Assembly (NCBI GenBank): GCA_947174235.1 | Contig: CAMWID010000007.1 | Location: forward strand, 1 to 64,000 | Direction: 5' to 3' | DNA: 64,000 bases | From: an uncultured Porphyromonadaceae bacterium | GTDB lineage: Bacteria > Bacteroidota > Bacteroidia > Bacteroidales > Muribaculaceae | Shown here: positions 1-64,000 of the stretch, piece after piece | Position numbering within the stretch: position 1 is the stretch's first letter | Layout of the letters: every line of letters begins with the position of its first letter | Translations under genes and position numbers: made by a program | The notes under the pieces: generated by a model | The model's database searches: none | Told to the model about the DNA's origin: nothing | Seen by the model: the letters and a program-made list of their open reading frames with translations, nothing else

Positions 1-916
1 TAAGCTGTTGCATCAGCAAAGTTGCTTGTCCGGAATGCATCCAATAATTGCGGAATTCTTCCTTATTCATTACGTTTACAATTGAATAAGGGTTGTAGAT
101 GTCATCACCGTTTGCAGAAAACCTGTATCCGTCGTATCGTTCTTTTAATTCCCGTTTGATTTCGAGAGAAGATAGACCGTATTTATTTGCCAGAATGTCT
201 ATTCCGGTCTTAAAATCGGAATAAAGTTCCTCTTCAGAGATTCCACAGATAGAGCTGTATTGATCATCAAAGGAGATGTCATCGATATTGTTCAGCCCGG
301 AGAATACCGACAGGTGAGCGAACCGGCTTACCCCCGTGAGGAAAACCATCCTGATATATTCCGCGCTGCTTTTGAAGTTCGAGTATAGAGAAGCCAGCTC
401 GTCGCGGTAAAATTCAAACATGCTGTTGTCGTGCAGGTTGCTGACCAATGGTTTGTCGTATTCGTCGACAAGTATGACGACCCTTTCACCGGTCTTCTTA
501 TAAGCCGCTTCAATTATTTCCTTGAACCTTACCGATATGTTGTCAGACATAGGAGTTACGTCATATTCTTTCTCCCATCCCCTCAACATACTTTCCACCA
601 CCTCCCGGAGATCAGTGTCGCGTTGGTATTTCTCGATATTAAGGTCCATATAGAGAACAGGTCTGGGTCTCCAGTCCCAGTCCATAGAGTCGGCATAAAG
701 CCCCTTGAACAGCTCACGCCGTCCCTGGAAAAAACATTTTAGGGTAGATAGGAAAAGGCTTTTTCCGAACCGTCGCGGACGTCCGAGGAAATAATATTGA
801 CCACCGGATCTGGTGATCTTTTCGATAAACTGAGTCTTGTCGACGTAGAGGCAACCGCGTTCGCGCATCACCTCGAAAGATTGCTCACCGACACCATATA
901 TGACAGTTTTCTCCAT
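1..916 (-). CDS. AAA-ATPase-like / DUF1703 protein, partial
   Basis: The reading frame runs off the left edge, so only the first 305 residues are visible. It opens with an AAA-ATPase-like domain: a Walker A-like GRPRRFGKS at residues 45-53 and a Walker B-like VILVDEYDKPL around 147-157. This is the layout of the Bacteroidetes AAA-ATPase plus PD-(D/E)XK nuclease (DUF1703) family, usually about 500-530 residues. The nuclease end would lie outside the window. The family is very common and often multi-copy in Bacteroidales; its role is not established, though the fold suggests nucleic-acid or defence-related work. The ATG at 914-916 is chosen because a clear TAnnTTTG promoter lies 20 bp upstream. 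Family assignment is firm; function is not. Confidence 0.85.
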   Translation of the reverse strand, partial: MEKTVIYGVGEQSFEVMRERGCLYVDKTQFIEKITRSGGQYYFLGRPRRFGKSLFLSTLKCFFQGRRELFKGLYADSMDWDWRPRPVLYMDLNIEKYQRDTDLREVVESMLRGWEKEYDVTPMSDNISVRFKEIIEAAYKKTGERVVILVDEYDKPLVSNLHDNSMFEFYRDELASLYSNFKSSAEYIRMVFLTGVSRFAHLSVFSGLNNIDDISFDDQYSSICGISEEELYSDFKTGIDILANKYGLSSLEIKRELKERYDGYRFSANGDDIYNPYSIVNVMNKEEFRNYWMHSGQATLLMQQL

Positions 917-935
917 ACCCTTACAGATTTATCTG

Positions 936-965
936 CAAATATACAACAAACTCCTTAAAATCCAA
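936..965 (-). promoter_or_regulatory. Bacteroidetes-type promoter of the AAA-ATPase gene
   Basis: On the minus strand, TATATTTG at 943-936 matches the -7 consensus TAnnTTTG and TTGG at 965-962 can serve as the -33 box, 18 nt apart. It would give a very short leader before the ATG at 916. Confidence 0.6.
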
Positions 966-1010
966 TCTACATGGCGCCTTTTTAACCGAATGGTAAGGAG
1001 ATGAATGTAA

Positions 1011-1047
1011 AACGGATAGTGCCGGGAATATGGCACTATCCGTTTTT
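1011..1047. terminator. Bidirectional hairpin terminator
   Basis: A perfect 13-bp stem (AACGGATAGTGCC at 1011-1023 pairing with 1032-1044) encloses an 8-nt loop and has T runs on both sides. It lies downstream of the GH92 gene and separates it from the AAA-ATPase gene, both read leftward. Confidence 0.7.
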
Positions 1048-1069
1048 ATGAATATTTAGGGAGCCTTAA

Positions 1070-1230
1070 GAAACTGTTTAAAATTTATTTTATCTTGTCA
1101 TTGAGGTCTTTGCCGGCATCTTTATGATATTTATTCAGTCATTATGGAACCCCATGACTCCTTTATAAATATCAAAAATCTGCCTGACAAATCCTCTCAA
1201 TTCCTTCGACAAATAAATTTAAACAGTTTC
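1070..1230. mobile_element. 161-bp MITE-like element, copy 1
   Basis: A non-coding 161-bp unit bounded by inverted ends (GAAACTGTTTAAA on the left, its complement on the right) and flanked by TAA on both sides, which would fit a 3-bp target duplication. Near-identical copies lie at 10820-10980 and 55866-56026. This one sits 6 bp beyond the GH92 stop codon. The inverted ends and lack of coding capacity suggest a non-autonomous element moved by a transposase encoded elsewhere; a TNA duplication would suit some IS5-family elements, but that link is a guess. Confidence 0.7.
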
Positions 1231-1236
1231 TAAGAA

Positions 1237-3555
1237 TTACTTTTCTTTTGAGAAAGAGTAGGGGGCGGACTCGGCGGAAGTGCCGCGCGACGTATTGGGC
1301 TCGGGCGACATGTCGAAGCTTAGTTTGGCTCCGTTTGTGAGCTGCTCGTGAGTCACATAGTTGAGATCGTGATTGCTTCCGTTCAATTTCATAGAATTGA
1401 TATAGCGGTTGTCACGGCTGTTGGCAGGTGCATCAATCTCGACAGTCTTCCCGTTTTCAAGTTTAAGCTTCATATTCTTGAAGAGCGGGGTTCCCAATGC
1501 ATATTCGCCGCTGCCGGGACATACCGGATAGAAGCCGAGAGCAGAGAATACGTACCATGCGGATGTCTGTCCGTTGTCTTCATCTCCGCAATAACCATCA
1601 GGATTGGCGTTATACATCCTGTCCATGACTTCACGTATCCATTTCTGTGCTTTCCAAGGCTCTGCCGACCAGTCGTAAAGATAGATCATGTGCTGAATGG
1701 GCTGGTTGCCATGAGCATAATTGCCCATGTTCATGATCTGCATTTCACGGATCTCATGAATCACTGCGTTATAGTAGCTTTCGTCAAAGATTGGTGGAAC
1801 AGAGAATACTGAATCAAGCATGTTGTTGAACTCCTTGTTGCCTCCCATAAGATCAATAAGTCCCTGCGGGTCGTGGAATACAGACCATGTATAGTGCCAG
1901 GAGTTGCCTTCCGTAAACGCGTCGCCCCATTTCAGAGGGTTGAAAGGATACTGGAACTCTCCGTCCTTGTTCTTTCCCCGCATGAGTTTGTGTTCGGGAT
2001 CGAACAGGTTCTTGTAGTTCATGGCATGTTTCTTGAATTTAGCAAGTTCCTCCTCGCTCTTCCCAAGGCTTTTACCGAGTTGATATATGCACCAGTCGTC
2101 GTATGCATATTCGAGAGTGCGGGCGGCATTCTCTTTGATGTTGACATCGTAAGGCACATATCCGAGAGAGTCGTAATATTCGTGTCCCCAGCGTCCTGTG
2201 GATGAAACCTGAGGGTGTACTTTGGTGGTGCCGCTCACGACAGCTTCCCAAAGGGTCTCCATATCTTTTTCAGGAACCTTCACCCCCTTGAGCCAAGCGT
2301 CAGCCACCACGGATGCGGAATTGTTGCCCACCATGCAGCCACGGTGTCCCGGGCTTGCCCATTCGGGAAGGAATCCGCTTTCTCGGTAAGCATTGGCGAG
2401 ACCTTCCTGCATTTTCTCGTTCATAGAGGGATATGCAAGGTTTAGAAGAGGGAAAAGGCAGCGGAAAGTGTCCCAGAAACCTGTGTCGGTAAACATATAT
2501 CCGGGCAACACTTCCCCATTGTAAGGACTATAATGCACAGGTTCCCCTTTTTCATTTATTTCATAGAAGCTGCGGGGGAAGAGCACGGAACGGTAGAGAC
2601 AGGAATAGAAAGTTCGGAGACGGTCAATGTCATTGTCTTCTACCTCAAACACTCCGAGCACATCGTTCCAGCGCTGACGACCTTCGCTTTTTATACGCTC
2701 AAAATCACCGTCGCCGAGTTCTTTCATATTCAGGGATGCCTGCTCCGGACTTATGAATGAAGAAGCGATCTTTGCATTCACCACCTGCCCTTTGCTTGTC
2801 TTGAATCCGATCACTGCTCCCGCGTGGTTTCCTTCCACACTTTTGCGACCTTCGGTGAGTTCACCGTTGTCAAGCACAGTAGAGGTATATGTGAAAGGGG
2901 TATCGAATACAATTTCAAAATAGTTCTTGAAGTTTTCGGGTACACCGCCGCTGTTTTTTGTGGTGTATCCGACAATCTTGTTTTCCTCGGGGATGACTGT
3001 CACGGAAGATCCGTTGTCCATCGCATCCACCACGACATAACTTTGATTGTCCGGGAAAGTGAAGCGCATCGCTGCGGCGCGTTCCGTCGGCGCCACTTCA
3101 GCCACCACGTCATGGTCGGCGAGGTATACCTTGTAATAATACGGGCGCGCTTCCTCAGCTTTGTGGGAGAACCATGATGCCCGTTGATCCTGGTCGAATA
3201 CCGGGGTACCGGTCACAGGCATTATGGAGAACTGTCCGTAATCGTTGATCCAGGGACTTGGCTGGTGGGTCTGTTTAATACCGCGTATCTTGTCGGCATC
3301 GTAGGTGTATGCCCATCCGTCGCCCATTTTCCCCGTCTGTGGGGTCCAGAAGTTCATGCCCCAGGGGAGGGCGGTGGCGGGATAGGTATTGCCGGTGGAG
3401 AGGGAATGCTTGGATTGTGTGCCTACGAGCGTGCTCACATAGTCAACGGGATCAGTACCCGTTTTGGCACCGTCTTTCGAGGAGCCACAACCGGACACGG
3501 CAGCCGCCATCATTGACAGTGCGGCAAATTTCATGATGTGTGATGAGGTTCGCAT
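1237..3555 (-). CDS. GH92 alpha-mannosidase, lipoprotein
   Basis: A 772-residue member of glycoside hydrolase family 92, calcium-dependent exo-alpha-mannosidases that trim terminal mannose from N-glycans or fungal mannan. A lipoprotein signal ends in SGC (Cys 23), so it should sit on the cell surface or in the periplasm. The family landmarks are present: FTEGNSWHYTW at about 547-557, containing the presumed general acid Glu 549, and GDEDNGQ at 657-663, which supplies the acidic residues of the base and metal site. Length is normal for the family. It is divergent from the four-gene plus-strand operon that begins at 3797, with which it likely shares a substrate because that operon holds a GH76 endo-mannanase. 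Which mannosidic linkage it cuts cannot be read from the sequence. Confidence 0.93.
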   Translation of the reverse strand: MRTSSHIMKFAALSMMAAAVSGCGSSKDGAKTGTDPVDYVSTLVGTQSKHSLSTGNTYPATALPWGMNFWTPQTGKMGDGWAYTYDADKIRGIKQTHQPSPWINDYGQFSIMPVTGTPVFDQDQRASWFSHKAEEARPYYYKVYLADHDVVAEVAPTERAAAMRFTFPDNQSYVVVDAMDNGSSVTVIPEENKIVGYTTKNSGGVPENFKNYFEIVFDTPFTYTSTVLDNGELTEGRKSVEGNHAGAVIGFKTSKGQVVNAKIASSFISPEQASLNMKELGDGDFERIKSEGRQRWNDVLGVFEVEDNDIDRLRTFYSCLYRSVLFPRSFYEINEKGEPVHYSPYNGEVLPGYMFTDTGFWDTFRCLFPLLNLAYPSMNEKMQEGLANAYRESGFLPEWASPGHRGCMVGNNSASVVADAWLKGVKVPEKDMETLWEAVVSGTTKVHPQVSSTGRWGHEYYDSLGYVPYDVNIKENAARTLEYAYDDWCIYQLGKSLGKSEEELAKFKKHAMNYKNLFDPEHKLMRGKNKDGEFQYPFNPLKWGDAFTEGNSWHYTWSVFHDPQGLIDLMGGNKEFNNMLDSVFSVPPIFDESYYNAVIHEIREMQIMNMGNYAHGNQPIQHMIYLYDWSAEPWKAQKWIREVMDRMYNANPDGYCGDEDNGQTSAWYVFSALGFYPVCPGSGEYALGTPLFKNMKLKLENGKTVEIDAPANSRDNRYINSMKLNGSNHDLNYVTHEQLTNGAKLSFDMSPEPNTSRGTSAESAPYSFSKEK

Positions 3556-3735
3556 CTTGAGTTTCTAAAAGTATTTGGATGTTTTGAAATTATTATGGTG
3601 TAAAATTATGAAATCCGGAGGTGATATGTGTGTATATGCTTGCCAAATCTGTATGCTGAGTGACGTACATACTCATTTGGCGGCGGCTAAAACATTAATC
3701 CGCGTTATGTTGGCTTACTTTGCAATAAGAACATT

Positions 3736-3780
3736 CCGGACAATGTCGGGATGCGGGATATGCGTCCCGACATTGTCCGG
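3736..3780. promoter_or_regulatory. Perfect 16-bp stem-loop in the leader of the mannan operon
   Basis: CCGGACAATGTCGGGA (3736-3751) is repeated in perfect inverted form at 3765-3780 with a 13-nt loop. It ends 16 nt before the ATG at 3797 and begins about 13 nt after a near-consensus -7 element (TTACTTTG at 3715-3722). It would therefore fold at the extreme 5' end of the transcript. No T run follows, so it is not a usual terminator; it could stabilise the mRNA, control translation, or act as a DNA operator. Confidence 0.6.
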
Positions 3781-3796
3781 GCAACAGACCACAACC

Positions 3797-6013
3797 ATGA
3801 AATTGAAAAGAACCAGACGTATTCCCTCTCCCCTGATGCACGGCATGGCGGCTTTCCCCATGATGCTTACAATGCTTGCCGCAGGGCAGGGAGTGACAGC
3901 AGATGACAATGTGAAGACCACTTTCCAGACATCCAGAGAGTGGCGTCCTACAATCGACAACCGTGCCGATGCGGTGATGGTGTATGGAGTCGGGGGCAAC
4001 CCTTCCGACCGTGAAGGGAACCGTAATTTCGAGAACCGTGTGAAAAGCTGGAGAGACCGTGGATACACCGTGCATTTCATGACCGGTATCGCCTGGGGAG
4101 AATATCAGGATTATTTCACCGGGAAATGGGACGGCAAGCCTCATCTTGACGAAGGACAGGTGACAATGAAAGGCGACACTATATGGCACGGGCATCTTGT
4201 GCCTTATATCGTTCCCTCCATGAATTTTCTCAAATATATGAAAGAGGCGCATGTAAAGAGGGTTATAGATGCCGGAATAGACGCGATATTCATGGAGGAA
4301 CCGGAATTCTGGGCACGTTCGGGCTATAGCGACGCATTCAAAAAGGAATGGAAAGAGTATTACGGCACAGAATGGCAGCCGCAGCACGAATCTCCCGAAG
4401 CGACCTATCTCGCAAATAAACTGAAGTATCATCTGTATTACCGTGCGCTCAACGAGGTTTTTACGTATGCCAAGGAATATGGCAGAAGCCTCGGACGGGA
4501 TATAAAGTGCTATGTGCCTACCCACTCACTCGTGAATTATTCCCAATGGCAGATAGTGAGTCCTGAGGCGAGCCTTGCCTCCCTGCCATGCGTGGACGGC
4601 TATATAGCGCAGGTATGGACCGGGACATCCAGAGAACCGAACTATTATAACGGTAACTATCGTGAAAGGGTGTTTGAAACGGCATTCCTTGAATATGGCT
4701 CGATGGAGTCGATGACTGCCCCTACAGGCAGGAAAATGTTTTTCCTTACAGACCCGATCGAAGACCGCGCAAAAGACTGGGACGACTATAAGCGAAACTA
4801 TCAGGCTACATTCACTGCAAAACTGCTTTATCCCGGTGTCGGGAATTATGAGGTGATGCCATGGCCGGAGCGTATTTACGAAGGTCTGTACCGCGTAAGC
4901 GCCGACAGCGATGAAAAAACAAAGATACCCCGTTTTTATTCCACCCAGATGCAGGTGATGATTAACGCTCTCAACAAGATGCCGGTGGTTGATGAGAAAG
5001 TGTCGGGAAATCATGGAATAGGCGTGTTGATGTCAAATTCTCTTATGTTCCAGCGTTTCCCGCTGCATGAAGGTTATGATGATCCACAACTTGCGAATTT
5101 CTATGGAATGGCTTTGCCACTTGTCAAACGGGGTGTCCCTGTAAAGACAGTTCACATAGAAAATCTTGGTTTCCCCGCCTCTTTGGCAGACACAAAAGTG
5201 TTGGTGATGACATATTCCAATATGAAACCCCTCGACCCTGCGGCGCATACACATCTTGCGGAATGGGTGAAAAACGGCGGTGTGCTTCTGTTCTGCGGTT
5301 CAGACAAGGATCCTTTCCAGAATGTGCCGGAGTGGTGGTCGACGGGAGAGAACTCTTATACCGCACCTTCACAGCATCTCTTCTCCATGATGGGGATCCC
5401 TGAGAATGCGGCAGAAGGAGGTTATGATGTCGGAAAAGGTAAGGTGTATGTCTTGCGTCATGATCCGAAGGATTTTATTCTTACCGACAACGGCGACCGC
5501 AAGTTTATGGACACCTTGAGCGGACTCTATGAAAAAGACGCGAAGGGAGGCAGACTGAAGTTTAAAAACAGCTATCTTCTACATCGCGGTCAGTATACCC
5601 TCGCCGCTGTCATGGATGAAAGTGTGAGTGATGAGCCCCTTGTGCTCAAAGGGAAATATATAGATATGTTTGATCCCTCTTTGCCCGTTCTTAAAGAGAT
5701 AAGGGTCAATCCCGGCAGTCAGGCGATGTTGCTTGATCTCTCCAACGTCAGGGATGCAAAGACACCGAAGGTGCTTGCCGCGTCATTCCGCGAAAGCGAT
5801 GAAAGGATAGGCAAGAAAGAATATTCATTTGTCGCGAAGAGTCCGGTAGATACCGACGGTATAGCCAGGGTGCTTCTTCCTGCGGTGCCTAAAAGTGTGA
5901 AGATAGATGGAATCGAGTCGTATGCCCCTTCGTCGTGGGATGCATCTTCCCGCACATATCTTGTCAGGTTTGAGAATAATCCAGACGGGAGATCTGTGGC
6001 GATATGCTGGTAA
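3797..6013 (+). CDS. Secreted glycoside-hydrolase-like protein, family not recognised
   Basis: A 738-residue secreted protein. The start at 3797 is preferred over an in-frame ATG at 3575 because it begins a signal peptide (MKLKRTRR, then a hydrophobic stretch ending near GVTADD) and lies after the promoter and leader hairpin. The N-terminal half looks like a TIM-barrel glycosidase, with an acidic FMEEPEFW motif around residues 165-172 that could carry a catalytic Glu. The middle (roughly 400-550) resembles the Rossmann-like trimerisation domain of GH42-type enzymes (VLVMTYSNMKPLD, LAEWVKNGGVLLFCG). I could not assign a CAZy family. It is the first gene of an operon with GH76, a PMI-like gene and GH78, so it probably acts on the same mannose- and rhamnose-containing glycan. 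Confidence 0.75.
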   Translation: MKLKRTRRIPSPLMHGMAAFPMMLTMLAAGQGVTADDNVKTTFQTSREWRPTIDNRADAVMVYGVGGNPSDREGNRNFENRVKSWRDRGYTVHFMTGIAWGEYQDYFTGKWDGKPHLDEGQVTMKGDTIWHGHLVPYIVPSMNFLKYMKEAHVKRVIDAGIDAIFMEEPEFWARSGYSDAFKKEWKEYYGTEWQPQHESPEATYLANKLKYHLYYRALNEVFTYAKEYGRSLGRDIKCYVPTHSLVNYSQWQIVSPEASLASLPCVDGYIAQVWTGTSREPNYYNGNYRERVFETAFLEYGSMESMTAPTGRKMFFLTDPIEDRAKDWDDYKRNYQATFTAKLLYPGVGNYEVMPWPERIYEGLYRVSADSDEKTKIPRFYSTQMQVMINALNKMPVVDEKVSGNHGIGVLMSNSLMFQRFPLHEGYDDPQLANFYGMALPLVKRGVPVKTVHIENLGFPASLADTKVLVMTYSNMKPLDPAAHTHLAEWVKNGGVLLFCGSDKDPFQNVPEWWSTGENSYTAPSQHLFSMMGIPENAAEGGYDVGKGKVYVLRHDPKDFILTDNGDRKFMDTLSGLYEKDAKGGRLKFKNSYLLHRGQYTLAAVMDESVSDEPLVLKGKYIDMFDPSLPVLKEIRVNPGSQAMLLDLSNVRDAKTPKVLAASFRESDERIGKKEYSFVAKSPVDTDGIARVLLPAVPKSVKIDGIESYAPSSWDASSRTYLVRFENNPDGRSVAICW

Positions 6014-6052
6014 TCCGTAATATGCAAAATAAATCTACAATATAAAAACATC

Positions 6053-7351
6053 ATGAAATCAATTCCATTATCAATAATCGCCGCCTCTTTTATCGGCATG
6101 GCGGCTTGCGGAAGTTCAAAGCCGGCGACTTATGAGAATAAGGCTTTTGAGACTTTCGACGCATTCAATACAGTTTTTCTTGATTCCGCGAGATATATCT
6201 ATAAGAACACCACGGCAGATTCCGCCGCCGTGGACCGTTGGGGCGGCGCGGCAGCGATCTGGTGCCAGCCAATGTATGCCGACATGGCTATGAACGCCAT
6301 GCTTCTCGCCAAAGAAAACGGTGATAAAGAAAAGGAGGCTCAATACCGTGACCTCGCTAATAAGATTCTTGATGGAAATGTGGCGCATTATCTTGATTTC
6401 GATTTCGATAATAACGACACCAACAAGGGATGGTTCATATATGATGATATTCAGTGGTGGACAATCACCATGGCGCGGGCGGCGAAGATTCTCGGCAGGG
6501 ATGACTGCAGGAAGCTTGCCGAGAAAAGTTTTGCACGCGTGTGGTATGGATCTCCCCGTGTCGGCGATACGGGCTCATATGCCGATCCTTCCAAAGATCT
6601 TGGAGGAGGAATGTTCTGGCAATGGCAGCCGCTTGAGAATCCCAAGGCGAATGCCGAGGGAGACGGAAAAATGTCGTGTATCAATTTCCCGACCGTGGTT
6701 GCTGCGATGCTGCTTTATGATCTTGCTCCGGAAGGACGAGAGGGAGATGAGGATCCGGAGAGATGGACTAACTCATACGGCTCTTTTTCCCGTCCGCATT
6801 TCGAGACAAAGGAGAGATACCTGGAAATGGCGAAGGAGATCTACGCATGGGCGGCTGAAAAGCTCGGAGACATGGAGACAGGTATGATAGTGGACAACCG
6901 TCACGGTGATTCCAGAGGCGGTCATCCCTTGCTGTACAATCAGGGGACATTTATCGGTGCCGCCGCATTGCTCTACAAAGCTACGGGAGATCCCGTCTAT
7001 CTTGAAAATGCCAAGGCGGGTGCGGACTATTCCATCAATGTGCTTTCGGAAAACGGATATCTGCCCTGGGCGCGCAACCACAAAAATCCGTATGACCAGG
7101 GTAGTCTCGAGCAAGGTGTCTATCCCGCGATATGGGCGCAGTATATGGATTTGCTTATCAATGACTGCGGTCAGGAACAATACAGGGAATTTATCGAGAA
7201 GAATATAAAGGCGGGACTTCAGAACCGTAATTCAGATGGCATTTGTGACGGAGAACTGGGAGTGCCGACACCCGACGGGCAGTTGATCGGAAGCTACGCC
7301 GCATCATCGTTGCCCGCATTGATGCTTCTTTTCCCGTCAACAGATAAATAA
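6053..7351 (+). CDS. GH76 endo-alpha-1,6-mannanase, lipoprotein
   Basis: A 432-residue lipoprotein (MAAC lipobox, Cys 19) of glycoside hydrolase family 76, which cuts the alpha-1,6-mannan backbone found in fungal walls and some bacterial mannans. Family features are the paired aspartates in YDDIQWW (Asp 131 and 132, the expected nucleophile and acid pair) and the late motif YNQGTFIGAAALLYKATGD. It follows the upstream gene by 39 bp and precedes the PMI-like gene by 16 bp, clearly one operon. With the divergent GH92 exo-mannosidase it gives the locus an endo/exo pair against mannan. Confidence 0.9.
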   Translation: MKSIPLSIIAASFIGMAACGSSKPATYENKAFETFDAFNTVFLDSARYIYKNTTADSAAVDRWGGAAAIWCQPMYADMAMNAMLLAKENGDKEKEAQYRDLANKILDGNVAHYLDFDFDNNDTNKGWFIYDDIQWWTITMARAAKILGRDDCRKLAEKSFARVWYGSPRVGDTGSYADPSKDLGGGMFWQWQPLENPKANAEGDGKMSCINFPTVVAAMLLYDLAPEGREGDEDPERWTNSYGSFSRPHFETKERYLEMAKEIYAWAAEKLGDMETGMIVDNRHGDSRGGHPLLYNQGTFIGAAALLYKATGDPVYLENAKAGADYSINVLSENGYLPWARNHKNPYDQGSLEQGVYPAIWAQYMDLLINDCGQEQYREFIEKNIKAGLQNRNSDGICDGELGVPTPDGQLIGSYAASSLPALMLLFPSTDK

Positions 7352-7367
7352 AATAAAAAATATTCCT

Positions 7368-7994
7368 ATGAGACAACCGATTAAACTTCTGCCATATTTC
7401 GGAAATACGGGACAAGGGGGAGACCATATCGCCCGTTTCAAAGGATTGTCCGTAAACTGCAGCGCGATTGGGGAGAGCTGGGAATTATCGGCGGTGCCCG
7501 GCAGGCAGAGCATAGTCGCCGACGGAGATAACGCAGGAATGGAGCTGCAGGCACTGGTGGAGCATTTGAAAGGGAATCTGATCGGAGAGGGCGTGTTTTC
7601 TCTCTATGGCGGAAAATTCCCATTATGCCTTAAACTTGTGGATGACGAAAATCGTCTTGCCGTAGAAATCTCTCATTGCATTGATGATTACCAGTCGCCG
7701 TTCTTATATAATCCCGAAAATCATGATGATGATTCGCGTGACGCTTCACTTCCACTTGTTTCGGGACCCTGTTTTTCTGTCAACAGGGAAGAAGTGGAAG
7801 GGGAGCGCACAATCAGTAATCCTCATGATTCCTTTATGGGATTGTTGTGTGTGGAGGGTGAGGGAAAACTGAAAGTGGATGGAGTCTCGACCACTGTAAA
7901 AAAAGGGGAGACTCTTCTCCTTCCCGCGCCGGTAGATGAATTTGACTTGGAAGGTGCGCTCACTATCCTGACAGTTGTTTCCCTGATACCCTGA
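7368..7994 (+). CDS. Degenerate mannose-6-phosphate isomerase-like cupin
   Basis: A 208-residue protein related to class I mannose-6-phosphate isomerases (normally about 320 residues in this phylum). The N-terminal signature GESWELSAVPG (36-46) and the C-terminal cupin part (LLCVEGEGKLKVDG, KKGETLLLPAP) are recognisable. The central region is much shortened, and where the family has the metal-binding Q-x-H motif (usually in IQVHPDD) this protein reads AVEISHCIDD. Without the zinc ligands it is unlikely to be a normal isomerase; it may bind a sugar phosphate, act as a regulator, or be decaying. It has no signal peptide, so it is cytoplasmic. Its place between GH76 and GH78 ties it to mannose metabolism. 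Confidence 0.7.
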   Translation: MRQPIKLLPYFGNTGQGGDHIARFKGLSVNCSAIGESWELSAVPGRQSIVADGDNAGMELQALVEHLKGNLIGEGVFSLYGGKFPLCLKLVDDENRLAVEISHCIDDYQSPFLYNPENHDDDSRDASLPLVSGPCFSVNREEVEGERTISNPHDSFMGLLCVEGEGKLKVDGVSTTVKKGETLLLPAPVDEFDLEGALTILTVVSLIP

Positions 7995-8022
7995 TTTTGT
8001 TCAGTTTTAAAGAGAATACAAA

Positions 8023-10650
8023 ATGAAAGTAAGAAAATATATATTGGCGCCGGCATTGATTTCCTTGATGATGCCGGGTATGGCGGATGCCATGCCGAAG
8101 AGGGATTTTGCCGGGAACCGGGTCCGGGCGTTGCCGGATTCGGTCTGGAAGGTCTCCGAGTGGATTTCTGTCGCCGACGCACCCGTGGTGACAGGCAGGG
8201 TGGAGGGAAGTAACGAACGTGCGGCAGATGGCGCCGGATGGTTTGTGACAAAAGTGAAGAACAGCAGGAAAGTGATTTCCGCGCGCTGGATGACTACGGG
8301 ACTGGGAGTCTACAAGCTTCATGTCAACGGGAACGTCGTCGGGGAAGAGATATTGAAACCGGGTTTTACGCATTACGAAAAGACAAAGCTTTCGTTTACA
8401 TATGATATAACGGATGTCTATTCCCGTAAGTCAGGAGCCGTCAACGAGCTTGCCGTTCAGGTGACTCCCGGATGGTGGGCAGACAAGATTATAACGCCGG
8501 GTGGGCATGATGGAATGATAGGTAAGAAAGTGGCATTCCGCGGAGTCCTTGAACTGACCTTTTCCGATGGAGAAAAGGAGTATTATGGCACCAATACCGA
8601 CGACTGGAAAGCCGGCATCGCGGGACCTGTGAGACATGCCGCCATATTCGACGGAGAAGAGTATGATGCGCGGGAGCTGCCGGGATATGCCACTCCGCAT
8701 AGGCTTTCCACTCCAGAAAAGAACACCGAATTCAATGGCGGAATCTTTCCTTCGGATGGAGCCGAGATATATTTCCGCGAGGATCTCGCACTCCGACCTG
8801 TGAAGGCTTATTCCTGGAATGGAGTGACGGGAGAATCCGAAAATGAATATGGGAAGGTTGTTGTTGTAAGAGAGTTTCCATCAGGTAAAGACATTCTGCT
8901 CCGCGACGGTGAGACTTTGGTAGTGGATTTCGGACAGAATTGCGCGGCTGTTCCAGAATTTGAGTTCAGTGCCCGGGAAGGTACTAAATTGAGATGCTTG
9001 TTCTCCGAGTTGCTCAACGATGGCAACGGATCAAAAAGCAGAGGTATGGACGGACCGGAAGGGAGTTGTCATCGGTTGAATCTCCGTATCCCGGAAATCG
9101 GGATGTCAATGGATTACACGTTTGCCGGCAGGAACGGTTATGAGAGGTATCGTCCCGAATGTACTTTTTATGGTTACCGTTTCATTTCGGTCACGGCTGA
9201 TGGAGATGTCAGAATCAAGAGCATCCGTTCTGTGCCTGTAAGCTCAATATCAAGCAATATGGAGACCGGAACGATCACAACGGGGGATCCGTCGGTCAAC
9301 AGGCTCATTTCAAATATCGTGTGGGGTCAGCGGTCGAACTATCTTTCAGTCCCGACCGATTGTCCCCAGCGTAATGAAAGGCTCGGATGGACCGCCGATA
9401 CTCAGGTTTTTGCCGAAACCGGTACTTATTTTGCCAATACAAACCGTTTTTTTCATAAATGGATGCGGGATATGCGGGATACCCAGCATGAACTAGGAGG
9501 TTTCCCCGGGGTGGCTCCACAAGCCCAATATGGTGCTTTCCCTACAGATATGAACCGTCTCGGATGGTCTGACGCCGGAGTGATAGTGCCATGGGTGGTA
9601 TGGAAGCAATATGGCGACACAGGGATTATCGAGGAGAATTGGGAGGCTATGGAGAAATATCTTGATCATATCGGATCGACCAGATATGACCATCACGCGC
9701 ATGTGGCGGAAAACGGCAACTATCAATGGGCTGACTGGCTGAGTTATGAGCCTCTTGAAAGCTGCAGCGGAAGAAAGGATTATCAGGATTATCTTGGCAA
9801 CTGGCATGTGCGTCCGGAGACATACGTCTACTGGAATTACCTGAGCGGCAGTTATTGGCTTATGGATGCAGAGATGATGTGTGACATGGCGGAAGCGACA
9901 GGACGCGATTCCGCCCGTTATCGGGAGATGGCGGAGGATGCCAGACGGTATCTGTGTGAGACATTCTTCAGACCCGACGGTACTTTCCTGACCGACATTC
10001 TCAACACTATGCAGACTCCGGCACTGTTCGCTTTGAGAAACCGTCTTTTTGAAGGAGAGGCAAAAGAAAATATCGTGTCTCGTTTACGAGAGAATTTCAT
10101 CCGGCATGACAACTGTCTGCAGACCGGGTTTCTTGGCACTTCCATATTGATGTCCACTCTCACTGACAACGGCATGACCGATATCGCATACGAACTTCTT
10201 TTTCAACGTAAGAATCCGAGCTGGCTCTACTCTGTGGACAACGGAGCGACAACCATATGGGAACGTTGGAACAGTTATATGATCGATCAGGGTATGGGTC
10301 CGCAGGGAATGAACAGCTTCAACCATTACGCCTACGGATGTGTAGGCGAATGGATGTGGGAGACAATGGCGGGAATATCCACAGATGTCTCTACACCGGG
10401 CTTCGGCAGAATCGTGATGAAACCGGTTCCCGATAAACGGCTCGGGTTCGTCAAGGCAGAGTATGATTCAGCGTCCGGAAGGATAAAAAGCTATTGGAAA
10501 TATGACGGCGACAAGTGGATATGGAATTTTACTGTGCCGCAGGGGGCTGTGGCTGAGGTCACGCTTCCCGGAGAGGATCAAATGAAAGAATATCCTGCAG
10601 GCAGTTATTCGGTCATAAAGACTGCGGAAGACTGTCCATTGATATTTTAG
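8023..10650 (+). CDS. GH78 alpha-L-rhamnosidase
   Basis: An 875-residue secreted protein (signal peptide ending near ADAMPK) of glycoside hydrolase family 78, inverting enzymes that release terminal alpha-L-rhamnose. N-terminal beta-sandwich modules (about 60-420) lead into the (alpha/alpha)6 barrel with the family motif DCPQRNERLGWTAD around 446-459, which carries the presumed general acid Glu 452, and the later WERWNSY near 746-752. A C-terminal beta-sandwich follows. Last gene of the operon, closed by two hairpins. A rhamnosidase beside mannanases implies a substrate with both sugars, or a hub for several plant, fungal or bacterial glycans. Confidence 0.92.
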   Translation: MKVRKYILAPALISLMMPGMADAMPKRDFAGNRVRALPDSVWKVSEWISVADAPVVTGRVEGSNERAADGAGWFVTKVKNSRKVISARWMTTGLGVYKLHVNGNVVGEEILKPGFTHYEKTKLSFTYDITDVYSRKSGAVNELAVQVTPGWWADKIITPGGHDGMIGKKVAFRGVLELTFSDGEKEYYGTNTDDWKAGIAGPVRHAAIFDGEEYDARELPGYATPHRLSTPEKNTEFNGGIFPSDGAEIYFREDLALRPVKAYSWNGVTGESENEYGKVVVVREFPSGKDILLRDGETLVVDFGQNCAAVPEFEFSAREGTKLRCLFSELLNDGNGSKSRGMDGPEGSCHRLNLRIPEIGMSMDYTFAGRNGYERYRPECTFYGYRFISVTADGDVRIKSIRSVPVSSISSNMETGTITTGDPSVNRLISNIVWGQRSNYLSVPTDCPQRNERLGWTADTQVFAETGTYFANTNRFFHKWMRDMRDTQHELGGFPGVAPQAQYGAFPTDMNRLGWSDAGVIVPWVVWKQYGDTGIIEENWEAMEKYLDHIGSTRYDHHAHVAENGNYQWADWLSYEPLESCSGRKDYQDYLGNWHVRPETYVYWNYLSGSYWLMDAEMMCDMAEATGRDSARYREMAEDARRYLCETFFRPDGTFLTDILNTMQTPALFALRNRLFEGEAKENIVSRLRENFIRHDNCLQTGFLGTSILMSTLTDNGMTDIAYELLFQRKNPSWLYSVDNGATTIWERWNSYMIDQGMGPQGMNSFNHYAYGCVGEWMWETMAGISTDVSTPGFGRIVMKPVPDKRLGFVKAEYDSASGRIKSYWKYDGDKWIWNFTVPQGAVAEVTLPGEDQMKEYPAGSYSVIKTAEDCPLIF

Positions 10651-10659
10651 ACTGCCTGT

Positions 10660-10747
10660 GGAATATCGGTTGCTATGTTTCCAGACGCACACATGGCAAC
10701 CAATATTCCAATGAGGCGGTTATCCGGTATCGGGTAACCGCCTCATT
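10660..10747 (+). terminator. Two consecutive hairpins after the GH78 gene
   Basis: A near-perfect stem of about 19 bp (10660-10678 with 10689-10709) is followed at once by a perfect 13-bp stem (AATGAGGCGGTTA at 10710-10722 with 10735-10747). Neither has a strong T run, but together they probably end or protect the operon transcript. Confidence 0.55.
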
Positions 10748-10819
10748 GTGCTTCATCAGGATGAGTTACGCCATCTCGAATTGCATTCATAACCTTAACA
10801 TGTTTTTCTCTTCCTCTAA

Positions 10820-10980
10820 GAAACTGTTTAAAATTTATTTTATCTTGTCATTGAGGTCTTTGTCGGCATCTTTATGATATTTATTCAGTCATTATGGAAC
10901 CCCATGACTCCTTTATAAATATCAAAAATCTGCCTGACAAATCCTCTCAATTCCTTCGACAAATAAATTTAAACAGTTTT
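10820..10980. mobile_element. 161-bp MITE-like element, copy 2
   Basis: Same length and sequence as the copy at 1070-1230 except for two bases: T for C in the TGCCGG segment, and the last base of the right inverted end. Flanked by TAA on both sides. It lies in the gap between the glycan operon and the cobalamin-riboswitch unit. The rest of the 10748-11120 gap shows no convincing gene. Confidence 0.7.
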
Positions 10981-11120
10981 TAAGAGATGAAAGACTTGTC
11001 GATATGCACAACGGGAAACATTCACATGCAAATGTCCTGCGGTATTCCCATAGACCCTGTCCACCCCTGAAATACAGGAGCTTCTATTCTTCTAATGCCG
11101 CGTAAGGGTTTGCGTGTGGT

Positions 11121-11151
11121 TTTGCAGTGTGGAAAAAGTTTTATAAATTTG
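11121..11151 (+). promoter_or_regulatory. Consensus Bacteroidetes promoter of the riboswitch transcript
   Basis: TTTG at 11121-11124 and TAAATTTG at 11144-11151, separated by 19 nt, match the -33 and -7 boxes exactly. Transcription should start near 11157, just before the riboswitch. Confidence 0.8.
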
Positions 11152-11159
11152 CGGCGAAT

Positions 11160-11360
11160 TTGGTGTTAATTTCCCCGAGAGAGGGGAGAAAAAAGGGAAT
11201 CCGGTGAGAATCCGGAGCAGTACCCGCTACTGTAAGGCTTATTGAGCCATGATGCCCCCGGCATCGATGACTCAAAAACGGAAAGACAATATGTGCCACT
11301 GTGCGCTGCTGCGCATGGGAAGGCGTCTTTGCCGGAGCCAAGTCAGGAGACCTGCCAAGT
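11160..11360 (+). promoter_or_regulatory. Cobalamin (B12) riboswitch
   Basis: The conserved aptamer core is readable: AAGGGAATCCGGTGAGAATC at about 11194-11213, then GCAGTACCCGCTACTGTA at 11217-11234, and the B12 box GCCAAGTCAGGAGACCTGCC at 11336-11355. This is the usual order and spacing of a cobalamin aptamer. The transcript leads only to the TonB receptor at 11449, so that gene should be repressed when corrinoid is plentiful. Confidence 0.95.
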
Positions 11361-11390
11361 TCAGATATTGATTTAATCTTCCGGGAAATC

Positions 11391-11423
11391 TTCCGGAGGC
11401 GTCTTTTGTGGACGCTGCCGGAA
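11391..11423 (+). promoter_or_regulatory. Likely expression-platform hairpin
   Basis: TTCCGGAGGCGTC (11391-11403) pairs with GACGC...CCGGAA (11411-11422) apart from a small bulge. It lies between the B12 box and the start codon at 11449. There is no T run, which favours control of translation or an alternative fold over simple termination; this is inferred. Confidence 0.5.
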
Positions 11424-11448
11424 TTAATGAAGTTTTTATTAATAATTT

Positions 11449-13764
11449 ATGGACAAAAATTTTTTCAGGGCCGCTACGCTTTTCAGTCTGGCCACCCTGA
11501 GTGTCACCTCCATGGCGGCTTCCGGCCATGAGAAGGTGAAGAGAGAGAACAACGACAGCATCGTGACGTTGAACGATTTTCAGGTTATAGGCAAAAAGAT
11601 TCAGCAAACCAAGATGCTGCCGTATGGTGTCGATGAGAAGTATCTTCCGGTAAATATGACGGAAGTGGATCGCAAGACGTTGGAGAACCGCGACATCAAC
11701 GACATCTCCAGCGCATCGCGGTTTCTTCCCTCGGTGAAGAACCGTACCACTTATGGCGGTTTTCAGGAGTTTTATATCCGAGGGTTCTCAAATCAGCTTG
11801 TAGCCACTGACGGTGTGGTCGACCAAAGGTCTTTCATCACATCGATGCCTATGCACGACCTCTCCAATGTGGAGCGTATAGAGCTCCTGCGCGGCCCGGC
11901 GTCGGCTCTCTACGGCCAGTCGGTGGTGGGAGGGGTAATCAATATCTCCCGTATGCAGCCTACCCGCGAAAATCATTTCCGGTCCAAACTGAGTCTCGGC
12001 TCATGGCATACATATTCCGGATTCGCCGGGATGTCGGGAAAACTTGTCGGACCTTTCAATTATTACGCCTCTGTGAGTCTTGGGAACAGCGATGGCTGGC
12101 GCGGAAATTTTGAGCGCCGCTTCACTGCATACGCCACGGTCTCCGGCTGGTTTTCCGACAAAGACTTTCTTCAGCTCGTCTATGATTTCTCAAGCGACCG
12201 CTACGGCACCGACACCGGCCTACCTCCTTTGATGTCAAACGACATATACAATGCCGACGGCACGCTGTATCTTCCCCGCTTCGCGAGTCTGCCGAATCTT
12301 CCCCGCACGGCACGCTATAACAATGAATCGGATTTTCTAAATAACCGCACTCAGGATGTGGAGATAAGATATGAACATCATTTCAGCGAGGCGTTCAAGC
12401 TGAAAGACGTGGCTATGTTCCGTTATGACAACATCAATTATATGTCGACAGAGACACTCTCCTATGTGACGAGCGAAGAGCCTGTATATCCCCATTATTA
12501 TGAGAGCAACGGTAAGCGCACCTATATCAACCTCGATGAGCTTACCAACAGTTCTCCGTTGCGTTTCAATCATATTGCCTACTCTTATCACAACCAGCTT
12601 GAACTTACCGGCAATTTCAGAGTCGGAAACGTGAAGAACAACTATGTGGCAGGCTATTCCATAAACTATCTGCACCGTCCTTCATATGGGCGAGGCACAT
12701 TCTTCGGCCCCGGCAAGAGCTACACGTTCCCGACCTACGACCCATATTCCGGAGGCGCCTATTGGGCTCATATGGGGCGTGTGAGCATAAGCGACAGGAT
12801 ATCGCAGGGCCTGTTCCTGTCGGATGTGGTGGATGTTTGCGAACAGTTCAAGTTTATGCTCGCCGGACGTTATGACTACTATAAATACCGTTCGGCAACT
12901 GTGGAACTGGAGAATGGTTCCTATGACTATGAGAAGCCGTCTTCCGATTCCTACAGCTCAATCGTGAACAATGCCCTCTCTTATCGTGTGGGAGCCGTAT
13001 ATGTGCCTGTGAAAGATCTCTCGCTTTATGTCTCAATGGGTTCGTTCTTCAAGCCAAACAATACGGTGTATACCGACAACTATATATATATTGACAAGAA
13101 CGGCAACCGTTATTTCCCGGAAGAGGGGGGAGAGGTATTCGCACCGGAGAAGGGATGGCAGTTTGAGATAGGTCTGAAATATGATTGGAACGGACTTTCC
13201 CTCAACGGTTCTTATTTTTACATCCATAAGGATAATGTGGTGACATCGTTGGGGACAGTGGAGGAGAATGGAGTCTCGAAACAAGTGCGCGGTCAGGTAG
13301 GGCGTATGCATTCTCAGGGCTTTGATATAGATTTGAACTACACGGTAGGTGATTTTGTGTTCGGAGGAGGATATGCATATACCGACCCGCGTGTGGGGAA
13401 GATTGCGGCTAACGACTATGTGACTGTCAATGCTGACAGAGGCAACCGTTACACATATATCCCGAAGAACCAGTTCTTTATCACCTCAGATTATGAAGCC
13501 TCGGCAGGTAAGCTGAAAGGGTTTGGGGCGGCGCTGTCGCTCACTTATCAGGACAAAGTATACACAAACCTCACGAACGGAATCACACTCGACTCTTATC
13601 TGCTCTGCGATCTCTCTCTGCGCTACCGCATGGGCAACGGTGTCGGGTTCATGGCCACAGTCAACAACCTTTTCAACCGACATTACAATGTGTCGAATCT
13701 CGGAAACCAGATGATTCCGGGACAGGACATAAACTATAAGTTCAGTGTGACCTACTCATTCTGA
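11449..13764 (+). CDS. TonB-dependent receptor, siderophore/corrinoid type
   Basis: A 771-residue outer-membrane receptor with signal peptide (cut near SMAAS), TonB-box-like start (VTLNDFQVIGKK), plug domain (about 70-200, with VERIELLRGPASALYGQ and GGVINI) and a 22-strand barrel ending in a C-terminal Phe. It lacks the N-terminal carboxypeptidase-like domain of SusC proteins and most resembles the FhuE/FpvA siderophore-receptor branch. The cobalamin riboswitch in its leader argues that its ligand is a corrinoid or something needed when B12 is short. A strong terminator separates it from the PepSY gene that follows. Confidence 0.88.
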   Translation: MDKNFFRAATLFSLATLSVTSMAASGHEKVKRENNDSIVTLNDFQVIGKKIQQTKMLPYGVDEKYLPVNMTEVDRKTLENRDINDISSASRFLPSVKNRTTYGGFQEFYIRGFSNQLVATDGVVDQRSFITSMPMHDLSNVERIELLRGPASALYGQSVVGGVINISRMQPTRENHFRSKLSLGSWHTYSGFAGMSGKLVGPFNYYASVSLGNSDGWRGNFERRFTAYATVSGWFSDKDFLQLVYDFSSDRYGTDTGLPPLMSNDIYNADGTLYLPRFASLPNLPRTARYNNESDFLNNRTQDVEIRYEHHFSEAFKLKDVAMFRYDNINYMSTETLSYVTSEEPVYPHYYESNGKRTYINLDELTNSSPLRFNHIAYSYHNQLELTGNFRVGNVKNNYVAGYSINYLHRPSYGRGTFFGPGKSYTFPTYDPYSGGAYWAHMGRVSISDRISQGLFLSDVVDVCEQFKFMLAGRYDYYKYRSATVELENGSYDYEKPSSDSYSSIVNNALSYRVGAVYVPVKDLSLYVSMGSFFKPNNTVYTDNYIYIDKNGNRYFPEEGGEVFAPEKGWQFEIGLKYDWNGLSLNGSYFYIHKDNVVTSLGTVEENGVSKQVRGQVGRMHSQGFDIDLNYTVGDFVFGGGYAYTDPRVGKIAANDYVTVNADRGNRYTYIPKNQFFITSDYEASAGKLKGFGAALSLTYQDKVYTNLTNGITLDSYLLCDLSLRYRMGNGVGFMATVNNLFNRHYNVSNLGNQMIPGQDINYKFSVTYSF

Positions 13765-13772
13765 CATTTTCA

Positions 13773-13810
13773 GGAGACGCCCCTCTGTTGATGTGGGCGT
13801 CTCCCTTTTT
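13773..13810 (+). terminator. Rho-independent terminator between receptor and PepSY gene
   Basis: Perfect 10-bp stem GGAGACGCCC (13773-13782) with GGGCGTCTCC (13795-13804), followed by CTTTTT. It lies 9 bp after the receptor stop and 30 bp before the next gene, so PepSY expression would depend on read-through or a weak promoter after it. Confidence 0.85.
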
Positions 13811-13839
13811 CTGTCAGTATTCTAATTTCAATACTTTGT

Positions 13840-15144
13840 ATGAAACATATTTTCAAAATCCTTTACAATTGTCATAAATGGTTCGGCATACCCTTGGCAC
13901 TGATGTTTATAATGTGGTATTGTTCGGGAATAGTCATGATGTATCACGGATTCCCTCGTCTTTCGGGGCAAGACCGTCCGGTGGAAAGAGTGGATCGCAC
14001 TGAACTCGACTCCCTATGGCGTATGGCACCTGATTCTGTAGGGATGAGCCGTCTGGCCTTCTCAGGCAAACGGCTTCAGCTTATGGTCGGGGGAGAGACT
14101 TTTGGAGGGTACAGGCCGGACTGTCATGCGCTTGAGGAGATTGCCGCGTCGTTCAACACAGTGATACAGAGGGTTGACACGCTGGACGACATCGACAAAT
14201 GGACACCATTCAATCATCTTGTCAGGCATTTGCCGTTCTATCGTATTGTAGGGGATGATGACTCATATATTTACGTCTCATCGGTCACGGGGGAGATTGT
14301 TCAGTACGCCACATTGTCAGCCAGACGCTGGGCATGGGTAGGGGCGTTGCCACATTATTTCTATGTCACCCCCATCCGACGTGATTCCGCCCTTTGGCGT
14401 AAGGTGGTGATATGGATGTCCGGGCTTTCTACTCTTTCAGTGCTTTTCGGAATGTCCATAGCGGTGAGGTTTCTGCTTCGGCGCAGGAGGCTGCGCCTGT
14501 TCATAAAACGGTCGTGGCAGTGGCATTATTCCTGGGGATTGTTTTTCGGAATATTCATGTTTGCATTTATTTTCAGCGGGATGATGTCGCTTGCCGATAT
14601 TCCGGACTGGCTCATGAAGTCGCGTCGGCTTGAAGGGCGTGGCGCAACGGTCGTTGCCAAGGGAGACGTTGACCTGTCGTCGTTTCCGGACAGGTTCGGG
14701 CAGGCGACGCTCAGTGTTGGTCCGCAGCTGCTGTGGACTGTCGACATAGGGGATGAAAAGATTGTGACAGGCGCGGAGTGTGGCGGTGCCCCGGACTTCA
14801 CCCCGTCATTCATGACCGGGATTATAGAACGGCAGACAGGAGAGAAGGTCACGGACGTGTCTCGCACTGATGGCGATATCTATTATAATGTGGATGATGT
14901 CCCGGGCTATAAAGCAAGGACTGAACATTTCACGGTCTATTGGAACGACCGGGGGTATTACCGGGTCCTGGACGCGAAAGGAAAAGCACGTAACATATGT
15001 TACCGTTTCCTCCACACGATGAGGATTCCTTGCCTTGTACGCGTGAAATGGCTTCACGAGCTATATATGTGGGTCATTCTGCTCGGAGGTATTGTGATTG
15101 TGGCAACAGGGACGGTGCTTTCTGTGCGTTCATTCAAGAGGTGA
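13840..15144 (+). CDS. PepSY-associated transmembrane protein
   Basis: A 434-residue inner-membrane protein of the PepSY-TM type. A first helix lies near residues 15-35 (IPLALMFIMWYCSGIVMM), a long periplasmic segment follows, then helices around 185-205, 230-255 and 400-425. PepSY-TM proteins often accompany siderophore receptors and are thought to act as inner-membrane reductases or export partners for metal chelates; none has a fully settled reaction. It follows the riboswitch-controlled receptor, so the two may work together on a corrinoid or metal complex. No other transporter part (BtuCD, BtuF) is present in the window. Confidence 0.85.
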   Translation: MKHIFKILYNCHKWFGIPLALMFIMWYCSGIVMMYHGFPRLSGQDRPVERVDRTELDSLWRMAPDSVGMSRLAFSGKRLQLMVGGETFGGYRPDCHALEEIAASFNTVIQRVDTLDDIDKWTPFNHLVRHLPFYRIVGDDDSYIYVSSVTGEIVQYATLSARRWAWVGALPHYFYVTPIRRDSALWRKVVIWMSGLSTLSVLFGMSIAVRFLLRRRRLRLFIKRSWQWHYSWGLFFGIFMFAFIFSGMMSLADIPDWLMKSRRLEGRGATVVAKGDVDLSSFPDRFGQATLSVGPQLLWTVDIGDEKIVTGAECGGAPDFTPSFMTGIIERQTGEKVTDVSRTDGDIYYNVDDVPGYKARTEHFTVYWNDRGYYRVLDAKGKARNICYRFLHTMRIPCLVRVKWLHELYMWVILLGGIVIVATGTVLSVRSFKR

Positions 15145-15326
15145 CATCCCCGGTCTGTGAGGCGGATTCAATTTCTGCCCGGCTTTGCTTCGGGTGACGA
15201 GGTCCACTCCGACAAACACGAGGGCTATGGCGACAGCGCTTGCTGCCGAGAACGATCCGACACCTGCTATGACCGCCACCACAGAGGCCAGAAGTCCCAT
15301 ATCGGCTGAATCAGAAAAACTGGCAT

Positions 15327-15420
15327 CAGCCTACATGGGCATACAAGAGATTCCGTAAACGTATCGAAACGATATTTTCTCAGCTCAACGACAATCTTAT
15401 GATCTGTCACGCAAAAATAA
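15327..15420 (+). pseudogene. Transposase remnant (IS982-like)
   Basis: Read from 15327, the frame gives WAYKRFRKRIETIFSQLNDN and then LMI, which matches the C-terminal part of DDE transposases of the IS982 kind (typically RKRIETxFSQLxDQFMI). Nothing else of the element is left. It ends just upstream of the first regulatory box of the ThiF promoter, marking an old insertion boundary. The family call rests on this short stretch. Confidence 0.5.
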
Positions 15421-15437
15421 ATCCGGATAAAAAACAA

Positions 15438-15486
15438 GAAATACCCTTTTGTGTTATGCCAGTTCGTTTCCGTAAGCCTATCTTTG
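15438..15486 (+). promoter_or_regulatory. Regulon box plus promoter of the ThiF gene
   Basis: Box GAAATACCCTTTTGTGT at 15438-15454, then 24 nt, then the -7 element TATCTTTG at 15479-15486. No TTTG -33 box is present at the right place, which suits an activator-dependent promoter. The same box at the same distance precedes three other plus-strand units. Confidence 0.8.
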
Positions 15487-15510
15487 CACCGTAATTAAAC
15501 AATATCCTAT

Positions 15511-16266
15511 ATGGACAGATATAACAGAAACAGAATTTATGTAAGCGAGGATGAGCAGGAGAAGGTTCGTGAGACCCGGATATTGCTCGGTGGGGCTGGC
15601 ATAGGCAGCATCATTGCCGAGTGCGCCCTGCGCTTCGGCTTCGAGAATATTGTGATTGTGGACGGTGACAAGGTGGAGTTATCCAATCTCAACCGTCAAA
15701 ACTATGTCAATAGCGACATCGGTAAATCCAAGGCGGAATGCCTCGCCAAGAGGCTGCTGAGGATAAACCCGAAGGCGAATATCCAATACCATGACACGTT
15801 CATCGACAAGGGCAATGTGAAGGAATTGCTCGAGGGGGTTGACATAGCCATCAATGCCCTCGACTTCAAGAGCGACATCCCTTTTGTATTCGATGACCTT
15901 TGTTCCAAAAGAAGGATTCCTGTCCTGCATCCTTATAATTTCGGATGGGGTGCATTTCTCACTATCATCAAGCCCGGAGGATACCAGCTCACAGAGGTGT
16001 CTCCGTCCTATAAGGGATTTGAGGTGAAAATGGCTGATTTCGTCGCCCGGTACTGCATGTTTTGGAACATGCCGAACAGGTGGCTCGACGATGTGATCGA
16101 GGCATACCGTAACGAGCCGGGGGAGCTGCCGCCGCCTCAGCTTTCCGTCGCTTCATGGATTGTTGCCGGAGAATGCGTAAACGCCATGTTCGACATCATA
16201 ACCGGGAAAGAGGTGAAGTATTTCCCAAAGTTCTATTTTTCCTCATTGCGCTGCGATCCGGCGTAA
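15511..16266 (+). CDS. ThiF/E1-like adenylyltransferase, candidate RiPP-modifying enzyme
   Basis: A 251-residue E1-type adenylation domain. The nucleotide loop GGAGIGS (27-33), Asp 51 in VDGDKVE, NLNRQ (59-63), Lys 72 and Asp 118 (NALDF) correspond to the ATP- and Mg-binding residues of ThiF, MoeB and MccB. The zinc-binding Cys pairs of MoeB/ThiF are absent, and there is no N-terminal peptide-recognition domain as in MccB. Such enzymes adenylate a peptide C-terminus or acidic side chain, in thiamin or molybdopterin synthesis or in peptide antibiotics. There is no ThiS- or MoaD-like partner nearby; instead a GG-leader peptide (18041) carries the same promoter box, which makes a role in peptide modification more likely. 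The LuxR gene converges on it, 13 bp away. Confidence 0.85.
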   Translation: MDRYNRNRIYVSEDEQEKVRETRILLGGAGIGSIIAECALRFGFENIVIVDGDKVELSNLNRQNYVNSDIGKSKAECLAKRLLRINPKANIQYHDTFIDKGNVKELLEGVDIAINALDFKSDIPFVFDDLCSKRRIPVLHPYNFGWGAFLTIIKPGGYQLTEVSPSYKGFEVKMADFVARYCMFWNMPNRWLDDVIEAYRNEPGELPPPQLSVASWIVAGECVNAMFDIITGKEVKYFPKFYFSSLRCDPA

Positions 16267-16279
16267 GAATCCAATCACC

Positions 16280-17044
16280 CTAAATCAACTGATGGTTCTG
16301 GGCGTATGCCACTGCCTCCGCTATATTCCTTACATTCAATTTCTGAAATATACTGCGCTTGCATGCCTTGACGGTATCGACCGACTTGCATATATTGTCG
16401 GCGATATCGTTCATCGTATATCCCTGTGTCGATAGTGAAAGTACCTCACGCTCGTTGTCCGTAAGCGTTATCTCCTTGCACTTCTCCCACTTGTGGTCAT
16501 ACAGGGAGTATTGGTAGAACATGCCGGAACCGGGCTTCTTCATGATGACATTCCCCGGCTCGTTGCCTGCCGCAAGGGAGATTGTGCATATTGCCAGCCA
16601 TATCCTGCCGTCCTTTGTCAGAATGAGCGGCGTCAGCTTATGGTTGACCAGGCGTTTTCGCTTTCCTCTCATTATGTGGAAGTCGTAGGATATTGTGTAG
16701 TCCTTCCTCTCGCCTACGGGAAGCGTATTGAATAGCTTGAATCCCATATTGTTTATCTCCACCAGCATCTTAAGGTCTTCAGGCGGTACATAGTCTATAT
16801 AGAACTTGTATCCGAAATCCTTTATCTTCCCTGCCTCGCCGCCGCAGAGGCGGGCTATGTTGTTGGAGACATACAGGAATCCCTTTTTGAAGTAGTCTAT
16901 GATATATACACACTGGTATGTGCTGCGCTCGAATGCCCGCGCAGCCTCTATTATGAGTCCGGTCTTCTCATAGTCGGACTCGTTGACACTCTCCACCGAG
17001 TTCTGTAGTGAAAAGAAGTCTCCTGTCTTTATATTGGAGTCCAT
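16280..17044 (-). CDS. PAS-LuxR transcriptional regulator of the peptide locus
   Basis: A 254-residue regulator. The N-terminal two thirds look like a PAS sensor domain (about 35-155, with YVSNNIARLCGG and YDFHIMRGKRKRLVNHKL). The last 65 residues are a LuxR-type helix-turn-helix (ITLTDNEREVLSLSTQGYT, then MNDIADNICKSVDTVKACK). No phosphoreceiver domain is present, so it may respond to a small ligand or redox state. Its own promoter carries the regulon box at 17109-17121, and the box is found at every other promoter of the locus, making it the obvious candidate to bind it and regulate itself. No membrane segment is seen. Confidence 0.88.
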   Translation of the reverse strand: MDSNIKTGDFFSLQNSVESVNESDYEKTGLIIEAARAFERSTYQCVYIIDYFKKGFLYVSNNIARLCGGEAGKIKDFGYKFYIDYVPPEDLKMLVEINNMGFKLFNTLPVGERKDYTISYDFHIMRGKRKRLVNHKLTPLILTKDGRIWLAICTISLAAGNEPGNVIMKKPGSGMFYQYSLYDHKWEKCKEITLTDNEREVLSLSTQGYTMNDIADNICKSVDTVKACKRSIFQKLNVRNIAEAVAYAQNHQLI

Positions 17045-17067
17045 AACGTTGTGGCTTTTTCTCGATG

Positions 17068-17121
17068 CAAAATTAATAAAATCCTGCCATACAAAGAATC
17101 AGCACACTACACAAAAGGGTA
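17068..17121 (-). promoter_or_regulatory. Regulon box plus promoter of the luxR-type gene
   Basis: On the minus strand the box TACCCTTTTGTGT occupies 17121-17109 and the -7 element TAATTTTG 17075-17068. The gap is 33 nt, 9 more than the 24 nt at the plus-strand promoters, close to one extra helical turn. The box faces the divergent box at 17143. Confidence 0.7.
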
Positions 17122-17142
17122 ATTTTTACAATCCGATTTCTT

Positions 17143-17191
17143 GAAATACCCTTTTGTGTCACAGTCAGGAGATAGTCTGCACGTAGTTTTG
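17143..17191 (+). promoter_or_regulatory. Regulon box plus promoter of GNAT copy 1
   Basis: GAAATACCCTTTTGTGT at 17143-17159, 24 nt, then TAGTTTTG at 17184-17191. This promoter lies just outside the duplicated 717-bp segment, so GNAT copy 2 does not have it. Confidence 0.8.
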
Positions 17192-17198
17192 CGGAAAA

Positions 17199-17915
17199 TT
17201 TCAAAACCGTCTCAACTATGGAAAAAGTGATTTGGTCATGCAGTGACTATTCTATCTTCAGAGTCGGTACTGACCGACTTCATGACGTCGCCCGATTCGT
17301 GGTGACACAGAACTATAACCATCATTCATCAGAACCGATCCCAGACACGGTACGGCAGGAGATTGAGGACATCTACCGGGAGGAGCTTTCCTACTCCGGA
17401 GACTCGGCTTGTTTCATCGTCCGGGATAAGGGAGGCAGAATGGTAGGCAGCATAAGAGTGTTCAGATGGGACAAACGGACACCCACACCTATGCATAAGA
17501 TTTTTCACATATCCCCATTGGATATGGTTAGGGACACCCCGGCAACCTCCTTCTGGCACATAGGACGATTTGCCATTGATTCCACCTCAGGCTTTTCCAC
17601 CGTCACAATGTTCAAGCAGCTCATGACTCTCGCCGTGGCTCCAATACTACGTGATGACGACAGCTATATGATAGCGGAGACCGACAGCCATCTTCTCAGG
17701 GTCATGAACGCCCTCGGCATCGAGACCCGGCAGATAGGGAATCCGCTCATCTACCTTGCATCCGAGACAATTCCGGTGTGTTCAAGTAAAAAAGGGCTAA
17801 CCAAGTTCTACCAAAGGTATTATCCCCTTCTTACAGCATCATAGCCCATATCGGACATACTACACAAAAGTGTATAAATATCCTTGAAATCAGAGAAATA
17901 CCCTTTTGTGTAATT
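17199..17915 (+). repeat. 717-bp direct repeat, left copy
   Basis: From TTTCAAAACC to ...GTGTAATT this segment recurs at 20540-21256 (offset 3341 bp). Reading both copies line by line I find one difference, G at 17895 against T at 21236. It holds the whole GNAT gene plus the boxes after it. Near-identity means a recent duplication or ongoing gene conversion. Confidence 0.95.
17218..17844 (+). CDS. LuxI-like GNAT acyltransferase, copy 1
   Basis: A 208-residue acyltransferase of the GNAT superfamily whose layout recalls acyl-homoserine-lactone synthases. It has a variable N-terminus, CFIVRDKGGRMVGSIRVFRW (65-84) as the central strands, WHIGRFAID (113-121), which corresponds to the LuxI-type W-E-x-S-R-F-A-V motif, and a C-terminal half with FKQLMTLAVAPILRDDD and MNALGIETRQIG. 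GNAT enzymes of this shape move an acyl group from acyl-CoA or acyl-ACP to an amine. In this locus the amine could be a small autoinducer or a residue of the GG-leader peptide; some known RiPPs are fatty-acylated by GNAT enzymes. The protein is identical to that encoded at 20559. Confidence 0.8.
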   Translation: MEKVIWSCSDYSIFRVGTDRLHDVARFVVTQNYNHHSSEPIPDTVRQEIEDIYREELSYSGDSACFIVRDKGGRMVGSIRVFRWDKRTPTPMHKIFHISPLDMVRDTPATSFWHIGRFAIDSTSGFSTVTMFKQLMTLAVAPILRDDDSYMIAETDSHLLRVMNALGIETRQIGNPLIYLASETIPVCSSKKGLTKFYQRYYPLLTAS

Positions 17916-17943
17916 GACAAAATCCAGCGTCATACTAATTTTG
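17862..17943 (+). promoter_or_regulatory. Paired boxes plus promoter of the precursor-peptide unit
   Basis: An inverted, weaker box lies at 17862-17874 (ACACAAAAGTGTA) and a full box GAAATACCCTTTTGTGT at 17895-17911. After 24 nt comes TAATTTTG at 17936-17943. Transcription should start near 17950, about 90 nt before the peptide ATG. Confidence 0.8.
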
Positions 17944-18040
17944 CATTGTCAATCAAAAGTATTGATAATAGTCGACTATCGCCATACAGCGTGCACGCTG
18001 TATGAAGTAACAAGAATCATTAACCAACAAAGAAAATGCA

Positions 18041-18187
18041 ATGAATGCAAACAACGAAATGGAGATAATGAGAATGGGTCACAATAGAGACCTCGACATT
18101 CTCAATCCCGCCGAGCAGGACGAAATACTCGGAGGAAAAACCGAAACACGCTGTCAAAAGGGTTACAGCAAATTCTGGGGATCATAA
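18041..18187 (+). CDS. Double-glycine-leader precursor peptide (putative RiPP)
   Basis: A 48-codon gene not long enough for usual ORF cut-offs. The leader ends in LNPAEQDEILGG (residues 21-32), which fits the classic GG-leader pattern with hydrophobic Leu at -12, Glu at -8, Ile at -4 and Gly-Gly at -2/-1. The predicted core is KTETRCQKGYSKFWGS (33-48): 16 residues with one Cys, three Lys, Tyr, Phe and Trp. A regulon box and -7 element lie upstream and an outer-membrane barrel gene follows by 60 bp. GG leaders are normally cut by C39-peptidase ABC exporters; none is in the window. The co-regulated ThiF and GNAT enzymes are candidates to modify the core. The product may be a bacteriocin, signal or metallophore; the sequence does not decide. 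Confidence 0.75.
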   Translation: MNANNEMEIMRMGHNRDLDILNPAEQDEILGGKTETRCQKGYSKFWGS

Positions 18188-18247
18188 TTCATAAAGACAC
18201 ATTAGTAGCCCTATTACCCCATCTCTATGAAGTAAACTACAAAAGAC

Positions 18248-20365
18248 ATGAACATGAAACAGCTTAAGTTTTTTTTATACGTTCTGACCCTTATCCATAC
18301 CTCGCATATGATGGGGCAACAGACTGTGGACACTGACAGCACCCACATCTTAAATGAAGTGGTTGTCAAGGGATATATACCTCAAGTAAAAACTAAAGGA
18401 ACTGTCACCACAGTGAAAATAAAAGGGACTGTCCTCTCTCAAATGGGAAATGCATCGACAATGCTCGAAAACACTCCGGGGCTTCACAGAGGGGCTTCAG
18501 GCATTGAAGTGAACGGTCTTGGCAAACCTATATTCATTCTTAATGACAGGGAAATTGACCCCAATAAGGTACTTGATCTCTTGCAGGCCAATACTATAAA
18601 AGAAATAAAGATCAACAAGGCACCTGATCTCTCCTATTCCACTGACGGCAGACCCATAGTCGAAATCATTCTTAACAGACCTGTGGATGATTTTATCCTA
18701 TTGTCGGTAGGAAATGACATGGCGGTAAAAAGAAAATTATCGGATGCCGGGACAGCAAATTTTGGCATCAATGTCAAAAAAATATCGACTACCATTGATT
18801 ATTTAGGGGGAATTTCACAGTTTCTAAATAAGGAAACATACTTTAGAAATGTATTCCATCCCCTCTATGTGTCCTCATTCGACCAGAAAAGAGAAGACGG
18901 GCATAAAGACCTGCTTCAGAAGGTACGATGGTCGCTTGACTACAATATTGACAAAAACCATAGACTTGGCTTAGAATATTACTACACGTTCAACAAAAAG
19001 TCCGCCCACGAGACTGGCTCAGATTTCTATGATTCAAATGAAAAAAGTGAGGAGTCCCTCTTCAATCGTCAGAAAGAGGGGATAGCCAATCTTCACAACA
19101 TCTCCCTGCAATACTACTATAAAAAAGAGAAGAGGACATTCCAGATTGTTCAGGATTTCGGCGCATCATCCTCCCGGAATAATGTCGAGACGGCAGACGG
19201 CACAGTCTCCACAGATAAGTACAGCCTTGCCCAAAATAAATATGACATATCAACAACCAACATTAAATTCGGCACGAGATTCCCTTATGATATTAATTTT
19301 ATGGCAGGCGTGAAGAACACTTTTATAAGCAATAGCAGTTCATCTTCGCTTAAATATTCCGGACACGACAGAAACGGCTACCGGCTTTCGACCAATATTA
19401 AGGAATACGAACCACAAGCTTTCCTGTCGTTATCCAGAAAGATAGGGAATGTCACTGTTAATGTAGGTGGAAGATACAGATACATGCGCCGCAAAGTGAG
19501 AAATGAAGAAGACAATATGTCGATGACGACAAAGACATATGACGTATCCTCTTTCTCTCCTCTTGTTTCTTTAACATACAGAAATTCGGCAGGTACATCC
19601 TTCTATCTCAGATATAACCGGACTATTGGTCATCCCAACTTCGGTTCTCTCAATTCAGGATACTCATACATGGATTCCCTGACTTACACGACCGGGAATC
19701 CGGACCTTAAGACATCCTTTTCCAATATAATATCGGCAGGCGTAAATTGGAGGGATTTCACCTTCTCGGCAAGATACTCCAATGTGTCAAATCCGATAGT
19801 CCGGGTTTCCGAACTTATGGAAGAAGGAAGCGACATAATCGTGGAAAGGGACATAAACCTGAGATATGACAACCAGCTGAGACTTGGATTGGAATATTCC
19901 AAAACCATATCCGAATTGAATATGTATGCGGAGGTGTCCGTGGTGTTTCCCCATGGGAAATATCTCTTCGCAGGAAAGGAATATACTGCTGACAGGATAT
20001 CAGTCAATGGAAATCTAAACATTAATTACCGTATTAATTCATTCCTTGGAGCTTATATTTCTTTCAATTATCAGGGATACAATCAAGACCTCACATTGAC
20101 ACAGAAAGCTGCCAACGACCTGTCGGCAGGAATCGTGGCAACTCTCCTGAGAAACCGACTGACCTTGAATCTGGCATTCACCGATATTTTGAACGGCACC
20201 CATTACAACAACATCACATATCGATACGGAAACGTGGCTAATGGGACTTACGGCACCAACGATGAACGTGGTGTCATGTTTAGATTAAACTACTCAATTT
20301 TCACCAAGAAAATAAGAACCCATACAAACAGAAACAATAACGAGGAGATACAGCGTCTCTATTGA
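18248..20365 (+). CDS. Outer-membrane beta-barrel receptor of the peptide locus
   Basis: A 705-residue outer-membrane protein: signal peptide (to about MMGQQ, residue 25), TonB-box-like ILNEVVVKGYIP (34-45), short plug-like domain (about 50-150), and a long beta-barrel of the outer membrane beta-barrel family 3 type. The C-terminus is not the usual aromatic residue before the stop; it ends in QRLY after a Lys/Asn-rich tail. It lacks the carboxypeptidase-regulatory domain of SusC proteins. It follows the precursor peptide by 60 bp and has no box of its own, so it is probably co-transcribed. Likely tasks are export to the medium, re-uptake, or sensing of the mature peptide. Such barrels accompany several Bacteroidetes peptide loci. 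Confidence 0.85.
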   Translation: MNMKQLKFFLYVLTLIHTSHMMGQQTVDTDSTHILNEVVVKGYIPQVKTKGTVTTVKIKGTVLSQMGNASTMLENTPGLHRGASGIEVNGLGKPIFILNDREIDPNKVLDLLQANTIKEIKINKAPDLSYSTDGRPIVEIILNRPVDDFILLSVGNDMAVKRKLSDAGTANFGINVKKISTTIDYLGGISQFLNKETYFRNVFHPLYVSSFDQKREDGHKDLLQKVRWSLDYNIDKNHRLGLEYYYTFNKKSAHETGSDFYDSNEKSEESLFNRQKEGIANLHNISLQYYYKKEKRTFQIVQDFGASSSRNNVETADGTVSTDKYSLAQNKYDISTTNIKFGTRFPYDINFMAGVKNTFISNSSSSSLKYSGHDRNGYRLSTNIKEYEPQAFLSLSRKIGNVTVNVGGRYRYMRRKVRNEEDNMSMTTKTYDVSSFSPLVSLTYRNSAGTSFYLRYNRTIGHPNFGSLNSGYSYMDSLTYTTGNPDLKTSFSNIISAGVNWRDFTFSARYSNVSNPIVRVSELMEEGSDIIVERDINLRYDNQLRLGLEYSKTISELNMYAEVSVVFPHGKYLFAGKEYTADRISVNGNLNINYRINSFLGAYISFNYQGYNQDLTLTQKAANDLSAGIVATLLRNRLTLNLAFTDILNGTHYNNITYRYGNVANGTYGTNDERGVMFRLNYSIFTKKIRTHTNRNNNEEIQRLY

Positions 20366-20440
20366 TCATAATCTATTATGCATGCATTCAGATTCTATCA
20401 TCAACACGATGCCATGCAATGTGGAGCTTAATGTCTATGC

Positions 20441-20518
20441 ATGGTAGGAAGCTACTTTGGCAAAAATTATTCCCTGGACATGGTATCTGACAGCGCATAT
20501 CCTGACCGGAGTTCATGA
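20441..20518 (+). CDS. Possible 25-residue peptide ORF
   Basis: Between the barrel gene and the second GNAT copy lies a short frame starting MVGSYFGKNYSL and ending DRSS. It has no clear promoter or leader. It may be a remnant of sequence disrupted by the duplication, or a second small peptide. Nothing else in the 20366-20539 gap is convincing. Confidence 0.2.
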   Translation: MVGSYFGKNYSLDMVSDSAYPDRSS

Positions 20519-20539
20519 CGAACTTTTTGCCACGCTTGT

Positions 20540-21256
20540 TTTCAAAACCGTCTCAACTATGGAAAAAGTGATTTGGTCATGCAGTGACTATTCTATCTTC
20601 AGAGTCGGTACTGACCGACTTCATGACGTCGCCCGATTCGTGGTGACACAGAACTATAACCATCATTCATCAGAACCGATCCCAGACACGGTACGGCAGG
20701 AGATTGAGGACATCTACCGGGAGGAGCTTTCCTACTCCGGAGACTCGGCTTGTTTCATCGTCCGGGATAAGGGAGGCAGAATGGTAGGCAGCATAAGAGT
20801 GTTCAGATGGGACAAACGGACACCCACACCTATGCATAAGATTTTTCACATATCCCCATTGGATATGGTTAGGGACACCCCGGCAACCTCCTTCTGGCAC
20901 ATAGGACGATTTGCCATTGATTCCACCTCAGGCTTTTCCACCGTCACAATGTTCAAGCAGCTCATGACTCTCGCCGTGGCTCCAATACTACGTGATGACG
21001 ACAGCTATATGATAGCGGAGACCGACAGCCATCTTCTCAGGGTCATGAACGCCCTCGGCATCGAGACCCGGCAGATAGGGAATCCGCTCATCTACCTTGC
21101 ATCCGAGACAATTCCGGTGTGTTCAAGTAAAAAAGGGCTAACCAAGTTCTACCAAAGGTATTATCCCCTTCTTACAGCATCATAGCCCATATCGGACATA
21201 CTACACAAAAGTGTATAAATATCCTTGAAATCAGATAAATACCCTTTTGTGTAATT
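20540..21256 (+). repeat. 717-bp direct repeat, right copy
   Basis: Second copy of 17199-17915 with one base changed (T at 21236). The left breakpoint lies 19 bp before the GNAT start codon, so the GNAT gene was copied without its own promoter but with the promoter boxes downstream of it. Confidence 0.95.
20559..21185 (+). CDS. LuxI-like GNAT acyltransferase, copy 2
   Basis: Encodes the same 208 residues as the gene at 17218. An upstream in-frame TTG at 20457 would add 34 unrelated residues, but the duplicated sequence begins at 20540, so the ATG at 20559 is the natural start. It lacks the box promoter that drives copy 1 and is probably transcribed from the peptide promoter through the barrel gene. 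The benefit may be dosage, or it may be a by-product of duplicating the promoter that now drives the lipoprotein/TonB operon. Confidence 0.8.
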   Translation: MEKVIWSCSDYSIFRVGTDRLHDVARFVVTQNYNHHSSEPIPDTVRQEIEDIYREELSYSGDSACFIVRDKGGRMVGSIRVFRWDKRTPTPMHKIFHISPLDMVRDTPATSFWHIGRFAIDSTSGFSTVTMFKQLMTLAVAPILRDDDSYMIAETDSHLLRVMNALGIETRQIGNPLIYLASETIPVCSSKKGLTKFYQRYYPLLTAS

Positions 21257-21284
21257 AATAACTTAAAGCACAACATTAACTTTG
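21203..21284 (+). promoter_or_regulatory. Paired boxes plus promoter of the lipoprotein/TonB operon
   Basis: Inverted box at 21203-21215 and main box TAAATACCCTTTTGTGT at 21236-21252 were delivered by the duplication. The -7 element TAACTTTG at 21277-21284 lies in unique DNA yet is again exactly 24 nt from the box. Confidence 0.8.
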
Positions 21285-21340
21285 CATCATCAATAACAAA
21301 AAACAGATGAAGTCGACAACATCAAAAAAACAACAAAGAA

Positions 21341-22129
21341 ATGAACAAAACGATAAAAAATTTAGCACTACTATGTGCTGTCCTAGGGCTTGCGTCCTGT
21401 AATAATGAGGACACTCCCGTTACACAACCAAATGCTAACCTCAATCCTCAGGAATTCCTAAACATCTCATATAATGGAAAGGAGTATTCGAATATTCCTA
21501 CAACTTATGATGAAAATGGTGAGTTCATTTTCCTTGATAAGGATTTTTCAAAAATCTATGAAGGGGAATTAAAGGATTTGAGCACACTCTCTATTCACCT
21601 AAATGATGAATCCTCAATCGAAATGTTTAAGACTCTTGATGACAATCTTGAAAAACACGGGGTTGAAATCTCTTCAGTTCCAATGGGGAATGATGTTCTT
21701 ACACGAACAGGAGTATCGTCTGAGGAAAACTTTCTTGGCACGGTTGATTTATGGGATGACAAGAAATTTAAGGATACTCATTGGCAATTTGGCATCATGA
21801 CTGCCACAAATCCTAAGTGGGTTGAAAATCTTGGGTCTCCCTATAAATTTAACGACAAATGTTCGTCATTAATTCTCACCAACAATCTTCCTAACGATTC
21901 TTCAAAAGAACTCAACATGGGTTCATACACACTTAAATATTCAGAAGCGACTCTTGTTTTCATAGGTTATGATGATAGAGGCTATTCTGATCGCACATTT
22001 ACTGCTTTGGCAAAACCAACGGAAAAAAAGGAATTTCGCGAACTCAAAAACTTTAATGATAAAATGAGTTCATTAAAACTCTTCTTCGCAAGAACTGGAG
22101 TATACACCACAGAAGGTGCATCCAAATAA
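21341..22129 (+). CDS. Putative lipoprotein, unknown function
   Basis: A 262-residue protein with a lipoprotein signal (GLASC, Cys 20) and no family I recognise. The mature part is acidic and mixed alpha/beta. A Trp-containing segment near 130-155 (VDLWDDKKFKDTHWQFGIMT) is its most distinctive stretch. It is the first gene after a regulon box and begins a run of two lipoproteins, a TonB receptor and a DUF4249 protein. A surface partner of the receptor, or an immunity lipoprotein for the locus peptide, would both fit. Confidence 0.7.
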   Translation: MNKTIKNLALLCAVLGLASCNNEDTPVTQPNANLNPQEFLNISYNGKEYSNIPTTYDENGEFIFLDKDFSKIYEGELKDLSTLSIHLNDESSIEMFKTLDDNLEKHGVEISSVPMGNDVLTRTGVSSEENFLGTVDLWDDKKFKDTHWQFGIMTATNPKWVENLGSPYKFNDKCSSLILTNNLPNDSSKELNMGSYTLKYSEATLVFIGYDDRGYSDRTFTALAKPTEKKEFRELKNFNDKMSSLKLFFARTGVYTTEGASK

Positions 22130-22263
22130 TCAATTACAGAGTAAGAATATTGCTAAACATATGTCTTGATAAATCACATTATACTTTTATCCACAAACAA
22201 TCACTGTATTTTTGAAAAAACAAGATATATGTGATTCAACAATATTCTTACTCTACAAACACT

Positions 22264-22698
22264 ATGCGTATGAAATATCTATTCTATTTTTTATTCGTTT
22301 CAATCTTAATATCGCTATCTTCATGTAACAAAGAAGATGAACCTTCTCCTGACAATGAGGGTAGCCCACGTGACTGGACTTATCTCAATGATCAAATAAA
22401 GTTCTATATTGATAATGTGGAACAAGTTTCTATTTCCGAGATTACAGTTAGATCCTTACAACTTAAAGCATCCAATGACGACTTCTCGTTTCCATGGTAT
22501 TCCACTACACTTAAAGTTAAAGGGCTTCTCCCAAAAGACAAAATTTTAGAAATAGAGGTTCTTGCTGATGTTGAAAGATTTGAAGGAACAACATCTATTA
22601 ACGGTATAGACTATGATGTTACAGGCGAATATACGGGGAGTCCGTTTGAACATTATAAAGATATGGGCATAATTGTCAATCTAAATAAAAAACTGTAA
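22264..22698 (+). CDS. Putative small lipoprotein, unknown function
   Basis: A protein of about 144 residues. The start is taken at 22264 (or 22270) rather than the upstream ATG at 22231, because the lipoprotein signal MRMKYLFYFLFVSILISLSS followed by Cys then stands at the N-terminus. The mature domain is short and probably all-beta. No family recognised. It abuts the TonB receptor gene, whose ATG follows the stop after one base, so the two are translationally close. Confidence 0.65.
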   Translation: MRMKYLFYFLFVSILISLSSCNKEDEPSPDNEGSPRDWTYLNDQIKFYIDNVEQVSISEITVRSLQLKASNDDFSFPWYSTTLKVKGLLPKDKILEIEVLADVERFEGTTSINGIDYDVTGEYTGSPFEHYKDMGIIVNLNKKL

Positions 22699-22699
22699 A

Positions 22700-24958
22700 A
22701 TGATACGTTGTTTTGCAACCTGTGTCTCAGCCATGACAATTTCTTGTGTTTTCGCACAGGCACCTTCTGATACTTTACCGAATCAGACTCTTGATGAAGT
22801 GATAGTGTCTGCCACAGGAGCAAACCGTAATCTGAAGGCAGCCGAAATGGGCAGACACATATTAGGAAAAGAAGCCATTTTGAGACTTCCTGTCCTTTTC
22901 GGCGAACCGGATGTGATAAAAACACTTCAGACACTTCCAGGAGTCTCACAAGGAGTTGAGGGCTTTACCGGACTATATGTACATGGGGGAGACAATGACC
23001 AAAACCTTTTCCTCTATAACGGATTACCACTCTATCATGTCAGTCACCTTGGAGGGATATTCTCTTCATTCAATGTCTCGACAATTCGCAATGTGGATTT
23101 TTTCAAATCTTCATTTCCGGCAAGATTTGGAGGTCGCATCTCCAGTATTACTAATATAAATATGACAGCTCCTGCTTTTGAAAGATACACTGGAAAATTC
23201 ACAATAGGTCTTCTTGCTGCCAACGGTTATATTTCAGGTCCTATAATAAGAGACAGACTGGCGTTTAGTGCAGCTATCAGACGTTCATGGATTGATATAG
23301 TCGGACGTCCGGCTCTGGCTGTTGTCAATGCAATACAGAAGAAAAACGGGAAAAAGACGATAGCAAACTACAATTTTACCGACTTCAACGCAAGAATTGA
23401 TTGGAAACTCGGTTCCGGCAAGATTTATGCCATAGGCTATTACGGACATGATTATCTGAAGATCGGAGACAGGAATTTCGAATCGACCAACGAAATTATT
23501 AAAGTGAATCCCGGCGGCTCCATATCTTCCGGCTCAGATGGAAACCAGACTTGCTTTTTCGATGAAAATACCAACCGGCTCTCATGGGGCAACTGGGGAA
23601 TATCGCTTAATGCCGATTACAGAGTTGGACAGGGTTATCTGAATACGGTAGCTTATTATTCAAGTTATTCCTCTCATTACCGTCAGATGAATGAACATCA
23701 GTCAGACCTTGACGATGACTCAACATACGGATATACGCTCAACAGTACAAAAAATGCCATTGCTGATATAGGCATAAATACTCAGTATATGCAGCAGTTC
23801 GGTGAAACATACCTCTTGAAGGCTGGAATAGGTTATGTTAGCCATGATTATCATCCGGAAGGATTGGTCAATGAATATGCAGATGCTTCAGAAAAATGGA
23901 GTGACAATAACGATAATCCATCGGTAAAATCAAATGAGATATTCGCATATCTCGATAATCTTTTCAATTTCGGAGAGGTTGCCTCTCTTGATGTAGGATT
24001 GAGATTTGTCGACCATTTTATTCAAGGCAAATCATTTCCGCGGCTTGAGCCGAGAGTCTCATTCAGAATAAATCTTACGCGTGATTATAGCTTAAAGGCA
24101 TCATACGCCCGTATCAACCAGTTTGTGCAGCAGGTGTCGAGCAACTATATCAACCTTCCCACCGACCTGTGGCAACCTGTCGGCAAGGGCGACAAGCCGC
24201 TGGGAAGCGATCAATTCTCGCTGGGCCTTTACGGTAACCTTCCAATAGATATGTATTTCTCTGTGGAGGGATGGTACAAAGGTATGCGTAATCTTGTGGA
24301 ATACCGGGAAGGAATATCATCACTAAATCCCGGTCTTGAATGGGATGAAAAAACTACAACAGGCAAGGGGTGGGCTTACGGCGTCGATCTCAGTGTCAGC
24401 AAGGAAATCGGAAGAGTGACCGGCTCTGTGAGCTATGGGCTCATGTGGAACTGGCGAAAATTTCCCGAACTTAATAACGGAGGAAAATTCCCTGCCAAGT
24501 TTGACAACCGCAATAAAATCAACATCAATGCCACATACAGGCTCAACGACCACATCGAGTTCAACGCCGGCTGGACTTATATGACAGGGAACCGTCTCAC
24601 ACTTTCTCTATATAATTATGATGAGCCGGGCAATAATTTTCCGGATGCCCCCTCTACCGGTATCGCAAATTCCGGATTCGACTGGGAACAGGCCTCAGGT
24701 CTTGACTACTACCACAGCCGCAACAATGTCCGACTTCCCGCATATCATCGTCTTGACATCGGCATGAGCATTTTCAAAAAACTGAAAAATGGAGCAAGAA
24801 CAATCTGGAACTTCAGTATATACAACGCCTATTGCCGCATGAATACCATGACCATAAAGAAGGATAATTTTGTTGGTGGCGGCGACCTTAACCGTTCGTT
24901 CCAGAAGTTCAGCCTCATTCCTGTCGTACCATCAGTTTCATGGACTTATGAATTTTAA
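22700..24958 (+). CDS. TonB-dependent receptor paired with DUF4249
   Basis: A 752-residue outer-membrane receptor: signal peptide (to about VFAQA), TonB-box-like QTLDEVIVSATG (29-40), plug domain (GEPDVIKTLQTLPGVSQGVE, VHGGDNDQNLFLYNGLPLYH) and a barrel ending WTYEF. This branch, lacking the N-terminal carboxypeptidase-like domain, is typically paired with a DUF4249 lipoprotein, as here (24963). It is part of the operon begun at 21341 under the regulon box, so the ligand may be the locus peptide or a related compound. Codon use is closer to the glycan genes than to the AT-rich lipoproteins before it. Confidence 0.88.
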   Translation: MIRCFATCVSAMTISCVFAQAPSDTLPNQTLDEVIVSATGANRNLKAAEMGRHILGKEAILRLPVLFGEPDVIKTLQTLPGVSQGVEGFTGLYVHGGDNDQNLFLYNGLPLYHVSHLGGIFSSFNVSTIRNVDFFKSSFPARFGGRISSITNINMTAPAFERYTGKFTIGLLAANGYISGPIIRDRLAFSAAIRRSWIDIVGRPALAVVNAIQKKNGKKTIANYNFTDFNARIDWKLGSGKIYAIGYYGHDYLKIGDRNFESTNEIIKVNPGGSISSGSDGNQTCFFDENTNRLSWGNWGISLNADYRVGQGYLNTVAYYSSYSSHYRQMNEHQSDLDDDSTYGYTLNSTKNAIADIGINTQYMQQFGETYLLKAGIGYVSHDYHPEGLVNEYADASEKWSDNNDNPSVKSNEIFAYLDNLFNFGEVASLDVGLRFVDHFIQGKSFPRLEPRVSFRINLTRDYSLKASYARINQFVQQVSSNYINLPTDLWQPVGKGDKPLGSDQFSLGLYGNLPIDMYFSVEGWYKGMRNLVEYREGISSLNPGLEWDEKTTTGKGWAYGVDLSVSKEIGRVTGSVSYGLMWNWRKFPELNNGGKFPAKFDNRNKININATYRLNDHIEFNAGWTYMTGNRLTLSLYNYDEPGNNFPDAPSTGIANSGFDWEQASGLDYYHSRNNVRLPAYHRLDIGMSIFKKLKNGARTIWNFSIYNAYCRMNTMTIKKDNFVGGGDLNRSFQKFSLIPVVPSVSWTYEF

Positions 24959-24962
24959 TGAT

Positions 24963-25949
24963 ATGAGAAATCTGTTTATAAAGACTTTTGCCGGATTGTT
25001 GTCAACGATGATGCTGTCAGGTTGTTATCAGGACATCGATCTTGACAAATACAAGGGACAGGAAGGTGAACACCTGCTGACAATCAACTCTATAATCAAT
25101 CCGGATTCCACAATAACGGTAGCAGCCTCAAAAACTTACTTTTTCTCCGATATCCATAACGAGCGCGACTATGTGCGCGATCTTGATATCCGGATAAAGG
25201 TAAATAATCGAGACTGCGGCAGGATGATGTTCGATCCGGAAACCAAGCTATACATTTCGGATATAAAGCCCACTGAGAAAGATACAGTGGAGTTATCAAC
25301 GGTATATCTGGATAAAATTGTAAACTGTAAGGACGAAGTCCCGTCCAAAGTCAGGATTGAATCCGTATCAGCCGAACGTCAAGGCCCTGTGTCAATCTAT
25401 TCGGACAATGATTATATAATCACTTACAGAATTAGATTTTCGGATCCTGCGGACGAAAAGAATTATTATTTCCTGCATTATGACATGGAATGGCCGTCCA
25501 ACAGTGTCAGGATGGGCGAACGAGACTATACCTTTGAATTTGTATTCCAACAGCTCGCCAATATAATAAACTCCAATATTCCCGGGTGGGAGCCGTATTC
25601 CCCGTATGGACTTCCCTTCTCCGATGATGGAATTGAAGGAAGAACCCATACGCTTGTCGTCAAGGAGATTCTACAGGGCGGACACGGCTATAACCTTACT
25701 CGTTACAACGAAATGAAACGAAAGTTCAAGCTTTTCTCAATCTCCAAAGACTATTATGAATATCTCCTTAGTGTGCTTTATAATGATACCGATTCAGAAG
25801 GTCTGCACGGAGGAATGATTGACTTGGGAATTGCAGAACCGATGAAATACTTTTCCAATATTATGGGTGGAATCGGTATATTCGCGGCATATTCTCTCGA
25901 TGAAACCGATCTGGATGTAATTCAGATTTGTGGGAAATTTCCAAAATAA
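24963..25949 (+). CDS. DUF4249-family lipoprotein
   Basis: A 328-residue lipoprotein (MRNLFIKTFAGLLSTMMLSG then Cys). The start at 24963 is chosen over earlier in-frame codons inside the preceding gene because it gives a proper lipoprotein signal; it lies 5 bp after the receptor stop. DUF4249 proteins occur almost only in Bacteroidetes beside a TonB receptor and are thought to cap or assist it at the surface. The Ig-like early part (NSIINPDSTITVAASKTYFF) is typical. Confidence 0.85.
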   Translation: MRNLFIKTFAGLLSTMMLSGCYQDIDLDKYKGQEGEHLLTINSIINPDSTITVAASKTYFFSDIHNERDYVRDLDIRIKVNNRDCGRMMFDPETKLYISDIKPTEKDTVELSTVYLDKIVNCKDEVPSKVRIESVSAERQGPVSIYSDNDYIITYRIRFSDPADEKNYYFLHYDMEWPSNSVRMGERDYTFEFVFQQLANIINSNIPGWEPYSPYGLPFSDDGIEGRTHTLVVKEILQGGHGYNLTRYNEMKRKFKLFSISKDYYEYLLSVLYNDTDSEGLHGGMIDLGIAEPMKYFSNIMGGIGIFAAYSLDETDLDVIQICGKFPK

Positions 25950-25956
25950 AAGATAT

Positions 25957-26140
25957 TCTTAAACGGCCGTTTTTGAGAATGTCCGTCAATAGGGCTTCAG
26001 ACTACCTCAAACAAGGAAATATCCGTCTCAAAACCCATATCTAAATCAAGTTCTCTTTTCGTAAGATAAACTTGGTTTTAGAGACCCCTCAAAATCGACT
26101 TCTTGCCATAAGTGGTATTTTTAACCCACTTATGGCAAGG
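25957..26140. repeat. Repeat unit A with terminator hairpins
   Basis: An unusual block just after the DUF4249 stop. It contains a hairpin-like start (AAACGGCCGTTTTTGAGAAT), a stretch GGGCTTCAGACTACCTCAAA shared with a second block at 34104-34308, and a 14-bp stem (CTTGCCATAAGTGG 26102-26115 with 26126-26139). The last stem includes the stop codon of the XRE gene. It probably ends transcription from both sides. Same orientation as the 34-kb block, with clear divergence. Confidence 0.7.
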
Positions 26141-26444
26141 ATGCCGCCACTGGTACTGGAACTGACTGAAACTCCATGTCCAAGGCTTCCTCAATCTTAC
26201 TGATTGTCTCTAAGGACAGATTCTCTTTACCTTTAAGTATCTTGGATACATATTGAGGAGTACAGCCCATTCTGTGGGCAAGTTCTTTCTGATTAACTCC
26301 CAAAAAATCCATACGGTCAAGCATTTCCATAGCTATTTTTTGGGAACGTCGAAGCCACCGACTGTTTTCAAGCCGGTAAATAGCATTTTCCCTCCATCTC
26401 GATGGAGTTGCCGATGCAAAATCTTCCAATCTTTTTCTTTCCAT
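26130..26444 (-). CDS. XRE-family DNA-binding protein, putative antitoxin
   Basis: A 104-residue protein with a helix-turn-helix of the Cro/C1 type at about 48-90 (GVNQKELAHRMGCTPQYVSK, ILKGKENLSLETISKIEEAL). The N-terminal 40 residues are charged and helical. It lies 50 bp after the 26495 gene on the same strand, the toxin-first order seen in HigBA-like pairs. A perfect 20-bp palindrome overlaps the promoter of the pair, as expected for an antitoxin that represses its own operon. Confidence 0.8.
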   Translation of the reverse strand: MERKRLEDFASATPSRWRENAIYRLENSRWLRRSQKIAMEMLDRMDFLGVNQKELAHRMGCTPQYVSKILKGKENLSLETISKIEEALDMEFQSVPVPVAASLP

Positions 26445-26494
26445 AATAGATAGCTTTTATCTTTGTCTTATTTTTATAACACTTTGATAAGCGT

Positions 26495-27046
26495 TTATAT
26501 CGAGTCAAACTCTATGTAATCATCAAAGCTGATGGCATCATAGACACTTTCAGCCATCAAAAAATTCCTGACATTTTCGAGCTTGCGCAACTCTGCCGTA
26601 GTGTGTTCTCTTTCTTCCATCTTATGCGTCAACTTTATAGCACCTCCTGTTATGAGGAACTTACCGTCATCAAGTTTGATAGCATAAAGTCTTAACCATG
26701 ACACATGCCTTGATGATGATCTTGGACGTGTTTTCTCTTTATTAAGGACATTCATCTCTGTACTCATATTATCCAAGGGCCTAAATACCTTATTCAAATC
26801 ATCTACATCCAGCATTAAGATTGTTCTTTGCAGAATTTCGTTGTCGTCTAATGTATCTTGTATTGCCTCATTGATGTTCTCAATAGCAAAATACTGTTTC
26901 AGGTCAGAGGAATGTTCTTGGAAAAATGACCTGAGCCATATGACATCACTCCATTGGTCGAACAATGTTTCAAGAATATTATCCGAATCTCCGTCATATC
27001 GCACAGCATACAGGTTGCCATCTTCCGTTATTCTGTCAAATGTCAT
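26495..27046 (-). CDS. Putative toxin of a toxin-antitoxin pair
   Basis: A 183-residue soluble protein common in Bacteroidales and without an established name. The N-terminal half is acidic (YDGDSDNILETLFDQW). The C-terminal half contains SWLRLYAIKLDDGKFLITGG followed by AIKLTHKMEEREHT, a strand pattern like the core of RelE/ParE-type toxins. It is the first gene before an XRE protein under a palindromic operator. I take it as the toxin of a two-gene system; no catalytic residue can be named with confidence. Confidence 0.6.
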   Translation of the reverse strand: MTFDRITEDGNLYAVRYDGDSDNILETLFDQWSDVIWLRSFFQEHSSDLKQYFAIENINEAIQDTLDDNEILQRTILMLDVDDLNKVFRPLDNMSTEMNVLNKEKTRPRSSSRHVSWLRLYAIKLDDGKFLITGGAIKLTHKMEEREHTTAELRKLENVRNFLMAESVYDAISFDDYIEFDSI

Positions 27047-27066
27047 TTCTCAAATCTTTATTTCTG

Positions 27067-27111
27067 CAAAGTTAGAAAAAATTTTTTATTCAATCAACCT
27101 ATAGGTTGATT
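27067..27111 (-). promoter_or_regulatory. Promoter with 20-bp palindromic operator
   Basis: On the minus strand the -7 element TAACTTTG lies at 27074-27067. The -33 box (TTGA, 19 nt upstream) falls inside the perfect palindrome AATCAACCTATAGGTTGATT at 27092-27111. A repressor bound there would block the promoter; the XRE protein of the operon is the natural candidate. Confidence 0.75.
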
Positions 27112-27188
27112 TTTATCTATTGCACTCAATTTTATTCTTTAGATAACGAGCAAGCTACACTATCCTGCTCTTCACAATCTTCGCCCGC

Positions 27189-27299
27189 CTATCCCGGTTT
27201 GAGAGAGACCTCATAACCCTTCGTAAAGCACAACTCTATACAGGTAGAGACATCGCAAATAGTTACTGCCATACCATTCTTTCCTATCGTGTATTTCAT
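27189..27299 (-). CDS. Possible 36-residue protein
   Basis: A short frame starting MKYTIGKNGMAVTICDVSTC and ending SLKPG. A TATCTTTG -7 element lies just upstream on the minus strand (around 27325-27332), giving a short leader. It has three Cys and no signal peptide. It could be a small real gene or a fragment; no homologue is recognised. The gap from 27112 to 27188 shows nothing. Confidence 0.4.
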   Translation of the reverse strand: MKYTIGKNGMAVTICDVSTCIELCFTKGYEVSLKPG

Positions 27300-27455
27300 A
27301 TTTTTATATTGTTTTATTGCCGCAAAGATAATCATTAATCTATCCAACAAAAACAAATCACTAAACCACAAAATGTTTGTTTCGCTATATCAATAATTAT
27401 CGCTAACTTTGCACTACCTTTGAAAGAAGGGATATACATCAATAACAAAACATCA

Positions 27456-27742
27456 ATGAAATCAAAAATCATCGCAGTCGCCAACCATAAGTGAGGTGTA
27501 GGCAAGACAGCTTCGGTGACATCCATTGGGGCCATTCTTGCATCAAGAGGGAAGAAGGTTCTGCTCTTAGATCTCGACACCCAAGCAAACGGATAATAAA
27601 GGCTCTTGAACAGAACTATAATTACAACAAGGTTCAAAGTGGAGCCGCTATCACATCCGCTATCGGAATAGAAAACATGCTGGAAAAATGTCAACATTTT
27701 AATGAATGGATAAATAAAATTATGCTTTTGGCCTCTAAGTAA
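27456..27742 (+). pseudogene. ParA-like ATPase fragment, inactivated
   Basis: From the ATG at 27456 the frame reads MKSKIIAVANHK, a TGA stop, then GVGKTASVTSIGAILASRGK and VLLLDLDTQANG before a TAA at 27594. This is the N-terminus of a ParA/Soj ATPase; the stop replaces the first Gly of the Walker A motif KGGVGKT (GGA to TGA). A promoter-like TAACTTTG precedes it. After the TAA, a different frame (KALEQNYNYNKVQSGAAITS ... up to 27742) looks like the tail of another gene, so the site is a junction left by a plasmid or integrative element. Confidence 0.75.
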
Positions 27743-27904
27743 TCTATACTATTCACAGATAATTTGTTGATGCGATAACAGCAAGGAAACATTCTTTCAG
27801 TATTGTTTCTGGAGTATTTATCAAGTTCAAAGCAGATATTCACCCTCAAGGTTCTTCAATATCAATTGTAATTGAAAAGCCAATTCCCCAATTTTTAATA
27901 AAAG

Positions 27905-29665
27905 ATGATTTATCGAACCATAATCCTTATAACCTCTCTCTTCCTAATTTCCGGTTGTTCTAAAAACAAGCATGATGAACGACTTTCGCATATAGCTGAA
28001 ATCGTTTCAGAATCGCCAGAAAAGGCATTGTCACACCTTGATAGCATCAACTACAAAGAACTTTCTGATGATGACCAACATTTCTATGATTTTTTAGTAA
28101 TAAAGGCCAAAGATAAAGGTTATATTAAACACACATCAGACAGCACTATCTTATGTGTAATTAAATATTATTCCTCTCATAAAGAGAATAATATTTATTC
28201 TGAAGCTCTATATTATGGAGGCAGAGTATATTGCGACATGGGAGATAGTCCAACAGCCTTACAGTATTTTCACAAGGCCCTAGAAAACTTTTCTGATAAT
28301 ACACCAAACCTCAACTTGAAGGCAAATATCCTAAGTCAGACGGGAAGATTACTCACGGATATTCGTTTGTATGATGAAGCAATACCTTATATAGAAAAAG
28401 CGATTGAAATTGGTGAGCATTATAAAGATACTATAAACATGGTATATGATCTTCAACTTTTGGGTGGCACATACCTTCGTAATAAGAAATACCATATAGC
28501 TGAACATTATTTCAATAAAGCTTTTAATCTAAGCTGCAACTTACCTGTATCTTATAAAGCAAAGTCAAGAATGTACTTAGCTGAAATAAAATACGAATTA
28601 GGAGAGATAGATGCAGCCCTTAACTTAATTCGTGACACTCCAGATTTAGTAAAGCCCGTTGCTCGCAATAGTGCCTTAGCCGCCGCTTCTGAAATCTATT
28701 TAGCTAAGGGACTATTAGATTCAGCCTATATATATGCAAACAAACTCTTACATAGTCCGGATCCAACAAATAAAGAAACGGCATACCAAATCATGCTTTC
28801 TCCTAAAATACAAAAACTTCTACCTTTAGACACTTTAAATCAATACTTCTCAGATTACAGAGGACTCTTGGAAACTTATTATGACAACAATAAAATTCAA
28901 CTAGCTATAAATCAACAGAATCTCTATAACTATCAAAGACATAAAAGTGAAAGAGAAAAAGTAATTTTACACAATATAAAACTTATAAAATGGATTTTCA
29001 ACATTTCATCTATATGCCTTGTATTGGTAATAACTGTGCTATATTACAAAAATAAAAGTAATAAAACACTAAATGAACTTCACGTAGCACTTAAAAACAT
29101 AGATAAACTTAATGCGAATATATCCGCAATTCGTCAAAATTCGAGAAAAGATGAGACTAACGTAACAATAACAAATAACAATCATCAGCAAGAAGATACA
29201 GAAATCGATGATCTTGGTGAAACAAGCCTACCACCGACAAATACAGAAAAAGAACTAAGAGATAAATTAAGAGATAAATTATTATCTCTGTATAATGACA
29301 ACAAAACTGTCGGACTAAGTCAGATTATATTGAATTCTGAAGTATATAAGAAACTTCAAGAACTTGTTAAACACAAACAAATGTTATCGTATGAAGATTC
29401 ACTCTGGGATGAATTAGAGAATATTGTAATTGAATCGTCTCCTAAATTTAAGGATAACCTTCAATTACTCACCCAATGTCGTCTAACTACAATTGACCTT
29501 CATACTGCACTATTAATTAAATGTCACTTGTCACCATCTCAAATGGCTGTTTTGCTTAGACGTTCAAAAGGAGCGATAGTCTCTCGCCGAGAATCTCTCT
29601 GCTTAAAGATTTTTGGGAAACAATTAGGAACAAAGGTAATTGATGGCATAATACGACTTCTATAA
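27905..29665 (+). CDS. TPR membrane-anchored regulator with C-terminal HTH
   Basis: A 586-residue protein: lipoprotein-like signal (LFLISGC, Cys 18), tetratricopeptide repeats over about 60-300 (for example ALQYFHKALENF, AIPYIEKAIEIG, AEHYFNKAFNL), one transmembrane helix at about 358-378 (WIFNISSICLVLVITVLYY), a coiled and low-complexity linker, and a C-terminal DNA-binding-like region (LTTIDLHTALLIKCHLSPSQ, MAVLLRRSKGAIVSRRESL). Bacteroidetes use such proteins to sense a periplasmic signal and control neighbouring outer-membrane transport genes. The small secreted proteins, GLPGLI and barrel genes downstream are the likely targets. AT-rich codon use sets it apart from the glycan and frd genes. 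Confidence 0.8.
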   Translation: MIYRTIILITSLFLISGCSKNKHDERLSHIAEIVSESPEKALSHLDSINYKELSDDDQHFYDFLVIKAKDKGYIKHTSDSTILCVIKYYSSHKENNIYSEALYYGGRVYCDMGDSPTALQYFHKALENFSDNTPNLNLKANILSQTGRLLTDIRLYDEAIPYIEKAIEIGEHYKDTINMVYDLQLLGGTYLRNKKYHIAEHYFNKAFNLSCNLPVSYKAKSRMYLAEIKYELGEIDAALNLIRDTPDLVKPVARNSALAAASEIYLAKGLLDSAYIYANKLLHSPDPTNKETAYQIMLSPKIQKLLPLDTLNQYFSDYRGLLETYYDNNKIQLAINQQNLYNYQRHKSEREKVILHNIKLIKWIFNISSICLVLVITVLYYKNKSNKTLNELHVALKNIDKLNANISAIRQNSRKDETNVTITNNNHQQEDTEIDDLGETSLPPTNTEKELRDKLRDKLLSLYNDNKTVGLSQIILNSEVYKKLQELVKHKQMLSYEDSLWDELENIVIESSPKFKDNLQLLTQCRLTTIDLHTALLIKCHLSPSQMAVLLRRSKGAIVSRRESLCLKIFGKQLGTKVIDGIIRLL

Positions 29666-29690
29666 CAGGCTTATACCCCATCAAAATGAG

Positions 29691-29732
29691 GTACGGCAAT
29701 AGTACGGCAATCACCCGTACAATTGCCGTACT
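29691..29732. repeat. Inverted repeats with core GTACGGCAAT
   Basis: Two direct copies of GTACGGCAAT (29691-29700 and 29702-29711) and an inverted copy (29722-29731) form an 11-bp stem, 26 bp after the TPR regulator stop. The same core recurs in the inverted repeat at 35141-35188. It may serve as a terminator here or as a binding site. The rest of the gap to 29867 holds two further GTAC-rich stretches but no gene. Confidence 0.5.
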
Positions 29733-29907
29733 CCATTTTATATTTAATTATGCAAATATTTGATTTCTAAAATATTGCCTCCCCAGATAACAATTTGAGG
29801 ATAAATTTAAGTCTATTTCCGTACTTTTACCGTACCTTATTTTCGTAACGCACGACTCCATTATCATTAACTTTGTAGCAACTTCAACAAATAAGAAGTT
29901 TTTGGTT

Positions 29908-30306
29908 ATGAATAGACTCATCACAATTCCTATCATCGCCATGCTTATGGTATATGTCACTTTCCCAAGTCGTGTAATGGCTATGAATGAGACAACCTAT
30001 ACTATATCCATGCAGAAAAGTTCAAAAGAACAACCGTCCCACAACAAACGCTTAGATGATGAAGGTCGTCGGTCTTCTCCTGCGCCGATATTCTGTATTC
30101 TCAATCATACCTCAGGCATAGAGGTGATGGGATTATCCGAAGATATAATTGGTTATGAAATTTGGGATGTAGCTTCAGAAATAAAGCTTGCCTCTTTTTC
30201 AGAAGAAGCAGAGTTCTTAGATTTCCTATTTCTCCAAGTAGATAATTTTCAAATCAAACTTGAGACAGAGAATTATTTCGTATCCGGTTACATTAAAATG
30301 AACTAA
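29908..30306 (+). CDS. Small secreted protein, DUF3244-like
   Basis: A 132-residue protein with a signal peptide (MNRLITIPIIAMLMVYVTFP, cut near VMAMN). The mature half (NHTSGIEVMGLSEDIIGYEIW, then a regular strand pattern ending in YFVSGYIKMN) resembles DUF3244-type immunoglobulin-like domains of Bacteroidetes. The start at 29908 is preferred to 29902, and a -7 element TAACTTTG lies at 29868-29875. It begins the group of secreted-protein genes downstream of the TPR regulator. Role unknown. Confidence 0.6.
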   Translation: MNRLITIPIIAMLMVYVTFPSRVMAMNETTYTISMQKSSKEQPSHNKRLDDEGRRSSPAPIFCILNHTSGIEVMGLSEDIIGYEIWDVASEIKLASFSEEAEFLDFLFLQVDNFQIKLETENYFVSGYIKMN

Positions 30307-30407
30307 CATTATACACTTATATCCAGGAACAACTATAACTAACATATCATTAATCGAATAAAATAAGTGATTATCAACCATATTATTAACCAACAAAACA
30401 CGTGAAG

Positions 30408-30596
30408 ATGAAGAATAAAAAGAAATTTTTTATCGCAGCCGCATTGGTATTAGCAGCCAGTGCAACATGCTTTGCCCAAAACTTTGTACCTATCCAAACA
30501 TCGTGTGGCAAAACTGCATGGATTGACACCGAAAGAGGAACTCTTGAAGAGGTGTTGCAACAGGTAATGGAAATCGATGACGTACTCTGCCCCTAA
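30408..30596 (+). CDS. Small secreted Cys-containing peptide
   Basis: A 62-residue protein with a clear signal peptide (MKNKKKFFIAAALVLAASAT, cut after CFAQ). The mature peptide, about 37 residues, starts NFVPIQTSCGKTAWIDTERG and ends with DDVLCP, so it has one Cys near each end that could form a disulfide. It is acidic and probably helical in the middle. The ATG at 30408 is chosen over a GTG at 30402. It sits directly before the GLPGLI gene and is followed by a 30-bp palindrome. Small cysteine-bearing exported peptides of this kind are seen in Bacteroidetes next to GLPGLI genes, but no function is known to me. Confidence 0.7.
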   Translation: MKNKKKFFIAAALVLAASATCFAQNFVPIQTSCGKTAWIDTERGTLEEVLQQVMEIDDVLCP

Positions 30597-30611
30597 CCTC
30601 ACACAAAACAT

Positions 30612-30641
30612 TGGGAGATGGCTACATGTAGCCATCTCCCA
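30612..30641. terminator. Perfect 30-bp palindrome between peptide and GLPGLI genes
   Basis: TGGGAGATGGCTACA (30612-30626) is followed immediately by its complement up to 30641. It lies 15 bp after the peptide stop and 14 bp before the GLPGLI start. No T run follows. Partial termination or mRNA protection would let the peptide be made in excess over GLPGLI and the barrel protein. Confidence 0.65.
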
Positions 30642-30655
30642 TAAATCATATTCAC

Positions 30656-31525
30656 ATGAAACAAATATTATTCATATTGATATTCTCTTGGTTCGGGATA
30701 ACTGTTTCAGCACAATCTATTAATTTTGGGAAAGGCAACTCTTCTCCTAAAACTGACAGCATCGCCAAAATAATAATGGAACCCACAGAATATGTAGTTA
30801 CTTATGCATACTCTTTTGCACCTGATCCAGAGTTTCCCGAGGATACAAAAGATGGCTTGACAATCTTACAAATAGGCAAGCGTTATAATCGCTTTTCTGA
30901 TTATAATGAGCTTCGTTTTGACTCTATCTGTGATGAAGTTGCACACAATAGAATAGGTGTTGCTGATGCGACTCCAATTATGCTTGGTGCGTTAAAAAGA
31001 AGCTGCTTTACCGAAGGTATTCTCATAGACCGAGAAAACAAAAAGGAAATAATACAAAGAACGGCCGGTTTACGAACCAAGAAATACCAATACGAAGAAT
31101 CTTGCCCTGATTTGAAATGGGAGATAGTTGAAGGAGATACGATAATCGCCGGTTATCATTGCAATAAGGCAAAAACCAGATTATTCGGACGCGATTATGT
31201 AGCTTGGTACACACCCGAAATAAACATGCCATATGGTCCATATAAATTCAATGGGCTTCCCGGGCTTATCTGTCGTATAACAGATACTAATCACAACTTT
31301 GATTTTACGCTAAACGGCTTTGAAAAAGCCAAAACCAATCGCCCAATATATCTTTGGAATAAGAAAGACATCGTAAAAACAGACCGTAAAACGGTTCGTA
31401 AAATCTACAAAAACTTTTGTGCGGATCCTGTGAGTGCATTGCTCAGTAAAGGAAATGTACAGATTCCAAAAGAAACTAGGGCCAGTGTAGAACCAAAACC
31501 TTATAATCCAATAGAGCTTGAATAA
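30656..31525 (+). CDS. GLPGLI-family secreted protein
   Basis: A 289-residue protein with a signal peptide (ending VSAQS) and the family signature PYGPYKFNGLPGLI at about 197-210, preceded by DYVAWYTPEINM. GLPGLI proteins are a large Bacteroidetes family, almost always beside a TonB-type outer-membrane protein. Their biochemical role is not established; the conserved domain follows a variable N-terminal part. Its stop overlaps the start of the barrel gene, so the two are translationally coupled. Confidence 0.9.
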   Translation: MKQILFILIFSWFGITVSAQSINFGKGNSSPKTDSIAKIIMEPTEYVVTYAYSFAPDPEFPEDTKDGLTILQIGKRYNRFSDYNELRFDSICDEVAHNRIGVADATPIMLGALKRSCFTEGILIDRENKKEIIQRTAGLRTKKYQYEESCPDLKWEIVEGDTIIAGYHCNKAKTRLFGRDYVAWYTPEINMPYGPYKFNGLPGLICRITDTNHNFDFTLNGFEKAKTNRPIYLWNKKDIVKTDRKTVRKIYKNFCADPVSALLSKGNVQIPKETRASVEPKPYNPIELE

Positions 31526-34091
31526 TGCAGTATTACGCATACTTACATTGATAGTATTCGTAACCATAAATATTTTTTATTTATATGCAAAACCATCTAA
31601 GGATGTCGAGTGCTTATCTTTCAAAGTAGTAGATGATTTCACTCGTCATCCTCTTAGTGATGTAACCTGCCGTGTGTTTACAAAAGACGGCAAGTTTTAT
31701 AATTATTCAATCTCAAACACAACAGGAGACCTTTCTATTCGTATTAACGAAGGAGATTCCTTAGAGTTTTCATGTTTAGGATATGAGACGTTGATATTTC
31801 CAGCACACCTTTTTTCACCAAAACAAATAAATTCTATAACGCTGACAGAAAAAAGTATTGAACTTCGTGAAGTAATCGTCAAGGCTCCTCCTATACGAGA
31901 ACGAAACGACACGATTTCATATAATGTCAAAGCCTTTACCAAGCCCGGAGATATTCATCTTGAAGATATTTTAAAAAAACTACCTGGTATAAGAGTATCA
32001 GAAAATGGGAGTATATCCTATCAAGGCAAAGCAATTAATAAATTTTATATTGAAGGTAGGGATTTATTAGGTAGTAGTTATAATCAGGCTACTAAGAATA
32101 TGCCAATAGAGGCAGTTACAACAGTTGAAGTGCTGGAGAATCATCAACCAATTAAAATGCTTAAAGAAAAACAATTTTCTGATAAAGCGGCAATCAATAT
32201 ACGTATTGATAGAGGACATAAGTCTCATCCATTTGGAGAACTCAAAATTGGATTGGGAGAAATTACCTCAATTTGGAAAAACAGCTTATTCCTTACTCAA
32301 ATAATGGGTAATAGCCAGCTTCTAATTTCAGGTAAGATGAATAACTCAGGAGTAGATCTTTCCGCAGAAACTAAAGAACATATTGATATTACGGATTTAG
32401 ATGCCTATGAACCTATTTTACCATCCATTCTATCTACATCAACATTAAATGAGATACTACCACAAAACAGATATCTTCACAATAAATCATATTCTACTGG
32501 AGCAAATTTTCTATTAGGGCTATCAGCAGAATCATCCTTAAGGTTTAATCTTTTATATTATCAAGATCGCTCTAACATTACACGTCAGAGTAGTAATTTT
32601 TATGGAGGAGAGAATACTATAAATTTGATTGAGACTATTACAAAGGACATTAAGGATTTTACGATTCTTCCCATAATTAAATACGAACTAAATAGTAAGA
32701 ATACATATATTTCCAATGAACTAAAGCTTTCTTTTAACAAGACATCATGTTTAAACAGTGTTAATTCAAATGGTGTAAATCTTTTTGAAAGAATAGACAA
32801 TAAACCTATATATATCCAAAATTATTTTACATCATCGTTTTATCTAAAAAATCGAATCGTTCAAGCAAAGTCATTGTTTCGCTACTTTAATAGGAGTGAG
32901 AACCTATATAGTAATGCTGATACAATTAGCTTCTACGATATTTCAGAAAAGTTTGCCTTAAAATCAGTACTAAATAAAACCATATTATCTTCATTGTTTT
33001 ATTTATGGGGAAATTCTCTGAACATAACTTCTGAAATTTATTACAGGAACACATTATATAACTATCAAGAGAATCACAGCTTTAACAAACTTAGCATTAA
33101 GATTTCTCCAAATTACCTAATTGCTTTTGGAACAGACCGTTCTTTATCTATTATTCTGCCAATAGAACTATTTAATATCAATATTACCGATAGGCATAAG
33201 ACTCGTCTTGCCTTTATCCCAAATATCAATTTCAGATATCAGATTAATGATAATTGGAGAGTTAACGTCAATGCCTTATATAATGTGGACAATAATACAT
33301 TAAGTTTTTATTCACCTTATTTATTGCGGACAGGTTACAGAACCGAATATTTGCCCACTAATAATATATTCTTTAATTCATCAAACAGAATCTCTTTCTC
33401 TTTAGCATATCGGAATCTAGCAACTATGCTTTTTTCTAATCTTTCCATTTCATACTCAGATAGTAAAAAAGGATCTTTTTCTAATTATAATTATACCGAT
33501 TCTATTACTCAAGTATCAACCATTGCAGGAACTAATCATTATAAGACCATTTTAATAAATGGTTCATTGGATAAATCCTTTATTGATGTTGGGTTCTCGT
33601 TAAAATCTGAATTAAACTATTCCAAAACAAAATATTTAGTTTCACAATCTAATGCCAGATTTTATAACAATTCAAATATATTCAGTATTAATTTTGATTT
33701 AACTTACCAAAAGTTTAAATGGTTTAAGGTCATGCTTACAACTACTGGTACCTTGTATTGGGAAAAGAACAATCTTTATTCATCAGACCCTCTAAAAAGT
33801 ATTGTCGTAAATAGTTATATCTACTTTTTCCCAATCAGCAATTTATCAGCAAAATTAAAATACCAAAATTTCATTAACGAAATAACTACTTCAAAATACA
33901 AGAATTGCGGTATCTTTGATTTTAATATTGGATATAAAATAAATAAAAGATGGGAGCTTGAATTTTCATTGTCAAATATACTAAATACACGTTCTTATTC
34001 GATTACCCAAGAATCTGGAATTAATATATTTAATTCTTCTCTTCCATTAAGAGGACGCGAATATCTTATTAGTACAATGTGGAGATTCTAG
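31518..34091 (+). CDS. Outer-membrane beta-barrel protein, GLPGLI partner
   Basis: An 857-residue outer-membrane protein. It overlaps the GLPGLI gene by 8 bp and starts with TTG at 31518; no in-frame ATG gives the signal peptide (residues 5-24, hydrophobic, ending YLYAK). A carboxypeptidase-regulatory-like domain (about 30-110) is followed by a plug (TLTEKSIELREVIVKAPP, DILKKLPGIRVSENGSISYQ) and a barrel ending WRF. It lacks a full TonB-receptor plug loop set and belongs to the branch regularly found with GLPGLI proteins. Base composition is strongly AT-rich compared with the flanking metabolic genes, which suggests acquisition by transfer. Confidence 0.85.
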   Translation: MNNAVLRILTLIVFVTINIFYLYAKPSKDVECLSFKVVDDFTRHPLSDVTCRVFTKDGKFYNYSISNTTGDLSIRINEGDSLEFSCLGYETLIFPAHLFSPKQINSITLTEKSIELREVIVKAPPIRERNDTISYNVKAFTKPGDIHLEDILKKLPGIRVSENGSISYQGKAINKFYIEGRDLLGSSYNQATKNMPIEAVTTVEVLENHQPIKMLKEKQFSDKAAINIRIDRGHKSHPFGELKIGLGEITSIWKNSLFLTQIMGNSQLLISGKMNNSGVDLSAETKEHIDITDLDAYEPILPSILSTSTLNEILPQNRYLHNKSYSTGANFLLGLSAESSLRFNLLYYQDRSNITRQSSNFYGGENTINLIETITKDIKDFTILPIIKYELNSKNTYISNELKLSFNKTSCLNSVNSNGVNLFERIDNKPIYIQNYFTSSFYLKNRIVQAKSLFRYFNRSENLYSNADTISFYDISEKFALKSVLNKTILSSLFYLWGNSLNITSEIYYRNTLYNYQENHSFNKLSIKISPNYLIAFGTDRSLSIILPIELFNINITDRHKTRLAFIPNINFRYQINDNWRVNVNALYNVDNNTLSFYSPYLLRTGYRTEYLPTNNIFFNSSNRISFSLAYRNLATMLFSNLSISYSDSKKGSFSNYNYTDSITQVSTIAGTNHYKTILINGSLDKSFIDVGFSLKSELNYSKTKYLVSQSNARFYNNSNIFSINFDLTYQKFKWFKVMLTTTGTLYWEKNNLYSSDPLKSIVVNSYIYFFPISNLSAKLKYQNFINEITTSKYKNCGIFDFNIGYKINKRWELEFSLSNILNTRSYSITQESGINIFNSSLPLRGREYLISTMWRF

Positions 34092-34103
34092 TTCAAATTT
34101 TAT

Positions 34104-34308
34104 CAATCTCAAAAACGGTCGTTTTTGAGATTGTCCGGCTACCGGGCTTCAGACTGCCTCAAACAAGGAATTATCCGTCTCAAAAAAATAGAATCATCAA
34201 CACTCAAATTTACCACCATACGCCATATTTACCACCCTTGCAGTGGTAAATTCAATCTACGACTTTTAGCTATAAGTGGATATTTTATCCACTTATAGCT
34301 AAAAGTCG
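34104..34308. repeat. Repeat unit B with 23-bp perfect hairpin
   Basis: Diverged direct copy of the block at 25957-26140. It starts with a hairpin (AATCTCAAAAACG with its complement, 2-nt loop) and shares GGGCTTCAGACTGCCTCAAA and ATCCGTCTCAAAA. It ends in a perfect 23-bp stem (34260-34282 with 34286-34308, 3-nt loop) followed by TTTT, which should terminate transcription strongly. A shorter stem TTTACCAC/GTGGTAAA lies between. Confidence 0.75.
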
Positions 34309-34421
34309 TTTTGCCAATACCCCTCAGACTCCCATCTCATGCTCATACAAGTAATATTCCCGGCATTATTGTTTCGTTTGTTGGAAACAATTTAGTAACT
34401 TTGCAACGTTATAATAAAAGA

Positions 34422-34760
34422 ATGATGGAAGCAAACAAAGTTAATATCTTTTTGAGTGACGAAGCCAAGGCGTTTATCCGCTCTCTCCCCGAAAAGGCTA
34501 AAAAGAAAGTTACCTTCAATATCCGTAAGGTCGAGGGAGGAGAAATGGATAAAGACCTTTTCAAGAAACTCAACGATAATATTTGGGAGCTTCGCACATC
34601 TTATAACGGAATGTGTTACCGTCTATTAGCCTTTTGGGATAAAGAACGTCGGGCGTTGATTATCGCCACTCACGGATTTGTCAAAAAGACGTGGAAAGTA
34701 CCACAAAAGGAGATAGACAGGGCGGAAGCGTTTATGAAACAATATTACAGCAACGAATAA
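34422..34760 (+). CDS. RelE/HigB-like toxin
   Basis: A 112-residue protein of the phage-derived Gp49-like/HigB toxin family, mRNA interferases that act on the ribosome. The pattern FLSDEAKAFIRSLPEKAKKK, WELRTSYNGMCYRLLAFWD and HGFVKKTWKVPQKEIDRAE is typical. The ATG at 34422 is used, not the in-frame ATG at 34311, because the -7 element TAACTTTG lies at 34396-34403. The XRE antitoxin follows after 11 bp. Confidence 0.9.
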   Translation: MMEANKVNIFLSDEAKAFIRSLPEKAKKKVTFNIRKVEGGEMDKDLFKKLNDNIWELRTSYNGMCYRLLAFWDKERRALIIATHGFVKKTWKVPQKEIDRAEAFMKQYYSNE

Positions 34761-34771
34761 TTACTTAAGAT

Positions 34772-35104
34772 ATGGCAAGAATGAATTTGACCCCTGCAAG
34801 TGAACTTGTTGATGAAGTCTGGGGAAAAGTCGGAACCCCGGCGCGTGACGAGATGGAAGCGCAGTTAAAGGAGGAACTCAACGCCTACTTTGTCGGCGAA
34901 GCCATAAAGAAAGCACGCCAAGCACAGAACCTCACTCAAGAAGAATTGGGAGAGCGCATAGGCGTACAGCGTGCGCAGATTTCAAGACTGGAAAAAGGCA
35001 AGAGCGTTATAACTCTTCCAACAATGAGCCGTGTATTTAAGGCATTAGGTATCAAATCCGGTGTTCTTGATTTAGGGGAAGTTGGGAAAGTGGCACTTTG
35101 GTAA
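34772..35104 (+). CDS. XRE-family antitoxin (HigA-like)
   Basis: A 110-residue protein with a helix-turn-helix of the Cro/C1 type at about 48-85 (QNLTQEELGERIGVQRAQIS, RLEKGKSVITLPTMSRV). It is the second gene of a toxin-first operon with the RelE/HigB-like protein and should neutralise the toxin and repress the pair. Confidence 0.9.
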   Translation: MARMNLTPASELVDEVWGKVGTPARDEMEAQLKEELNAYFVGEAIKKARQAQNLTQEELGERIGVQRAQISRLEKGKSVITLPTMSRVFKALGIKSGVLDLGEVGKVALW

Positions 35105-35140
35105 TACCTTAGTATCTTACACTTTAAAGTGAACAGTCTT

Positions 35141-35188
35141 ATTGCCGCACTTTATCCATGTTTTTTTGTATAGATAAAGTACGGCAAT
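35141..35188. repeat. 16-bp inverted repeat containing the GTACGGCAAT core
   Basis: ATTGCCGCACTTTATC (35141-35156) pairs with GATAAAGTACGGCAAT (35173-35188) with one mismatch; the loop contains seven T. It shares its core with 29691-29732. It lies between the antitoxin stop and the small membrane protein. Confidence 0.5.
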
Positions 35189-35262
35189 ATATCAGTTACA
35201 GCTGTTTTTATTGGAGCCGGCATTGGAGCTCTTTGTCCTCCACTTGGAATAGTATATGGCTT

Positions 35263-35661
35263 ATGAAAAAAATACATCTACATCAAAATCAAAACGTAAC
35301 GCCGAAAATGAAAGATTCGGCGTTACGCTTTGCCGTGATTTTTAATCTATGGCTCCCTATAGTAGGATATCGATGTTTTTCATCAATAGAAGACTTGATT
35401 TTATTCATTGCAATCCCATTCATTTTACTAATATTACTCTATTACATTATAGCAATAAGAGTAAAGTCAATTCGGATACTTGGAAATCTCAATTTTAAGC
35501 ATCTTGCAGGTCTTGTTAGCTCGCAAATAATCGCCAGCATAATTATCTGTTATTACCCAAAACCGATAACATTATGTATTGTTGGAATTTGTTTTGCGAT
35601 TATTCTTTATATAATTAATACAATAAAAAATATTAAGACTGCATCCCACAAAAAATGTTAA
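35263..35661 (+). CDS. Small membrane protein, unknown
   Basis: About 132 residues from the ATG at 35263 (an upstream in-frame ATG at 35158 would add an unlikely Trp/Ser-rich start inside a hairpin). Three to four hydrophobic helices are visible: LRFAVIFNLWLPIVGY, LILFIAIPFILLILLYYIIA, HLAGLVSSQIIASIIICYY and ITLCIVGICFAIILYIINTI. The ATG overlaps the stop of a short glycine-rich hydrophobic frame (35174-35266) as ATGA. It might be an immunity-type or transport protein; no family recognised. Confidence 0.5.
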   Translation: MKKIHLHQNQNVTPKMKDSALRFAVIFNLWLPIVGYRCFSSIEDLILFIAIPFILLILLYYIIAIRVKSIRILGNLNFKHLAGLVSSQIIASIIICYYPKPITLCIVGICFAIILYIINTIKNIKTASHKKC

Positions 35662-35904
35662 TGCAGGGGCGGTATATCCGGAATCATGCCGTCCGTCAAA
35701 ATTTACCATAGTTAATATACTCTGTGTTAATGTTAAATCTGTACTGTAACCGGTCAAGGTAGTGTTATTATTATTCAAAGTCTTTTTAACATATAGACTT
35801 GCAAATTTCATACCTGTTCAACGACAACTGGAATTGAAATGTGGATTGAGTGGGAAAAATGACCTGTGAAGATACCGATACATGTGCATGTTGTTAAAAA
35901 GTTG

Positions 35905-35912
35905 TATCTTTG
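35905..35912 (+). promoter_or_regulatory. -7 promoter element of the ABC-F gene
   Basis: TATCTTTG matches TAnnTTTG, about 108 nt before the ABC-F start. The remainder of the 35662-36019 gap has no recognisable gene; a minus-strand frame there is discussed among the rejected items. Confidence 0.55.
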
Positions 35913-36019
35913 CATCGGATTCGGAAATATATCGTATCTGATTATTTCGGGATCCGCATTATTATGACTCAATTTCCGCAGGCGAAAGTTGATATGCGGA
36001 ATTTAAATGTTTTATAAGT

Positions 36020-37639
36020 ATGTTATCGGTAGACGGACTGACTGTCGAGTTTGGAGGGACCACACTTTTCAAGGATGTTTCTTTTGTAATAAATCCTAAA
36101 GACCGTATTGCGCTGATGGGCAAGAACGGGGCGGGCAAGAGCACACTTCTTAAGATTCTTGCGGGTGTGAGACAGCCCACTTCCGGAAGGGTCTCCGCAC
36201 CCAAAGACTGTACCGTGTGCTATCTTCCCCAGCACATGATGACGGAAGATGTGCGCACCGTTTTTGAGGAGGCTTCCCAGGCTTTTGCCCATCTCCGGGA
36301 AATGGAAGCGGAGATAGATGCAATGAACAATGAACTTGCAACACGTACTGATTATGAAAGCGATTCCTATATGGCTTTGATCGACAGGGTGGCTGCCGCG
36401 AGTGAAAAGTTTTATGCCATAGACATGACACATTTTGAGGAGGATGTGGAGAAAGCATTGCTGGGTCTCGGTTTCAAACGGGAAGATTTCAACCGTCCTA
36501 CTGCGGAATTTTCCGGAGGATGGCGCATGAGGATCGAGCTCGCGAAACTGCTTTTGCAGAATCCCGACGTGCTTTTGCTTGATGAGCCGACCAATCACCT
36601 TGATATCGAGTCGATAGGGTGGCTCGAAGATTTTATAGTCAACAGTCCTATGGCAGTAGTGGTGATAAGCCACGACCGCCGTTTCATAGATAATATCACT
36701 ACGCGAACTATTGAAGTGACCCTCGGCAGAATATATGACTATAAGGCACGCTACAGCCATTATCTTGAACTGCGGAAAGAACGCCGGCAGCAACAGCAGA
36801 AGCAATACGACGACCAACAGAAACAGATAGCCGAGGCAAAGGAATTTATTGAAAGGTTTAAGGGTACTTATTCAAAGACCTATCAGGTACAGAGCAAAGT
36901 GAAATGGCTTGAAAAACTGGAGATTGTAGAGGTGGATGAGGAAGACACTTCGGCATTGCGCCTTAAATTCCCCCCATGTCCGCGAAGCGGGAGCTATCCT
37001 GTCACTTCTGAGGGGGTAGGGAAGAGCTATGACGGCAAGACAGTATTTTCCAATGCCTCGTTTATTATAAGCCGTGGCGACAAGGTGGCTTTTGCAGGAC
37101 GCAACGGCGAAGGGAAATCCACAATGATAAAAGCCATCATGCGTGAGATAGAGCATGACGGGACTATTACATTGGGTCATAACGTGAAGATAGGTTATTT
37201 CGCTCAGAACAGTGCGTCTCTTCTTGACGAGAATCTCACGGTGTTTCAGACTATCGACGACATAGCGGTAGGCGATGTCCGTCTTAAGATAAGGGATTTG
37301 CTCGGGGCTTTCATGTTCGGTGGCGAGGAGAATCAGAAAAAGGTGAAAGTCTTGTCGGGAGGCGAGAGAGTGCGTCTTTGCATGATAAAGTTGCTTCTTG
37401 AACCGATAAACCTGCTGATTCTTGATGAACCGACCAATCATCTTGACCTTAAGACGAAAGATATTCTGAAACAGGCTCTGCGGGATTTCGACGGCACATT
37501 GATAGTGGTCAGCCATGACCGTGACTTCTTGGACGGGCTTGTGGAGAAGGTATATGAATTTGGAGACGGACGGGTGAGGGAGCATCTGTGCGGCATCAAT
37601 GAATTCCTTGAAAAGAAAAAATCAGAGCAGCAGTCTTGA
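36020..37639 (+). CDS. ABC-F family ATPase
   Basis: A 539-residue protein with two ABC domains in tandem and no membrane segment, the ABC-F plan. Walker A motifs are GKNGAGKST (34-42) and GRNGEGKST (about 357-365), signature motifs FSGGWRMRIE and LSGGERVRL, and both halves end in LLDEPTNHLD or ILDEPTNHLD. A charged linker rich in Gln/Lys (KERRQQQQKQYDDQQKQ) joins them. ABC-F proteins bind the ribosome E site and relieve stalled translation; some protect from antibiotics. This looks like a housekeeping member rather than a resistance factor, but that is not certain. It is monocistronic, preceded by a -7 element. Confidence 0.9.
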   Translation: MLSVDGLTVEFGGTTLFKDVSFVINPKDRIALMGKNGAGKSTLLKILAGVRQPTSGRVSAPKDCTVCYLPQHMMTEDVRTVFEEASQAFAHLREMEAEIDAMNNELATRTDYESDSYMALIDRVAAASEKFYAIDMTHFEEDVEKALLGLGFKREDFNRPTAEFSGGWRMRIELAKLLLQNPDVLLLDEPTNHLDIESIGWLEDFIVNSPMAVVVISHDRRFIDNITTRTIEVTLGRIYDYKARYSHYLELRKERRQQQQKQYDDQQKQIAEAKEFIERFKGTYSKTYQVQSKVKWLEKLEIVEVDEEDTSALRLKFPPCPRSGSYPVTSEGVGKSYDGKTVFSNASFIISRGDKVAFAGRNGEGKSTMIKAIMREIEHDGTITLGHNVKIGYFAQNSASLLDENLTVFQTIDDIAVGDVRLKIRDLLGAFMFGGEENQKKVKVLSGGERVRLCMIKLLLEPINLLILDEPTNHLDLKTKDILKQALRDFDGTLIVVSHDRDFLDGLVEKVYEFGDGRVREHLCGINEFLEKKKSEQQS

Positions 37640-37882
37640 AATCCTTTCTTGCCATACCGGATCCTTCCGCACCACGAAGCCGCGGGCGCAAAAAGACTTC
37701 ATAAGCAATTTTATTTTTCTTGCCCGATTATTACTGAGTTACGGAATTTTGTCGTAACTTTACATATGGCAACACTCTATAAGATACTGGCTCTATGTTG
37801 GCTTTGCTCTCCCCAATAACCTATGGGCGCAAGTCCATTTCAGAATTCTTTTGAGATGTTTTCAATTGGTCTGCAAATTTTA

Positions 37883-37890
37883 TATTTTTG
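37883..37890 (+). promoter_or_regulatory. -7 promoter element of the TPR-AraC regulator
   Basis: TATTTTTG, 49 nt before the start at 37940. The gap 37640-37939 otherwise holds only a short direct repeat ATGTTTTCAATTGGT (37857-37871 and 37940-37954), which makes the first codons of the next gene look copied from its leader. Confidence 0.5.
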
Positions 37891-37939
37891 CAATATAATA
37901 TAAATTCGATTAGTCCACAAATTCCATTATATTTACAAT

Positions 37940-39850
37940 ATGTTTTCAATTGGTTCGCATCCTAAAAATTCATTCATATGGATAGTTGTCTCTATTATAC
38001 TAATGCCGTTAGCTGTATCTTTATCCGGGTGTGACAACCTTAATGCAATTGATAATCCCGACACTCAAGACAACATCTACCGGCTCCGGCAGGAAGGTAT
38101 TGACGCCTTGTCGCGCAGCGATTTCGACTCCGCATACAAAATCGGTAACGAGTTGCTCTTGCTTCCCGGGGCAACAGCGTCCATTTATAGCAAGATTATA
38201 CTCGGTCAGTCTCAACTGTTTAATCAGGAATCGGAAATCGAATCCTACACCCTTCTGACCCGGGCTGAAAAAGAATGCATTGACGAAGGAGATTTTGACG
38301 CGCTTGCGTCTGTATATAACGGGCTCGGACTATATATGCTCAATCGGGAAAATGACAATATCGGGGCGCTCAAATTCTTTTTCGAGGGCCTTGACGCCGC
38401 AAAACGGGCCGACAACGATTATAAGCATTCCATTCTGCTCTCCAACATAGCTCTTGTATATTATAGACGCCAGGACCCCTCGGGACTGCGTTATTCCCTT
38501 GAGTGCTACAATTTCGGAAAGGAAAACAATCTGAGCTTCTCCATATACACAGGCGCTATCTCAGCTTCAAATTTCTACCTCATGAACAATGAGCATGACA
38601 AAGCCCTCTTTATGGTCAGGGAGGCTGAAAACATTCTCAATCAGAAGGGATACAAAGACAAGGCAAATCTATACAGGGTGTATGGCTCTGTCTATACTTC
38701 GGGTGGGAATTATAAAGAGGCGGAGAAATTTTTCAAGAAATCATTGGATGAGATCGATCCGAAGACAGATGACCTTATCACAACCACAACAGCTTACGCC
38801 CACATGTATTGCCAATCGGGACACCCGGAAAAGGCTCTCTCACTCTTGATCCCGATACACGACAATTATGAAAATAAAAAAGGGGAGCGCTATCCTGAAT
38901 ATTATCAAGTGCTGTCGGAAGCATACCGCCTGTCGGGCGACATGGAGAAAGCCAGCGGATTTGCGACGTCATTCCAAAATGAATTCAACGCCCAGAACGA
39001 TCCCGGCAAAGAGTCGGCTTTACGGAATGCGCGCATGAGGCATGATTATGAACGCACCGAAAACGCGCTCATAAAAACGGAAATCGAAAATCTCAAGAAA
39101 CAGAAAATATTGTATTGTCTGGTTCTTATTATCGCTGTCGCCATCTATGTGTGTGTGTCAGTATGGCTCGCCTACAAGCGCAAGGCTAAACTTTATTCCG
39201 CGATTGTAAAGCAAATGTCTGATTCCGTCAAAAATGAAGACATCTTGCGGAAGACTATAAAGGAACTCGAAAGCAAGCTTGAATCATGCCTGCCGCACGA
39301 TTCGGCAAGGCGGGACATGCCCGTCAACAAAAAGTCGGAGATCGCAGGCGACGGCGAACCGCATATTTGCGGCAATATGGATTCCGATGGCAGTGCCGTT
39401 GCTGAAAAAATGGCGGGTGCGGAGTCTGACAACAGCGACTTCACTGAATCAGACATCTCCAATGGCGTCGCTGCCGATCCGTCGATACCTCTTACCCATG
39501 AAAAATACACTCAGCTGCTCTCCCGTCTGGAAAATCTTATGGATGACAGCAGTGTCTACACGGATGCTGAGATAAATAAAGACAAGATTGCCAAAGCGAT
39601 CGGAACCAACCGGACATATCTTTCGATAATAATCAACAGGACTTACGGCATGTCGTTTACCAAATTCATCAACTCACAGAGAGTGAAAGAAGCCGTGAGA
39701 CGCCTCTCAAACGTGGAAGACGACACCCCGCTGAAGGTCCTTGCCCATGAACTCGGATTCAAGTCAGCCACCACTTTCTATAAACTATTCAACGAGGAAA
39801 CCGGTATGACCCCCGCAAAATTCCGTTCGCAGGCCATGAAATTGAAATAA
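37940..39850 (+). CDS. TPR-AraC membrane-anchored regulator
   Basis: A 636-residue regulator. The N-terminus has a lipoprotein-type signal (IVVSIILMPLAVSLSGC); TPR-like repeats follow over about 40-360, then a transmembrane helix near 392-412 (ILYCLVLIIAVAIYVCVSVW), a coiled stretch, an acidic linker, and a C-terminal AraC-type domain (about 530-636, with DKIAKAIGTNRTYLSIIINR and LAHELGFKSATTFYKLFNEE). The membrane anchor links a periplasmic sensor to a cytoplasmic DNA-binding end. It lies upstream of a SusC/SusD/TlpA operon in the same direction, and a palindrome at 39942-39967 is a possible target. Confidence 0.88.
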   Translation: MFSIGSHPKNSFIWIVVSIILMPLAVSLSGCDNLNAIDNPDTQDNIYRLRQEGIDALSRSDFDSAYKIGNELLLLPGATASIYSKIILGQSQLFNQESEIESYTLLTRAEKECIDEGDFDALASVYNGLGLYMLNRENDNIGALKFFFEGLDAAKRADNDYKHSILLSNIALVYYRRQDPSGLRYSLECYNFGKENNLSFSIYTGAISASNFYLMNNEHDKALFMVREAENILNQKGYKDKANLYRVYGSVYTSGGNYKEAEKFFKKSLDEIDPKTDDLITTTTAYAHMYCQSGHPEKALSLLIPIHDNYENKKGERYPEYYQVLSEAYRLSGDMEKASGFATSFQNEFNAQNDPGKESALRNARMRHDYERTENALIKTEIENLKKQKILYCLVLIIAVAIYVCVSVWLAYKRKAKLYSAIVKQMSDSVKNEDILRKTIKELESKLESCLPHDSARRDMPVNKKSEIAGDGEPHICGNMDSDGSAVAEKMAGAESDNSDFTESDISNGVAADPSIPLTHEKYTQLLSRLENLMDDSSVYTDAEINKDKIAKAIGTNRTYLSIIINRTYGMSFTKFINSQRVKEAVRRLSNVEDDTPLKVLAHELGFKSATTFYKLFNEETGMTPAKFRSQAMKLK

Positions 39851-39941
39851 AACCCTTTCCACACAAAAATGTCGGTCCCTTCCCGGTGGTTGATGCGTGG
39901 GGAAGAGATTGCATCCGGCTCATTTTTACGAGAAAAACTTA

Positions 39942-39967
39942 CCATATGCGACAATTGCCGTATATGG
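39942..39967. promoter_or_regulatory. Imperfect 26-bp palindrome upstream of susC
   Basis: A sequence centred on CAATTG with 11 of 13 pairs matching (CCATATGCGACAA and its near-complement). It lies between the TPR-AraC gene and SusC, about 80 bp before the SusC ATG, a fitting place for a regulator binding site. Confidence 0.4.
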
Positions 39968-40047
39968 AAGATTTTCATCTTGTAAATTTCTTTTTTTGGA
40001 ATTAACTTGCGCACAAAATCTAACTCTAACTAAATCATCAACCGATT

Positions 40048-43000
40048 ATGAAATCTTTTCGTTTTACTTTTCAACTAAATCTTCCGGTTCTGATGGTTGT
40101 TCTTATCGCCGTGATATTTCCGGTTTATGCAAATGCAGAGCATAAGGTGTCGGGCATTGTGGTAGATGAAAACGACGAGCCGTTGCCGGGCGCGACAGTA
40201 AGGGAAGTTCCCGTAGACAAAAAACAATCCATAGCTATGGTGGCAACAGATGTCAACGGGCATTTTACTCTCGTGATAACCAATCTCTCCAACGAGATAG
40301 AGGTGTCCTACGTGGGATATGAGCCCAAAAAGGTGAAACTTGATTCACCCAATGAAACACTCAAGATAAAATTGATACCGACAACAGGAGAATTGTCGGA
40401 GGTGGTGGTCACCGGTTATCAGACAATTTCCAAAGAGCGAGCCACCGGCTCATTCTCCAAAGTAGACCGCAAGGAATTGGAAACCCAGCGCATCACCTCT
40501 GTCTCCGACATGCTGGAAGGGCACGTTGCCGGATATACCGATGGGAAGATCAGAGGTATCACCTCCATGCAGGGTGTGTCGTCTCCCCTTTATGTGGTAG
40601 ACGGATTCCCCATCGAGCGTACGACGGTGACATATGCCGGAGGAGGATTCGCCGACCAGGTTCCCGATATCAATGTGGATGACATAGAAAGCATAACCGT
40701 TCTTAAAGACGCCGCCGCGACATCAATCTATGGAGCACGTGCTGCCAATGGAGTGGTGGTGATCACCACAAAGAAGGCGAAAAAAGGGACTGTCAATATC
40801 ACAGGCTCCGCCACATTTTCCATAAAATTGTATAAGCGTGACAACACATATTCCACAGATTCCCGCCAGCTCATAGCCCAAGCCCGCGACTGGATCAGCC
40901 AGAACCCGAATTTCGCAGGTCCCAACGCCAATGAATATGCCGAGAATCTTCTTAAAAACTCTTCCGGACTTTTGCCACATTATCGCGCCATATATAAACG
41001 ATATGCCGGGCTTATGTCGCAACAGCAGCTCGACGCGCAGCTCGACAATTGGTCCATGCAGGGTTATCGCTATTATGACGAGACAGACAAAATCAATTAT
41101 CGCGACGCCACCAACCAGCGCTACAACCTTTCAATCTCTTCGGCAAACGACCGCAACAGCCTGGTAGGGACAATAGCCTATCAGAGGAACAATCCGTTTG
41201 ATAAATTCTCAAATTCCCAAGGGCTTGATATATCGCTGAGAAACACCATCAACGTTGCAAAATGGCTTTCTGTGGATCTGGGAACCACCGTGATCTATAA
41301 CGCTACGAAAAGTTCGTCGTATAGTCTGGACGCTCCCGGATTTTCAGTGGCCCCATACATGAGTTTTTACAATGAAGACGGTTCGACTATCGTGAGCCGA
41401 CAGGAAGACCACCTTGACAAGTCGCGCCTGGATGCGATAAAGAACTACGGGCTTTACAATGAAGACATCGACCCAATGCACGAGCTTGGGAAATCACCGA
41501 CAAATACTACCGACCTTGTCACCAGAATCTACGAGCGTCTTAATTTCCGTATCACAGACTGGCTCCGCTTCACATCGCAATTCCAATATGAATTCGGCAA
41601 TTTCCAGTCGAAACGTATACAAGACAAGACAACCTATTCCGTGAGAAACAAGATCAATAATTTCGCCTCTACCAACGACGGCGTGACCACGGTCTTCAAT
41701 CTCCCTTATGGTGACATCTACAGCCATTCTCAAAACGACCAGCGTGCGTATAATTTCCGCAACCAGCTCGATTTCAGCTACGTGTTTGCCGATATGCACG
41801 ATGTGACAGCTCTCGTGGGTTTTGAGATGAGACATAACAAGACACGTTATGAAAACAACGTGCTCTACGGATATGACGACACCATGAATACCTGGACTAC
41901 AGTCGACCAGACAGCCCTTCAGTCTTTTTCAGGCGCCATTTTCGGGAGGCCCTGGATCTCCAATCATGATTTCGCCTCTATCAACGAGCTGACAAACCGT
42001 TTTATCTCTTTCTACGGGAATGCCTCCTATACGTTTGACGACAAATATATGGTAAACGGCTCGATACGTACGGACCGCACCAACCTCTACGGCACGGGAA
42101 GCAAGTATCAGGGGAAACCGATATGGTCGGCAGGTGTCGGCTGGAGAATAGACCGTGAAAACTTCATGCATTCCCAATTTGTCAATATGCTTAAGCTCCG
42201 TGCCTCATACGGCATCGGCGGCAATATCGCAAAAAACATGTGGCCATATCTCACAGCTTATTATACCACCAACACCCATCCCGGGGTGGGAGGTGTGTCA
42301 GGCTCACTCAGCTCAAGACCTAACCCGAATCTGAGATGGGAGAAGACTATCACATTTAATGTCGGCGTGGATTTCGCCCTTTTCGGCAACCGTCTCAACG
42401 GCTCTGTGGAATATTATCATAAGAAAGGAAAGGATCTGCTCGCATCTTCCAACGGCGTGTCGGTAGAAGGGCAGGGATATTCCACAAACACCATCAACAA
42501 CGGCGAGATGACCAACTATGGTGTTGAACTCAATGTCACCGGAACTCCCATACGCACACGCGACTGGGACTGGACTCTTCAGGGCGTGTTAGGCTACAAC
42601 CATTCAAATGTGGATTATGTCAACGTCAAGGCCCCTTTCTATGTCTTGCAGATAGACCAGCCGCAGGCATTCCCCCGTGTGGGAAATCCGTTCACTGCAA
42701 TGTATGGTTATAAATGGGCGGGATTGAGCGAGGAAGGTCTTCCCCAGGTCTATGATTCAAAAGGGGAAGTGTATAGCTCATACGCACCTTCAAATCTTGA
42801 AGATATCATTTATCTCGGCAGCTATACCCCTACCTACAGCGGCTCCGTTTCATCAAATCTCCGTTGGAGAGACTTCACGTTTTCCGTGTTGGTGCTTTTC
42901 GAGGGGGGACATAAGATGCGTACCGGTTATTATACGTATGACGACTGTTGGAAAAAACCGGGCGATGAGGCTCATACCGACATCCCGAGATATGTGGCAA

Positions 43001-43266
43001 ATGAAAATCCCGATCTTTATTGCAACATGAGTCTTTACACTCAATCGGATGCGGTTGTTGAAGATGCCTCCAATGTCAAGTTGCGCAGCATGACCCTGGC
43101 TTACAACCTCCCGACGGAATGGATTTCAAAATTTGCCGCCAAAGAAACACGCCTTATGATCGGCCTTGAAGACATCGCCACTTTTGCAAAGTCAAAACAG
43201 GTGAAATACGCTCTCGGAGGATATGGCAGACCCACTTTCATTGTAGGACTGACTCTCGGATTCTGA
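40048..43266 (+). CDS. SusC/RagA-family TonB-linked outer-membrane protein
   Basis: A 1072-residue outer-membrane transporter. Signal peptide to about NAEHK, carboxypeptidase-regulatory-like domain (33-115, VSGIVVDENDEPLPGATV), TonB-box region GELSEVVVTGYQTISKERAT, plug domain with VLKDAAATSIYGARAANGVV, and a large barrel ending GLTLGF. With SusD it forms the lidded importer for oligosaccharides or peptides. No glycoside hydrolase accompanies it; the partner is a thioredoxin-like lipoprotein, so peptides or another non-glycan ligand are as likely as sugar. Confidence 0.95.
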   Translation: MKSFRFTFQLNLPVLMVVLIAVIFPVYANAEHKVSGIVVDENDEPLPGATVREVPVDKKQSIAMVATDVNGHFTLVITNLSNEIEVSYVGYEPKKVKLDSPNETLKIKLIPTTGELSEVVVTGYQTISKERATGSFSKVDRKELETQRITSVSDMLEGHVAGYTDGKIRGITSMQGVSSPLYVVDGFPIERTTVTYAGGGFADQVPDINVDDIESITVLKDAAATSIYGARAANGVVVITTKKAKKGTVNITGSATFSIKLYKRDNTYSTDSRQLIAQARDWISQNPNFAGPNANEYAENLLKNSSGLLPHYRAIYKRYAGLMSQQQLDAQLDNWSMQGYRYYDETDKINYRDATNQRYNLSISSANDRNSLVGTIAYQRNNPFDKFSNSQGLDISLRNTINVAKWLSVDLGTTVIYNATKSSSYSLDAPGFSVAPYMSFYNEDGSTIVSRQEDHLDKSRLDAIKNYGLYNEDIDPMHELGKSPTNTTDLVTRIYERLNFRITDWLRFTSQFQYEFGNFQSKRIQDKTTYSVRNKINNFASTNDGVTTVFNLPYGDIYSHSQNDQRAYNFRNQLDFSYVFADMHDVTALVGFEMRHNKTRYENNVLYGYDDTMNTWTTVDQTALQSFSGAIFGRPWISNHDFASINELTNRFISFYGNASYTFDDKYMVNGSIRTDRTNLYGTGSKYQGKPIWSAGVGWRIDRENFMHSQFVNMLKLRASYGIGGNIAKNMWPYLTAYYTTNTHPGVGGVSGSLSSRPNPNLRWEKTITFNVGVDFALFGNRLNGSVEYYHKKGKDLLASSNGVSVEGQGYSTNTINNGEMTNYGVELNVTGTPIRTRDWDWTLQGVLGYNHSNVDYVNVKAPFYVLQIDQPQAFPRVGNPFTAMYGYKWAGLSEEGLPQVYDSKGEVYSSYAPSNLEDIIYLGSYTPTYSGSVSSNLRWRDFTFSVLVLFEGGHKMRTGYYTYDDCWKKPGDEAHTDIPRYVANENPDLYCNMSLYTQSDAVVEDASNVKLRSMTLAYNLPTEWISKFAAKETRLMIGLEDIATFAKSKQVKYALGGYGRPTFIVGLTLGF

Positions 43267-43309
43267 TTTTTGTATCAATAACTGTCTTTTCATTTCAAGA
43301 AAATAATTT

Positions 43310-44719
43310 ATGAACAAATATATTTCAATAGCGCTGATATCTCTTGCCGCACTCACCACATCGTGCGACCATTATATAGATGTCATGCCCAAAGGGATGC
43401 AAATCCCGAAAACCCTCACTGATTATGAGGCGCTGATGCGTAATGAATACAATGCCAACTATCTTCCGTCGCTTCAGGATCAATATCTTTTGAACGACAG
43501 GTTTATCGGTCAGAACAACGCCCGCAACCAGGACAATCTCAACACTGCTAATTATATGTGGAAGGAAGACCGCGACCGATGCGAGCTCAATTCTTCAGAC
43601 GAACAGATGTTTGACATGGGATATGGCATTATCGCGATCATGAATACAATTCTGGAGGCCGCCCCCGGCGCCACCGAGGCTACGGAAGCCGAGAAGAATG
43701 AGGTGATGGCTTATGCCTATGCCGTCAGGGCGTTTACATTGTTCACCATCGTGAATTATTATGCCGACGCCTACGACCCTGCGAAAGCTGATAAGACCCC
43801 CGGAATACCTCTCATTTATAGCGGTGCCCTCGGCGCCCCGTGGCATCAGGGCACGGTAAAGGAGGTTTACGACCAGATTCTTGCCGATTTTAACAAGGCA
43901 ATTGAACTCGGTGTGCCTGAAAATGCAATGACAGTCATCCATCCTTCGCGTGCGGCAGTGGAAGCCGGTCTTGCAAGAGTCTATCTCTCCACAAGGGAAT
44001 ATGACAAGGCGCTGCAACATGCGGAACAGGCTCTCTCCCGTCATGGAGATCTTTTCAACTGGCTCAATTACTATAATGAAAACAAGGAGAAGATAGATAA
44101 TCCCGACGACTATACAAAGATAACCTCCCCGATGGCGCATACATCGGTGGAAAACCTGTGGTTCTGTTCAGGCAACGGCAATCCTAACTATCCCAGCGGA
44201 GATATGGATATTTCTGAGGAACGCGCCTCTAAATTTGAGGAAGGTGATATGAAATTTCTCGTGAGATGGAAAAAATATCAGTCTTCCACCGATATATACT
44301 ATAGAGGGATGCTGACAGGATATTATAATTTCGCGGGCATCGCGACTCCGGAAGTTTACTTGATCAAGGCTGAATGCCAGGCAAGGAAAGGACAGTATGA
44401 GGAGGCTATGAAGACTCTCGATATCGTGCGAAAGACCCGCATACATCCCGATTTCTATTCCGATTCAGAAGTTTCTGACGAGGCGGAGGCTATTGAAAAG
44501 ATTCGTCTTACAAAAGACAACGAGATGATGAACACTATGATTCCTTTCATCGACTATAAGCGCTATAACGCCGAGGGTAAATATGCCCGTACCCTTACCA
44601 AGACGTTTGACGACAAGGTCTATAGCCTTTCTCCTGCCTCCCATATGTGGACCATGGTGTTCCCCGCCAATGCCATCAATCGTCCGGGCAACGGTGTCCT
44701 TACACAGAATTCTCATTAA
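43310..44719 (+). CDS. SusD/RagB-family lipoprotein
   Basis: A 469-residue surface lipoprotein (TTSCDHYIDVMPKG, Cys 19) that caps SusC and binds the ligand. TPR-like helices typical of SusD are visible (AVEAGLARVYLSTREYDKAL, AECQARKGQYEEAMKTL). It is shorter than glycan-type SusD proteins (commonly 500-650), as in the RagB-like and peptide-linked branch. It follows SusC by 43 bp. Confidence 0.92.
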   Translation: MNKYISIALISLAALTTSCDHYIDVMPKGMQIPKTLTDYEALMRNEYNANYLPSLQDQYLLNDRFIGQNNARNQDNLNTANYMWKEDRDRCELNSSDEQMFDMGYGIIAIMNTILEAAPGATEATEAEKNEVMAYAYAVRAFTLFTIVNYYADAYDPAKADKTPGIPLIYSGALGAPWHQGTVKEVYDQILADFNKAIELGVPENAMTVIHPSRAAVEAGLARVYLSTREYDKALQHAEQALSRHGDLFNWLNYYNENKEKIDNPDDYTKITSPMAHTSVENLWFCSGNGNPNYPSGDMDISEERASKFEEGDMKFLVRWKKYQSSTDIYYRGMLTGYYNFAGIATPEVYLIKAECQARKGQYEEAMKTLDIVRKTRIHPDFYSDSEVSDEAEAIEKIRLTKDNEMMNTMIPFIDYKRYNAEGKYARTLTKTFDDKVYSLSPASHMWTMVFPANAINRPGNGVLTQNSH

Positions 44720-44773
44720 TTTGATTCCCCGGGACTTCATTGGGTCCGAGGAAGATTTAAAAATATCTGTTTT

Positions 44774-45949
44774 ATGAAAAATTTTATCAGAGCTTTTTTT
44801 GCCGCTCTTCTTCTGTCGGCGGCTCCGTTGTCGGCAGGCGCTTTCAACTATAAGGTCACGGGAAATATCAAGGGGCTTCCCGATGGTGCGACCGTAGAAT
44901 TGCTGCCGCTATCCCATATGGATGTAAAGCCGATTGCCGGGGCAACTGTAAACAATGGTACATTTGTGTTGTCGGGCGATTTTGCAGAGCCCACAGTCAT
45001 GCTTATTATGGTGAAGAATGCATACGGATCCACACGTTTTATTCTCGAAGAGGGGGAAACTTCTATAACCGGCAATGCTTCGGCTGAAAATCGTGACGAC
45101 GGGAAAGTGACATACTCTTTCAATGGTGTTGTTGTGAGCGGTTCCCCTCTTACCGACGCTTACCGGAAGATGATGCAGCCCCGCTTGGAACTCGACGCAA
45201 GGTTTATCGCCAACCAGCAGAAGGGTATGCCCCTGATACGGAAATATATGCAGGCGCGTTCCGAGGGGAACCAGTCGCTTATGGATTCTATCGAGTCTAC
45301 TCCGGAATATAAGGAATATATGGCGGTAGAGAAGGAATGCTTCGCGAATTTTGACAAAGTGCTTGACGACGCAGTGACAGCAAACAAGGATTCTTTCCTT
45401 GCCCCTGTGGCAATGCTTTCCCAACTCAGCTATATTTCTGCCGAAATGAAAAAATATTACGACATGTTTTCTGAAGATGCCAAAAATACATATGCCGGGA
45501 AACAGGTTGCCGCCGAGCTTTTCCCTGTGGGACAGTTGGGTGACAAGACTCCGGCGTTTAATGTTGTAGACATCAACGGAAACAATCTCTCGATAGAGGA
45601 AGTATGCAAGAAAAATAAATATGTGCTTCTTGATTTCTGGGCTTCATGGTGCCGCCCTTGCCGCAAGGAGATTCCCAACATAAAGGCTATCTACGACAAG
45701 CACCATGCGGCCGGTTTTGAAGTGGTGAGCGTGTCGATCGACACAGACGCGAATGCATGGAGAAAAGCCGTGGCAAAAGAGGCGTTGCCTTGGGAGAATG
45801 TCATGGACACAGACAAGGGCATCAGCAACCTTTACCATGTTTCCGCCGTACCCACGATGTATCTTCTCGACTCCGAGGGGCGTCTCGTGGCCGACAGGCT
45901 GCGCGGCGAGGATCTTTCTGCAAAAATCGATGAGCTTTTGGCTGAATAA
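44774..45949 (+). CDS. TlpA-like thiol-disulfide oxidoreductase with DUF4369-like domain
   Basis: A 391-residue secreted protein. After a signal peptide (ending near SAGAFN), a beta-rich N-terminal domain like DUF4369 (YKVTGNIKGLPDGATVELLP) is followed by a thioredoxin fold (about 255-391) with the redox motif WASWCRPCRKE (Cys 293 and 296) and the cis-Pro loop SAVPTMYLLD. Such proteins act in the periplasm as disulfide reductases. In an operon with SusC/SusD it may reduce an imported disulfide-bearing ligand or maintain the transporter. Confidence 0.9.
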   Translation: MKNFIRAFFAALLLSAAPLSAGAFNYKVTGNIKGLPDGATVELLPLSHMDVKPIAGATVNNGTFVLSGDFAEPTVMLIMVKNAYGSTRFILEEGETSITGNASAENRDDGKVTYSFNGVVVSGSPLTDAYRKMMQPRLELDARFIANQQKGMPLIRKYMQARSEGNQSLMDSIESTPEYKEYMAVEKECFANFDKVLDDAVTANKDSFLAPVAMLSQLSYISAEMKKYYDMFSEDAKNTYAGKQVAAELFPVGQLGDKTPAFNVVDINGNNLSIEEVCKKNKYVLLDFWASWCRPCRKEIPNIKAIYDKHHAAGFEVVSVSIDTDANAWRKAVAKEALPWENVMDTDKGISNLYHVSAVPTMYLLDSEGRLVADRLRGEDLSAKIDELLAE

Positions 45950-46042
45950 GTATTTTCTTAGAGGACCGGCGTATTGAATCAGTTATACGATAAAAACAGA
46001 TTGTTATCTTTACATTTTATTTTCAGGGGCGGCGCCTGTCGA

Positions 46043-46067
46043 TAAGGGCGGCCGCCCTTATTTTCTC
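46043..46067 (+). terminator. Terminator of the SusCD-TlpA operon
   Basis: Perfect 20-bp palindrome ATAAGGGCGGCCGCCCTTAT (46043-46062) followed by TTTTC. It also overlaps the end of the relaxase remnant on the other strand. Confidence 0.75.
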
Positions 46068-46478
46068 TTCATCCTACGGTCATTTCTTTGCGGCTTGATG
46101 GCGAAGTCTATCAGCTCTGATAGTTTCATCGCCTTACTGTCGTCTGGCGAATTTTCTATCTTGTGGTCATGAGACTTGGCGATATTGGCAAACTGCCACT
46201 CCGTTTCGTAGCCATAGCTGAGAATCCGGTCAATATCTTTCTTGATGTCAGGAGATAGTATGCGATTGTCCCACTCGTTAAGCCTGCGCCTGTCCTGATG
46301 GTCAGAAATGGAACAACCATGTTCATATTCTTGTTGAAAGAATATGAACATGGTTGTTGCCGGTATCATGGTGGGCGTAAACAAAATATGGCTGACGTGC
46401 ATAGCCCATACCTTCCATAAGTTCGCGCGCGAAGTCGGTAAGTTCTCCTCGTTTATCTTTTGGATGCTTTTCTGATTT
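46058..46478 (-). pseudogene. Relaxase (mobilisation protein) remnant
   Basis: From 46478 leftward one frame reads ELTDFARELMEGMGYARQPY then FVYAHHDTGNNHVHILSTRI before a TGA at 46323-46325. This is the segment carrying the metal-binding histidines (HHD...NHVHI) of MobB/MOBP-type relaxases. After the stop a second frame (CSISDHQDRRRLNEW, then LSPDIKKDIDRILSYGYETE and more, to 46058) looks like a later part of the same protein. The N-terminus is missing. It marks a lost mobilisable element. A 21-bp hairpin sits exactly at the break. Confidence 0.65.
46312..46358. repeat. Perfect 21-bp hairpin inside the relaxase remnant
   Basis: Arms at 46312-46332 and 46338-46358 are perfect complements with a 5-nt loop. 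On the coding strand one arm is the codons for NNHVHIL; the other is its inverted copy and brings the stop codon. This is the pattern of a template-switch (quasi-palindrome) mutation. Confidence 0.75.
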
Positions 46479-46553
46479 TCATTCTAAAATACATCACGAT
46501 TATATGTTTACTAAATTCGATTAGCTGCTTACATAAAAAAGGTCCGGTTATAA

Positions 46554-46631
46554 CTCACGCATAGGTGCGGAGTTTCGCAGAGACTTTATCCTTTAAAATA
46601 ATCTTTGCGAAATTCTGCAACTTTGCGTGAG
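46554..46631. repeat. Imperfect 29-bp inverted repeat
   Basis: Arm 46554-46582 (CTCACGCATAGGTGCGGAGT...) pairs with 46603-46631 (24 of 29 positions). The ends CTCACGC/GCGTGAG and CTTTGCG recall a kind of intergenic repeat seen widely in Bacteroidetes and other phyla. No gene lies in 46479-46794. Confidence 0.6.
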
Positions 46632-46705
46632 ATTCTAATCTGAAAAATCTGAAAATGTGTTTTTTTGTTCTTTTGTGTCTTTTTTTGATGAATTATTGAA
46701 GACGT

Positions 46706-46737
46706 TTTGCATATATTCTTCTGAGTTGCTACTTTTG
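46706..46737 (+). promoter_or_regulatory. Promoter of the DegT aminotransferase gene
   Basis: TTTG at 46706-46709 and TACTTTTG at 46730-46737 are separated by 20 nt, a good match to the -33/-7 pair. The start codon is 58 nt further. Confidence 0.7.
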
Positions 46738-46794
46738 TAACTTAAAAGTTATGAAAGGGGAAGGGTGGAATCTTTTTTACTGACTGAATAAAGT

Positions 46795-48030
46795 ATGAAC
46801 GAGCGTATATTGCTTTGTCTTTGCCACATGAGCGGCAAAGAGATGGATTTCATAAACGAGGCTTTTGCTGATAACTGGGTATTGCCTCTCGGTCCGAATG
46901 TCAATGGCTTTGAGAAAGACCTTGAGCATTTTTTTATTTCCGGAGAGGATGAAACGAAAAAGACGGAAATAAGCGTGCAAACTTCTGATCTCAGGATAAG
47001 CCATGACACAGCTCTCTTTGAAGAGAAGCGGATTGTGGCGCTCTCTGCAGGGACTGCCGCCATACATCTGGGGCTTGTCGCCTTAGGAGTGGGGCACGGC
47101 GACGAGGTGATGGTGCAGAGTTTCACTTTCAGCGCATCCGCAAATCCTGTGACATATGTCGGCGCGACTCCAGTCTTCGTGGATTCCGAGCCTGACACCT
47201 GGAACATGGATCCCCGTTTGCTTGACGAGGCAATAGCTGACAGGATTGCAAAAACCGGAAAAAAGCCCAAGGCAATTATCCCTGTCTATCTTTACGGAAT
47301 GCCTGCAAAGATAGATGAGATTCTTGCTGTTGCAGCGAAATGGGAAATACCTGTGCTTGAAGACTCCGCCGAGGCTTTCGGAAGCCGCTATAACGGACAA
47401 TATTGCGGCACGTTCGGGCGTTACGGCGTGCTTTCTTTCAACGGAAACAAGATGATCACAACCTCCGGGGGCGGTGCCCTGATCTGCCCGGATGAAGATA
47501 CGGCAAAGCTTGTGACAAGTTATGCCACACAATCCCGTGAGCCATATCCGTGGTATCAGCATGAGCGTATCGGCTACAATTATCGGTTGAGCAATATATC
47601 GGCGGGTATCGGCAGGGGACAGATGACAATCGTAGACGAGCATCTCGCCCATCACAGGCATGTGCAAGAACTTTATAGAAAACTGTTTGCCGATGTCCCG
47701 GGAATAGAATTGCACGATAATCCGGGCTCTGAATTCGACAGTAATTTCTGGTTGTGTGCCATCACTTTTGGCAAAGACCTAAAAGTGAAAGGAGATGACG
47801 GTTGCGGCAGACCGGAGGCAATGCGAAGGATGATGGAAAAAGAGAACATAGAGACGCGTCATCTGTGGAAACCGATGCATCTGCAGCCTGTATTCGCCGG
47901 CTGTCCGGCTTATGTGAACGGCGTCAGCGAAGATTTATTCAGCAGAGGACTGTGTATCCCTGCCGGACCATATGTGGGCGATGCCGAAGTGCATCGTATC
48001 GTAGATGCCATAAAGAGCGGTATCGAATGA
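46795..48030 (+). CDS. DegT/DnrJ/EryC1/StrS-family aminotransferase
   Basis: A 411-residue PLP-dependent enzyme that transaminates a nucleotide-linked keto-sugar, a step in making amino sugars for surface polysaccharide or glycoprotein. Landmarks are SAGTAAIHLGLVALGVGHGD, IIPVYLYGMPAKIDEI, VLEDSAEAFGS (PLP Asp), SFNGNKMITTSGGG with the catalytic Lys, and the late ERIGYNYRLSNI. It closely follows the layout of the PglE-like and perosamine-synthase-like branch. An extra stretch of about 35 residues (FISGEDETKKTEISVQTSDL and following) separates the N-terminus from the PLP loop. The MATE exporter follows after 77 bp. Confidence 0.9.
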   Translation: MNERILLCLCHMSGKEMDFINEAFADNWVLPLGPNVNGFEKDLEHFFISGEDETKKTEISVQTSDLRISHDTALFEEKRIVALSAGTAAIHLGLVALGVGHGDEVMVQSFTFSASANPVTYVGATPVFVDSEPDTWNMDPRLLDEAIADRIAKTGKKPKAIIPVYLYGMPAKIDEILAVAAKWEIPVLEDSAEAFGSRYNGQYCGTFGRYGVLSFNGNKMITTSGGGALICPDEDTAKLVTSYATQSREPYPWYQHERIGYNYRLSNISAGIGRGQMTIVDEHLAHHRHVQELYRKLFADVPGIELHDNPGSEFDSNFWLCAITFGKDLKVKGDDGCGRPEAMRRMMEKENIETRHLWKPMHLQPVFAGCPAYVNGVSEDLFSRGLCIPAGPYVGDAEVHRIVDAIKSGIE

Positions 48031-48107
48031 TCTATATGCGCGGTGCGCGTTGAAAGAGTCCGTAGTTCTGAGATGTCGGACTGGAAGTAGCATAACTGTA
48101 ACAGATA

Positions 48108-49502
48108 TTGACAACCGATATACGATTGATCCGCGAAGGGCTGCCGCTGTCATGGCGACAGCGGCTCAGCCTTACAGTGTCACTGTCACTGCCGGCGATG
48201 CTTGCACAGCTGTCAAGCATCGCCATGCAGTATATCGACGCGTCGATGGTGGGCAGGCTTGGGGCGGATGACTCGGCATCTATAGGACTGGTGTCTACAA
48301 GCCTGTGGCTTTTCTGGGGGATTTGTTCTGCGATGACCTCCGGCTATTCCGTGCAGGTGGCTCACAAGGTGGGTGCCAATGATTCCGGCGGAGCCAGGGA
48401 TGTATTCCGTCAGGGAATAATCGCCTCTTTGATATTCAGCCTGATAATAACACTTATAGGTGTCGCGATATCGTCAGACCTTCCGCATTGGCTTGGCGGA
48501 GAAGAAGTCATATGCAAGAATGCCTCGCTTTATTTTGTGGTTTTTGTGGCAGCTTTGCCATTACTCACGATGAATTATCTTGCCGGAGGCGTGCTTCGCT
48601 GTGCCGGGAATATGAAGGTGCCGAGCATGATAAGCGGATTGATGTGTGTGCTCGACTGCCTGTTTAATTATTTGTTGATTTTCCCATCACGCACATTTTC
48701 TCCTTTCGGAATGGAACTGACGATTCCCGGCGCGGGACTTGGAGTGCTTGGGGCGGCATTGGGTACCGTAGGAGCCGAGGCAATCTGTGCGGCGCTAATG
48801 ATGTGGTATGCGTGCCGGGTTCAGGATGAGATAAGGCTTAAGGGACATACCGGGAGATGGAATATGACCGGACGGGTGACGCGGAAGGCAGTCAGCATTT
48901 CGATGCCTATGACAATAGAGCACGCCGTGATATGCGGAGCGCAGATAGCGGTGACAACGATAGTCGCGCCATTGGGGGTAGTGGCGATAGCCGCTAATGC
49001 GTTTGCAGTGACAGCGGAGAGTCTGTGCTACATGCCTGGATACGGGATAGGGGATGCAGCCATGGCGCTGACGGGTCAGTGTCATGGTGCGGGGCGGCAG
49101 GATCTCACACGCCGTTTCGGATATATGGCTGTCGGGCTCGGGATGTCGGTCATGACATTGATGGGATTGCTTATGTATCAGTTTTCCGGGGAGATAATGT
49201 CGCTTATCACACCAGTGGAACCGATCGGTAGACTCGGGTCAGAGGTGCTGAGGATAGAGGCTTGGGCGGAGCCGATGTTCGCGGCTTCGATAGTGGCATA
49301 CGGAGCGTTTGTTGGAGTGGGTCATACCACGGTGCCGGCTCTGATGAATTTCGGAAGTATCTGGCTTGTGAGGGTTCCATTGGCTTGGTGGCTTTCCGGG
49401 AGTATGGGGCTTGCCGGAGTCTGGACGGCGATGTGTGTGGAGCTAATGTTCCGTGGCACGATATTTTTGTCGCGGTTGTTTTTGTTCAGGTGGTACCGTT
49501 GA
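48108..49502 (+). CDS. MATE-family efflux transporter
   Basis: A 464-residue inner-membrane protein with about 12 helices, of the multidrug and toxic compound extrusion family (PAMLAQLSSIAMQYIDASMV near the start, GVLRCAGNMKVPSMISGL, then PGAGLGVLGAALGT). Length is normal. The start is TTG at 48108: an in-frame TAA lies just upstream and the first ATG is inside the first helix, so TTG is the only reasonable start. It expels cationic or other drugs with sodium or proton coupling; the substrate is unknown. Confidence 0.88.
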   Translation: MTTDIRLIREGLPLSWRQRLSLTVSLSLPAMLAQLSSIAMQYIDASMVGRLGADDSASIGLVSTSLWLFWGICSAMTSGYSVQVAHKVGANDSGGARDVFRQGIIASLIFSLIITLIGVAISSDLPHWLGGEEVICKNASLYFVVFVAALPLLTMNYLAGGVLRCAGNMKVPSMISGLMCVLDCLFNYLLIFPSRTFSPFGMELTIPGAGLGVLGAALGTVGAEAICAALMMWYACRVQDEIRLKGHTGRWNMTGRVTRKAVSISMPMTIEHAVICGAQIAVTTIVAPLGVVAIAANAFAVTAESLCYMPGYGIGDAAMALTGQCHGAGRQDLTRRFGYMAVGLGMSVMTLMGLLMYQFSGEIMSLITPVEPIGRLGSEVLRIEAWAEPMFAASIVAYGAFVGVGHTTVPALMNFGSIWLVRVPLAWWLSGSMGLAGVWTAMCVELMFRGTIFLSRLFLFRWYR

Positions 49503-49579
49503 CTTTGCTATGACAAGGAACTTTAGAGACAAGGACAAGTGGCTTTAGCGTTTAAAAGTGAAAAATATCTTTGGAAAAC

Positions 49580-49611
49580 TTTGCCTGAATGGACAAAAAA
49601 ACATAAATTTG
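49580..49611 (+). promoter_or_regulatory. Promoter of the frd operon
   Basis: TTTG at 49580-49583 and TAAATTTG at 49604-49611, 20 nt apart, match the consensus fully. A second possible -7 element TATCTTTG lies at 49566-49573. The leader to the ATG at 49730 is about 110 nt. Confidence 0.75.
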
Positions 49612-49729
49612 CACATAATTCCACCGGGTGTGTCGCACGTCCGGTGGCATAAGCTTTTCCGGAAGCTGACAAACCTGAAATTCTGAACTAAATAACTAAT
49701 AATAATTAAAAATTTAACTAAGAACTGCT

Positions 49730-50707
49730 ATGTGGTTATCAAGCTCATCTGTAGGGCGTAAGTTCGTCATGGCCGTCACCGGCGCCGTTCTCGTCCTATT
49801 TCTCACATTTCACTGTTTGATGAATGCCATAGCTATCTGCTGGCCCGCCGCCTATAATTCCGTATGTGAATTCCTGGGCGCCAACTGGTATGCGCTTATC
49901 GCGTCAGCAGGATTGGCTTTGTTCATCATCATCCACATCATTTATGCGGTGATGCTCACCCTTCAGAACAGGAAGGCGCGTGGTGCGGACCGTTATGCCA
50001 TTTCCCGTCGACCCAAGACAGTGGAATGGTCAAGCCAGAACATGCTCGTGCTCGGTATCGTGATCCTCGCGTTCCTGGTTGTTCACCTTATCCAGTTCTG
50101 GGCAAAGATGCAGCTTCAGGAGATCAGAGGCGTGCATGACGTGCTTCCTCCCGCTGCGGGCACACTTTTCATTCAGGAGGCTTTCTCTTGCGTATGGACT
50201 CCGATCGTCTACATCATCGGTTTCATCGCCCTCTGGTTCCACCTCAACCACGGTATCTGGTCAATGTTCCAGTCAATCGGCTGGGACAATCAGGCATGGA
50301 TCTGCCGTCTTAAGAAAGTTGCGTGCTGGTGGAGCTCAATCGTGGTGCTTCTTTTTATCGCTCAGGCGATTGTCTTCACAGTGAAGGCACACGAAGACTA
50401 CTACAAGACCAATGAAGTGCTCCGTCAGCAGTACAAGGAGATGCTTGTGCCTATGTTTGAGAAGGATTTCGGTCCTGACGCTGCCAAGGCGATAAGCGCG
50501 GCTCCGTTCGATCAGATGAAGCAGATGGTTCAGGGCACACTTTCTCAGATGGAGGCTCCGGAGGCTCAGAGCTATTTCGCCAACGATCCCGAATTCCCCT
50601 CACGTCTCGAGACTCTTAAGCGTGCTGCCGCGTTCATCGAATATCTGGATGTAGACGCTGCTCCGTCAGTAGAACTTCCCACAGAAACTCCCCAACCAGC
50701 CAACTAA
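49730..50707 (+). CDS. frdC: Fumarate reductase/succinate dehydrogenase cytochrome b subunit
   Basis: A 325-residue membrane anchor of the fumarate reductase complex, holding heme b and passing electrons from menaquinol. Five helices lie within the first 235 residues, with candidate heme-ligand histidines in [22 protein letters not shown] and HLNHG. Bacteroidetes homologues are generally near 230 residues; here about 90 extra residues follow ([20 protein letters not shown] onward), helical and charged with a Pro-rich end. First gene of frdCAB; 8 bp to frdA. Confidence 0.92.
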
Positions 50708-50715
50708 TTAGCGAT

Positions 50716-52740
50716 ATGGAAAATATAAAAGAAAACATCAGAGTTATGAATCCGGCTGATTCTAAAATCCCGGAGGGTCCTGTCGCTGAGAAATGGACCA
50801 ACTACAAGGCTCATCAGAAACTCGTCAACCCCGCCAACAAACGTCGTCTTGACGTGATCGTTGTCGGTACAGGACTTGCAGGCGCGTCAGCCGCCTCGAC
50901 TCTTGCGGAGATGGGCTTCAATGTGCTTAACTTCTGTATTCAGGACAGCCCCCGCCGCGCTCACTCTATCGCCGCGCAGGGTGGTATCAACGCTGCGAAG
51001 AATTATCAGAACGACGGTGACTCCGTATATCGTCTTTTCTACGACACAGTGAAAGGTGGTGACTACCGCGCCCGTGAGGCAAACGTATACCGCCTTGCCG
51101 AGGTGTCAAACAATATCATCGACCAGTGCGTGGCACAGGGCGTGCCTTTCGCACGTGAATACGGCGGTCTTCTCGCCAACCGTTCATTCGGTGGCGCTCA
51201 GGTGAGCCGTACTTTCTATGCAAAGGGTCAGACCGGTCAGCAGCTCCTTCTCGGCGCTTATTCTTCACTCAACCGTCAGATCCAGGCAGGCAAGGTGAAG
51301 AGCTACAACCGCTATGAGATGCACGACGTGGTCCTCATCAAGGACAAGGACGGCGTGGAACGCGCACGCGGTATCATCGCCAAAAACCTCGTGACAGGTA
51401 AGCTCGAGCGCTTCGCTGCTCACGCTGTGGTGATCGCAACCGGCGGTTACGGCAACACCTACTTCCTTTCAACAAACGCGATGGGCTGCAACTGCTCGGC
51501 TGCAATGGCATGCTACCGCAAGGGCGCATACTTCGCAAACCCCGCTTACGTGCAGATCCACCCGACCTGTATCCCGGTTCACGGTGACAAGCAGTCAAAG
51601 CTTACCCTTATGTCTGAGTCCCTCCGTAACGACGGACGTATCTGGGTGCCCAAAAAGCTTGAAGACGCCCAGAAACTCCAGAAAGGTCAGATCAAGGGTA
51701 GCGATATCCCTGAAGAAGACCGCGACTACTATCTGGAGCGCCGTTACCCGGCATTCGGTAACCTTGTTCCCCGTGACGTGGCTTCACGTGCCGCAAAAGA
51801 GCGTTGCGACGCCGGATTCGGTGTCAACAACACAGGTCTCGCCGTATTCCTTGACTTCTCTGAGGCTATCAACCGTCTCGGCATTGATGTCGTGCGTCAG
51901 CGCTACGGCAACCTCTTCGACATGTATGAGGAGATCACAGACGTTAACCCGGGCGAATTCGCACGCGAGGCAAACGGCGTGAACTATTACAACCCGATGA
52001 TGATCTTCCCCGCTATCCACTACACTATGGGTGGTATCTGGGTAGACTATGAGCTCCAGACTTCAGTGAAGGGTCTGTTCGCGATAGGCGAATGCAACTT
52101 CTCTGACCACGGCGCCAACCGTCTTGGTGCGTCCGCACTCATGCAGGGTCTCGCCGACGGCTATTTCGTGCTTCCCTACACAATCCAGAACTATCTCAGC
52201 GACCAGATCACTGTTCCCCGCTTTACAACAGACACTCCCGAATTTGATGCGGCAGAGGCTAAATGTCAGGAAAACCTTGACCGCCTGATGAACATCAAGG
52301 GAAAACGCTCTGTAGACTCTATCCACAAGGAACTCGGTCACATCATGTGGGAATATGTGGGTATGGCACGCGACAAGGAAGGTCTTCAGCTTGCTCTTCA
52401 GAAACTCAAAGAGATCCGCGAGACATTCAACAAGGATCTTTTCGTGCCCGGCACACAGGACGGCATGAACGTAGAGCTTGACAAGGCATTCCGTCTTAAT
52501 GACTTCATCACAATGGGTGAGCTTATCGCTTATGACGCCCTCAACCGCAACGAGAGCTGCGGCGGTCATTTCCGCACAGAATATCAGACTCCCGAAGGCG
52601 AGGCGCTGCGCGATGACAAGGATTATTTCTATGTGAGCTGCTGGGATTACGCCGGCTCTGACGCCAAAGCCCCGACACTCATCAAGGAGCCTCTCCACTA
52701 CGAGGCTATCAAAGTCCAGACCCGTAACTATAAGTCATAA
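50716..52740 (+). CDS. frdA: Fumarate reductase flavoprotein subunit
   Basis: A 674-residue FAD subunit that reduces fumarate to succinate, the terminal step of the Bacteroidales fermentative electron chain. FAD-binding [10 protein letters not shown] lies near 52-61 and [13 protein letters not shown] near 81-93, whose His normally carries the covalent FAD. The active-site region [15 protein letters not shown] and the later [38 protein letters not shown] are intact. The coding sequence uses a narrow set of codons, as expected of a highly expressed gene. Confidence 0.96.
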
Positions 52741-52760
52741 TCTAAATAGAAATTTCAATC

Positions 52761-53519
52761 ATGGAAGAAAATATAATGAAAGTCAACCTCAAGGTTTGGC
52801 GTCAGGCCAATCCGAGAGCTAAGGGCGGGTTTGTGACTTATTCCGATGTCGAGACCACTCCCGATACCTCCTTCCTGGAGACCCTTGACATACTCAACGA
52901 GACTCTCGTGGAGAGAGGCGAGGAGCCGGTTGTGTTTGACCACGACTGCCGCGAGGGTATCTGCGGCATGTGCTCGCTTTATATCAACGGGCATCCCCAC
53001 GGTCCCGCTACCGGCGCGACCACCTGCCAGCTTTACATGCGCCGTTTCCAGGATGGAGAGACCATCACTGTGGAGCCTTGGCGTTCAGCTGCTTTCCCGG
53101 TGATCAAAGACCTCATGGTAGACCGCAACGCGTTTGACAAGATCCAGCAGGCAGGCGGCTATGTGTCGTTCAACTGCGGCGGAGCACAGGATGCCAACGA
53201 CCTTCCTATCTCCAAGGTGAAGGCTGACGAGGCTATGGACTCTGCGAGCTGTATCGGCTGCGGCGCGTGTGTTGCGGCATGTAAGAACGGCTCGGCTATG
53301 CTTTTCGTATCTGCCAAGATAAGCCAGCTTGCTCTCCTTCCTCAGGGCGAGGTTGAGAAAGACCGTCGCGTGCGTGCTATGGTGGCTAAGATGGACGAAC
53401 TCGGATTCGGCAACTGTACCAACACCGGTGCATGTTCAGCTGAATGTCCGAAGAACATCAAGCTTGCCAATATCGGCAGAATGAACCGCCATTTCATCGC
53501 GGCGAAATGCAAGGAATGA
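52761..53519 (+). CDS. frdB: Fumarate reductase iron-sulfur subunit
   Basis: A 252-residue subunit linking flavin to heme. The ferredoxin-like N-terminal domain has [12 protein letters not shown] and a later Cys (TTCQ) for the [2Fe-2S] cluster; the C-terminal domain has [11 protein letters not shown] and [15 protein letters not shown] for the [4Fe-4S] and [3Fe-4S] clusters. It follows frdA by 20 bp and ends at a strong terminator. Confidence 0.96.
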
Positions 53520-53552
53520 CAAATCCCTTGAGGTTTTCTTGAAAGGGTACTT

Positions 53553-53590
53553 AAAAAGCGGTATCGGCTTCGTGCCGGTACCGCTTTTTT
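53553..53590 (+). terminator. Terminator of the frd operon
   Basis: AAAAAGCGGTATCGGC pairs with GCCGGTACCGCTTTTTT around a short TTCGT loop, ending in six T. A classic intrinsic terminator 33 bp after frdB. Confidence 0.85.
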
Positions 53591-53770
53591 AGAACATTGA
53601 GGGTATGTGTCTGTAATGTATGTTCGAGGCATAACATATTTGAGTAATTTCATGGTATGCTGCCCAACATGCCAAAGGCATGTCCCTACATTCAATAAGG
53701 CAGATATACTTCGTGTTTTTTGCTATACCTGTCGCTAAGCATTACAATCTGTCCAACCTATACAAATAGT

Positions 53771-54610
53771 ATGATGTTGACTGTTTCAATAGTGGTACAC
53801 CGAACTCCACCATGGCAAATACGTAAAGCTCTGGAATGTGTCTTGCGTTCGAACCCTGACAGGATATATGTGATAGACAACAGTCCGGATGATTCACTAC
53901 GTAAGATAACGGAAGGGATTAAGAATGTTGACTACAGATATGTAGAGAACCGGGGATTCGGGGCGGGGCATAATATTGCCATCCGTGACATTCTGACCAT
54001 GGGAGACTATCACCTCGTGATGAACGCCGATGTGTGCTGGGAGGGGGATATATTGAAGCCGCTGGTGGATCATATGGACAAAAATCCACATGTCGGTATG
54101 ATAGCTCCGAAAGTATATTATCCTGACGGGACGTTGCAGTATTCCTGCCGTATGCTTCCCACTCCTCCGGATCTTTTTGCAAAGCGGTTTCTGCCTCGCA
54201 ATATTGTGAAGGGGAGAATGGAACGCTATCTCCTTGCGTCGCATGATCATGACAAAGAACTGAATTGTCCCTATCTGTTGGGAAGCTTTTTATTGTTCCG
54301 TGTCGAGGCTCTGCGCGACTGCGGTGTCTTTGACGAGCGATTTTTCATGTACCCGGAGGATATAGACATCACGCGCCGGATACATGAAAAATGGCATACG
54401 GTCTTTTTCCCGGGAGTCAGCATAGTGCATGAGCACGCCGCTGCATCAAGAAAGAACATAAAAATGCTGTGGATACATCTTTCCAATATGGTTAGATATT
54501 TCAACAAGTGGGGATGGATCATAGATAAAAAAAGAAGGACCTTCAACAAGGCGCTTCTTAAAGAATTGTCATACATTCCTCCGTTTGAGCGTCCTTACGG
54601 GAGGGGATGA
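53771..54610 (+). CDS. Family 2 glycosyltransferase (rhamnosyltransferase-like)
   Basis: A 279-residue GT2 enzyme. The start at 53771 is preferred to 53720 because homologues begin at the first strand (MMLTVSIVVHRTP). It has the GT-A fold elements YVIDNSPDD, RGFGAGHNIAI, NADVCWE as the DXD-like site and YPEDIDITRRIHEKW. This is the WbbL-like group that adds rhamnose or similar sugars to surface polysaccharides. It is convergent with, and overlaps by 16 bp, the DUF4230 gene on the other strand. Confidence 0.85.
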   Translation: MMLTVSIVVHRTPPWQIRKALECVLRSNPDRIYVIDNSPDDSLRKITEGIKNVDYRYVENRGFGAGHNIAIRDILTMGDYHLVMNADVCWEGDILKPLVDHMDKNPHVGMIAPKVYYPDGTLQYSCRMLPTPPDLFAKRFLPRNIVKGRMERYLLASHDHDKELNCPYLLGSFLLFRVEALRDCGVFDERFFMYPEDIDITRRIHEKWHTVFFPGVSIVHEHAAASRKNIKMLWIHLSNMVRYFNKWGWIIDKKRRTFNKALLKELSYIPPFERPYGRG

Positions 54611-55194
54611 CCTTCCGGAGTGGGATCGATCACGATCACGGGACCCTGTTTGCCGAACGGACCTTTCATGCGGGAGAAAAGAGGATACAGGGTATTCACT
54701 GCATTTTTTCTTGCCTGCCTTACGTATCCTCTGTCGTAGATACGTTTCCTTGTCTTGTCCTGCCAACGCGTTTTTATGATGTTCTCCTCCCCGGCGGTCA
54801 ATGTCCTGGGGAAAAATGTATGTCTGCCGTCCCATGAATCAAGCACCGTATATGCGCCTGGAGAATCGTTCTCAAGAATGTCCACGCGTTCGGGAGGCAG
54901 ATAAATGAGAGTCGTGTCTCCACGTTCTTCGATTTTCAGACTGTCAAGGTCGAAACGTATGTGTGCGTCGATAGTCTGTCTTGCGACTATCCATTTCCCG
55001 TTGATAGAATCCTTTATGGCGATTTCCTCATGGATGTCGGATGTGCAGAGATCCACCATTCTGGAAATTGACTTTATCCTTGAGTCGCGTGTCTTGTATC
55101 CGTCAATCGGGCGGGATGGAAGGGTGAGCCAGATTATTAGACCCGCCGTTGCGGCGACGGCAAGAATTATGATGAATTTAATCAGTCTGCCCAT
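54595..55194 (-). CDS. DUF4230 protein, second of a pair
   Basis: A 199-residue protein with an N-terminal membrane anchor (LIKFIIILAVAATAGLIIWL) and a DUF4230 domain (ISRMVDLCTSDIHEEIAIKD, IYLPPERVDILENDSPGAYT, later DRGYVRQARKNAVNTLYPLF). The family is widespread and uncharacterised. It follows the other DUF4230 gene by 17 bp on the same strand; such pairs are usual in Bacteroidales. Its 3' end overlaps the convergent glycosyltransferase gene. Confidence 0.85.
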   Translation of the reverse strand: MGRLIKFIIILAVAATAGLIIWLTLPSRPIDGYKTRDSRIKSISRMVDLCTSDIHEEIAIKDSINGKWIVARQTIDAHIRFDLDSLKIEERGDTTLIYLPPERVDILENDSPGAYTVLDSWDGRHTFFPRTLTAGEENIIKTRWQDKTRKRIYDRGYVRQARKNAVNTLYPLFSRMKGPFGKQGPVIVIDPTPEGHPLP

Positions 55195-55211
55195 ATGTCT
55201 GTAATAAAAAT

Positions 55212-55826
55212 TTACTTAAAATTGATTTCCGCCACATAGCCCCAGTTCTGAAGAAGCTCGGTAAGCCAAGCCTTTCCTTTCGCTTCGGCGGCATTGCGGA
55301 GAAGATCCCTGACCCTGCTGTTGCTCTTCATATCACGTCTGACTTCCTTCGCCATTTGCGATTTGAGCGCCGCCCGCTCCGAGGGGGTAATTGAAGACCG
55401 CAGTCCTGTCACCCGGTAGTGTTCTTCGTGCAGCTGAGGCTCTCTGCCGTCTGTCCTGATCTCTATAGGGGGCAATGATATTCTGGCTATACGATTTTCC
55501 TCATCGATCTCGATGTCTTCGGGAGTAAGCTTTCCAAGGTCGATATAAGCAATGAGATAAGTATCGTATGAGTAAACGCCTATACGAGTGCCTATCTTTA
55601 CGGAGTTAAAAATGGCTTCCGCCTTTGCTTCGAGACTTCCGGCATCCCTATAGTCGGGGTCTGAAATCATGCCAACCTTTCCGATTGTCATGCGTGCGAG
55701 CTCAAGGCGGCTGACCTCCCGTAGTTGCGAATATACATCGATGCTGTCTTCTTTCTTTTTGCATGCGGGAAGGGATGACAGCGCGACAGATAAAACAATA
55801 AGTATAAAAAATCGGATTTTGATCAT
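55212..55826 (-). CDS. DUF4230 lipoprotein, first of a pair
   Basis: A 204-residue lipoprotein (SSLPACKKKED, Cys 22) with a DUF4230 domain (VSRLELARMTIGKVGMIS, IGTRIGVYSYDTYLIAYIDL, ARISLPPIEIRTDGREPQLH). It is the upstream partner of the gene at 54595. A MITE-like element sits 39 bp upstream of its start codon and so within or before its promoter region. Confidence 0.85.
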   Translation of the reverse strand: MIKIRFFILIVLSVALSSLPACKKKEDSIDVYSQLREVSRLELARMTIGKVGMISDPDYRDAGSLEAKAEAIFNSVKIGTRIGVYSYDTYLIAYIDLGKLTPEDIEIDEENRIARISLPPIEIRTDGREPQLHEEHYRVTGLRSSITPSERAALKSQMAKEVRRDMKSNSRVRDLLRNAAEAKGKAWLTELLQNWGYVAEINFK

Positions 55827-55865
55827 ATTAAATGTGCCAAAAACTTTTTGAAGATATGACTTTAA

Positions 55866-56026
55866 GAAACTGTTTAAAATTTATTTTATCTTGTCATTGA
55901 GGTCTTTGCCGGCATCTTTATGATATTTATTCAGTCATTATGGAACCCCATGACTCCTTTATAAATATCAAAAATCTGCCTGACAAATCCTCTCAATTCC
56001 TTCGACAAATAAATTTAAACAGTTTC
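55866..56026. mobile_element. 161-bp MITE-like element, copy 3
   Basis: Identical in length and, as far as I can read, in sequence to copy 1 (1070-1230), with TAA on both sides. It lies immediately upstream of the DUF4230 pair. The remaining gap 56027-56256 shows no gene. Confidence 0.7.
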
Positions 56027-56256
56027 TAAGACGGTATCACCCGAAATTATGAGACCGCATTGTTGTCATGTCAGTATATTAGACACATTACAGCGATTTA
56101 AGTTGTGTGGAGATAGGTTAATATATCATAAAGTTTTACCACTTTCCGGTTCTGATAATATAATTTGAATATTTCGTGGGATGTGGTCTGGATAATGAAC
56201 AAAAGGGATTGTTTTTAAATTATAAAATCAGATAACAAAACCAATCACCAATCTAT

Positions 56257-56469
56257 ATGAGATCAAACTTCCACAAACTTTCCCGTCTGTTGACAGTTCT
56301 GCTGATAGGAATATCTTTTGCGTTGACGACTACAAGTTGTTCGCCCGGTCCTTACTGGGATTATTATTCATATGACAGCGGTTATCACAAGGGGCACCAT
56401 AAGAAACACAAACCCAAGAAACCGAAAAAACCAAAGAAACATAAGAAGCATCATCATGATGATGACTGA
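56257..56469 (+). CDS. Small His/Lys-rich lipoprotein
   Basis: A 70-residue protein with a lipoprotein signal (LTTTSC, Cys 28). The short mature part has a Tyr-rich segment (YWDYYSYDSGY) and then a strongly basic tail of His, Lys and Pro repeats (HKGHHKKHKPKKPKKPKKHK) ending HHHDDD. It could bind divalent metal or acidic polymers at the membrane surface. Not assigned to a family. It stands alone and converges with the Rhs tip gene across a hairpin at 56528-56555. Confidence 0.7.
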   Translation: MRSNFHKLSRLLTVLLIGISFALTTTSCSPGPYWDYYSYDSGYHKGHHKKHKPKKPKKPKKHKKHHHDDD

Positions 56470-56527
56470 CTATGACAATAGTACGGGTGAGATTTTCATA
56501 CAGTTTTAAGAGAGTAATAAAAGAATG

Positions 56528-56555
56528 GAGTGTGGTTTTTAGAAGCCATACTCCT
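56528..56555. terminator. Hairpin between convergent genes
   Basis: GGAGTGTGG pairs with CCATACTCC (one G-T pair) around a 10-nt loop. It is placed between the stop codons of the small lipoprotein and the orphan Rhs tip. Confidence 0.5.
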
Positions 56556-56573
56556 GAGACATCTTAAATTGCT

Positions 56574-57176
56574 TCAGACTAATCTGGTTTCACTCAAAAA
56601 TTCACTATAGTGTATTTCTTTCTGGATAGACAGGTAGCTGCCAAACAAAAACGACCATGATTCATCTGACAAATAGCTTGTTGCCGCCACTGAGGAATCC
56701 TCTCCGAAATGCTTTGTCAGATATCCGCCGGACCTGTATGCATCGGTACCATTCTTATCAAGTGCTATATAATATTCATGTTGAACATTGTCATAATAGA
56801 CATTTGCCCCATGATATTTAAACATGGCGTCCCTCATTGCCTCAAAAGGATCACTATACAGTCCGAACGGGTCGGTGAAATTTATCGGATTTGCATTACA
56901 ATAGGCGTAGGGAGAGATTGAAGGTATCGCTTCCGCAAGAGGGTCGATGGTCGTGAACCGCTGGAAGGAGGCGACGTAGTTCCTCGCCTCGAAGTCGTAT
57001 TTGTTCAACGCTCCGCCCGCCAGCCTCTCCTTGGCGCTGAAAAGATAGCGGTTGCCCGCCGCCCCGCTGCCGTAGACCGGCTCGAGCCACGGCTCTCCCG
57101 AAGCGTAGTAGTCCGTCCGCTGCACCAGCTTACCGGTCTTGTCATATACCCCGATGTTGTTGCCTTTAAAATTCAT
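56574..57176 (-). CDS. Orphan Rhs C-terminal tip
   Basis: A 200-residue fragment that begins inside an Rhs repeat region (GVYDKTGKLVQRTDYYASGE) and holds the conserved Rhs core end: RYLFSAKERL, NKYDFEARNYVASFQRFTTI and DPLAEAIPSISPYAYCNANP then INFTDPFG. After DPFG come about 95 residues unlike the core, the usual place for a toxin domain; its activity is not recognised. It has no signal peptide and lies downstream of the ankyrin gene, as displaced tips do in polymorphic-toxin loci. It may be silent until recombined onto the large Rhs gene. Confidence 0.8.
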   Translation of the reverse strand: MNFKGNNIGVYDKTGKLVQRTDYYASGEPWLEPVYGSGAAGNRYLFSAKERLAGGALNKYDFEARNYVASFQRFTTIDPLAEAIPSISPYAYCNANPINFTDPFGLYSDPFEAMRDAMFKYHGANVYYDNVQHEYYIALDKNGTDAYRSGGYLTKHFGEDSSVAATSYLSDESWSFLFGSYLSIQKEIHYSEFLSETRLV

Positions 57177-57209
57177 AAACCATTGGTTATCAGTTTAACT
57201 TATTACGCA

Positions 57210-57317
57210 TTATGCATTGATTAAACCCGCTGAATTGAAGAAACCTCCCGGGAATCTTGACATAACGACCGCATTGCCGCTCACCACATGACCGTTGCCC
57301 GTATAGCTCTTTGACAT
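57210..57317 (-). pseudogene. Short Rhs-like fragment
   Basis: A 35-codon frame starting MSKSYTGNGHVVSGNAVVMS, ending in a stop 34 bp before the orphan tip. It repeats the SYTGN motif that ends the conserved part of the large Rhs protein (SGSYTGNRLTSVT). I read it as the joint between an old Rhs core and the orphan tip, broken by a stop. Confidence 0.5.
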
Positions 57318-57328
57318 ACCTATACTTT

Positions 57329-58216
57329 TCAATAGTTTTCAAGATACTCCTGCCAACAGTCCGGGTATTCTTTCTTTGCCCTCTCTATTATGTAATCGGG
57401 AATAGGGGACTTTTGATAATCCCATCCCCTCTTTTTCAGAAATTTGACAACTTCCATTTTTTGTTTGTGTTTCTTGGAATCTAAGGGGAATGTTGACTTC
57501 CTGAGAAGATCAAGTATATTATATTCTTTATAATTAGTTGTATCTCTAATGGATTTATATTGTCTAAACGTTATTTTATAATCTGCTCCATTTTGAAGGA
57601 GATATAACATTATATCCATCTGTTTATGGATTCCGGCATATAATATGGCTGTTTCGTCCGGCTCAGTACTGGATTTATTGATATCCGCGCCTGCCCGCAA
57701 CAGTATCTTAACTTTTTCAAGAGAATGACGTGAAGCAGCCTGCAATGCGAAATCTCGTATCGGAATTAATTCCCTGAAATTATTGTACGTTACACCCTTT
57801 GCCTGAGAGTCGGGATCTCCCCCATATTCAAGAAGCATCCGAAGCATCTCAGTGGTAGGTGTGTCATATTGGCATGCAATAAAAACAGAATTGACACCCC
57901 GCGAATTAGTCGTGTCATTACACAGATTGGGGTCTGCCCCCAATTCCAACAGGCATTTCGCCGATTCAAGATTGTTATAAAATGTTGCCATCATAAGCAG
58001 TGTGGTTCCGTATTCCTCTTCCCTTATGTCCACAGGAACGTGATGAACCAGAACCTCCTCCCTGATGGATTTTACATCTCCATCTCTAACAGCCTTGGCT
58101 AATTTTTCTGCTTCTGTTCCATAAAAACGGCGGTAATCCATACCGATCAATTTGGATTTATCCAGATTATATGAACAGGAGCAAAGCAACAAAAATATTA
58201 TTATTATGTATCTCAT
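57329..58216 (-). CDS. Ankyrin-repeat lipoprotein, putative immunity protein
   Basis: A 295-residue lipoprotein (LLLCSCSYN, with Cys at 13 or 15) made of ankyrin-like repeats: TLLMMATFYNNLESAKCLLE LGADPN (split here), SVFIACQYDTPTTEMLRMLL, FALQAASRHSLEKVKILLRA with GADIN, and AILYAGIHKQMDIMLYLLQN with GADY. Ankyrin proteins are known immunity partners in Rhs-type toxin systems. It lies 72 bp after the lipase toxin domain on the same strand, where an immunity gene is expected, and the lipid anchor would put it in the compartment where a lipase attacks membranes. Confidence 0.75.
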   Translation of the reverse strand: MRYIIIIFLLLCSCSYNLDKSKLIGMDYRRFYGTEAEKLAKAVRDGDVKSIREEVLVHHVPVDIREEEYGTTLLMMATFYNNLESAKCLLELGADPNLCNDTTNSRGVNSVFIACQYDTPTTEMLRMLLEYGGDPDSQAKGVTYNNFRELIPIRDFALQAASRHSLEKVKILLRAGADINKSSTEPDETAILYAGIHKQMDIMLYLLQNGADYKITFRQYKSIRDTTNYKEYNILDLLRKSTFPLDSKKHKQKMEVVKFLKKRGWDYQKSPIPDYIIERAKKEYPDCWQEYLENY

Positions 58217-58288
58217 ATCTATATGTATTTTTCGAATTATCCGGTATGCGGTGTAATGACTTGCACCGCAACCGGGATGAATAACTGT

Positions 58289-58954
58289 TTAAAACGGCCA
58301 TTTCGGTGTAAGGGCATTCTCTACAGCCCTTAGAAACTGTATTGTCCTGTCCTTGACACTATCATAGGTTCGTTGATATATGGGGCGCTCATGAAAATTC
58401 TCGATACTGTGTCCCAACCAAGTGGCGTCTCCAATTCGATAATGGACTTTTCCGTTGGCAGAAGGTACCTGCAAATAAGATTTCTGAGCAATGTTCAGTT
58501 CATCCCGATATGTGATGTAGGTATCGATGTTTGCCCTGATGTTTGGTCTTATCGTCAAGGGGGAAACACCTGCCGGATTAAACGTCAATGCACGTCCCTC
58601 TGTGGAATATGCACATGCCGCCGCCATACCGCCCCCAAGGGAATGTCCTGCAAAGGTTAATTCTGCACCTTCTAACCCGTCAATTAATGCGTCAGCGTTT
58701 TCCATAGCTATTTTGTATTGCGCAGACAAACCAACTATCTGTTGAGCGTTATTTTTCCAATCTTTCAGACTCCACTTGTCCGTGCCGGCAAAGGCGTATG
58801 TATATTCTGTTTTGCCATCCACTGTCCTTTCAAACAGCATGGATTTGAAACCACTTTCATCGTCTATAAGCTTTAAGTTTTTGATATTCTCATCCGAAAC
58901 CTTCCAATCTCCTATTAATTTCACAACCATATCTCCATAGACATAGGCGGACAT
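58289..58954 (-). CDS. Lipase class 3-like Rhs toxin domain, out of frame with its carrier
   Basis: Codes for up to 221 residues from the first ATG; the open frame extends further upstream to about 58980 (EEEAARMSAYVYGD). It has the serine-hydrolase elbow TFAGHSLGGGMAAA (catalytic Ser), an upstream YTYAFAGTDKWSLKDW typical of class 3 lipases, Asp in a later strand and His in LGHSIENF as possible triad members. It overlaps the 3' end of the large Rhs gene in another frame, and a one-base change would join them. So it is most likely the C-terminal toxin of the Rhs protein, cut off by a frameshift (real or a sequence error). Confidence 0.75.
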   Translation of the reverse strand: MSAYVYGDMVVKLIGDWKVSDENIKNLKLIDDESGFKSMLFERTVDGKTEYTYAFAGTDKWSLKDWKNNAQQIVGLSAQYKIAMENADALIDGLEGAELTFAGHSLGGGMAAACAYSTEGRALTFNPAGVSPLTIRPNIRANIDTYITYRDELNIAQKSYLQVPSANGKVHYRIGDATWLGHSIENFHERPIYQRTYDSVKDRTIQFLRAVENALTPKWPF

Positions 58955-61900
58955 ACGTGCAGCCTCTTCTTCTGTCCCTCACGCCCGTCCTCCTGTCATA
59001 CACCTGTGCCCCGGTGCTCACTGTCACGGAGGTCAGACGGTTACCGGTATAGCTTCCCGATATGTCGTCGAGCACTCCGTAGCTTTTCGCGCCCGAGGGT
59101 AGAAGGTCCGTCACCCCCATACGTTTCAGTGTCAGCAGCCCGCCCCGGTCATTATAAGTGAACGTCTCCGAGTAGTCGGAACCTGTCTCGCCTCCGGAGT
59201 ATTTCGCCTCCGTCAGGAAGCCCCGGCTGTTGTAGGTATAGAGATATGAATAGCCGTCAAGATCCCTCCCCGACACAAAACCGTTGTAGCGAGGCTTGGA
59301 GCTGTCGGCGTAGTAGAGCTTCTCTGTCAGCGTCTTTTCCGACAGCGAGGTCTTCATCGATGTCATCCAGCCATGGATGTCGTATGCCATTGTCCTTGTC
59401 ACGTTGCCCGATTTCAGCGTGGACACACGCCCCAGCCGGTCATAGGTGTAGGTGAACACCGCGCTGTCCCCCTTGACCGTCGGTGCGTTCGCCCCCGTGG
59501 TCTCTTTCCATTCCATGATACTTGTCCTTGTCATGCGTCCCGCCTTGTCGTAGGTGTTGTAGGTGTCGCGGTCACGGTAAATGTTCCTTGCCGTGGATCC
59601 TGCGGCGCCCCTGTGGGTCTCGTGTACCGAAGCCACGCTCCCGTCATGGTTGTAGAACGTCGTCCGCCGTCCGATGTTGTGTCCCGTGCAGCTTCGCTGG
59701 TGCTCCCTGCCGTCCTTGTCGTAGAAGTAGATCTCCCAGCCGCTTCCGGTGTACATCCCCGCCAGTTTCCCCTTCGCGCTGCTGTTGACGGCGTTCCCCC
59801 TCAGGGATGTGGCGACACGGGATGTGATCCCGAGCGTGGAAAGGCTCTTGTAGGTCCTTGTCTCCCCGTCGCATGGTATCATGTCGTGCCTGTCGTAATA
59901 CCATGCGATGGTCACCGAGGAGCCTGTCACCTTCGACGCGGGAGCGGGGGATATGGCGTACCCCTTGAACGCACCCGATGCTGAGGCGGTGGCGGTGCGG
60001 CATGTCCCCGCGTAGGCGGAGGCTTCCGTGTCCGTCAAGGGACAGTCCATCTGAAGCACCCTCCTGCCGCACCCGTCGTAGGCGTACAGCCGCCATGTGC
60101 CGTCCGGGAGGTCGTGACCTCTCTCTGCCGTCAGGGGGTCGGCGTTGTCGTAGAGGTATCTGCATTCTTTCGCGCCCGGTAGTTTCTTGGTCACGAGTCT
60201 TACCCTCGTGTCGTAGTCATACCAGTAGGCGAGGTCTTTCATCACGGCGGATGTCCTCAGACCGCCCGCCTCCGCCCCCGGTGGAAGGATGTAGCGGAGG
60301 TCGCCGTAATCGTCATATACGTAATAGGTCGCCTTGCCGCCGTGTCTCACACAAATCGCGTTGCCCCTGAGGTCGGTGTAGGTCTCCGTGGTTATCCCGT
60401 CCTCGTCGGTTGCGAGGGTGACTCGCAACGCCCCCGTCGCCCAGTTGCCGGATTTTGTGACCCCGGTGGCGGAGGGTACGTATTTCGCGCACGCCCTTGT
60501 CCCGCCGTCGTTTATGTAGATGGCGGTGGTCTTTTTCTTCCCGCTGTTGTGCCAGGCGTCGCCCGACATCGTGGAGGAGAGGGCGAATCCCCTCGGACTC
60601 GCCTCGTATGCGGTCTGTGAGTAGGGGTGTCCGTCGCTTGTCGCGGAGGTGGCGGCTGACTTCAGTGACGAAGCAGTGGTGACGCTCATCGTGGTGGGCG
60701 CGGGCTCCCATGTGCGGTACCCCCTCCCCATGTTGTCGTATTCGGTCAATACGCCCACAACCCCGGAGGGGAGTTCGGAGAACGCTCCCCAGATTCTCCC
60801 CAACCCGTCGTATCGCTCCACGTTGGAGACGTATGACGACGGGCTGGAGTATTTGCGTGTCGTTATGGAGTTGTCGCCTGTCTGGCTTATGCTGTAGAGG
60901 TAGGTCTCCGCCACTTTGCCGTTGACGGCGACGGACGACAGACGGTTGCAGCCGTCGTAGCCGTAGACGGTTTTCAGTCCCGAGGGTCCTGTCAGAGACG
61001 AGACCCCGACAAGGGTCTTCCACGTAGCCGTGGTGGTGAGCGTGCCGCCAACCGTCTGAGTCAGGGGGTACATCCCGCTGCCGTCCCAGGTGTAGGCGGT
61101 GGTCACGCCGTCGTTCCCGCTCCATGACTTGAGGGTGCCGTCGGTGTTCCATGTGTAGGTCTTTGCCGTGGTGTACGCCCCGGATCCCCTGCGATGTCTG
61201 AGCGAGGAGGGACGGAAAAGCTGACCGGAACGTATCGCCGTGTGGGCGAGCCTGTATTCCTGCACGGACGTGCCGCACGTCTCGCGCCCGCCGGTGACAA
61301 CCGCCCTGACGTTGGCGTCGTCCATCGCCTTCGCGACAGAAGCTGAGACTGAATCCGTGTAGAATGTCTCCGTGCGTATGCTGCCGCCGGCGTTCGAAAC
61401 CGTCACCGACGAGCGGAGCTGCGTCCCGGGGAGCCACGTGTAGTTTTCCGTGACGCTGTACTGTCCGTTGCCGGTGTATTCGGTGGTGGTGACGGACGTG
61501 AGGCGCGTGACCTCCTTGCTGACGTTGTACGACCTGACGGTATAGATGTCCCGCTCGCCGTAGCTGTAACGTAACAGGGGTGTCAGCAGAAGGTATTTCT
61601 CCTCGTCGAAGTCGGGGGCGGTGCGTCCTACGGATGACTGCACGCGCTCCCTCTTTATGTAGAGTCCGCCGTACGCAGTACCCTCTTCCACAGTAGTGTA
61701 GCCGTAGCTCTTTTTCTCCACGAGTGAATAGCCGGAACCTTCGCCGCGGTAGACCTCCGTCTCCGATTCCTGGGGGTTCCCCCCGAAAACGGTTCCCATG
61801 ATGTCGGGGAGTATGTTGCCGAGCCCCTGTATGGCGACCTTGTTGGTGCAGTCCTTCCTGAAGCGGTGGACTGTCTTACCCTCCGAATGTATCTCCGCCG

Positions 61901-63677
61901 TCTCCTCATACCATATAAGGTCCTCCCCGAAGCGGTAGGACGAATAGGAGGAGGTCGGCACCGCCATCAGCCTGCCATATTGGGCTATCCCGCCCGCGCC
62001 GTGGGGGTCGTCACCGAGCGTCCCCGGAGGTGCCACCAGGATCGCCTGTGACAGGAATGTAGACGCAAGCGGGAGTGCCTCCACCTTTGCGAGCCCGTTA
62101 CCGTTCTTGCCGTAGACGTATCTCACTGTCCGCGGGTTCTGGTCGGTCGCGGAGGTGCGCAGGGTGACCTTTTTCACCCTCAGACCGCCGCCGAACGACA
62201 GTTTAGTGTCTTTCGTGCCGCTTATGTGGTAGGTGTCGCAGAAGTCCACAGGAGCGAACCTGTGAGGCTCGTATTCCCACTCCGTCACGCCACCGGTGGG
62301 ATAGGTCGCCTTGATGAGGATCCTCTCCTTCATCTTGACGGAGTCGGGGGAACGCTCGGCGCCGACGACCGACTCGGTGGTCGTGTTCCCCAAACTGCCC
62401 ACTCGCATGGTCGGCGCGCTATAGACCTCTCCGGCGCCGGTACCTTTGGAGCGGTAGCCCCAGTAGTCGACCCTGTCGGTGCTGCCACCGCTGTAGGGCT
62501 GGTAGCCGAACGTGTATTTCCCCCCGTCGGCGAGGGTAACCGTCTGGAGCATCATCTTATCCATGTCAGCGGTGCCGCGTTCTAATGTCACTGTCGCTAC
62601 GGCGGTTGTACCAGCCTTGACGGTGAGGGTGGTCAGCATCCCCGAGCTGTACGAGAGGGTGACGCTCCCTCCGGGAAACGTCACCGAGGTCAGGTTCAGA
62701 CCTTTGTCTATGATCTGCTGCGGGAGCATCGTGCTCCCGTCGGCTGTCGAGGAGGGATCCGGTCCCGTGGTGCCTATACGGTAGTAGTATGTCTTTGCCG
62801 TCCCCACAGACCACGCTATGCGTGCCCCGGTCTCCCAGGTGAATGTAACGGTGCGCCCCGAGGGGAGGGTGACGCTCTCCGGAGCCCATTCGGTCACGGC
62901 GCCGTCGTTGGTGGCAATACCCTTCCGGCTGAAGTCCCACACTCTACCCGCAGGGTCGGTAACCTTGATCGCCGTGATCAGGGTGTCGCATTCCATACGG
63001 TATTCGGAGTGTCCCGGGGCGTGGAGTCCTCCGTTCTCGTAGTAGGCGTTGAAGCTGGCGTCGGGCATGTGGACTGTGAAGATGTCTCTCTCGGGGTCGA
63101 GACCTCGGTTGCCGTTGAGTCCGTTCCTTGCCACCATGCACCGGTGGAGCTCCCCGTGGGTCATCTGTGTGTCACGCTTGTCCCCCGTGAAGGGGTACGT
63201 GCCGTCGGGGCGTCCAAAAACCTGACGGGTGATCCGCAATGCCGGAAGGAACGTCCACCCGTAGCCCACCGGGTACGGGTCCTCCCTGTCCTTTATCCCG
63301 TTGCTGTGGTAGCGCAGGCTGAACGGGATGTCGAGTCCGTCGGTGGAGAGGGTGTGAAGTGGGATGTCGAAGGTCACCGCTCCGGTCGACAGAGCCGGAG
63401 CCGGCATCGTGACGGCGCGCAGACGCGAGGCGTGAGGGTTCTCAGGCCATATGTTGACGCCCGGGTCGTTCATCTGTATCATCGCCCTGCGGACGGTACT
63501 GTCTGTCCTGCCGGTCGCTGTGTCAGGCATGACGTCTTTTTTCAGCAGCGTGTCTCCCGCCGCAATTCCGGAGCCGGTATATGTGGGAAGCGGGCTGCCC
63601 GTCAGTCCGCTTGCGGTTGCCGCCGCGAGGACGGTCACCGCTACAGGTATGTAAAAGAGTTGAAGGTGGGTTTTCAT
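58890..63677 (-). CDS. Large Rhs/YD-repeat protein
   Basis: About 1595 residues from the ATG at 63677, chosen over 63740 because it starts the signal peptide (MKTHLQLFYIPVAVTVLAAA). Many YD-type repeats are visible in the second half (YDGCNRLSSVAVNGKVAETY, YDNMGRGYRTWEP, YDKAGRMTRTSIMEW, YDRLGRVSTLKSGN). The usual DPxG core end is absent: after SGSYTGNRLTSVTVSTGAQV the frame breaks into a basic, unrelated tail (RRTGVRDRRRGCTYVRLCLW), where the lipase frame should join. Rhs proteins form a shell around a toxin and deliver it to rival cells. Export here would start with the Sec signal. Base composition is GC-rich compared with the ankyrin and lipase genes, typical of modular swaps. Confidence 0.88.
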   Translation of the reverse strand: MKTHLQLFYIPVAVTVLAAATASGLTGSPLPTYTGSGIAAGDTLLKKDVMPDTATGRTDSTVRRAMIQMNDPGVNIWPENPHASRLRAVTMPAPALSTGAVTFDIPLHTLSTDGLDIPFSLRYHSNGIKDREDPYPVGYGWTFLPALRITRQVFGRPDGTYPFTGDKRDTQMTHGELHRCMVARNGLNGNRGLDPERDIFTVHMPDASFNAYYENGGLHAPGHSEYRMECDTLITAIKVTDPAGRVWDFSRKGIATNDGAVTEWAPESVTLPSGRTVTFTWETGARIAWSVGTAKTYYYRIGTTGPDPSSTADGSTMLPQQIIDKGLNLTSVTFPGGSVTLSYSSGMLTTLTVKAGTTAVATVTLERGTADMDKMMLQTVTLADGGKYTFGYQPYSGGSTDRVDYWGYRSKGTGAGEVYSAPTMRVGSLGNTTTESVVGAERSPDSVKMKERILIKATYPTGGVTEWEYEPHRFAPVDFCDTYHISGTKDTKLSFGGGLRVKKVTLRTSATDQNPRTVRYVYGKNGNGLAKVEALPLASTFLSQAILVAPPGTLGDDPHGAGGIAQYGRLMAVPTSSYSSYRFGEDLIWYEETAEIHSEGKTVHRFRKDCTNKVAIQGLGNILPDIMGTVFGGNPQESETEVYRGEGSGYSLVEKKSYGYTTVEEGTAYGGLYIKRERVQSSVGRTAPDFDEEKYLLLTPLLRYSYGERDIYTVRSYNVSKEVTRLTSVTTTEYTGNGQYSVTENYTWLPGTQLRSSVTVSNAGGSIRTETFYTDSVSASVAKAMDDANVRAVVTGGRETCGTSVQEYRLAHTAIRSGQLFRPSSLRHRRGSGAYTTAKTYTWNTDGTLKSWSGNDGVTTAYTWDGSGMYPLTQTVGGTLTTTATWKTLVGVSSLTGPSGLKTVYGYDGCNRLSSVAVNGKVAETYLYSISQTGDNSITTRKYSSPSSYVSNVERYDGLGRIWGAFSELPSGVVGVLTEYDNMGRGYRTWEPAPTTMSVTTASSLKSAATSATSDGHPYSQTAYEASPRGFALSSTMSGDAWHNSGKKKTTAIYINDGGTRACAKYVPSATGVTKSGNWATGALRVTLATDEDGITTETYTDLRGNAICVRHGGKATYYVYDDYGDLRYILPPGAEAGGLRTSAVMKDLAYWYDYDTRVRLVTKKLPGAKECRYLYDNADPLTAERGHDLPDGTWRLYAYDGCGRRVLQMDCPLTDTEASAYAGTCRTATASASGAFKGYAISPAPASKVTGSSVTIAWYYDRHDMIPCDGETRTYKSLSTLGITSRVATSLRGNAVNSSAKGKLAGMYTGSGWEIYFYDKDGREHQRSCTGHNIGRRTTFYNHDGSVASVHETHRGAAGSTARNIYRDRDTYNTYDKAGRMTRTSIMEWKETTGANAPTVKGDSAVFTYTYDRLGRVSTLKSGNVTRTMAYDIHGWMTSMKTSLSEKTLTEKLYYADSSKPRYNGFVSGRDLDGYSYLYTYNSRGFLTEAKYSGGETGSDYSETFTYNDRGGLLTLKRMGVTDLLPSGAKSYGVLDDISGSYTGNRLTSVTVSTGAQVYDRRTGVRDRRRGCTYVRLCLWRYGCEINRRLEGFG

Positions 63678-63781
63678 GATGCAGGTATGATGTTCGGTAA
63701 GTGATGTGTTTCTGTGATGTAAGTGATGTCTGTGTGTCAACCGGATTCGGCGGGGATCCCCTGAGTGTCAGGGGTGGCGGG

Positions 63782-64000
63782 TCACCTCACGGTGACCACC
63801 CGTTTCTCTATGTGTGCGCCGCAAGTGACCGCAACTATGTAGCGCCCGGGATGGAACGAGGCGCACGGCACCGTCACAGGCGTGGACGACGATAGCGTGC
63901 CCGAGCCGCTGAAGAATGTCATGCCGCTCTCGGAGGCTATGTTGATGTTGATGTCCGTGGCGTATGACTCTCGTGAGGATATGGTTATCTCCCCGCCGCT
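63782..64000 (-). CDS. C-terminal end of a secreted protein, partial
   Basis: The last 72 codons of a gene that begins outside the window. It ends with a beta-sandwich-like pattern (HPGRYIVAVTCGAHIEKRVV then TVR) resembling the C-terminal segments of DUF3244-type or sorting-type domains of Bacteroidetes. It reads into the Rhs gene on the same strand, 104 bp before the Rhs start, so the two may be one unit. Confidence 0.6.
   Translation of the reverse strand, partial: SGGEITISSRESYATDININIASESGMTFFSGSGTLSSSTPVTVPCASFHPGRYIVAVTCGAHIEKRVVTVR

What the first reader, a model, noticed from the sequence alone, without database searches (positions are those of the whole stretch)
15438..25949. Candidate undescribed ribosomal-peptide system: GG-leader peptide, ThiF/E1 enzyme, LuxI-like GNAT and PAS-LuxR regulator
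Seen: a 48-codon gene at 18041-18187 whose leader matches the double-glycine pattern (L-12, E-8, I-4, GG) and whose 16-residue core is KTETRCQKGYSKFWGS. Its promoter box is shared with a ThiF-like adenylyltransferase, a LuxI-like GNAT, a PAS-LuxR regulator, an outer-membrane barrel and a TonB/DUF4249 operon. Known: ThiF-like enzymes modify peptides in microcin C and pantocin-type pathways; GNAT enzymes acylate some RiPPs; GG leaders are removed by C39 exporters. Inference: the locus makes an adenylated or cyclised and perhaps acylated peptide, exported through the barrel and sensed or taken back. I know of no named system with this set of parts.
Basis: partly seen in the sequence, partly recalled or inferred. 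Interest (0 to 1): 0.92.

Follow-up and report, generated by a model that had tools for sequence, protein, structure and literature searches.

The report
Quorum-signal locus with wrecked peptide cassette
A gut bacterium's genes for making and sensing a small chemical signal, of a kind first described in 2025, sit in front of the broken remains of a small-peptide export cluster and a nutrient-receptor operon that the signal probably switches on.

The parts
15439..15454 (+). Operator box (exact) before ThiF; left arm degenerate
   Evidence: best inverted pair only 8 of 12
15511..16266 (+). ThiF/E1-like protein, AclA relative (by homology the ATP-dependent cyclising enzyme of ACL synthesis)
16280..17044 (-). 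LuxR-type regulator, likely ACL receptor (AclR; name recalled)
   Evidence: GerE 8.1e-12; 22-sequence family; PDB 3clo_A over profile positions 96-251, E 7.6e-16
17109..17159 (.). Operator between LuxR and GNAT: ACACAAAAGGGT-N27-ACCCTTTTGTGT, perfect 12-bp inverted repeat
17199..17915 (+). Duplicated block, copy 1 (GNAT plus following operator); copy 2 at 20540-21256; one mismatch (17895)
17218..17844 (+). FeeM/LuxI-like GNAT, copy 1 (N-acyltransferase, by inference of L-lysine)
17862..17911 (.). Operator before the peptide: exact right box at 17896, left arm at 17862-17877 with 3 mismatches
18041..18187 (+). 48-codon double-glycine-leader peptide, orphan
   Evidence: no relative at E below 0.02 in 110 other same-genus genomes
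18248..20365 (+). 705-aa outer-membrane barrel (OMP_b-brl_3)
   Evidence: PF14905 3.1e-35; distant relatives (20-33% identity), some beside C39 exporters in L115, L026, L030
20393..20512 (+). Broken N-terminal end of a C39 peptidase exporter, one in-frame stop
   Evidence: PF03412, 21.9 bits (22.3 with neighbours; cut-off 22), E 3.0e-4; translation
20559..21185 (+). GNAT copy 2, identical in 627 of 627 bases to copy 1
21203..21252 (.). Operator before the lipoprotein-TonB-DUF4249 operon: exact right box at 21237, left arm at 21203-21218 with 3 mismatches
21341..22129 (+). Putative lipoprotein A (262 aa), no Pfam family over its cut-off
   Evidence: relatives in L025 and L028, weak one in L029
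22264..22698 (+). Putative lipoprotein B (144 aa)
22700..24958 (+). TonB-dependent receptor
   Evidence: PF07715 1e-6
24963..25949 (+). DUF4249 protein
   Evidence: PF14054 8e-44

Best explanation
This is an N-acyl-cyclolysine (ACL) cell-signalling locus of a Muribaculaceae gut bacterium together with its local regulon. The GNAT acylates lysine and the AclA-type ThiF protein activates the carboxylate with ATP so that the lysine closes on itself; this chemistry is inferred from AclA homology and recall of the 2025 paper. The LuxR-type protein senses the product and binds the shared operator (inferred from position and conservation), switching on its own locus, a peptide cassette and a TonB/DUF4249 operon. 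Shown by sequence: family membership of ThiF, recurrence of the triad, the operator, and the restriction of its exact copies to this locus. The 48-codon peptide is the surviving head of a peptide-barrel-C39 exporter cassette whose exporter gene is now broken and truncated by a second GNAT copy. The peptide could at most be processed by one of the three full-length C39 exporters elsewhere in the genome.
Confidence: 0.92

Rival explanations
1. One reading: ThiF and GNAT are tailoring enzymes that adenylate or cyclise and acylate the 48-codon peptide (microcin C- or pantocin-like), which the barrel exports.
For: ThiF is in the same superfamily as MccB and PaaA (E 3.5e-11 and 7.2e-11); the peptide shares the operator.
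Against: AclA is a far closer relative. The enzymes are present where the peptide is absent and beside peptides of unrelated classes.
Confidence: 0.03
2. The triad is an ACL system, but the peptide ORF is a chance reading frame and the cassette is only a barrel gene plus debris.
For: No relative of the peptide at E below 0.02 in 110 other same-genus genomes; short ORF; a stricter leader pattern misses it; adjacent exporter broken.
Against: Leader at the expected place, directly behind the operator as GG peptides are behind GNAT in L026, L034 and L115; 0 of 200 shuffles give the pattern; C39 stump beside it.
Confidence: 0.2
3. The cassette arrangement (two identical GNATs, truncated exporter) is an assembly error.
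For: The genome is in 138 contigs; identical 700-bp repeats are a common cause of misjoins; contigs of G016, G009, G076 and G470 end at or within 177 bases of GNAT.
Against: The two copies differ at 17895/21236 and have distinct flanks. The 160 bases after copy 2 match those after the single GNAT of G110 at 99.4%. The exporter stump is inside one contig.
Confidence: 0.08

Closest known systems
N-acyl-cyclolysine (ACL) signalling system of Bacteroidota (Linares-Otoya et al., Nature 2025;646:423-432; citation and one-sentence summary seen in review PMC13419125, passages only)
   Same: AclA relative at E 1.6e-109, LuxR-type regulator and acyltransferase in one block, with neighbouring operons for secreted products (last point recalled)
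   Different: Muribaculaceae member with GNAT in two identical copies, a decayed double-glycine peptide cassette and a TonB/DUF4249 operon as the intact cargo
LuxI/LuxR acyl-homoserine-lactone quorum sensing
   Same: Acyltransferase of a fold shared with LasI beside a LuxR-type regulator; inverted-repeat operator
   Different: A separate ThiF-type enzyme; Autoind_synth Pfam only 15.8 bits, in one relative
FeeM N-acyl amino acid synthases
   Different: Below the family cut-off; companion ThiF
Microcin C (MccB) and pantocin (PaaA) peptide adenylation
   Same: E1-like superfamily
   Different: AclA is much closer; enzymes persist without any such peptide
Double-glycine peptide / radical-SAM or Lan enzymes / C39 exporter clusters of Bacteroidota
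   Same: Leader, barrel and exporter stump in the window; fuller clusters in L026, L034, L108, L106, L115, L116
   Different: In the window no maturase and no intact exporter remain

Membership tests
ACL signalling system | AclA-type ThiF enzyme | tested here: met
ACL signalling system | Companion N-acyltransferase of the GNAT/autoinducer-synthase type (recalled) | tested here: met
   Within 5 kb of ThiF in 22 of 38 loci; fold like FeeM and LasI, on a low-confidence model and with other GNATs scoring as high
ACL signalling system | LuxR-type receptor-regulator beside it (recalled) | tested here: met
   GerE domain; within 5 kb in 27 of 38 loci
ACL signalling system | Controls co-localised operons (recalled) | tested here: inconclusive
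   Exact operator boxes only in this locus; regulation not measured
ACL signalling system | Produces N-acyl-cyclolysine | not testable with these tools
   needs mass spectrometry
LuxI/LuxR AHL quorum sensing | LuxI-family synthase over the Pfam cut-off | tested here: not met
   No Autoind_synth hit for the window GNAT; 15.8 bits in L115, cut-off 24
Microcin C-like peptide adenylation | ThiF enzyme dedicated to the neighbouring peptide | tested here: not met
   ThiF present without the peptide; closer to AclA
C39-exported double-glycine peptide cluster | GG leader peptide | tested here: met
   (a stricter pattern misses it)
C39-exported double-glycine peptide cluster | Intact C39 exporter in the cluster | tested here: not met
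   only a stump with a stop; full-length ones on contigs C13, C17, C102

The most novel reading that the evidence does not exclude
ACL loci act as docking sites: secreted-peptide cassettes move between Bacteroidota with a GNAT-operator head, recombine into the resident locus through that head, and thereby come under the resident signal at once, after which the extra synthase copy decays. The window shows an identical pair around a stump, and G031 and G091 show decayed heads that look foreign.
Probability: 0.35. Interest if true: 0.6.

Novelty: new member of a known kind. Interest (0 to 1): 0.4.

Why it matters
It places a 2025 signalling system in a Muribaculaceae gut lineage with its operator and local regulon written out. 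It explains why unrelated double-glycine peptide clusters share one regulatory head, and it offers a testable route by which such clusters are exchanged and lost.

Tried and rejected
Peptide tailoring by ThiF and GNAT: rejected (see rivals). Peptide relatives: at E up to 1, 7 of 110 other same-genus genomes and one further place in the own genome gave weak matches (E 0.02 to 0.92). I looked only at the best, G098 at E 0.0213; its locus L127 reads by eye as an argininosuccinate-synthase/argC stretch, so chance. A box with one mismatch at C17:8133 lies inside a 979-aa coding frame of another peptide cluster (L058): treated as chance. At up to 2 mismatches the genome search gives 16 matches against 14 for the reversed control, so only the exact and one-mismatch boxes carry weight.

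The GNAT profile against PDB sequences gave nothing useful. Viral contigs gave no GNAT, one ThiF relative and one LuxR relative. Literature: the ten searches listed one review that names ACLs and no other paper that I recognised as being on the ACL genes.

Limits of the counts: the 38 ThiF loci (34 genomes) come from the family, order and phylum surveys (15 of 297, 6 of 393, 12 of 395 genomes at E <= 1e-60, overlapping sets) plus four same-genus genomes found by GNAT (G016, G043, G104, G110, in which 11 of 200 genomes matched). They are not a random sample, and related genomes count apart. In one search, L027 and L098 hold almost no downstream sequence; the leader pattern was written after I had seen some peptides, but the same pattern was used upstream; one GG peptide of L108 (59 aa, seen) missed it.

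Full report
What is there. The window is contig C7 of a 3.44-Mb genome in 138 contigs. Of the six loci with record titles found by the GNAT, four are titled Muribaculaceae, one Porphyromonadaceae and one (a weak match) Belliella. The finding's genes are all present. The box AAATACCCTTTTGTGT occurs four times exactly and seven times at up to three mismatches, against 0.60 expected. Between LuxR and GNAT it forms a perfect 12-bp inverted repeat, ACACAAAAGGGT-N27-ACCCTTTTGTGT; the same form occurs in G110, G077 and G1126 (L103), and G091 (L029) and G1051 (L106) have ACACAAAAGTGT with ACACTTTTGTGT. In the other window promoters the left arm is weaker: 3 mismatches to the box before the peptide and before the lipoprotein-TonB-DUF4249 operon, degenerate before ThiF. 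In the whole genome, all four exact copies lie in this locus. The right arm is followed by a TAnnTTTG-like sequence, the Bacteroidota -7 element (recalled).

What the module controls. Downstream of GNAT in 19 triad loci there are 13 double-glycine-leader ORFs in 136 kb (8 of 19 loci), against none in 129 kb upstream on both strands. Full C39 exporters lie within 15 kb of 11 of 38 ThiF loci where 0.41 would be expected. Cargo classes differ: radical-SAM enzymes with C39 exporters (L026, L108, L106, L034), LanC and LanB with four double-glycine peptides, three of them CANASC-type (L116; its C39 gene lies just beyond the stretch fetched), or peptides with a C39 exporter and an enzyme without a Pfam family (L115). 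The other 11 of 19 triads showed no such ORF: L025, L029, L035, L097, L099, L103, L104, L114, L119, and L027 and L098, which hold almost no downstream sequence. So the triad is not tied to any one peptide, which argues against a tailoring role.

The window's cassette is a stump. After the barrel gene, 20393-20512 encodes the N-terminal end of a C39 peptidase (PF03412, 21.9 bits, 22.3 with neighbours, cut-off 22; positions 4-43 of 133) with an in-frame stop. It is cut off by a second GNAT, identical in 627 of 627 bases to the first, within a 717-base duplicate that has one mismatch. In G110, whose GNAT is the closest found (99% identity; 16 of 627 bases differ), one GNAT is followed directly by the lipoprotein-TonB-DUF4249 operon. 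The 160 bases after that GNAT equal those after copy 2 at 99.4% and those after copy 1 at 72%; the 173 bases before it match those before copy 1 at 73% and those before copy 2 at 34%, all without gaps. Recombination between the two GNATs would give G110's arrangement; insertion in the other direction is equally possible. The 48-codon peptide has no relative at E below 0.02 in 110 other same-genus genomes. Three full-length C39 exporters remain elsewhere in the genome, so processing of the peptide is not excluded.

A wider pattern. In G031 and G091, a broken GNAT stands before a barrel-plus-GG-peptide cassette; in G091 that lies about 45 kb from the triad on the same contig. Most of these remnant pieces are closer to GNATs of other genomes than to the intact GNAT of their own genome. 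The G031 end piece is 90% identical to G110 and 80% to its own over 71 residues. One G091 piece is 61% identical to G110 and 37% to its own over 46 residues, another 48% to G031 and 29% to its own over 65. The G031 middle piece is undecided: by protein its own genome scores highest (72%), by DNA G110 does (86% over 167 bases against 75% over 237). The third G091 piece is short, with DNA matches only to G110, G000 and G077. Contigs of G016, G009, G076 and G470 end at or within 177 bases of GNAT, as repeated sequence would cause. This suggests, from few cases, that cassettes arrive with a GNAT-operator head. Whether the 2025 paper already reports this I could not check.

Verdict. The claim of an undescribed peptide-modifying system is not supported.

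Noticed in passing
window 56574-63740: A large RHS-repeat-like protein gene (1616 aa, 58890-63740 -) with a lipase-like ORF overlapping its end (58289-58954) and a further RHS-type tail ORF (56574-57176): looks like a polymorphic RHS protein with a displaced alternative tail. Read by eye from the translations only.
   Followed up: no
window 11449-15144: A TonB-receptor-like gene followed by a PepSY-like membrane protein (both by eye) directly upstream of the locus; no box at up to 3 mismatches before it.
   Followed up: no
window 30656-34091: GLPGLI-like protein and an 857-aa barrel whose distant relatives (34% and 26% identity) stand together inside a triad-headed peptide cassette in L034.
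   Followed up: no
L058 (G000 contig C17) 3303-11317: A double-glycine peptide, radical-SAM, barrel and C39 exporter cluster in the same genome without a triad beside it.
   Followed up: partly
L029 about 15836-16266: A short ABC-transporter ATPase remnant (by eye) downstream of the DUF4249 gene in G091, perhaps another decayed exporter.
   Followed up: no
L137 (NZ_CP081938.1): Riemerella anatipestifer record with ThiF (56.5% identity) and a helix-turn-helix regulator in the same tail-to-tail order; no GNAT in the listed genes, but that gene table is incomplete.
   Followed up: no
L123 (G752): An AclA-type ThiF gene at the end of what reads by eye like a non-ribosomal peptide synthetase region, without LuxR or GNAT in the 10.8 kb held.
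   Followed up: no
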